In this document: positions 1-30,408 of the stretch, piece by piece | Layout: the number at the start of each line of letters is the position of its first letter | Position numbering within the stretch: the stretch's first letter is position 1 | Made by a program: the position numbers and the translations under genes | The notes under the pieces: model-generated | Told to the model about the DNA's origin: nothing | The model's database searches: none | The model's input: the letters and a program-made list of their open reading frames with translations, nothing else | Origin: a virus | IMG/VR virus record: IMGVR_UViG_3300036406_001285 | Location: 1-30,408 of that record | Length of the DNA stretch: 30,408 nucleotides | Strand: one strand, 5' to 3'

Positions 1-134
1 TAAGCGAATCTTCTCTCAAGAATGGCATGGAAGCGAAGCAGGTTGCCGAACCAGTCATTGACTGCCCAGAGTTTTGGAAAGAAGCAGAGAGTTTTTGGAT
101 TTTTAGAGTTGACAAGTCGCCGGTTGTCGCATAG
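1..134 (+). CDS. C-terminal fragment of an unidentified protein (5' end outside window)
   Basis: Reading from base 3, one frame stays open for 43 codons and stops at TAG 132-134. The peptide is protein-like (it includes NGMEAKQVAEPVIDCPEFWKE and ends DKSPVVA). The other two forward frames meet a stop early or give an arginine- and serine-rich peptide unlike the neighbours. It ends 9 bases before the next gene, which fits a shared plus-strand transcript. I do not recognise the family, and with only the tail of the protein visible no function can be given. Confidence 0.6.
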   Translation, partial: SESSLKNGMEAKQVAEPVIDCPEFWKEAESFWIFRVDKSPVVA

Positions 135-143
135 TATACCTAT

Positions 144-842
144 GTGAATACCGTAAAGAAACTTGTTCGTTCCTCTGATGGTCTCATTGAAGGTGTGGAA
201 TACCACTTTAATGATGACGGCTCTATTAACTGGCGCAAAATGATCAAGCCAGAGTTCCTTGTCCCAAATAGGGATAAGACCAATGAAACTGATGTCACCA
301 AACTAGAAGATAAAGATCTACTTATTCTTCTCGCTGGAATTAAATATGTAGCTCAACTTAGAGGATTCTTCTATGTTGATTACACCGTAACCTCTCCAAG
401 CTCAGACTATGTAGTGGCGGTTTGTAAGATAGAGTGGATTGCAAACTATGAAACACAAGGGAATTCGATAGCCTTTTCTTCTATTGGCGATGCTTCTCCC
501 GGCAATACGAAAGACTTTGCTCGTCACTTCTTGGGGCCGATTGCCGAAAATAGAGCATTCATCCGCTGCGTTCGAAACTTCTTAAAGATTAACATTGTCG
601 GACAAGACGAAATCGGCAAGTCAAAGAATAATGTCGTTGATGATTCCGCTGAGTCTTCGGCTGTATTTGAGCCTCATGCCATTCTTGAAAAAGTAATGAA
701 AGATAAAAGCGTTACTTTCGCAAAATTGAAAGAACGCCTTATAAAAGAAGGCTACGTTAACGCAGACTCGTTTATGTCAATAGCAGACATCCCAAAGATT
801 AAAATCTTTGAAATGATTGAGAGAATTCAAAAAGCTAAGTGA
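144..842 (+). CDS. Possible Rad52/DdrA-like single-strand annealing protein (tentative)
   Basis: This 232-aa protein starts at GTG 144. An ATG at 142 is followed at once by TGA in its own frame, so it cannot start this gene, and there is no clear Shine-Dalgarno. The middle shows a strand segment (VVAVCKIEWI), then SSIGDASPGNT, then GPIAENRAFIRCVRNFLKI. The order 'IGDA... / AE-x-RA-x-x-R-x-x-R' recalls the core of Rad52, DdrA and related phage annealing proteins, where a beta sheet is followed by an AEtRAxxRAlR helix. That is family resemblance judged by eye, not a confirmed match. Residues 175-230 form a separate helical C-terminal domain. Its stop codon (840-842) directly abuts the stop of the convergent gene at 843. 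Base composition looks less AT-rich than the tail genes. It could instead be a conserved phage protein of other function. Confidence 0.5.
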   Translation: MNTVKKLVRSSDGLIEGVEYHFNDDGSINWRKMIKPEFLVPNRDKTNETDVTKLEDKDLLILLAGIKYVAQLRGFFYVDYTVTSPSSDYVVAVCKIEWIANYETQGNSIAFSSIGDASPGNTKDFARHFLGPIAENRAFIRCVRNFLKINIVGQDEIGKSKNNVVDDSAESSAVFEPHAILEKVMKDKSVTFAKLKERLIKEGYVNADSFMSIADIPKIKIFEMIERIQKAK

Positions 843-3800
843 TTAAGAAACCCCAATTCCGGGGGAGCTAGACCCTGCGCCAACAGACCCAGCAAACACC
901 TTATTCGCTGAACCAACGCTTCCCAATCCTTTAAACAAGGAAGCTTCTGAATTTATACTTTCAATTCTTAATTTTAGATATTTAGAATCAACTGGGTCTA
1001 TTGGGTTTACATAATCTCCTGTGGGAGGAACTTTTGTAGAGAAATCGACTCTTAAGTTCCTTCCATTCTTGGAAGGTTTTACCGTAGTAATCAAGAACCT
1101 CTTTCCATTATATCCAGTAGGGTAAAGGACAGAAGTCTTAAATTGTAAATCTATATCAGCAAAATCAGCATCATCCGTTGAATATATTTCATCGTATCTG
1201 ACGGTGAAACTGCTTTCACCAACGTAAGCATTTCCAGTTAAAATGATGTCTGCTATTCTGGCGAAGTTATTTGGATTTTGTATATTTAAGAAGGGTTGAT
1301 CAGTCGTCTCGTAAACTGCACCATAGTTGGCTAATCTCAAGTCTAATTTTTCACCAACTACAAAACCATTATCCAACGGGAAAGTCGTTGAAACAGTATA
1401 ATAGCCATAATATTTAGAACCATCTCCACTTTGAGTTGCGAAATTATCTCCAGAGAAAACAAGATTAGCTGGAGGATTTCTTAATATGAAACCTGATGAA
1501 GGATTTGGAACGATAGCATTATTTCCTTGCCAGAAATCTTGGGAATTACCAATTGGATTAACAAGTATATTCACTCCTGTAACTTGCCCTACATAAGGAG
1601 GCATGAACGAAACGATAGCATCTATAGTAGGAACTCCTGCTCCGCCATCATTTAAACCAATGCTAACAGGAGAGAATGTATAACCAGCGCCTCCACTTAC
1701 GATATTATAACCAGTAATGATGCCTCCGGGCTGATTGTAAAAATCTATTTTTGCTCGTTTTTTATTGAATTGAAATGTCGTTGCAAAATCTTCTATTATT
1801 TGTCCATTGACTTTAGTAAAGAAGTTGACTCCTGTTAGGTATCTTACTCCTTCTCCATTAAAAGATATAACAGACCCATCCCAACCACTTACTTGAGTGC
1901 TTCCATCTAATCTATAAGTTAGATTATTATTTAAATAAGCATCATTAACAGATATAAAAGGAATATAATTAAAGTTTCCAGTCACTGGATACTCTTCTCC
2001 CAAGTAAGTTTGCAGATAGAACATTCCAGAAATTGGCCTTACGTCTTCAACGTCTTTACCGTGCATACCCTTTCCTGCCATTGATGGAGGATAGAATTTT
2101 AATTCACCATAGTCTTTATATATCACGCTACTGCTCAACTCCCTAGCGTCAGTCACTACTGAGATCCCAGATTTAAAATTTGCAGCTAAATAAGGGAAGT
2201 TTGGAGTTATTGTTCCAGAAGCGCCTCTTGCAAGAGTTGTTACGCCTTCAAATTTAATTCCTGTCACATAATTAAGATTAGCTCCAGTTAATGTAATAAG
2301 AGACCTATATGTTCCAGTTGTAATATTTAAAGTAGATGTTGAAATAGAAGGAGGTCTAATCGTTATTGTCTTATAGAGATTATCAGCATCAAAGCTGTTT
2401 CTTTGGAAGAAAATTTGTCCACTTCCAATATAGCCATCCAATAAGATAGAATTAAATACACTTGCAGTAGTATTCCCTATTCCAATAGCATCAGAACCGC
2501 TCAGAAGAAGTTCTAAATCAGGAATTTGCACAGAAGGGAAAGATGTAATATTTAAATTCCCAGATAACACGGTATAACCAGTGTAAGGCTGAGACATTCC
2601 AGACAGTGTTGAAATATCAATAGCTTGCATTCCTTGCGAAATTAAATACTGACCTGTTTTGTCTGTTAAGTTATTGAACCCGCTAATGTAAAGATCTCTT
2701 GTTTGAAAGAGGTGAGCATTTATTCCTGTAATAATTATTCCATCTTGCGTCCTATAGGTATTAGCGTCTGAACCAGAGATAGTTGTACTTGGATAAAATA
2801 GAGGAGAAAAGCCTTTTATTTCAGCAGAAGTGCCAGAATTAAAAAATCTAAAACTTCCTTGTTTTACGTCTCTTGGAACTGAAAGCAAAGCTCCTGTTGC
2901 AACGGGGGGCACAACGTGTGGATATTTTATTATTTCATTATTGAATCCAACTCCATAGAAATCAAGACCACTCAAATTAGTACCTGATAAACTTATAAAA
3001 TCTCCAAAATAAGCAGAAGCAGGAATAATTCTTGAAATTTTAGGATTAATAAAAGTAAAAGAATCTACTGTAGTTACTCTACTGCTTCCATTTAAAACAA
3101 TAGGGCCATCTGTAATATCGTAAACTTGAGGAATATAAAAACTTAAACCACTAATGTCTTTTCTTCTGAAAGCGACAATCTCTTTAAACCCACCTCCTTG
3201 GCTACCTAATTCTACAGAGGTAACTGTATTTAAAAATTTACCAGAAAAAGTAATTAGAGTATTCACTGCTCCGGTAGTTGGAGAAAAACCATCAACGATA
3301 AGAGTGCCTGTTTTTATAGAAAGCCCACTTGGGTATGTATAACTGTAGTAATCTGAATTAATAATTAAACTTTCTCCGCTCTGGGCTAAATCAGGAACTG
3401 TAAATGTAAACGCTTGATCAAATTCAGACCCACTTTTAAATATATTATAATTATTAACTCCATAACCGCCTATACTTATAGAATTTACATAATAAAGATC
3501 ACTTCCATATCCAGTAGCTGGCTGACCTTGCTCTAATAAAGATGGATATATTCCCGTAATGACAGGCGTCTTTAAAAATGTAAAGATCTTATCAAAACCC
3601 CCAGTAGTCGTTGAGTTTAAGTTGTTTAATACAGGGTTGCTTTTCCTAATTAAAGACAAATTTGGAGTGGTTACGCTTAAATATCCAAAACTCCTAACAT
3701 TGTCATCAAATAAACCTGCATTAGCATGTACTAAAATTTCAGTATTAATATTATTTTTTGCTCTTCTTATTGGAGCGAAATTTGAATACTGATAAGGGTC

Positions 3801-6368
3801 TTCTCTAACAACTCTAATTTCATCTATATACCCACTCCAATATTTGGCAGAAGTATTTGCAAAATCTCTCCCGATATAAATATCGAATACTGAATTACTT
3901 ATTGAGGGACTCGTCGAGCCTATGCCAACATTTAAGTTAAAATCTAAATTAGAAGTTGCAAAATTTAAAGAAGATTCGCTTCCACTTAAATTTATAGGCG
4001 CACCATTTAATAATATTTTCCCATTAATTGCATTCTGATTTAGATAATTTTTTGAAATAGACAAATGATTCCAATCCAACGTATTTATTTGACCAGAAAA
4101 AACTGGCTTATACCCATTCCAATCTATTCCTGAAATAACTATTTGATCAGAAGTGACAAACACATTTAGCCCATTTTCACTCCCTATTAAATATTTTTTA
4201 TCAGAAGCAGAGAAATTTACTAGTGGTTTAAAATCTAATTCAACTGCAAAACTATTTTTATAACCTAAAGGAAAATTTGAAGATTGGCCGGTTATTGAAA
4301 ATTTGACATAAGGGCCGGGACTACCAGAGAATAAAAAGCTTCTGTCGTCAAATTTAGAAGTATCATTTTTTATCAGTACAGAATTAGAAACTTCTAATGA
4401 TTTTTGATTTCTGAATGTCGATTGATAAGAATAACTATTTGCATTTTCATTTGCATCGACTACCGAATTAACGTCCCCAGTATCTTGAAATAAAAATTGA
4501 GAATCTGGATAAATATTATGCCCAAGGACTTCAATATTTCCACCAACATAATGCTCAAAAGTTGATAGATTTTTAATTACAGGTGAGCCTTTTATAATTT
4601 CAAAATTTTTGAATATAAAATTCCTATTCCCTGTATTCTGGAGAGTGATATCGTAACATCCAGCGTCTGCGTTTGTGCCAGTAAAAGTTAAACTAGTGTT
4701 ACTATTATTTTTTACGAAAGCAGAAATAGGAAAACTCTTGTTATGAATTCCGTAATTGTAGTCTTCTACATAACCAGAAATGTCTTGTATCTTTGATAAT
4801 TTATTTCTGTCTCCTCTGTAATCATAATCAGAATAATTGCCTTGAAGCAGCAGAACAGTATTTGATGTATCAAACATCCCAGAACCAGTTATTAACTGAT
4901 TAGCATTACTATATAATCCGGCTCCTTTAATAATTCTTAGATCTTCAAGGTATCCAGAAAATGGATTGACTCCAGCAGAGTAATTACTTACATTATTAGT
5001 CCCAACAAAAAATCCACTTCCAGCAGTTATTGTATATGGAACCCCTGCTGAAACAGTAGTGCTGAATCCATTATTCAATCCGCTAGTAGCCACAAACGTA
5101 CTTCCATTTGAAGAGTTCTTAGAGATTACTACTTTTGTCCATTGATTTGCTGGAATATTAGAAGTAGGAATATTAGCTATAGAACCCCCTGCGGCATAAA
5201 AACTCCAATTAGTACTTGTCGCCGCTTTAAAAAAAGAAAAACCATTTCCGTCCCACCCTTGGTCTTGGAACATATCAATTTTTGGCGTTGAAGTATAAGG
5301 TAATGGATTGACTAAAAATTCAATAGTAAACGGACCTGTTCCAAAATTAAAATCTCCTCCAGAAGGAGAAGGTATCTGCAAGTAAGAACTTCCGCTGAAT
5401 AATAAAGACCTTCCAAATATACCAGCTTGAGAACTCCTAACTCCGCTATTTAAAATCGTCTTAGGCTCTCTGTAGTTTAATCCACTTAAAATAATGCCTG
5501 TGACATTACCGAAATTTTTTCCTATAGCTATATTAGACTCACCAGAATTTAAATAATAATTTAAAGCATTAAATACTACAGGAGCTTTAAGGACCGTAAT
5601 TTGATTTTTAGAAGTAAAAGAGGTGTTGTCTTTAGAATTTATCGTTACGAATCCTGCATTAGCGTTTGGAGGGACTATTCCAGAAATCACATCTCCTGCC
5701 CCTGTAAAACGAGCGGTTACAAAACCAGTGATATTATTATCTACAGAAGTAGTGAAATTTACAGGAAAATAAGATTGGTCAACATAGGAGGTATTAAAAT
5801 TTTTACCAGAAATCTTTAATAAATCTCCCTCATAAGGAAGATTATCACTAAAACCACTAATAAAAATACTACCAAAAAAATTAAATGAACTAGAAACACG
5901 CACTATTCCAGTATTATTATATCCACTTATTGTAATTGGGCCTGTCGTGTATCCGCTTGGAATCTTAACTAATAAAACGCCACTATCTGGTTGATAAGAT
6001 ATATCAGTTCCAGTAAGATTATTAAAAGATACATACTGAACTCCACTTAAAGACTTTCCGCTAATAGCTACAAATTCTCCAACTTCTTGGGTTGAAGGGA
6101 TAACCGCATCTAATCTTGGAATTGGAAAAAAATCAACTCCACTAACATACATTGGAGCAGACAGCGTAGCTCCAGTAATAAAATAAAGGTTTACTTTTCC
6201 CAATAAAATATCTTCTGGGACATTAAATTCTATATACTCAGGAGTTGAATCATAATAGGAAAAATCAATGAAACCAGCGCCGGGAACCTGTAATCCGCTT
6301 ATTGCGTAAAGCCCTGCGCCAGTCACGCGCATCCTCTGATTGATTAAACCTGTATTGTAAGTTGGCAT
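843..6368 (-). CDS. Giant IPT/TIG-repeat and LamG-like tail-associated protein
   Basis: This 1841-aa protein starts at ATG 6368 with AAGGA well placed upstream and begins one base after the preceding gene. The signature 'P-x-I...G-x-x-(V/I)-x-I-S/T-G-x-N-F...V-x-x-V-x-F', typical of Ig-like IPT/TIG domains, recurs near residues 85-165, 168-260, 930-1010, 1019-1100, 1108-1190 and 1343-1420. Two LamG/concanavalin-like jelly rolls lie near 315-500 and 675-870. Each begins R-S-(L/F)-L-F-S-G-S and ends SGY-(L/I)-(E/D)-(D/E)-(L/I)-R. Around 1546-1600 is a GGAGY beta motif shared with the small genes at 20398 and 21099. There is no signal peptide or membrane segment. TIG and LamG modules in phage virions usually sit on tail decorations or fibres and bind cell-surface sugars. 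It is last in the minus-strand tail-tube block. A surface-displayed adhesive fibre is inferred. The exact virion position is unknown. Confidence 0.75.
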   Translation of the reverse strand: MPTYNTGLINQRMRVTGAGLYAISGLQVPGAGFIDFSYYDSTPEYIEFNVPEDILLGKVNLYFITGATLSAPMYVSGVDFFPIPRLDAVIPSTQEVGEFVAISGKSLSGVQYVSFNNLTGTDISYQPDSGVLLVKIPSGYTTGPITISGYNNTGIVRVSSSFNFFGSIFISGFSDNLPYEGDLLKISGKNFNTSYVDQSYFPVNFTTSVDNNITGFVTARFTGAGDVISGIVPPNANAGFVTINSKDNTSFTSKNQITVLKAPVVFNALNYYLNSGESNIAIGKNFGNVTGIILSGLNYREPKTILNSGVRSSQAGIFGRSLLFSGSSYLQIPSPSGGDFNFGTGPFTIEFLVNPLPYTSTPKIDMFQDQGWDGNGFSFFKAATSTNWSFYAAGGSIANIPTSNIPANQWTKVVISKNSSNGSTFVATSGLNNGFSTTVSAGVPYTITAGSGFFVGTNNVSNYSAGVNPFSGYLEDLRIIKGAGLYSNANQLITGSGMFDTSNTVLLLQGNYSDYDYRGDRNKLSKIQDISGYVEDYNYGIHNKSFPISAFVKNNSNTSLTFTGTNADAGCYDITLQNTGNRNFIFKNFEIIKGSPVIKNLSTFEHYVGGNIEVLGHNIYPDSQFLFQDTGDVNSVVDANENANSYSYQSTFRNQKSLEVSNSVLIKNDTSKFDDRSFLFSGSPGPYVKFSITGQSSNFPLGYKNSFAVELDFKPLVNFSASDKKYLIGSENGLNVFVTSDQIVISGIDWNGYKPVFSGQINTLDWNHLSISKNYLNQNAINGKILLNGAPINLSGSESSLNFATSNLDFNLNVGIGSTSPSISNSVFDIYIGRDFANTSAKYWSGYIDEIRVVREDPYQYSNFAPIRRAKNNINTEILVHANAGLFDDNVRSFGYLSVTTPNLSLIRKSNPVLNNLNSTTTGGFDKIFTFLKTPVITGIYPSLLEQGQPATGYGSDLYYVNSISIGGYGVNNYNIFKSGSEFDQAFTFTVPDLAQSGESLIINSDYYSYTYPSGLSIKTGTLIVDGFSPTTGAVNTLITFSGKFLNTVTSVELGSQGGGFKEIVAFRRKDISGLSFYIPQVYDITDGPIVLNGSSRVTTVDSFTFINPKISRIIPASAYFGDFISLSGTNLSGLDFYGVGFNNEIIKYPHVVPPVATGALLSVPRDVKQGSFRFFNSGTSAEIKGFSPLFYPSTTISGSDANTYRTQDGIIITGINAHLFQTRDLYISGFNNLTDKTGQYLISQGMQAIDISTLSGMSQPYTGYTVLSGNLNITSFPSVQIPDLELLLSGSDAIGIGNTTASVFNSILLDGYIGSGQIFFQRNSFDADNLYKTITIRPPSISTSTLNITTGTYRSLITLTGANLNYVTGIKFEGVTTLARGASGTITPNFPYLAANFKSGISVVTDARELSSSVIYKDYGELKFYPPSMAGKGMHGKDVEDVRPISGMFYLQTYLGEEYPVTGNFNYIPFISVNDAYLNNNLTYRLDGSTQVSGWDGSVISFNGEGVRYLTGVNFFTKVNGQIIEDFATTFQFNKKRAKIDFYNQPGGIITGYNIVSGGAGYTFSPVSIGLNDGGAGVPTIDAIVSFMPPYVGQVTGVNILVNPIGNSQDFWQGNNAIVPNPSSGFILRNPPANLVFSGDNFATQSGDGSKYYGYYTVSTTFPLDNGFVVGEKLDLRLANYGAVYETTDQPFLNIQNPNNFARIADIILTGNAYVGESSFTVRYDEIYSTDDADFADIDLQFKTSVLYPTGYNGKRFLITTVKPSKNGRNLRVDFSTKVPPTGDYVNPIDPVDSKYLKLRIESINSEASLFKGLGSVGSANKVFAGSVGAGSSSPGIGVS

Positions 6369-6369
6369 G

Positions 6370-7449
6370 TTATAATCCTTGGAACTCTAAAGATAATCTT
6401 ATATCGTCAACAAGTACACTTGTTTTAAAGTTAAAGATAGAAGAAGAACTCGTCTCTTCTGTATCTATCAGAATAGCAGCAGCGCCTTTTAAACTAATAG
6501 GAGCCACAGCAGTAATTAAAGAAGTAGAAACTGGGTTAAAAGAAGTAGCCTCAGTATTACCAAAAAATATTTTTTTAACATTAATAAAATTACTGCCATT
6601 GATAGTAACTGTCGCTCCGGGCAAAATGACTCTTGGAGTAAAATCGGTTATTACTGGTTTAAAATGAGAGAAATCTTGTCTTAAAGAAAACTCAGATCTG
6701 ATGTATCCTTGAGCCTCAACTGAAGATCTTTTTGAAGATACTATCCCTGCAAAAGATAACGTGTCTAATGGTTGAGACCCAGTTAGCAAAGATATATAAA
6801 AAGAGCAAGGAACGCCTGAATAAGGCAAAGAATAATTAAAATTATCTATTTCAAAGCTAAGGCTCTGAGATCTTTTTCCTAAATAAGCTCTTCCACTTTC
6901 ATCAAAAGCCGAAGATCCTTCTTTGTTGTATTTTTGAACCTCTCTCTGGTATTGATAATTAAAATTAGTAAAATTATAACCATTTGAATCAAAAGGCGCT
7001 CCATCTAAGTCGCCTGATAAATAAAAACTTGAGAAATTTAATGGAGTGAATTCTGGTCTATTAGCAGGAGAGGTTGCAGAGAAGGCTCCTTTTAGAGGCT
7101 CGAAAACTTTAACTTCTACATCAACTTTAGCCAAAGAATCAGGAGATCCTTTTATGGAATAGTTTGTAATGTAGCCATTTTCGAAATACAAGCCGCAAAA
7201 ATTTCCAGAAATTCCCTGTTCTGAACTAGCCCCTAATAAGTATTCTTTTACGAAGTCTTTACCTGTTAAATAATAAGAAATTGAAAAATTAGTATCTACT
7301 GTATCTTCGGCTACATAAGAATAAGAATTCTTTTTAAATTCTTCATTGTAGACAGGAGTATTAGAGGTATCAAGAGACATGTTTACATTAGAGGCGAGGA
7401 TATCAACGCCACTAAAGCTAAACGTACAATTTTTATAATTAAAAAACAT
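6370..7449 (-). CDS. Tail-tube-like protein with C-terminal IPT/TIG Ig-like domain
   Basis: This 359-aa protein starts at ATG 7449 with a strong AAGGAG seven bases upstream, directly after the previous stop. Residues 1-260 are beta-rich and contain ENGYITNYSIKG followed by VDVEVKVFEPL, then SQSLSFEIDNFN. The same order occurs in the gene at 8263-9081 (SGYLTSYTCG, then RANFEIY, then FNLNINANR). Residues 265-345 (KPVITDFTPRVILPGATVTI, then NGSNF) form an IPT/TIG domain. In lambda the major tail tube protein gpV also carries a C-terminal Ig-like domain on the outside of the tube, so a tube subunit with a surface Ig domain is the best reading. Alternatively it could be a minor tail or decoration protein. 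The next gene encodes the long TIG-repeat protein, so the two may meet on the tail surface. Confidence 0.5.
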   Translation of the reverse strand: MFFNYKNCTFSFSGVDILASNVNMSLDTSNTPVYNEEFKKNSYSYVAEDTVDTNFSISYYLTGKDFVKEYLLGASSEQGISGNFCGLYFENGYITNYSIKGSPDSLAKVDVEVKVFEPLKGAFSATSPANRPEFTPLNFSSFYLSGDLDGAPFDSNGYNFTNFNYQYQREVQKYNKEGSSAFDESGRAYLGKRSQSLSFEIDNFNYSLPYSGVPCSFYISLLTGSQPLDTLSFAGIVSSKRSSVEAQGYIRSEFSLRQDFSHFKPVITDFTPRVILPGATVTINGSNFINVKKIFFGNTEATSFNPVSTSLITAVAPISLKGAAAILIDTEETSSSSIFNFKTSVLVDDIRLSLEFQGL

Positions 7450-8253
7450 TTAGAAACTCCTTTTTAATGATATTTTATTTTTAGCAAAATCGTCAATATT
7501 AATCGACAGATTAGAAGAATCGATCTTGCTTCCTGAAGTATTAATAATCATTATTGATTGATCGCCGAAAGTAGTTATGTTTATCTTGGCGTTCTCTGCT
7601 GTCGATAAATCTGCATTAGAGAAATTTGAATTAAAATTCTCTATGGTAAAATCAAACGTTTCTTCTCCAGCGGATAGGTCAACTTGCCTTGGCCTTTGTT
7701 GACCCACTGAGTAGATTGGATTCCAATTGATAGAAATTCCATAGGCAAAGTCTAAAACATTATAGAGAGCGGCTGTTCCTGAGACTTTAGTATTCCACGA
7801 ATGAGCTATTCCTGATCCGCTAGCTAGGTTATTAATTGTAGGCTTATCATTAAGACTTCCAGAAATATTAGAAAAACTAGACAAAGAAACAGAAGCTTGT
7901 ACTTTTGAGTTAGGGTTTGCTGTTAATGAATATCTAGAAGGATAAAAAGAACCACTTACTCCTGCTAAAGTGACTTGAACAGGAATATTTGTTTCAGGAA
8001 AGCTATTAGTGAAAATACCTGTTTTTAGATAATCGAAACACTTGTATATAGGATCAGAGATATTTGGGAAATAAGTAAACTCGATATTAGTCTCATCTGC
8101 TTTAGTCTTAAACATCTGAGATGAGTTTTGTCTTCCGATTGCGTAAGTAGAATTTATACTCCTATTTACTGCAATAGAAGCGTTCTGAGCCAGAACTAAG
8201 CCTGACCCAAAACGCGAATTAAATACTACGTCACACTCATTAAAATATTTCAT
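7450..8253 (-). CDS. Tail-tube-like structural protein (second of three paralogues)
   Basis: This 267-aa beta-rich protein starts at ATG 8253, preceded by AAGGAAAAAGG on the minus strand. It has no membrane segment, signal peptide or catalytic motif. Similarity to its two neighbours lies mainly in layout: an early strand region, FYPSRYSLTANP followed by VQASVSLSSF, and a late region EETFDFTIENFNSNF matching the 'F-x-L-x-I-x-N' strand of the flanking proteins. Its stop abuts the start of the next gene (7450/7449), and nine bases separate it from the upstream one, so the block is probably co-transcribed. I infer a tail tube or tail completion role from position and fold-like pattern. It is the most divergent of the three and the assignment is tentative. 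Confidence 0.45.
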   Translation of the reverse strand: MKYFNECDVVFNSRFGSGLVLAQNASIAVNRSINSTYAIGRQNSSQMFKTKADETNIEFTYFPNISDPIYKCFDYLKTGIFTNSFPETNIPVQVTLAGVSGSFYPSRYSLTANPNSKVQASVSLSSFSNISGSLNDKPTINNLASGSGIAHSWNTKVSGTAALYNVLDFAYGISINWNPIYSVGQQRPRQVDLSAGEETFDFTIENFNSNFSNADLSTAENAKINITTFGDQSIMIINTSGSKIDSSNLSINIDDFAKNKISLKRSF

Positions 8254-8262
8254 CCTTTTTCC

Positions 8263-9081
8263 TTATTTCAGATAACCCTTGTACCTTACCGTTATTCCTA
8301 CAGGAGAATTTACACTAGCGGAGAAGTCTTCGGAAACGTCAATAAAATAACATAACGAACTTCCAAAATCAAAATTTACTGAATTTCCATTAAAGTCTTT
8401 AGTTTTAATGTAAAAATTACTAATGTTCTTTATGCTGTATGATAAATCTGAAAGTTTTTGCAGAGCGTAATTATCTTGAGCTATATTAAATTCACAACTC
8501 ACCTCAAGAGGATAGATTGTCCTTACAGAAAATGGAGTTGAAGAACCTAAATAATATGCAGCGTTTCTATTAGCATTTATATTAAGGTTAAAAGAATTAA
8601 CTCTATTTGTAATAAAGTCATTAACTCCTATGTCTATCGAATTTGAATTTACCAAAGATGTGGCGTTTGATTGATTAAAATTGCCTTGAGAAGCTATAGA
8701 TCCAGCATCATTATATATTTCAAAATTCGCCCTAACGGTTGGCACTTCTCCAATTTGGGCACCACAAGTATAAGAAGTCAAATAGCCGCTTTGAAATCCA
8801 AATAAGACATTAGAACTTGGATTGTTTTTCTTAGTAATAAATCCGTAGTTACCCGCTTCACCAGTACAAGCTAGAAAGTCATTGGAAGTAGTCAATAGAC
8901 TAGTTACAGACAAAGTAGCGCCCTTCGCTCCTTCTGGAGTGTAAAAGCTGCTATTCATACCAAGATACTTGGTATGTTGAACTGGCATTTGATAGGAAGC
9001 CTGAATATCCTGAACGCCATGAACTTGGCTTTGATTCAAGTAAAAATCCAAGTTCTGTTTGTTTAGTCGAGATAATGCCAT
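8263..9081 (-). CDS. Candidate major tail tube protein (first of three paralogues)
   Basis: This 272-aa protein starts at ATG 9081, first in the minus-strand block. There is no Shine-Dalgarno, and the GTGTAAATAAT element lies only eight bases upstream, so the transcript may be nearly leaderless. The sequence shows FGFQSGYLTSYTCG, then VPTVRANFEIYND, then VNSFNLNINANRNAAYYLGS, then TPFSVRTIYPLEVSCEFNI. The pattern 'GYLTSY..., F-x-L-x-I-x-x-N-R-x-x-Y-x-LGS-x-x-P, ...YPLEV-x-x-x-F' resembles siphophage tail tube proteins as I know them, and fits a gene facing the gpM-gpJ operon. No cysteine pairs or catalytic residues stand out. Tube identity is inferred from pattern and context. Confidence 0.55.
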   Translation of the reverse strand: MALSRLNKQNLDFYLNQSQVHGVQDIQASYQMPVQHTKYLGMNSSFYTPEGAKGATLSVTSLLTTSNDFLACTGEAGNYGFITKKNNPSSNVLFGFQSGYLTSYTCGAQIGEVPTVRANFEIYNDAGSIASQGNFNQSNATSLVNSNSIDIGVNDFITNRVNSFNLNINANRNAAYYLGSSTPFSVRTIYPLEVSCEFNIAQDNYALQKLSDLSYSIKNISNFYIKTKDFNGNSVNFDFGSSLCYFIDVSEDFSASVNSPVGITVRYKGYLK

Positions 9082-9087
9082 CTTATT

Positions 9088-9118
9088 TTATTATTTACAC
9101 AAAAAAGTGTAATAATAA
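9088..9118. promoter_or_regulatory. Inverted repeat and putative back-to-back promoter elements
   Basis: The only sizeable intergenic space at a divergent junction (9082-9138) contains a 12-bp inverted repeat with one bulged T. The arms are 9088-9100 and 9107-9118, separated by six A residues. Each arm reads outwards as GTGTAA followed by A/T bases: GTGTAAATAAT on minus (9090-9100) and GTGTAATAATA on plus (9107-9117). The same element occurs ahead of the tape measure gene at 29825-29835. This fits either a pair of divergent -10-like promoter elements or one operator serving both operons. No T-run follows, so a terminator is unlikely. Confidence 0.4.
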
Positions 9119-9121
9119 GTT

Positions 9122-9138
9122 GGTAAAAGGTAAAAGGT
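9122..9138 (+). promoter_or_regulatory. Tandem GGTAAAA repeat carrying the ribosome binding site of the M homologue
   Basis: The sequence GGTAAAAGGTAAAAGGT sits directly before ATG 9139. It is a 7-base unit repeated twice plus a partial third. The last AAGG is too close to the start codon to act as a Shine-Dalgarno, but the first AAGG (9127-9130) has eight bases of spacing, close to ideal. Confidence 0.4.
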
Positions 9139-9693
9139 ATGTCTAGTTCAATTTTTAATATTAGTCCATGGAATAATTCCACCGTATATAATAAGCACGA
9201 TATTATCATATACACAGATAATCGGTATTATTACGCTAAAGCCGCTGTGCCCGCGAATAATCCACCAGTTTACTCTAGCGTTATTTCTAATTCAGATGCT
9301 TATTGGGGAGGATTCTTCCAACACCCTGTTGTCAAAAAAGACTACCCATTGTTTATTTGGAAGCCTTCTTATCAAACTCAAGCCAATTTTGAGCCCAAAG
9401 TAGATGTAATAAAATACGGAGATGGCTACGAAAAGAGAGTAAGCGACCAAATTAACTTTAATCTGCTTAATTTTGAATTAAATTTTGATGGGTTAACGTT
9501 AGATGAATGCACTGCTATCCTTCATTTCTTTAGTGCGAGGTCAGCGAAGACAGCTTTTATTTATTATCCATCTGCGCCGTATACAGTTGCATCTACAGAT
9601 GCCAAACTATTTGTATGTAGAAGATGGGGATCATCTAATCCATTCTTCAATAATTTCTCTGTAAAAGCTACCTTCGAAGAAGTACCAGCATAA
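9139..9693 (+). CDS. M: Lambda gpM-like minor tail tip protein with N-terminal carbohydrate-binding-like module
   Basis: This 184-aa protein has a C-terminal part (about residue 75 onward) that matches lambda gpM in order of motifs: a 'V-x-x-x-x-YGDGYE-x-R' segment (VDVIKYGDGYEKR), a long amphipathic stretch, then a W/Y-rich strand, VCRRWG and a closing VKATFEEV. Lambda gpM is about 109 aa. The extra N-terminus (residues 11-59) looks like a CBM5/12-type sugar-binding module: W11, Y17, D21, IIIY, RYYYAK and a closing YW at 55-56. gpM joins the tail tip complex, bridging tube and tip. It is the first gene of the plus-strand tip operon, four bases from L. The order M-L-K-I-J agrees with lambda. 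Confidence 0.85.
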   Translation: MSSSIFNISPWNNSTVYNKHDIIIYTDNRYYYAKAAVPANNPPVYSSVISNSDAYWGGFFQHPVVKKDYPLFIWKPSYQTQANFEPKVDVIKYGDGYEKRVSDQINFNLLNFELNFDGLTLDECTAILHFFSARSAKTAFIYYPSAPYTVASTDAKLFVCRRWGSSNPFFNNFSVKATFEEVPA

Positions 9694-9697
9694 TATT

Positions 9698-10825
9698 ATG
9701 GCTACTCAACAAGAAAAAAATGCATCTTTAAAAATAAATACAGAGTTTTTCTCTCTTGAGCCTTCTTCAATAATCTCTTTATTTGAAATAGATCTAAGTG
9801 AAATTGGTTTTACGACTACGGCGAGTTCTCAATTTATTGTTAATCTCAAAAACTTTCAAATAATTTTACCCGGAGGAGATACTACTCATACTTTTGATTA
9901 TAGAGTTATTCGATTACATAATAATTTAAAACTTGGAAGGAATATCATTTATTGGAAGAATAAAGCTTATTTACCCGCTCCATTAGGGACAGAGGGATTT
10001 GAAACAGCTTCAAGAGGAGTGTTTCCTAAACCGAAAGTTCAAATAAGCTTTTCTGATGAGATGCTTGACGTTTTTAGCCTTTTTAAAGGGGTTGTTAATT
10101 TTGGAGATTTAATTGGAGTAAAGTTCACTAGAATCAGAACCTTTGCTAAATTCCTTGACAGAAATAATTTTTACCAATCTGATGGAGTAAGTACCCTATC
10201 TCCTGACAAATTAATCATACCAGATGGATTTGATCCTGATCCAAATTGCGAATTTCCTAGAGATGTTTATTACTTTGATAGGAAGTCTTCAGAAAATAAA
10301 AATAGCATTCAGTTTGAGCTTTCAAGCGCAATAGACCTAGACAGAGTGAAGTTGCCTAAGAGAAGAGTCTTAAGTTATATTTGTCCTTGGCAATATAGAG
10401 GAGAAGGCTGTCTTTATGAGTACAGCGAAAATTTAAAAGAAGAAATTCATGGGACTACAACTCCAATACCAAACAAAAGTAATTCGTCAGGAGAAAATGC
10501 GCCGATCTGCGCCACTGAAGACGATCAAATAATTTCTGAAATGGCGATTTTTGGACAGACTACTATCGCAAACAATCCAAGCGCTTGGCAATTGTCAAAA
10601 AGTTATAAAAAAGGAGAAATAGTTTTTATTACGAAAAACAAGATTAATTTTTATTTTATAGCAAAAACTAATACACCTATGGATGTGCCTCCTCCAAACG
10701 GAGAATACTGGATAGCTGATCAATGCTCCAAGAGTATAAAAGGATGTAAAATTAGATTTGGAGAAAATCCTTTACCTTTTGGAGGATTTTATGGAGTATC
10801 TAATTACAATAGAGGAGTAGGATAA
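9698..10825 (+). CDS. L: Lambda gpL-like tail tip protein with four-cysteine (Fe-S) site and inserted sugar-binding-like module
   Basis: This 375-aa protein is longer than lambda gpL (about 232 aa). Residues 1-225 form the beta-rich domain that caps the tail tube. The C-terminal part has CPWQYRGEGC (C229, C238) and CSKSIKGC (C343, C350), followed by KIRFG...PFGGFYGV. This is the gpL pattern in which four cysteines hold an iron-sulphur cluster. Between the cysteine pairs is an insert (W297 to W338) with 'W-x5-Y-x2-GEIVF...FYFIAK...YW', a CBM5/12-like module resembling the one in the M homologue. The stop and next start overlap as TAATG, so translation is probably coupled to the first K gene. 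No Shine-Dalgarno precedes ATG 9698. Confidence 0.88.
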   Translation: MATQQEKNASLKINTEFFSLEPSSIISLFEIDLSEIGFTTTASSQFIVNLKNFQIILPGGDTTHTFDYRVIRLHNNLKLGRNIIYWKNKAYLPAPLGTEGFETASRGVFPKPKVQISFSDEMLDVFSLFKGVVNFGDLIGVKFTRIRTFAKFLDRNNFYQSDGVSTLSPDKLIIPDGFDPDPNCEFPRDVYYFDRKSSENKNSIQFELSSAIDLDRVKLPKRRVLSYICPWQYRGEGCLYEYSENLKEEIHGTTTPIPNKSNSSGENAPICATEDDQIISEMAIFGQTTIANNPSAWQLSKSYKKGEIVFITKNKINFYFIAKTNTPMDVPPPNGEYWIADQCSKSIKGCKIRFGENPLPFGGFYGVSNYNRGVG

Positions 10826-11583
10826 TGATTTGCGACGAAATAAAAGCAAAAATAAAAGCTCATTCATTAAAGGAAAACCCAGATGAATGTTGCGGTCTTC
10901 TGCTTCTAAATAAAAAGAATATACTAGAATCTTTTCCTTGTAAGAATATAGCTCAGGATAAGGAAAATGAATTTGTTGTATGTCACCTAGATTACTTAAA
11001 GGCGGCAATGAATGGCAAAATTGTTGGGATTTATCATTCTCACTGCATACAAGACAACTCTTTCTCAGAGCTAGACAAGCAGATAAGCCACAAGCTTAAC
11101 CTAAAAAACATAGTTTATATACTAAAAAGTGATTCTTTTGAAGAGTATTCTCCAGAAAATTACTATAATAAATACGTTGATAAAGATTTTGTAATTGGGG
11201 TATCTGACTGCTTATCAATAGTAGAAAACTATTACAATGAAGAATTCGGTATTAAGATTTTCCATTATGAAAGAACAGCAGATTGGGATAAGGATTATCC
11301 AGAGTTTGTAAAAAATAAATTAGCAGAGTTTTGCGACTCGCAAAATTTTGATAAATTCTTTGAAAAAGAAAATTTCGTTAAGATCGAAGGAATAGAAAAT
11401 GCCAGAAAACATGATATCATTGTATTCAAATACCTAGAAAATTACCCTTCACACTTTGGCATTTATCTTGGGCAAAACCACATTTTACACCAACCAAGAA
11501 ATAAAAAATCAATCATTGAAAAGCTCACAGACGCAGAGAAAAGAAGAATCTATTGCTTCATAAGGAGTAATCAAATATGCTAA
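10825..11583 (+). CDS. K: Lambda gpK-like tail tip peptidase 1 (JAMM plus NlpC/P60)
   Basis: This 252-aa protein has the two-domain layout of lambda gpK. The N-terminal JAMM/Mov34 metalloprotease-like domain has E21 in DECCGLL and the zinc motif H71-S-H73-x7-S81-x2-D84. The C-terminal NlpC/P60 cysteine peptidase domain has C129 (GVSDCL), H210 (HFGIYLG) and probably H222 as the third catalytic residue. In this family the NlpC part is thought to cut peptidoglycan during DNA entry and the JAMM part to act in tail assembly or processing. All key residues are present. AGGAG lies about ten bases upstream of the start. The gene overlaps L by one base and the second K gene by seven, and is followed by a paralogue of the same layout. 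Confidence 0.88.
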   Translation: MICDEIKAKIKAHSLKENPDECCGLLLLNKKNILESFPCKNIAQDKENEFVVCHLDYLKAAMNGKIVGIYHSHCIQDNSFSELDKQISHKLNLKNIVYILKSDSFEEYSPENYYNKYVDKDFVIGVSDCLSIVENYYNEEFGIKIFHYERTADWDKDYPEFVKNKLAEFCDSQNFDKFFEKENFVKIEGIENARKHDIIVFKYLENYPSHFGIYLGQNHILHQPRNKKSIIEKLTDAEKRRIYCFIRSNQIC

Positions 11584-12323
11584 CGGAAGAGATTAAAAGC
11601 AAAATTATTGAACACGCTAATACTTCTAATAATGAAGTATGTGGGCTTCTCGTACATTCAGAGTCTGGATTAGACATAGAAAAGACAGAAAATCTGATTA
11701 ATTCAGCTACTGAATTTATGATGAATTTTGACGGTCAGTCTAATGTTGCTGCCTATTATCATTCTCATATTAATTTTGATGCTATTTCAGAAGTAGATAT
11801 AATTGTATCTGAAAGATTGGGATTACCATGCATTGTCTACAATAAGCAAAGCGGATCTTTCTACACCTATAATCCAAATAGTTATAAAATTCAATACACA
11901 GGAAGACCTTTTCTTTTAGGCTTTGCAGATTGTTTATGGTTGGTTAGAGACTATTACGCGCACGATTTGAATCTCCATCTTTGTCCAGAGTTAGAAATTC
12001 TTAAAAATAATGTTTCTGAAGAAGAGTACAATAAAACAGCAAGCAAAAGACTTCTAGACGAAGAAGCCGCTTTAAAAGATAAAGACGACTATTTAAAGAG
12101 GTACTTTGAATACAATGGATTCAGGCAAGTTCCTAATTTTAGAAAGAACGATGTTTTAATAATGAGAACAAAAAGGTTCGATTTCCCAATTCATTGCGCC
12201 GTTTATCTTGGAGAAGACATGATTTTGCATCATCCCGGAAATAAACCTTCTCTTACCGAAAAGCTTTCTAACCAACACAAAAAATGGGTAATTTATATAA
12301 TGAGGCATAATCTTTATGACTAA
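11577..12323 (+). CDS. K: Lambda gpK-like tail tip peptidase 2 (JAMM plus NlpC/P60), tandem paralogue
   Basis: This 248-aa protein is a paralogue of the preceding one. Both start with a similar 'EEIK-x-KI-x-x-H' helix. JAMM residues are E20 (NEVCGLL), H62, H64, S71 and D74, but only six residues separate H64 from S71, one fewer than the usual seven and than its neighbour. NlpC/P60 residues are C119 (GFADCL), H206 (HCAVYLG) and H218, with the same 12-residue spacing as H210 to H222 in the first copy. A good AGGAG precedes the start. It overlaps the I gene by eight bases. Whether the shortened JAMM loop still binds zinc cannot be judged from sequence. It may have become specialised for cell-wall cleavage or for holding its partner. 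Confidence 0.85.
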   Translation: MLTEEIKSKIIEHANTSNNEVCGLLVHSESGLDIEKTENLINSATEFMMNFDGQSNVAAYYHSHINFDAISEVDIIVSERLGLPCIVYNKQSGSFYTYNPNSYKIQYTGRPFLLGFADCLWLVRDYYAHDLNLHLCPELEILKNNVSEEEYNKTASKRLLDEEAALKDKDDYLKRYFEYNGFRQVPNFRKNDVLIMRTKRFDFPIHCAVYLGEDMILHHPGNKPSLTEKLSNQHKKWVIYIMRHNLYD

Positions 12324-13053
12324 CGTTACTTTACACGGAGAAATAGCAGAATATGTAGGAAGGGAAAATTGGAGTTTAAAAGTAAATTCTATAAAGGAAG
12401 CATTGCGAGCTATCCAAGTTTTGTCCAAGGGTAAGCTACTGGAATATCTAATTGGAGCAGCAGAAAAAAGCGTAGAGTATAAGGTGATTGTTAATAAAAG
12501 AGAGATAATGAATCCAGAAAATATTTCTCTAGAAAAACCAGAGTCTATTCTTAACTCTGAATTAGTAATGATAAATGAGAAATTAGAGACTTTAGATATT
12601 GTGCCTATTATTAAAGGTGCTGGTGGAGGCGGTAACAGTAGCACCAAAGGAATACTAGCCTTAGTGTTGGGCGTTATACTAATCGCAACAGGTATTGGAG
12701 CAGCAGGGGGAGTTACATTTCTTGGCATGGCAGGAGCCGCAGGAGGAACAGGTGCAACTGTTTTGTCTGCCGCATTAATTGGAGCAGGTATCGGATTAGC
12801 CGTAACAGGCGTTACTTTGTTAATGATGTCTCCTCCAAAATTTGAAGACTTTAGAAAAATTCAACAAGACGGCAGCAAGCCAAGTTACTTATTTGATGGA
12901 CCTTCTAATGTTATTGGAGAAGGCGGACCTGTTCCAATTGGATACGGTAGAATGAAAATTGGATCTCAAACAGTTGAAGTATCCGTTAACAATGTTGAAA
13001 TGGACACTAAATCAACAGCAGCAGATGTAAAAGACTCAATTAACTACATATAA
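12316..13053 (+). CDS. I: Lambda gpI-like tail assembly protein
   Basis: This 245-aa protein shows the full lambda gpI layout. A ubiquitin-like N-terminal domain starts LHGEIAEYVG and includes SIKEALRAI. A glycine-rich linker (GAGGGGN near 101-107) leads to a long hydrophobic, glycine/alanine-rich stretch (112-173), and a conserved C-terminal region follows with LFDGPSNV and GGPVPIGYGRMKIGSQ. gpI is needed for tail tip assembly in lambda and probably escorts gpJ. It is not known to remain in the virion. Size is close to lambda gpI (about 223 aa). It overlaps the second K gene by eight bases and ends three bases before J, as expected for coupled I-J expression. Confidence 0.88.
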   Translation: MTNVTLHGEIAEYVGRENWSLKVNSIKEALRAIQVLSKGKLLEYLIGAAEKSVEYKVIVNKREIMNPENISLEKPESILNSELVMINEKLETLDIVPIIKGAGGGGNSSTKGILALVLGVILIATGIGAAGGVTFLGMAGAAGGTGATVLSAALIGAGIGLAVTGVTLLMMSPPKFEDFRKIQQDGSKPSYLFDGPSNVIGEGGPVPIGYGRMKIGSQTVEVSVNNVEMDTKSTAADVKDSINYI

Positions 13054-13056
13054 AAA

Positions 13057-16000
13057 ATGAATAACTTTGAAGATTTTAAATACATAAAAGGCTTTGGCGG
13101 TGGAGGCGGTGGTTCGCAATCGCCACAACCAACTGCCGCTTATGAAGACGTTGAAGGATTTGTATATAACGGACAGCCTTATGGAGTGTACCAATTTGCA
13201 AAAGTAAAAGATCTTTTATCAGAAGGGCCAATCGGTGGACTTCTTGAAGGGCAGTATTTATATTCTGGTCAAGTTGGCGATTTAGGATTTAAAAAAGTTA
13301 TTTATAATGAATACTCTTCTGTAGTAGGAGAGAACAGTGAATCTAAATATTTAAGATCTATCCAGTGGAACCAAACTCCTCTTTTAGACAGCCAAGAAAA
13401 ATACAATTTTCAACAAATAAATGTCCAAGTAACTAATGGAACTCCAGAAGGCACTTCATTAGATCAAGGTTTCGATAGCGTATCTTATATTCGCTCCATA
13501 GGAGAAAGATTAAGAGGCCCAAATCAACTAGCTAGGACAACAGATGAAGTCCTTGATTACCAAAGGACTTACCGCATATTAAATAAAGAATGTAAAAAAA
13601 TAAGTTTAAATTTTAGAATATCTTCTCTTTATGTGACTTTGAAATACCAAGATTTAACGGAAGTAAGGGATGGGAAAATAAAGATAGAAGGAGTTGAATC
13701 AGCAACGGCAACTGATTTTAAATTAACCCGCACAGGAAGAGAAACCGAAGATGGAAATCTCGACGCTATAGTCGCTGGTGCTGGGTCTGTTATACGAAAT
13801 AAATTCAAAATAAGAATTAAAATCTCTCCAATTTACAATGAAGGATATAACGCTAATCTTCCAACACTTGATTTAACTTCGAATACTGCTACAATAATTA
13901 AAGACAATCAAAATTTAGTAATTGACGTAGACAACGTCCCTAAATTATTCGAAATAGAATCCGATGGAAAAGTAACTCAAGGCTATTCTAAGCAAATCAT
14001 TTTAAACACATCTAATGTTTTTTCTGGATTAAATGAAGACCAAAATTGGGCAGGTTGGGATATTACAGTATTAAAAATCACTCCAGAAGACACTTTTTCA
14101 GCAAGAGCATCTTTTATAAGTTTAGAAAGCATTACTGAAACATACTCTTCTTCGTTTAGATATACTAATTCTGCAATTGTTACTTCTAAATTTAACGCTG
14201 GATATTTTTCTAAAATACCAGAAAGATCATATGATGTTAACTTATTAAAAGTCAAAGTTCCTTTTAATTATAATCCAATAACAAAAACTTATGGCATAAC
14301 TACTCCACTTGCGCCGACCATTACAACAACAATTTCAAAAACAGACGGAGAAACAACAGAAGATTTCTTTTTAGGAGAAAATGGTAATTATGTAAATGCC
14401 GACAATGTCAATCCTCCAATTACAGATGGGTTAATTGCTCAATTTGATGCGAGCAATCCTTCCTTAACTACTTCGGCAGGAGAGGTAACTAGTTGGCCCA
14501 ATACCGTAGCTGGAACCATAAAATGTGTCTTAGGAAATGGAACTTACGCAGCCCCTGCTGGAACTACCGCTAGACCAAAATATGGATCAAGCCACTCAGA
14601 GCAAAGCCCCAATGGAAATTATGGAGTGACATTTGAGACTACTCAAAAAGTTAAATTCATTGGTAACGCAGATAGTACTGAGGCCATTAGTAAGGATGAT
14701 TTTACTGTTTTCATTGTATGTAAATGGCATTCTAGCGCTCTAAATACTGAAAGAAATTCTATTTTAGCTTCTTTTCCTGTTCAACACTATATTTTCGGGC
14801 AAACACAGAAAATTAATCGCTACTTCGCAGCGGGTAACACAAATCTTGACATGCCGCAAACGCAAAGTAACATACCTAAATTTTCTAGTCGCTCCAATTA
14901 TTGGGGCGACACAAATGATCCAACTACTTATATCATAGGGCTCACTCAAGATAAAACTTCTTTTTATACAGTATTTTGGCAGAATACTATTCGCAGTACC
15001 CAGAGGAATACTGTAAGTGTCCTACCATTATTGGGTCTAGCAATAAATCATAATGTCTCGCTTAATAGTAAATGCACAGTTTTTGAAGTTCTAGTTTATA
15101 ATCGAAAATTAGCTACATCAGAAAGCATTTCTGTTAGAAATTGGTTGAATAAAAAATGGAATGTTTTGGTTCAGAATATAACTTCTATTTCAAGCTCGGC
15201 TATCCCTCAAGCATTTAATCCTAATGTTTTTGATATACCTTTAAGTAGCTCCATATCAATACCATTAAAAACTCTTTGCGCTAATGGACAGGCAACAAAA
15301 GCTTTCAAATATGAAGGTGGAGATCAAAATATAAACTTCTTTAATAATCCATATTACCAAATGGATTTAATACCTACTAGGAACTTACAGGTTACTAGTG
15401 AAAAAGGTTATTTAAAAGATCAAGGGTTTTCTGGGTGTTATTGTGACTTTTTTATTAAATTAAAAGATATTTCTTATGCTGGAACTTATTCTTTAATTAA
15501 TAGAGAGGAGCAATTTAATCTTTCTATGGCTATAAATGGAGAGGTTGTAAGCTTAATACTTAAAATTATTTCTCCAAATGATGGCAAAATATATACCATA
15601 ACAAAACAACTAAACACAAGCAAGTACTCGACAACTAAATTAAAAAACACTTTTACAAGAATTACTTTATCCATCTTACCAAAAGTAGTAAACCCGAAAG
15701 TGACATTTAATGAAGTCGCGAGGGTCGTAGCAAATATAAATCTTAATGACAAAACTTGGGATAAAACTCCCCTTGTTGATACACAAAAACCACAATTAAG
15801 GGATCAAGCCGGTAAACTAGAAGCATCAGTCAAGGGGCTTCCCTCTCTTTTAATACAAGGAGTATCATTCAAGGAAGACTCCCTTTATAATAGTCAAATA
15901 GACAATCTTGCTGCTACTTGTTATAAATACTTTTATGGCACCACGAAAACTTTCCTAGCTACGGGTGGTGGTTGGTACATCGGGAAATCTTTAAGTAAAG

Positions 16001-19000
16001 AATTTTTCCCCAATATACTAAACGCCGAAATAGATGTTTTGTTAAATTCAGAGAAGCAAATTCAATGTAATATAAATATTGACGATTACAATGCTTACCA
16101 AACGCTTTGTATTGGAAATGCAATAAGGCCTTTGGATTTCAACAAGAGAACTGACAATTTATTAGAGAGAGCAGCTTTACTGCGACTAAAAGGAGACACT
16201 CAAAATCAATTACAAGCATATAACAGATTAAGAATAGATCAAACTTTTTTATCAAATTCTGTTACCCTTGAACAAAACCAAACAGTCGTTTTACTTCCCT
16301 TAAGCGCTGCTCAAATATACGATGCAGCAAACGATAAAACTGGGCCATTTATTCCTTCTTATTTCATAACTAACAACAAAAAGATAGAAATTTTTAAAGA
16401 TACTTTTGTAGGATACGCAGACAGTATTAAAGTAAATCAAATTTCTTTTGACAGAATTTCTTTATCAAAAGCTTTTTCAGGAGGCATAATTTCAGAAGGA
16501 TATTCTAAAAAAATTAGCGTTTATGACACAGCAGGAGTTTTACCTTATTCTTCGTCAAACGATTATTGGGACGGGACTTTTAAAGAAGATAAAGAATGGA
16601 CAGACAATCCTGCTTGGTGTTTTTATGATCTATTAACTAATAAAAGATACGGGGCAGGGAACTATGTTTCTGAAGCTGATGTAGATAAATGGTCGCTTTA
16701 TCAAATAGCCAAATATTGCGATGAACTCGTTGCAGATGGTTTTGGAGGAGTCGAACCCAGATTCTCTTGTAATGTTTATCTTCAAAGTCAAGAAGACGCT
16801 CTTAAAGTATTAGCCGACATGGCTTCTGTCTTTAGAGGTATGTTCTATTATTCAAATGGATTTATTTATACAATAAATGACATGCCAGAAAACACTCCTG
16901 TTTATTCTTTTACTAATTCGAACGTAACGGATGGTAATTTTAATTATGAATCTACTTCACTAAAAGACAGAAACTCTGCTGTTTATATTAGATATATTGA
17001 TAAAAATAATTTTTATAAACCAGCAGTAGAATATGTGGAAAATATTGAAGCATTTAGAAAATTCGGATTTAAAGAAACTGAATTAACAGCATTTGGATGC
17101 ACTAGTAGAGGACAAGCCCAACGATTAGGAAGATGGTTATTAGCTTCTGAATATAACGAAACGGAAACCGTATCTTTTGAAGCAGGTCCAGAATCTGTTT
17201 ATTTAAAACCCGGAGATGTGATAAAAGTTCATGATTATTACAAGAAGCATAAAACAGTAGGGGGGCGGTTAAGTAATATAAACATTTCTGGAGATATAAA
17301 TGTCACTACTGGGACACTAACATTAGACAGAAAACTTGATTTCAATTTTTCTGGTGATCAGAACTATAAATTTACTATTGTTTCTCCTAAGTACAACTTA
17401 GACCCTAGTTTTAAAGACACAGCGGGGAACAGTATTGTCACTAGTAATCTTGATTATAATGATTATAGGAAACCTCTTACTAATTCATTTATAGTAGGAA
17501 GCGGCAACTTAATTACTGGTCAATATTATGATTCTATAAGAATCACAGGTTTAGCTCCAGTAATGGCTTCTGGACTTAATGTAACTGGTTTAGCGTATTT
17601 TACAGGCGCTTCGGGAATGTCTCCCAAATCAATAACTTGGGCGTTGGAAAATTCAGGAAATCTAAACGGAACTACAGATAGTGATTATGATTTTTATAGA
17701 ATTTTCAGAATTCAAGAATCTACTGAAGGGACGAACTACACAGTTATAGCGTCTCAAATGTATCACTTAAAATATACCCAGATAGAATCTGGATTAAATA
17801 TTACCCCCGCAAAAGCACCAGCACCAGAAGCCTCTGCTCCATTAAGAGCCTTATTCACTTCGCAGGAGACTAACGTAGTGCTTGACATTTTTTATGATTC
17901 TTCAATTAAAAATAGCACTATAGGATTTAAAGTTTTTGCAAAAAATTTCTATCAATCAGACTTTGATCCGAATAAAGACACAAATTTTAAATTTGTTTCA
18001 ATAGATATTTATGAATCTTTTACTAAAACTACATTAACTAAAAGTCAAGCAAGAGGTTTTATAAGAGTTTATGGAGTAAATATTAATAATTCTTCTCCTC
18101 TTTCTTATGTTGAAGCTGTAGACTCCACAGACGCTTTAAAAACAACTGCTTTTCCTGTTCAAGAAATCAGTTATACAAACGTGATTAAAGCGCAAACTAT
18201 TGTCAATAATGTGACATACGAATTTGACAATCCTATTGCTTTAAATAGAAATCAATATTTTGCTGTAATTGGAAGTTCTCTTAATTTTAATATACCTTTA
18301 AATTTTATAGATAAAGTTGTTTTTAACAATATTGATTATCCTTATAGAGTAGTAATTATCCCTGAATTAGTAAATAGTAAAGGGGCATTTGGGACTGCTT
18401 TCGGAAAATATTCCGCTCTTGATCCTGTAACACAAACAGAATATTTAACATTTGATAGTGACAATGCCTCTGATAACGGTTATCTTTATAACTCTTTGAG
18501 TACTTTTGGTAGGTATAGAAGTTTTTCTTTAGCTATTGATAAAGGAGGGCTAACAGACAAAGGATTCAAAACTACATCTGATTCTTTTAAACAAGAAGCA
18601 GGATTTCTATTAGTAACCTATGACAATAAAGATGCAGACATAATAGAGTATTTAAAGGCAATCTTGAACGGGGGTACATATGCAATATATCCAATTAATG
18701 GGACCACTTCGCGTCGATTAGTTTTTAACGTTCCAATACTCTCAGATAATTTCGTTAATTTCTTTTATTTATTACTAACCCCTATAGAAACAACTTTTTC
18801 TTTTACTAAATATTCCATAATTCACGACGATGACGGAGAGCCAAAATCAATAAAACAAGGAAACGATGAAATAATTGATTCTCATTTTATAAAAATATCG
18901 AAAGATCAATCAATCTTTTATTTTGACAAGGTTCAAGATGATAGTGGAAAAGCTTTTAATTTAGACTCTTATAAAGTCGTTTTAATAGCCGTAGATTCTT

Positions 19001-20382
19001 TTATGATCGCTTGGCAATATTCTTCTGACGAAACATCAAGAAAAATTTTAGATTATTATTCTAAATCAATTGACGCGGCAAGTCAAATTAATACTACTTA
19101 TCCGCTAATTAGTCCACCTAAAGAAATAAGCAAAGCATCTGATGCAACGCCGTTGTCTTATTCACTAGAAAATGTTTTAAAAACTAATAATGGTAATTAC
19201 GTTCATTTCTCAATTAATAAAACCGTTTTAACTCAAAATCAAGTATCCATTTTATCCGCAAATAACACTGGCAGAAATTATCAGTCATTTTATAGACTAT
19301 CAAGACAAAGCGTAATTTATAAACCTACTTTGGTTACTAATTTAACAGCTAATAATGTTGACAATAAAGTAATAGGATCAGAACCAGCCGCTACTAATTC
19401 TTTTTGTGCGCTTTCTTTACAAAATAGAGATTTGACAGGGGGCAGTTTCCCTTTAAATGTTAAAATTGAACCTAGCAAAAGGGCTTATATTTTAAATGGG
19501 AATAAAATTTTTACAAGAGCTTTAGAATTAGATGCGACAAATACAAATGATAAAAGCCCTGTTTTATTAAAATCAATCGATGCAGAAGTAGGCAATAATA
19601 AATATAAAGTAAAATTTGGAGCTAAAACAAGCGACTTCGGTTTAGACAGACAAGAGTTTTTCGATATTTCTATCACAAGAATTATACAAAATACTAATTT
19701 TCTTGGAGCGAATAAAGAAGCATTTATTGATTTCAGTAAAGAATTTTATTTTCTGTCTTCCAGTTCTTCTTATGGAAGCATTCTAACAGATGAAGTTAGT
19801 AAAGGATTATTTAACGGCGCTTTTAATTGCGTAAATGTTACTCCTCCAAATAATTTCTCTCAGTTTTTGACTCCTTCTCAAATTCAAATTTCTATAAATC
19901 CAGAGCCGACTGTAATTGACATTCCTTTTATAGCAGCGGCAGAGTTTTCTACTTTTACTGGAGTGGGTAATCTGGGCCATAATTTCTATTATGGAGTTCC
20001 AGTATTAAAAAATGAAAATCTAAAAATTGTATTAACAATCCCCGATGTTCAAGAGAAAAAGAATATAAAAATATTTTGTTTTCTTGGAGACAATTTCGTT
20101 AATAGTGAAGTCGATAAAACCGAACTTACAGTTGGGAATAACAACATAACAGTAACTTTAAAAGACCTGCCTTATGCAAATTATTTCACCTATCGGCAGA
20201 CTTATGCAAATAATGATTCAATAAACAATGCAACTTTTTGGAAATTTCGAAGTATAAAAAATTTATCTTTTGCTCATTATGCTGTTAGAAAGCCCCCTTT
20301 TAGTAGGGACCTTTATACTGACGCTTCTTTTTATTTTTACATTCAAACATTAGAGCTATCAATAGTTATGACTTATGCATAA
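13057..20382 (+). CDS. J: Lambda gpJ-like central tail tip / receptor-binding protein, greatly enlarged
   Basis: This 2441-aa protein is about twice lambda J (1132 aa). It starts at ATG 13057 with a Gly-rich leader and DLLSEGPIGGLLEG, the gpJ N-terminal signature. Lambda-like segments follow: KVPFNYNPITKTYG (to residue 413), then from 1170 YWDGTFK, NPAWCFYDLLTNKRYGAG, DVDKWSLYQIAKYCD, DGFGGVEPRF, ALKVLADM, SLKDRNSAV, FGCTSRGQAQRLGRW (1346-1360) and a GDVIKV strand. In lambda the YNPxTxxY and WDGTFK blocks are adjacent. Here about 756 residues intervene, including a LamG-like fold (456-704) starting DGLIAQFDASNP and ending VLVYNRKLATSE. Residues 1500-2441 are beta-rich and unrecognised and should hold receptor-binding domains. 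gpJ forms the trimeric tip that contacts the receptor. No Shine-Dalgarno is visible, so translation is probably coupled to I. Confidence 0.93.
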   Translation: MNNFEDFKYIKGFGGGGGGSQSPQPTAAYEDVEGFVYNGQPYGVYQFAKVKDLLSEGPIGGLLEGQYLYSGQVGDLGFKKVIYNEYSSVVGENSESKYLRSIQWNQTPLLDSQEKYNFQQINVQVTNGTPEGTSLDQGFDSVSYIRSIGERLRGPNQLARTTDEVLDYQRTYRILNKECKKISLNFRISSLYVTLKYQDLTEVRDGKIKIEGVESATATDFKLTRTGRETEDGNLDAIVAGAGSVIRNKFKIRIKISPIYNEGYNANLPTLDLTSNTATIIKDNQNLVIDVDNVPKLFEIESDGKVTQGYSKQIILNTSNVFSGLNEDQNWAGWDITVLKITPEDTFSARASFISLESITETYSSSFRYTNSAIVTSKFNAGYFSKIPERSYDVNLLKVKVPFNYNPITKTYGITTPLAPTITTTISKTDGETTEDFFLGENGNYVNADNVNPPITDGLIAQFDASNPSLTTSAGEVTSWPNTVAGTIKCVLGNGTYAAPAGTTARPKYGSSHSEQSPNGNYGVTFETTQKVKFIGNADSTEAISKDDFTVFIVCKWHSSALNTERNSILASFPVQHYIFGQTQKINRYFAAGNTNLDMPQTQSNIPKFSSRSNYWGDTNDPTTYIIGLTQDKTSFYTVFWQNTIRSTQRNTVSVLPLLGLAINHNVSLNSKCTVFEVLVYNRKLATSESISVRNWLNKKWNVLVQNITSISSSAIPQAFNPNVFDIPLSSSISIPLKTLCANGQATKAFKYEGGDQNINFFNNPYYQMDLIPTRNLQVTSEKGYLKDQGFSGCYCDFFIKLKDISYAGTYSLINREEQFNLSMAINGEVVSLILKIISPNDGKIYTITKQLNTSKYSTTKLKNTFTRITLSILPKVVNPKVTFNEVARVVANINLNDKTWDKTPLVDTQKPQLRDQAGKLEASVKGLPSLLIQGVSFKEDSLYNSQIDNLAATCYKYFYGTTKTFLATGGGWYIGKSLSKEFFPNILNAEIDVLLNSEKQIQCNINIDDYNAYQTLCIGNAIRPLDFNKRTDNLLERAALLRLKGDTQNQLQAYNRLRIDQTFLSNSVTLEQNQTVVLLPLSAAQIYDAANDKTGPFIPSYFITNNKKIEIFKDTFVGYADSIKVNQISFDRISLSKAFSGGIISEGYSKKISVYDTAGVLPYSSSNDYWDGTFKEDKEWTDNPAWCFYDLLTNKRYGAGNYVSEADVDKWSLYQIAKYCDELVADGFGGVEPRFSCNVYLQSQEDALKVLADMASVFRGMFYYSNGFIYTINDMPENTPVYSFTNSNVTDGNFNYESTSLKDRNSAVYIRYIDKNNFYKPAVEYVENIEAFRKFGFKETELTAFGCTSRGQAQRLGRWLLASEYNETETVSFEAGPESVYLKPGDVIKVHDYYKKHKTVGGRLSNINISGDINVTTGTLTLDRKLDFNFSGDQNYKFTIVSPKYNLDPSFKDTAGNSIVTSNLDYNDYRKPLTNSFIVGSGNLITGQYYDSIRITGLAPVMASGLNVTGLAYFTGASGMSPKSITWALENSGNLNGTTDSDYDFYRIFRIQESTEGTNYTVIASQMYHLKYTQIESGLNITPAKAPAPEASAPLRALFTSQETNVVLDIFYDSSIKNSTIGFKVFAKNFYQSDFDPNKDTNFKFVSIDIYESFTKTTLTKSQARGFIRVYGVNINNSSPLSYVEAVDSTDALKTTAFPVQEISYTNVIKAQTIVNNVTYEFDNPIALNRNQYFAVIGSSLNFNIPLNFIDKVVFNNIDYPYRVVIIPELVNSKGAFGTAFGKYSALDPVTQTEYLTFDSDNASDNGYLYNSLSTFGRYRSFSLAIDKGGLTDKGFKTTSDSFKQEAGFLLVTYDNKDADIIEYLKAILNGGTYAIYPINGTTSRRLVFNVPILSDNFVNFFYLLLTPIETTFSFTKYSIIHDDDGEPKSIKQGNDEIIDSHFIKISKDQSIFYFDKVQDDSGKAFNLDSYKVVLIAVDSFMIAWQYSSDETSRKILDYYSKSIDAASQINTTYPLISPPKEISKASDATPLSYSLENVLKTNNGNYVHFSINKTVLTQNQVSILSANNTGRNYQSFYRLSRQSVIYKPTLVTNLTANNVDNKVIGSEPAATNSFCALSLQNRDLTGGSFPLNVKIEPSKRAYILNGNKIFTRALELDATNTNDKSPVLLKSIDAEVGNNKYKVKFGAKTSDFGLDRQEFFDISITRIIQNTNFLGANKEAFIDFSKEFYFLSSSSSYGSILTDEVSKGLFNGAFNCVNVTPPNNFSQFLTPSQIQISINPEPTVIDIPFIAAAEFSTFTGVGNLGHNFYYGVPVLKNENLKIVLTIPDVQEKKNIKIFCFLGDNFVNSEVDKTELTVGNNNITVTLKDLPYANYFTYRQTYANNDSINNATFWKFRSIKNLSFAHYAVRKPPFSRDLYTDASFYFYIQTLELSIVMTYA
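14296..16563 (+). other. Insertion of about 756 residues in the J homologue, with LamG-like domain
   Basis: Residues 414-1169 of the J protein lie between two blocks that are contiguous in lambda J. The first part (residues 456-704, bases 14422-15168) has the strand order and motifs of a LamG/concanavalin-like fold. The rest (705-1169) contains a second beta-rich section with FSGCYCDFFIKLKDISYAGT and a helical segment around 1050-1085, which I do not recognise. It is inserted within the tip core rather than added at the receptor-binding C-terminus. Confidence 0.75.
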
Positions 20383-20397
20383 TAACAGCTAATTAAA

Positions 20398-21096
20398 ATG
20401 AAACATTATATTATATATTTTATTAACGGTAGTTATAAAATTATTCAGTCTTCAATTAATTTAGTAGAAGACACAGATCATCTCTATTTTTTAGGAATAG
20501 ATTATCACTTGGTTGATTATATCGTCCAATTAAATAAAAATATTACCGACAACGATTTAAAACATAGGAAAATCCTTCCAGACGGCAATTCAATTTGGAA
20601 CAAGCATGATTTGATTAATGAAAAAATTCAAAGAATGACAGAAGAGAGAAGTTCTTTATTGCAAAAACTTGATGTAGAATTTATGATTTCTCTTGAAATT
20701 GCTAACAATAAACAGACAGAGATTATTAAAAGAAATAAAAATTTCTTAAGACAACTCTCTTGCAGAACAGAAATGCATCATATTCATGACTGCGAGAAAA
20801 TTAATAAGTTTAACGCTTTCCATAATATAGTAGACATAGAAATCATTGACCCCGGTTACGGATGCTCAGAGTCTGTCCCTCATGTCACCATCTCTCGTCC
20901 TGAAGAGACTGACTATAACTATGGATTAGCAGCGGCTGCTAACGCTATTAGAGGATCAAAAGGAGAGCTACTTTCTTTATCTATGGCAAAATTAGGATGC
21001 GGCTACATATCTGAGCCTACAATTGAAATCAGTGGATATGAAGGAGAAAACGCAAAACATCCTGTGTTAAAAGCTGTTATTTGTAATATAATATAA
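20398..21096 (+). CDS. Unidentified tail protein with helical core, HxH/Cys cluster and GxGY motifs
   Basis: This 232-aa protein lies 15 bases after J with no Shine-Dalgarno. Residues 1-75 are mixed. Residues 75-120 are an amphipathic helix pair containing RSSLLQKLDVEF and KRNKNFLRQL. This recalls the 'R-x-x-LL-x-x-x-D ... R-x-x-LR' helices found in tail-fibre assembly and tail chaperone proteins, and a gene after J would suit that role. A compact cluster C122-x4-H127-H128-x-H130-x-C132 follows, a plausible metal site. Residues 144-215 hold two beta motifs (IDPGYGCSESVPHVTIS and LGCGYISEPTIEISG) related to the GxGY beta motifs seen in phage fibre-type proteins. Function unknown: a fibre, fibre hinge or assembly factor are the options. 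Confidence 0.4.
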   Translation: MKHYIIYFINGSYKIIQSSINLVEDTDHLYFLGIDYHLVDYIVQLNKNITDNDLKHRKILPDGNSIWNKHDLINEKIQRMTEERSSLLQKLDVEFMISLEIANNKQTEIIKRNKNFLRQLSCRTEMHHIHDCEKINKFNAFHNIVDIEIIDPGYGCSESVPHVTISRPEETDYNYGLAAAANAIRGSKGELLSLSMAKLGCGYISEPTIEISGYEGENAKHPVLKAVICNII

Positions 21097-21098
21097 AT

Positions 21099-21926
21099 AT
21101 GACAGACGTATTGTTTTCTTCCGGCGACGAATTTGCGTACTCTAATAATTTAGCAAATTGGTCTTCAATTAATTCAGGCCAAGAGATCGAAATAATTGGA
21201 AGCCCAGAGAAGTTCTCTACTGTTCGTGTTGATTTTATTAGCTACAATAAAGTATTTTCTGTTGTTTCTGAATCAAGAATTAAATTTGACTCTAATGCAA
21301 AAGATTTAATACTAGACGGAGATACAATTGATTGTTTTTTTAAGACTTATTATGTCGCTGTCATTAATGATGTTATTGAAAAAGGCAATGGATATCAAGT
21401 CAACGAAGTAGTTAGTGTATCTAAGGATTGTTATTTTGATAATTTTTTAGACAAGAAAGAAAAAGCATTATTTAAAATTACTTCTGTAAATGCTGAAGGC
21501 GGCATTTTAGAACTAGATCTAATTAGTAAAGGCAAATTTTGCCAAAACTTTAGCGAAGCGGAGATAGAAAGCAGTTCTGGGAAAGGAGCTAAGATCTCTT
21601 TTATCTTGGGTGAAAATAAAAACAAAGAGCTTAAATTCTTTTCTGTATTAGATGTTAAACACCAAGATTCATATATTACCGCAGATCTAAATGAAAAGAT
21701 TAAAAATCCTTTTCTCTGCGGCGAAATGCATATAAAAAGATATCGTATTACTTTAAATAAATCGCTAGGTAAAGAATATCTTTCTCACCCTTTTATTTTA
21801 AAAGTACAAAACACTCCTTTCTTAAACTTGCCGCTAGCCAAAGATAACAATATAGAGCAAATCTATAATCAGGCTATACTGACTATAGACTCTAAGATTA
21901 AAGAATTATCTACTGGAGTAAAGTAA
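21099..21926 (+). CDS. Unidentified tail-associated protein with GxGY beta motifs
   Basis: This 275-aa protein begins two bases after the previous stop, without a Shine-Dalgarno, and is the last gene of the plus-strand tip operon. It is beta-rich with no membrane segment or signal peptide. Residues about 88-160 contain 'VIEKGNGYQVNEVVSV' and 'GGILELDLISKGKF', spaced like the paired GxGY motifs of the preceding protein and of the C-terminus of the 1841-aa protein. A helical C-terminus (NNIEQIYNQAILTIDSKIKE) closes it. The last 21 bases overlap the end of the convergent tape measure gene. A structural or fibre-linked role is inferred only from context. Confidence 0.4.
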   Translation: MTDVLFSSGDEFAYSNNLANWSSINSGQEIEIIGSPEKFSTVRVDFISYNKVFSVVSESRIKFDSNAKDLILDGDTIDCFFKTYYVAVINDVIEKGNGYQVNEVVSVSKDCYFDNFLDKKEKALFKITSVNAEGGILELDLISKGKFCQNFSEAEIESSSGKGAKISFILGENKNKELKFFSVLDVKHQDSYITADLNEKIKNPFLCGEMHIKRYRITLNKSLGKEYLSHPFILKVQNTPFLNLPLAKDNNIEQIYNQAILTIDSKIKELSTGVK

Positions 21927-24900
21927 TCCTCCGGGTCTCTTTTGTTCGACTAATACTTCAACAACTTTGCTTCTAAGTAACTCAGCAAGTTTGCCATTGT
22001 TTTGCATGCTGTTCTGATCGTTTTTAGAATTGGATGCGCCTTTTTGAGTGGTGGAGTTAGCTTCAGAGGTAACTTCGCCGCCTTGAGACATGTTGATTGA
22101 AATATTGTTTACTACAGACATGCCAGACTCTTGAGCAGTTCCAGCAAGAGAAGCTCTTCCTGATTCTGATTGAGTTATTCCCGAATCCTTAGATAAGTTA
22201 TCATTTAAAGTATTCAACGCAGTTACTAATTCATCCATGCTAGAAGACTGGTCTGTATTGCTTTGACCGCTATAACTTGTGCCAACCATCCCGCCGCTAG
22301 CATATTTAGGAAGAGAACCAGAATTCAATTGACCCATGAAGTCTTTGCCGTACATATCGACGGCTTTTTTATTCATGACGTATTCGCCGCCCATTAACAA
22401 AGCGGGAATATTGTCTTGGCCTGTAGAGCCGCCGCCAGCAAATTTGGCAATATAACCTCCTCCTGCTCTAAGATTTTTTGCATATTGTTCATTTAATTGC
22501 GATTGACTTAAATTGCCTCCCGGTTCTAAACCTCTTCCCGCAGAAGTAGAAGCTCTACCCCTTAAACTCTCTGCTCCCATTGTAAGTCCAGCAGCGCCTA
22601 TTTGGACAGCAGCAGCAGTTAATCCTGAATAGAAAGTGCTATTTACTTGATTTTTATAGTTTTTAAGGCTCTGTTTCTTGTCTCTCTCATATTGCGCTCG
22701 GTCTTGTAAGTACTGATCAAGTTTTTCATAACGATCTTGTCTTAATTTATTTTGAGGGTTATTGTCGTCAGTTAGAGCCATTGCTGACAATCTAGAATCA
22801 ACAGCAAACTCTCCAGAAGTTGGGCGATCAGGATTATCGTACAAGAATTCATTTTGCAATGGGCCAACAGAGAATCCTCCAGTCGCGTATCTTGGAATAA
22901 TTCCACCATTTAGATTTCTTAAATAATCAGATCCATATTTATCAACAGAAGATTTCTTAATGACATACTCGCCGCCGCTCATCATCGCGGGCACATCGTC
23001 TTTCATCCCAGAGCCGCCAGTAACCATACCTCCAGAATTATAGCCTTTAATTGGTCCTCCATCTTTCCTGCCAGTTGTAGCAGCTTTACCAAAAGCAAAC
23101 AAAGCATCAACGCCCATCTCTAGAGACTTATCAAGCATTCTATTTAAGATGCCTTGGAACATGTCTCTAAATGCATCCTTAAGGGTTTTAGTGCCTTTAA
23201 TAGCTTCGCCAAATGCGCTGCCAATACCAGACTTAAAATCAGTTTGAAATGTATCAATTAGTTGACCAGTGTCTTTTGCGAAGTCTGCTCTATTGTAAGT
23301 GGTGTTCTTCTCTGTGATTCCTCCTACATCGACTTTCCCAAGTCTAGCATTGTCTTCTATTTGGGAATTCATTCTGGCGGCTTTTTCTTCTTTGAAGAAT
23401 GTGTCGCCGTAAGCTGAACCGTAAAGCCTCTTTGTTTCTTCTTTTGTTTTATTTAAACGCTCAGTTACTTTTGCTCTCTCATCTGCTATTTGCATTTCCA
23501 AGTACATTTGAGCGGCTAATTCTTTATTACCATCTCCATAAATTTTATTAATTTCTTCTATCTTTTTATTTTTTTCGATTTGAATACCCTCTTGAGCTTT
23601 AGCTAAATCTCGCTCTGCATCTATTAAAGATTGAGGTTTTGCTGGAATTGACGAAGAAGTTTTCCCAACTGAAGGATTGAATTCATAAAATTTAAAATCT
23701 GAAGAAGCGGCAGGAGTATTAATTTTATTAGGAAAATTAGAAGTTGGCGTTGATTGCGATTGATAAAGCTTTGTTAAAATAGAATTTAAATTCTCAAGTG
23801 GGACATTTAATTTTAAAGCCAGCTTTTCTCTATCTGTATATGCAATTGGATTATAAGGACCTGCATCACCCCCCATTGGCATGCCTGATGCACTAGGATT
23901 AGCACTTCCAAAAAGCATACCAGAATTAGCCATCTGAGATCTTATCTCTGTCAAAGCTTTTTCTCTTTCAGAAACTGAAGCTATTGGTAATAGATTTCTA
24001 ATTTCTTTATTTAATTCTGCTGTATTTTGAGTATCAACAAGTTGCTTTAATGCTTCGCTCAAAGATCTATTTAATTCAGTTATTTTTGATCCTACTTCAG
24101 CCTTAGAAATATCATAAAAAGCTTTAGTTATATCAGGAGCTTGTTTTGCTAGGATTTCTGTTTGAGTCTTCGCTAGCTCATTCGCATATTTACTTTCTTG
24201 AGCTAATAAATCGAAATAAGTTCCTATATTATCAAGCTTCAATTGAGAAGTCACTTGATCAATAGCAACGCTCATTGCGTTTTCATTGAAGTTATCAAAA
24301 GCTTTCTCCAACGCACCGCCTGATTGAATTCCGCTTCCTGTTTGCCCTATCAATGAAATATTAGTTAAAGCTCTTGCTCTTTCGTTTTCTTTTTTAAGCT
24401 GTTCTGCTCTTGCGGTTATTGAAGCATTTTGTAATGGAGCTAATTCTGCTCCGACTCCTCCGCCTCTAATCCCATACTGATTAGAAATCGTATCCAGCAA
24501 TTTAAACAATCCAGATCCTGTTTCTGTTGGATTTCCTACTCTAACATTTTGTCCCAAAGTAGAAGTCAATTCAGTTAGCTTATCAAATAAATCAGAAACC
24601 CCAACTTGACCAGTTGATCCCAAAGCTGCGGCACCGCCAGCAAGAGAAAGCTTTTCAGATAGAGCTACGCTTCTTCTTTGATAATCAGAGTTTACTTTTT
24701 GAATAGCTAAATCAAATTTTCCTTGTTCAGTAATTTTAGTTAACTCGTTTAAAACTCCTTCAAAAGTATTTTGTAATTCTCCTGCAATTAATTCGGCTTC
24801 TGGCTTCTTGAAAAGACCCGTTGCAGAGACTCCTTGAATTAATTTGTTTTTTACTACTTCTATATTGCCACCAGCGCTTAACTCTTTCAAAGAAGAAGCG

Positions 24901-27900
24901 ATTAGAGGAGAAATACCTTGGATATTTTTATTAAAAACGTTTAGTTCTTTTGTGATATCCTCTGGAGACTTTGACAAATCTGTTACTGCTGGAAGAGCTT
25001 TTGATCTTATGTCTTCAGCTTTTTTAGTAATAATATCAGTGAAAGAAGACAATCCTTTATCTAAAGCGCCTCTTACTTCAGAGTTTTGTTTATTTTGAAG
25101 ATCTGTTAAAGCTAGGCTTGATTCTGCGGCGGTTTTACCTGCTTCAGTCATGAAAGGGGAAGCTAAACTCAAAGCACCTTTTGTCCTTGCTGAAGCTAAT
25201 TGTACAGAGCCTTCTGCTTGTATTTTGTTTAGCTCTCTAAGAGTAGTAGCTCTATTTTTTTCTGCCTCAATTTGAGAAGAGAGAGAAAGATTTAGATTTT
25301 CATATCTTTGAGTTAAATCCTTTAGGATATCTGCATTCTTTTTAGTTATTTCAATATTTTGTTTTTGAATAGCTACAAGGTTGTCCGCAGCTTCTTTAGA
25401 AGAAAAAACACCTTTACCAAATTCATCGATTGCATCAAAAAGAGATTTGACATTTTCTACGCTAATATTTTTAGAAACTTCTTCAAATTTAGCAGCAAGT
25501 TCTGGTCCAAAAATACCCTTAGATTCTAATTGCGATCTAATTTGTTTCAAACCTAATTGATCGACATTAGTTCTCTCGACAAATTTAGGAGCAGACGAAC
25601 CTACAAAATTAGGATTAGCTCCATATTCAAGAATTTTATCAGTTTTTATTGATTGACCTTTTAAATTACTAATAAAAGAACCAAATTCTCCTGCGCCACC
25701 TTTAAATCCAGAAAGCACTTTTTGAGGATCTATTGATTGAGTAAATAATCTATTTAATTGATCTGAGTCAGCTTTTTTTAAATTGCTTCCTGCAATAATT
25801 CCTGTTTTATCATTAACTAATTTAGTAATAGCCAATTGCCTTTCTAAACTTTGTTGAGCATCGGACATTTCTTTATTTACTCTAGCAATAGCATCAGCTA
25901 CTTTACCAATATCAGTTCCTGCGGCTAATACCTTTCCTCTAAACTCATTAGGAATAGAAGCAAGAGAATCAGTTATACTTGTTTGAAATTTTAATAAGGC
26001 TTGAGGCTGAGTTTTTGGATCATTTAAAGCATTTTGTAAGCTCTCTAATGAGGTTGCATAAGTTTGTGATGCGCCAGAGAACTTTGAAGAAGATTCCTTA
26101 ACTTTATCTAAATTGGTAGAGATGTCAAAGATGGCTTGTTCTGCTTTTGAATCTACTATCTTTTTGGCGGCTATCCCTACTCCGATTAGTGCGCCAGCAG
26201 CAGCGCCAACTGGACCAAATGCAGCACCTAAACCAGCATATTGAGCGACATCCGCAGCGCCCGAAAATGCGGCTTTCGTTTTTTTATCGGACTCAGGGAC
26301 AAATTGTTCTGCAATATTTAATGCCCCAGCCGCTGCTAAACCTGCACCAGTTCCAGAAGACCTAATTAAATTATTAAGTTTACCACCTTCTTTTAAGCTT
26401 AAAGGTAAATTAGTATAACTTGCTGTGGCTATTTTGTATTCTTGACTGCTTTGTTGTTTAGCAGACGCTCTTGCTATTGCTTTTTGCTCTTCTACTTTTG
26501 CTTTAATTGACTCAAACTCTTCTTTTTGTTTTTTGTTAACCATCTGGCCACCAGATGTTCTAAGTGGTCCTGTAACATTTAAATCTTTATCAATATTAGA
26601 GAAACTAAATTTTGATTTAGCTTCTGTTTTTAGTTTTTTAACAGCATTGCCAGCTTCAGAGATCTCACTTCTTTTACTCTTTATTAAATTTTGGGTTTGA
26701 GTATTAATTTCTTTGAAGCCGCCAGCTAAAGATTTTAATTGACTTCCAAAAGCGATAAAAGCTACAGTAATCATTGAAAGATCAAACTCATCTGCAAAAT
26801 TAGGAATAAAACCTTCGGCCATCCCTTTGGTTTGAGGATTGATCCCCGCTTTCTTTGCTAGAGAAATTCCATTTCCTAGACTTCCTTCGGTTGTGTTGTA
26901 AACGCCAAGACCGTTTGGATTAAATGATGTTTTTAATTGACTATTTTGACCCAGTTTAACTTGAGAAGAGGAATATCCAGCAGACATCTCTCTTGCTACT
27001 GCTTCTTGAATTGGATTAAAATTAGGAATAAAGCCAAAAGCTTTTTTGCCACCGGGAGCAATTCTTTTAACAATATTAGTAACTTTTTCTCCAGAAGCTT
27101 TTAGTTTAGAAGCTTCGGCTGCGATATCTATTGAACCAGCTTTCGCTCTTTCCTCATCTTCAAATATTTTGATATAGCCGCCAAATTCTCTTTCAATTTT
27201 TTTTGCAAAACTTGCTTCGCTATCATCATCATATCTAAGTTTATAGTCACCTAAATTACTTATAAATCCGGGAAATAGTTGACGCACCTTATTAATATTA
27301 GTGCCTCCTCTAACGTCAAAATCACCTCCGCCTTTGCCTTCTCTAGAATAATCTTTTGAGAGGTTAACTCCAGCTTCAAATATTTTTCCTGCAAACTGCG
27401 CTGCTGGATTTTGTACAGCACCAAGATATTTTTTTCTTGATTGCTCGGTAGCCTTTTCTCCTCCGGGTAATCCGTCCGCAAAGTCAGTTAATAATTGATT
27501 AGCAAAAGAATCAGATTTTGCTCTTAGATCTACTTTATTACTTTCTAAAGCCTCTTTACTAAGGTTAACAACTTTAAAAGATATTGGAACATTTCCAGCC
27601 CCTCTACTCCTCTGGATTGTTTGACCAGACATTTGTGGACTTTCTAAAGTAAGCATCTCTGCTTGAGCCATATATGGAGGCAATTGAGCGGCCTGTCTTT
27701 CTACTTCTCTTTCTAAAGCAGCTTGTTTTGGTAACCATGTTGGATTTTTAGAAATTCTTCTAATTTCTTCAATAGGTACTCCGCTGTCAGAGGCTCCATT
27801 TAAAGTAGCATTAGTCCATTTACCACCAAGAGTACCATCTGCATTTAAGAAAGCAGTTTTATATTGACCTCTCTTTTGACCAGCAGTAAGCCACTCTTCA

Positions 27901-29807
27901 ACCGTAGGAGCGAAATTAGGCACATAACCCTTAGCCATATAAGGATTAACTCCCGTCTGATTCATTGAGCGAGAAGCTAATGAAGAAGCAGCTTTAGAAC
28001 CTGCTGGAGGAAGTATAAATGGTTGACTAAAACCGGGAACATATTTTACTGTTTCAGCAGTATTCATTACTCCCCCAACAGAAGCAGGAGCATTAATTAC
28101 ATTACCAGCAACATATCCACCTTTAGCAGCAGAGGAAACTTCTGCTACCCTATCCTGCATAGGAATATACCCACCGGCTTTTCCTTTAGTAACTCTTCCT
28201 TTTGTATCGGCTCCTATTCCTTGCTGCATTAAACTCTTAGCTAAAACAAGAGAAGATTTATCCATTCCCTGTAACAAAGCAGACTGGTCTAATAAATTTT
28301 TTGTAACTTCTTTTTCTACATTGAGACGAGCCGTAGCTGACAAAGTCATTTGCTGCATTAAAGTAGGTTGCTTCGTAAGTATAGCTGAAATACCTTCTTG
28401 CAGCACTCCTTGTTGTTGAGATATAGTATTTAAACCTAAAAAACTTGAGCCAGCATCTTTTGCGAATTTACTAAACGTAACGAAAAGCTTGCCCAAACCA
28501 ATTATCCCTATCGCCACGCCGGGGCCAGTAATAAAATTAGTTATACCGCTTATAATGCCAGTTCCAATTTTCGCTCCAACGCTTTCGGAATCTTTATCAT
28601 TTACAGAAGAAAGTTGGTCATTAATAAAGCCTAAAACTTTTCTAATTCCCGGAGCAACGCTTACAGAACCTACTTTAGCAGCAAACTGAGTTGCATTGGC
28701 AGTAGTTTCACTAAGCAAAGCAGATAAACTTTCGTTTAGGGCTTTATTTTTTACGATAGCTTCATCAACTGCTCTTGAAGATGCATTTGTAGCCCCAGCG
28801 AAAACAGAGTTTTCTTTAGAAAGGTCAGCTAAAGAGGCTTTTAAAATGTTAATCTGATAAACGCCACCAACTAATTCAGCAACTTGAGATTTAACTACTG
28901 GGCTTAAGTTTTGGAAAGATTGAGAAAGGTTTTCCAATACTTTTATTGCTGGTAATGCATTCCCAGAAAGATCAGTAACTGTCACTCCAAAGTCTCTTAG
29001 GTCATTAATTACTTGAGGTCTTTCTATTCTTGTAAAAATAGTCTTTAAGGCGTTACCGATAACAGCACCACCACGGGCAGTAGTTTGCTGAACAGAAGTT
29101 ACGATACCTAGTAGTTCATCAAAGCTCACGCCAGCTTCACTGGCTGAAGAACCTACACGCTGAATAGCTTCAGAAAGATCTCTTGAACTTACAGCAAATC
29201 TAGCATCAACCGCAGCCAGTTTATTAACAACTTCAGTAGTGGTAAGAGCTTCTTTTGTAAATGAGTTTACGGCAGAAGTCAGAGCCTCTGTACTAGATAC
29301 TACATCGAGACCAGACAAGCGAGTAAGCACAAGAGCATCTCTTGTTCTTCTTAAGGTCTCCTCTAACCCCAAACCTTGTCTTGAAAACTCTGTCGCCGCA
29401 GCAGCTACATCTTTAAAAGAAGAGCCAGTTTGTTTTGCGACATTAAATAATTGATCTCCAAATTGCCTAATTCCAGAAGAAGATGTATTTAATACAATAT
29501 TAATATCAGTGAGTGATTTTTCTACTTCAATAGTAGAGCTTACTAATGCACTAAAAGCTTTCTGTACATTGTAAATAACGCCAGCAGAAGCTCCGAAGGC
29601 GATAACACGGGCATTAGAAGCCTCTAAAGATTTTTGAAATTCATTAGCTTGACCAGTGATTTTGCCAAGCGGCTGACTAAAGTTCTTAGTATTTAAAGTA
29701 AGAGAGCTTTTACTTTGAATACGATTCAACGCTGCCAAAACATCTTTTTCAAGCTGGGCAGAGCCAAACGTCGCCGAAATGGGAATATTACCTGCTGATG
29801 TAGCCAT
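21906..29807 (-). CDS. Tail tape measure protein (TP901 core type), 2633 aa
   Basis: The gene starts at ATG 29807 with AAGGA correctly spaced. Residues about 70-385 match the TP901-type tape measure core: VEKSLTDINIVLNTSS, FKDVAAAATEFSRQGL, LTRLSGLDVVSSTEALTSA, TTARGGAVIGNALKTIFTR. Hydrophobic segments lie near 420-450 and 1190-1225, as in tape measures that enter the host membrane during DNA ejection. Long coiled-coil or helical stretches fill 1040-2200. Around 2240-2265 is the usual 'FGEAIKGTKTLKDAFRDMFQ' segment. Two copies of 'D-(D/N)-(V/I)-PA-(M/L)-(M/L)...GGEYV-(I/M)' follow near 2275 and 2470. A non-helical middle (540-1010) carries PNF motifs and a nuclease-like signature. At about 0.15 nm per residue, a fully extended molecule would set an upper limit near 400 nm for tail length. 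It ends convergently with the plus-strand operon, sharing 21 bases. Confidence 0.93.
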   Translation of the reverse strand: MATSAGNIPISATFGSAQLEKDVLAALNRIQSKSSLTLNTKNFSQPLGKITGQANEFQKSLEASNARVIAFGASAGVIYNVQKAFSALVSSTIEVEKSLTDINIVLNTSSSGIRQFGDQLFNVAKQTGSSFKDVAAAATEFSRQGLGLEETLRRTRDALVLTRLSGLDVVSSTEALTSAVNSFTKEALTTTEVVNKLAAVDARFAVSSRDLSEAIQRVGSSASEAGVSFDELLGIVTSVQQTTARGGAVIGNALKTIFTRIERPQVINDLRDFGVTVTDLSGNALPAIKVLENLSQSFQNLSPVVKSQVAELVGGVYQINILKASLADLSKENSVFAGATNASSRAVDEAIVKNKALNESLSALLSETTANATQFAAKVGSVSVAPGIRKVLGFINDQLSSVNDKDSESVGAKIGTGIISGITNFITGPGVAIGIIGLGKLFVTFSKFAKDAGSSFLGLNTISQQQGVLQEGISAILTKQPTLMQQMTLSATARLNVEKEVTKNLLDQSALLQGMDKSSLVLAKSLMQQGIGADTKGRVTKGKAGGYIPMQDRVAEVSSAAKGGYVAGNVINAPASVGGVMNTAETVKYVPGFSQPFILPPAGSKAASSLASRSMNQTGVNPYMAKGYVPNFAPTVEEWLTAGQKRGQYKTAFLNADGTLGGKWTNATLNGASDSGVPIEEIRRISKNPTWLPKQAALEREVERQAAQLPPYMAQAEMLTLESPQMSGQTIQRSRGAGNVPISFKVVNLSKEALESNKVDLRAKSDSFANQLLTDFADGLPGGEKATEQSRKKYLGAVQNPAAQFAGKIFEAGVNLSKDYSREGKGGGDFDVRGGTNINKVRQLFPGFISNLGDYKLRYDDDSEASFAKKIEREFGGYIKIFEDEERAKAGSIDIAAEASKLKASGEKVTNIVKRIAPGGKKAFGFIPNFNPIQEAVAREMSAGYSSSQVKLGQNSQLKTSFNPNGLGVYNTTEGSLGNGISLAKKAGINPQTKGMAEGFIPNFADEFDLSMITVAFIAFGSQLKSLAGGFKEINTQTQNLIKSKRSEISEAGNAVKKLKTEAKSKFSFSNIDKDLNVTGPLRTSGGQMVNKKQKEEFESIKAKVEEQKAIARASAKQQSSQEYKIATASYTNLPLSLKEGGKLNNLIRSSGTGAGLAAAGALNIAEQFVPESDKKTKAAFSGAADVAQYAGLGAAFGPVGAAAGALIGVGIAAKKIVDSKAEQAIFDISTNLDKVKESSSKFSGASQTYATSLESLQNALNDPKTQPQALLKFQTSITDSLASIPNEFRGKVLAAGTDIGKVADAIARVNKEMSDAQQSLERQLAITKLVNDKTGIIAGSNLKKADSDQLNRLFTQSIDPQKVLSGFKGGAGEFGSFISNLKGQSIKTDKILEYGANPNFVGSSAPKFVERTNVDQLGLKQIRSQLESKGIFGPELAAKFEEVSKNISVENVKSLFDAIDEFGKGVFSSKEAADNLVAIQKQNIEITKKNADILKDLTQRYENLNLSLSSQIEAEKNRATTLRELNKIQAEGSVQLASARTKGALSLASPFMTEAGKTAAESSLALTDLQNKQNSEVRGALDKGLSSFTDIITKKAEDIRSKALPAVTDLSKSPEDITKELNVFNKNIQGISPLIASSLKELSAGGNIEVVKNKLIQGVSATGLFKKPEAELIAGELQNTFEGVLNELTKITEQGKFDLAIQKVNSDYQRRSVALSEKLSLAGGAAALGSTGQVGVSDLFDKLTELTSTLGQNVRVGNPTETGSGLFKLLDTISNQYGIRGGGVGAELAPLQNASITARAEQLKKENERARALTNISLIGQTGSGIQSGGALEKAFDNFNENAMSVAIDQVTSQLKLDNIGTYFDLLAQESKYANELAKTQTEILAKQAPDITKAFYDISKAEVGSKITELNRSLSEALKQLVDTQNTAELNKEIRNLLPIASVSEREKALTEIRSQMANSGMLFGSANPSASGMPMGGDAGPYNPIAYTDREKLALKLNVPLENLNSILTKLYQSQSTPTSNFPNKINTPAASSDFKFYEFNPSVGKTSSSIPAKPQSLIDAERDLAKAQEGIQIEKNKKIEEINKIYGDGNKELAAQMYLEMQIADERAKVTERLNKTKEETKRLYGSAYGDTFFKEEKAARMNSQIEDNARLGKVDVGGITEKNTTYNRADFAKDTGQLIDTFQTDFKSGIGSAFGEAIKGTKTLKDAFRDMFQGILNRMLDKSLEMGVDALFAFGKAATTGRKDGGPIKGYNSGGMVTGGSGMKDDVPAMMSGGEYVIKKSSVDKYGSDYLRNLNGGIIPRYATGGFSVGPLQNEFLYDNPDRPTSGEFAVDSRLSAMALTDDNNPQNKLRQDRYEKLDQYLQDRAQYERDKKQSLKNYKNQVNSTFYSGLTAAAVQIGAAGLTMGAESLRGRASTSAGRGLEPGGNLSQSQLNEQYAKNLRAGGGYIAKFAGGGSTGQDNIPALLMGGEYVMNKKAVDMYGKDFMGQLNSGSLPKYASGGMVGTSYSGQSNTDQSSSMDELVTALNTLNDNLSKDSGITQSESGRASLAGTAQESGMSVVNNISINMSQGGEVTSEANSTTQKGASNSKNDQNSMQNNGKLAELLRSKVVEVLVEQKRPGGLLYSSR
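22281..22471 (-). repeat. Tape measure C-terminal repeat, copy 2
   Basis: This encodes GGGYIAKFAGGG, then DNIPALLMGGEYVMNKKAVD, MYGKDFMGQLN, and KYASGG. It matches copy 1 (22861-23045) block by block, about 590 bases away. The unit is a known feature of tape measure C-termini. Confidence 0.7.
22861..23045 (-). repeat. Tape measure C-terminal repeat, copy 1
   Basis: This encodes GYNSGGMVTGG, then DDVPAMMSGGEYVIKKSSVD, KYGSDYLRNLN, and RYATGG. The spacing of DxxPA, GGEYV, YG, L-N and YA-x-GG is the same as in copy 2. Confidence 0.7.
26793..26819 (-). repeat. PNF motif, copy 3 (AEGFIPNFA) in tape measure
   Basis: Residues 997-1005 of the tape measure protein. It shares G-(F/Y)-(I/V)-P-N-F with copies at 923-931 and 625-633. 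It is followed by DEF and a change to hydrophobic and then coiled-coil sequence. Confidence 0.7.
27015..27041 (-). repeat. PNF motif, copy 2 (AFGFIPNFN) in tape measure
   Basis: Residues 923-931 of the tape measure protein. It is followed by a short module containing AREMSAGYSSSQVKLGQ and SFNPNGLGVYNTTEGS before copy 3. Confidence 0.7.
27240..27377 (-). other. Nuclease-like E...D...DxK signature inside tape measure
   Basis: Residues 811-856 of the tape measure protein contain KIFEAGV (E811), GGDFDVRGG (D829, D831) and LGDYKLRY (D854-Y-K856). The D831 to D854 distance is 23 residues. The order helix-E, strand-D, strand-DxK matches the PD-(D/E)XK nuclease fold signature. This is pattern recognition only: the segment also fits a non-enzymatic domain of unknown type. 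Confidence 0.35.
27909..27935 (-). repeat. PNF motif, copy 1 (AKGYVPNFA) in tape measure
   Basis: Residues 625-633 of the tape measure protein. A 289-residue block containing the nuclease-like signature separates it from copy 2. A weaker relative, AGGYIPMQD, occurs upstream near residue 545. Confidence 0.65.
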
Positions 29808-29824
29808 ATGTCCTTAAACCTAAG

Positions 29825-29835
29825 AATAATTACAC
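29825..29835 (-). promoter_or_regulatory. GTGTAA-type element ahead of the tape measure gene
   Basis: On the minus strand this reads GTGTAATTATT, directly after the stop of the upstream gene and 17 bases before the tape measure start. It agrees with the two elements in the 9088-9118 inverted repeat (GTGTAA followed by five A/T bases). It could be a -10-like promoter for the tape measure gene. Confidence 0.3.
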
Positions 29836-30408
29836 TTAAACGCCGTGCAACTTCATTAAATCTTCAAAGCTTAATGAGCCACCTTTTTTCTTTGCTGCAT
29901 CTTCTAGAGAAACGCTTCCAGTGTTGTCTTGCTTTAACTTCTTTAAGTCTTCCTTGGTGGCTCCCATGACAGAAACAGCTTGTACAGCAGTCTCTTTCCC
30001 GTTAGTCATGTTCTTGTCTTCGTGTAATTTTTCAAGATTGCTACTAGACTCATACCAGTCTATAATCTTGTCTACATCATCATTATACTCATCAGGGTGT
30101 TTGATTGTAGATTTGCTCATCAAATCTTTGAAGTACCTTGCATAACCAAATAGCTCGACTTGATAAAAAGTCAGATGAGTAATTGGTCTGCCATAAAAGA
30201 AGTAAGGATTATCCTCACACAAGTAGAAATAATTAAGGAAAAAACTGCTAACCCCAATTCTCTTTAAATTGTGGTGGCTAAATTTTCTTGCGCTTTCAGA
30301 ATAATGAGAAACGAAATTAAACAACTCATATTGATCTAATTCTTCAAATTCTTCCAATGTAAAAGCATGGGTTTTGCAATCTTCATCAGAATAAACTGAG
30401 TAATAAAT
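29836..30408 (-). CDS. Unidentified protein in tail-chaperone position (5' end outside window)
   Basis: The frame is open to the window edge. The residues before the TTG at 30357 continue sensibly (YYSVYSDEDCKTHAF, then TLEEFEELDQ), so that TTG is not the start and the true start lies beyond base 30408. At least 190 aa. The protein is acidic, with an aromatic-rich middle (FFLNYFYLCEDNPYFFYGRP and HLTFYQVELFGYARYF) and a charged, flexible C-terminus ending LSFEDLMKLHGV. I do not recognise a family. It ends 28 bases before the tape measure gene on the same strand, where siphophages usually keep the tail assembly chaperone (lambda G/GT), and that is the main argument for such a role. No convincing slippery site or second-frame extension is visible. 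Confidence 0.5.
   Translation of the reverse strand: MYYSVYSDEDCKTHAFTLEEFEELDQYELFNFVSHYSESARKFSHHNLKRIGVSSFFLNYFYLCEDNPYFFYGRPITHLTFYQVELFGYARYFKDLMSKSTIKHPDEYNDDVDKIIDWYESSSNLEKLHEDKNMTNGKETAVQAVSVMGATKEDLKKLKQDNTGSVSLEDAAKKKGGSLSFEDLMKLHGV

Follow-up and report, generated by a model that had tools for sequence, protein, structure and literature searches.

A protein of 1841 amino acids, encoded on the minus strand of an uncultured virus, is probably a virion adhesin of the phage tail, with the neighbouring protein C as its mount, a chain of TIG-like domains as its stalk, and LamG domains as lectin heads, of which the first (LamG1) is exchanged by recombination. The window, that is, the whole stretch of DNA analysed, comprises 30,408 bases and is a virus record of IMG/VR. 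In the proposed arrangement, protein C, which ends in a TIG domain and is putatively a tail protein of ring or tube type, would hold the giant, which would extend outwards as a string of TIG-like beads. Two paralogous lectin-type LamG domains carried on this stalk would make reversible contact with glycans on the host surface, and LamG1 would be the specificity part, traded among related phages through homologous recombination.

Several elements of this picture are established at the level of sequence: the reading frame itself, both LamG domains, a set of five or six TIG-like ones, the adjacency to C, a fusion of C with a TIG chain in distant relatives, and a divergence island in LamG1. We infer C to be a ring protein of the tail and the giant to be present in virions, attached to C; the lambda-type tip genes adjoining the block count in favour of this reading. 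The LamG domains would bind glycans in the service of adsorption, a function suggested by the LamG fold together with lactococcal CBM-extended tail proteins and Ig-decorated tail tubes. A sequence-only reading had proposed a long glycan-binding surface fibre or a whisker along the tail; an adhesive structure of this kind is supported and sharpened by the C-TIG fusion in two distant contigs (L086 and L087), the conserved gene adjacency, and the LamG1 allele replacement. If correct, this would place elaborate tail-mounted adhesion in phages that have no cultured relative in the collection searched, and a string of unannotated reading frames would become recognisable as a module in which a TIG chain, sometimes with LamG, comes after C. 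LamG1 would then be the piece indicated for host-recognition testing.

The giant reading frame and its domains

The reading frame begins with ATG and has exactly the extent that had been assigned to it, and the plus-strand reading of the same interval is crowded with stops (Table 1). Its start lies 1 nt past the stop of the gene for the 359-aa protein C, and an AAGGA-like Shine-Dalgarno sequence sits just 5' of the ATG, within the 3' end of the C gene. The protein had been called far larger than usual tail decoration proteins; its 1841 residues are real, yet two longer proteins are encoded in the same window, J with 2441 aa and the tape measure protein with 2633 aa, and the reading frames of LamG-bearing cyanophage virion proteins, at 19,131 and 19,812 bases, are bigger than the giant's. 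Scanning the whole protein with hmmscan against Pfam, PHROGs and NCBIfam gave no match. This negative is weak evidence here, because a single-profile search of the record with Laminin_G_3 detected LamG that the whole-protein scan had missed. PDB sequence searches with both halves of the giant returned only E-values of 0.2 or worse, GTDB genome scans with the giant and with C produced pattern matches and no relative, and a tRNA scan of the window and eight loci found none.

Table 1. Annotated features of the window, numbered from its first base
Feature	Positions	Strand	Basis
1841-aa TIG/LamG giant, stop included	843..6368	-	ORF call; full-length homologues
TIG-like domain, aa 1345-1417	2118..2336	-	both TIG tests
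TIG-like domain, aa 1108-1200	2769..3047	-	both TIG tests, over 28 columns
TIG-like domain, aa 1024-1110, weakest of six	3039..3299	-	20.8-20.9; second test 20.0 vs 20.5
TIG-like domain, aa 934-1022	3303..3569	-	probe profile; only TIG with a usable model
LamG2, ~aa 652-888	3705..4415	-	partial below-cut-off PF13385, relative L005, profile comparison
LamG1, predicted ConA-like jelly roll, ~aa 302-514	4827..5465	-	PF13385 and fold matches
Apparent allele-replacement island in LamG1, aa ~381-510, window vs L002	4839..5228	-	DNA identity windows, mismatch counts
TIG-like domain 2, aa 167-244	5637..5870	-	20.2 and 20.7; own controls <=15.5
TIG-like domain 1, aa 84-164	5877..6119	-	score 27.2; second test 26.7, own controls <=17.7
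Protein C, 359 aa, putative tube/ring-like N part and C-terminal TIG	6370..7449	-	Pfam TIG; L086/L087 fusion
Pfam-supported TIG of protein C	6436..6657	-	E 6.1e-9
Protein B, 267 aa, C relative	7450..8253	-	hhalign 1.3e-5 to C
Protein A, 272 aa, partial C relative	8263..9081	-	hhalign; homologue LamG-fused in L101

The LamG domains are the clearer of the two domain types. Over aa 325-482, LamG1 matches PF13385 (Laminin_G_3) with E 2.3e-12 and 41.6 bits, exceeding the curated cut-off of 27.6. The match in LamG2 covers only aa 821-854 and stays under the cut-off (E 4.2e-4, 14.9 bits), while LamG2 of the relative L005 reaches E 4.9e-7 and 25.1 bits, passing the cut-off only jointly with its neighbours in frame. 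Profile comparison of LamG1 with LamG2 gave a score of 38.4, against 14.2 for the reversed sequence, at most 21.3 in 40 shuffles, and at most 17.5 for other windows of the giant. This score, above all controls, identifies LamG1 and LamG2 as paralogues by sequence comparison and bears out the earlier claim of two LamG-like domains of common origin. An AlphaFold model of aa 1-940 had a mean pLDDT of 46, with blocks of 70-86 in the LamG stretches. Foldseek ranked laminin LG4-5 and neurexin first (E 2e-11), with low TM-scores over a long alignment; VIA-align of about aa 302-514 gave Z-scores of 14-15 against jelly rolls of the ConA-like class, among them pentraxins and an LNS domain of neurexin. 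The predicted jelly-roll fold of LamG1 is thus firm.

The TIG-like domains are more divergent. Pfam TIG (PF01833) found none on the giant at E<=10 and did not reach its curated score, and the probe used was a 16-sequence profile of the Pfam-supported TIG of protein C. It marked six places, at aa 84-164, 167-244, 934-979, 1024-1080, 1108-1135 and 1345-1417, with scores of 20.2-27.7, all higher than the maxima reached by reversed windows (18.5) and by shuffled ones (16.0 and 17.9). Several of these alignments are partial, that at aa 1108-1135 spanning 28 columns. In a second test with twelve controls of its own for each place, 5/6 stood above their controls; the exception, aa 1018-1110, scored 20.0 against a control of 20.5. 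Additionally, aa 80-168 and aa 1106-1200 resemble each other in profile comparison (score 39.4). The earlier count of at least six IPT/TIG-like repeats is therefore about right: five are firm, and the sixth falls below its own control, with Pfam TIG silent throughout. Further TIG domains at aa 1188-1345 and 1466-1550 were rejected, their scores lying within controls.

Structure prediction by segment gave a mixed result. The AlphaFold model of aa 926-1841 (mean pLDDT 36) is usable only at about aa 930-1021, whose fold matches a domain of Bacova_02650 (SGBP type) at Z 10.8 and plexin at 9.8, within an overall range of Z 9-11 that includes plexin/Met. The expected folds were thus recovered for LamG1, as a jelly roll, and for aa 930-1021, as an Ig/TIG-like domain; the remainder is poorly modelled, and most domains of the giant lack a usable model because both models are poor (pLDDT 46 and 36). 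The idea that LamG is inserted inside TIG domains 3 and 4 was dropped, since the joined half-domains scored within controls against the TIG profile. It had partial support: lengths fit, aa 258-305 scored 15.3 (own controls <=12.4), and T3x reached 28.8 over 18 columns when compared with the TIG of aa 1340-1475 (controls <=16.8). Comparison with the middle of L086 was unconvincing (T3x 15.2 vs 16.4, T4x 16.6 vs 14.4, joined 15.7 vs 27.4).

Neighbouring tail genes and relatives

The three genes upstream of the giant encode proteins A, B and C. The TIG of protein C scores above the curated Pfam cut-off (31 bits; E 1.3e-6 in the whole-protein scan). By hhalign, B is related to C along its length and A to C in part (7.6e-5); the A-B comparison (0.077) is not significant. 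Divergent tip genes of lambda type M, L, K, K, I and J adjoin this block, and the two successive K-like genes at window positions 10825-12323 are of the JAB and NlpC/P60 type, the JAB match of the second being below the cut-off. A 74.9-kb relative (G003) encodes proteins of 553 and 395 aa, mutually related (1.8e-47), ahead of two smaller genes and then the tape measure. Protein A resembles the 395-aa protein (1.7e-4), and the values for B (0.34) and C (0.019) are not above chance. The 553/395-aa pair is, by its position, the likelier major tail tube, and A, B and C would be additional ring- or tube-like proteins, as judged from sequence likeness. The earlier description of a tail-tube block thus holds to the extent that the three upstream genes appear tube- or ring-like by weak similarity, while the likelier major tail tube lies elsewhere by position.

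None of the libraries scanned gave a name to A, B, C or the 553/395-aa pair, and A, B and C found no tail-tube match among Pfam, PHROG or PDB sequences. In the PDB sequence search, the TIG of C retrieved IPT/TIG-type matches (best E 0.0015), and A and B only matches of E 0.2 or worse. A BFVD fold search returned mostly long low-probability alignments; those of high probability include phage proteins of the IPT/TIG type along with a single major tail protein. Among cultured phages, C matched only through its TIG, the sole match of A was weak (E 3e-3), and searches with B, the relative's presumed MCP, the 395-aa protein, the L086 fused region and the C of L101 found nothing.

Other genes in the window and its relatives deserve mention. 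The tape measure protein at 21906-29807 (2633 aa) and a 3478-aa reading frame in a relative (L063:43-10479) would both predict a very long tail, since tail length follows a rule of about 1.5 Å per tape measure residue. GxGY-rich stretches that look alike by eye occur at window positions ~1554-1721, in the C-terminal part of the giant, at 20398-21096, in a 232-aa protein, and at L062:12545-14206, in the 553-aa tube-like protein. In a relative, the region L062:2468-9710 contains a run of reading frames, of which those of 735 and 684 aa have Laminin_G_3 (three in the latter) and one of 700 aa has LamG below the cut-off; a protein of 275 aa there carries a pair of I-set Ig domains.

Close relatives preserve the giant and its position. 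Full-length homologues measure 1829-1847 aa at 54-100% identity, thirteen of them at 58-100% and those of L053 and L054 at 55%. Searching with C, and hence without bias towards the giant, yielded 28 close contigs (>=74% identity to C); two stop inside C, and all 26 contigs with sequence past it have the start of the giant 1 nt beyond the stop of C. An earlier set of 25 contigs, biased in that most were retrieved by the giant itself, shows the adjacency in 23/25; the exceptions are L022, which has 157 bp left after C but a match to the giant, and L051, with a different TIG protein. These relatives are metagenome contigs, in which assembly errors are possible.

The C query also reached 18 divergent loci at 25-31% identity. 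The contigs of two of these, L093 and L100, break off within C, and three (L098, L099 and L103) are one by shared words, which leaves 14 distant contigs with downstream sequence; some are kin, as L086/L087, L094/L098-L099 and L066/L102 share sequence. In 2/14, C and a TIG chain form a single reading frame followed by LamG, and in the other 12 one or more TIG-like reading frames follow C, with best within-set E-values per contig of 2e-9 to 0.02, against 0.3 and 1 for reversed reading frames. The two fused frames, 2778 aa in L086 and 2028 aa in L087, are open at the contig end and continuous, and L087 is 91% identical to L086. Residues 1-307 of L086 are a C homologue (31%, E 1.6e-39; hhalign 1.2e-44), and LamG follows the TIG chain in both (E 3.6e-16 and 3.2e-17). 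The two best matches to the giant, tested on L086, are collinear (giant 79-235 with L086 423-571, E 3.6e-7; giant 929-1219 with L086 826-1131, E 1.5e-11), alongside weaker off-register repeat matches. The spacing between these anchors is about 255 aa in L086 and 694 in the giant, a difference of roughly two LamG domains. The fusions indicate that the proposed mount and stalk can form one product.

Pfam TIG at E<=0.01 found the downstream or fused chain in nine of the 13 distant records searched, seven over the cut-off, and missed it in G015, G021, G024 and G025. LamG is fused to or follows C in 4/13 (G015, G016, G017 and G025), a count to be read with several other contigs ending soon past C; on these numbers, the TIG chain looks like the constant part and LamG like an optional one. 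Moreover, a 172-kb contig (L101) encodes an A homologue (30%, E 3e-28) with a C-terminal LamG (E 3.8e-19). We consider it an evenly balanced proposition that a broad group of uncultured phages carries tail-side adhesins on dedicated tube-like rings of the A/B/C kind, with TIG chains and LamG plugged into C or A. With the same even weight, these plug-ins would take the form of fusions, of one giant, or of several consecutive reading frames, and the tail would bear a ring of long lectin arms that can be swapped and are distinct from the tip with its J protein.

Divergence within LamG1 among close phages

Compared with its close relative L002, the window has a median DNA identity of 99% in 200-base windows, falling in LamG1 to 68% (200-base) and to 50-82% (60-base). 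Mismatches number 125 in the 639 bases of LamG1 and 75 in the 4884 bases of the rest of the giant. The island looks like a replacement by recombination, a reading drawn from the closeness of the L002 LamG1 to that of L014 (dS 0.10 vs 0.29 for the whole gene), and it implies that the putative head has been exchanged. Diversifying selection on LamG1 was considered and set aside: dN/dS is below 1 wherever computable, and recombination is the better account of the island.

LamG1 is the sharpest variable part and not the sole one, since islands occur elsewhere in the giant and in J. Within the giant, smaller islands lie near aa 1621-1631 and 1706-1776, and in L005 and L010 its C-terminal part diverges more. 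The LamG1 zone is also affected in other close pairs: L003/L004 have a short island at aa 361, and L007 differs from L008/L009 over aa 470-650, a stretch reaching beyond LamG1. A second divergence island in the window, at 14401-15999 (J, ~aa 449-981), shows 88-96% identity in 200-base windows against the median of 99%; it is partly LamG-like by eye, and Pfam Laminin_G_3 has no match there.

Alternative readings and known systems

One alternative makes the giant an ordinary side tail fibre that lies beside C by chance and docks at the tip complex as the side fibres of other siphophages do, with J doing the main receptor work. In its favour are the presence of J and of the other lambda-type genes for the tip in the same cluster, and a 3064-aa reading frame with fibre-like repeats (by eye) elsewhere in a relative's genome. 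We regard this as unlikely, since C and A are fused to the same kinds of domain in relatives and the C-giant adjacency is invariant across the close contigs. A further reading makes the giant a structural or protective tail coat, in which the TIG chain stiffens or shields, perhaps glycosylated by glycosyltransferases that the phage itself encodes, and LamG serves for packing. This is improbable in view of the sharp LamG1 difference between near-identical phages, unexpected for a passive coat, and of the fibre-like way in which L086 and L087 run on into LamG and collagen-like stretches (by eye). Counted in its favour are the constancy of the TIG chain beside a seemingly optional LamG, two genes close after the giant in relatives, one GT9-like (390 aa, E 4.1e-7) and the other of 635 aa, a GT2 gene directly ahead of C in L051, and the glycans of mycobacteriophage capsids and tail tubes cited in PMC12619734. 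It is very improbable, finally, that the giant stays out of the virion and is instead produced late, to be exposed on the infected cell or set free from it: the start of the giant, MPTYNTGLINQRMRV, does not resemble a signal peptide by eye, and a form fused to a tail-ring-like protein exists.

The glycosyltransferase-like genes, at L012:16216-19297 and L051:4394-5209, make virion glycosylation possible. In L012, the giant is followed by a 233-aa protein, the GT9-like gene, the 635-aa gene (a weak glycosyltransferase match below the cut-off), and DNA replication genes. Homologues of the 233-aa (43%), GT9-like (42%) and 635-aa (55%) genes also follow the TIG reading frame of L101.

The tail-mounted adhesin, our preferred reading, is best seen as an extension of known Ig- and CBM-decorated tail proteins. 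Among titles and abstract openings on LamG, TIG or Ig-like domains with tails, this arrangement did not appear. Bacteroides SGBP-B and the plexin/Met IPT arrays are also built of tandem Ig/TIG beads; these are cellular proteins, and the analogy is one of build only. Laminin G3 domains have been published for tail fibres and other virion parts of jumbo phages (PMC7824862). The giant LamG "virion structural proteins" of cyanophages Syn33 and P-RSM4 match the LamG1 region at 26% and 34% identity (E 5e-5 and 7e-5). They differ in belonging to phages that are T4-like per their record notes, in having reading frames of 19.1 and 19.8 kb, and in a match confined to the LamG region. In Arthrobacter phage RootBeer and its relatives, the annotated major tail protein (gp12) ends in a TIG with 34-40% identity to that of C; only the TIG is alike, and the next genes in RootBeer encode tail assembly chaperones and the tape measure.

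Like the major tail proteins lambda gpV, T5 pb6, YSD1 and SPP1 gp17.1*, with their C-terminal Ig-like domain, the putative tail ring protein C would bear an outward Ig-like bead, and YSD1 and T5 have been proposed to bind carbohydrate weakly (PMC8718954). Unlike those proteins, which carry one Ig-like domain each as described there, C has one TIG and the next reading frame five or six more together with two LamG domains. The closest functional model is the extended tail-tube protein, together with p2 tail decoration, of the lactococcal 936 phages, whose tail-tube protein is lengthened with a CBM (TpeX) by programmed frameshift, and GFP-labelled TpeX bound host cells (PMC6669499). In that system, as described there, the tail-tube protein with TpeX measures about 470-530 aa and carries a BppA-like CBM, whereas here a separate 1841-aa reading frame carries TIG and LamG, and the fused form in L086 and L087 lies in one continuous reading frame.
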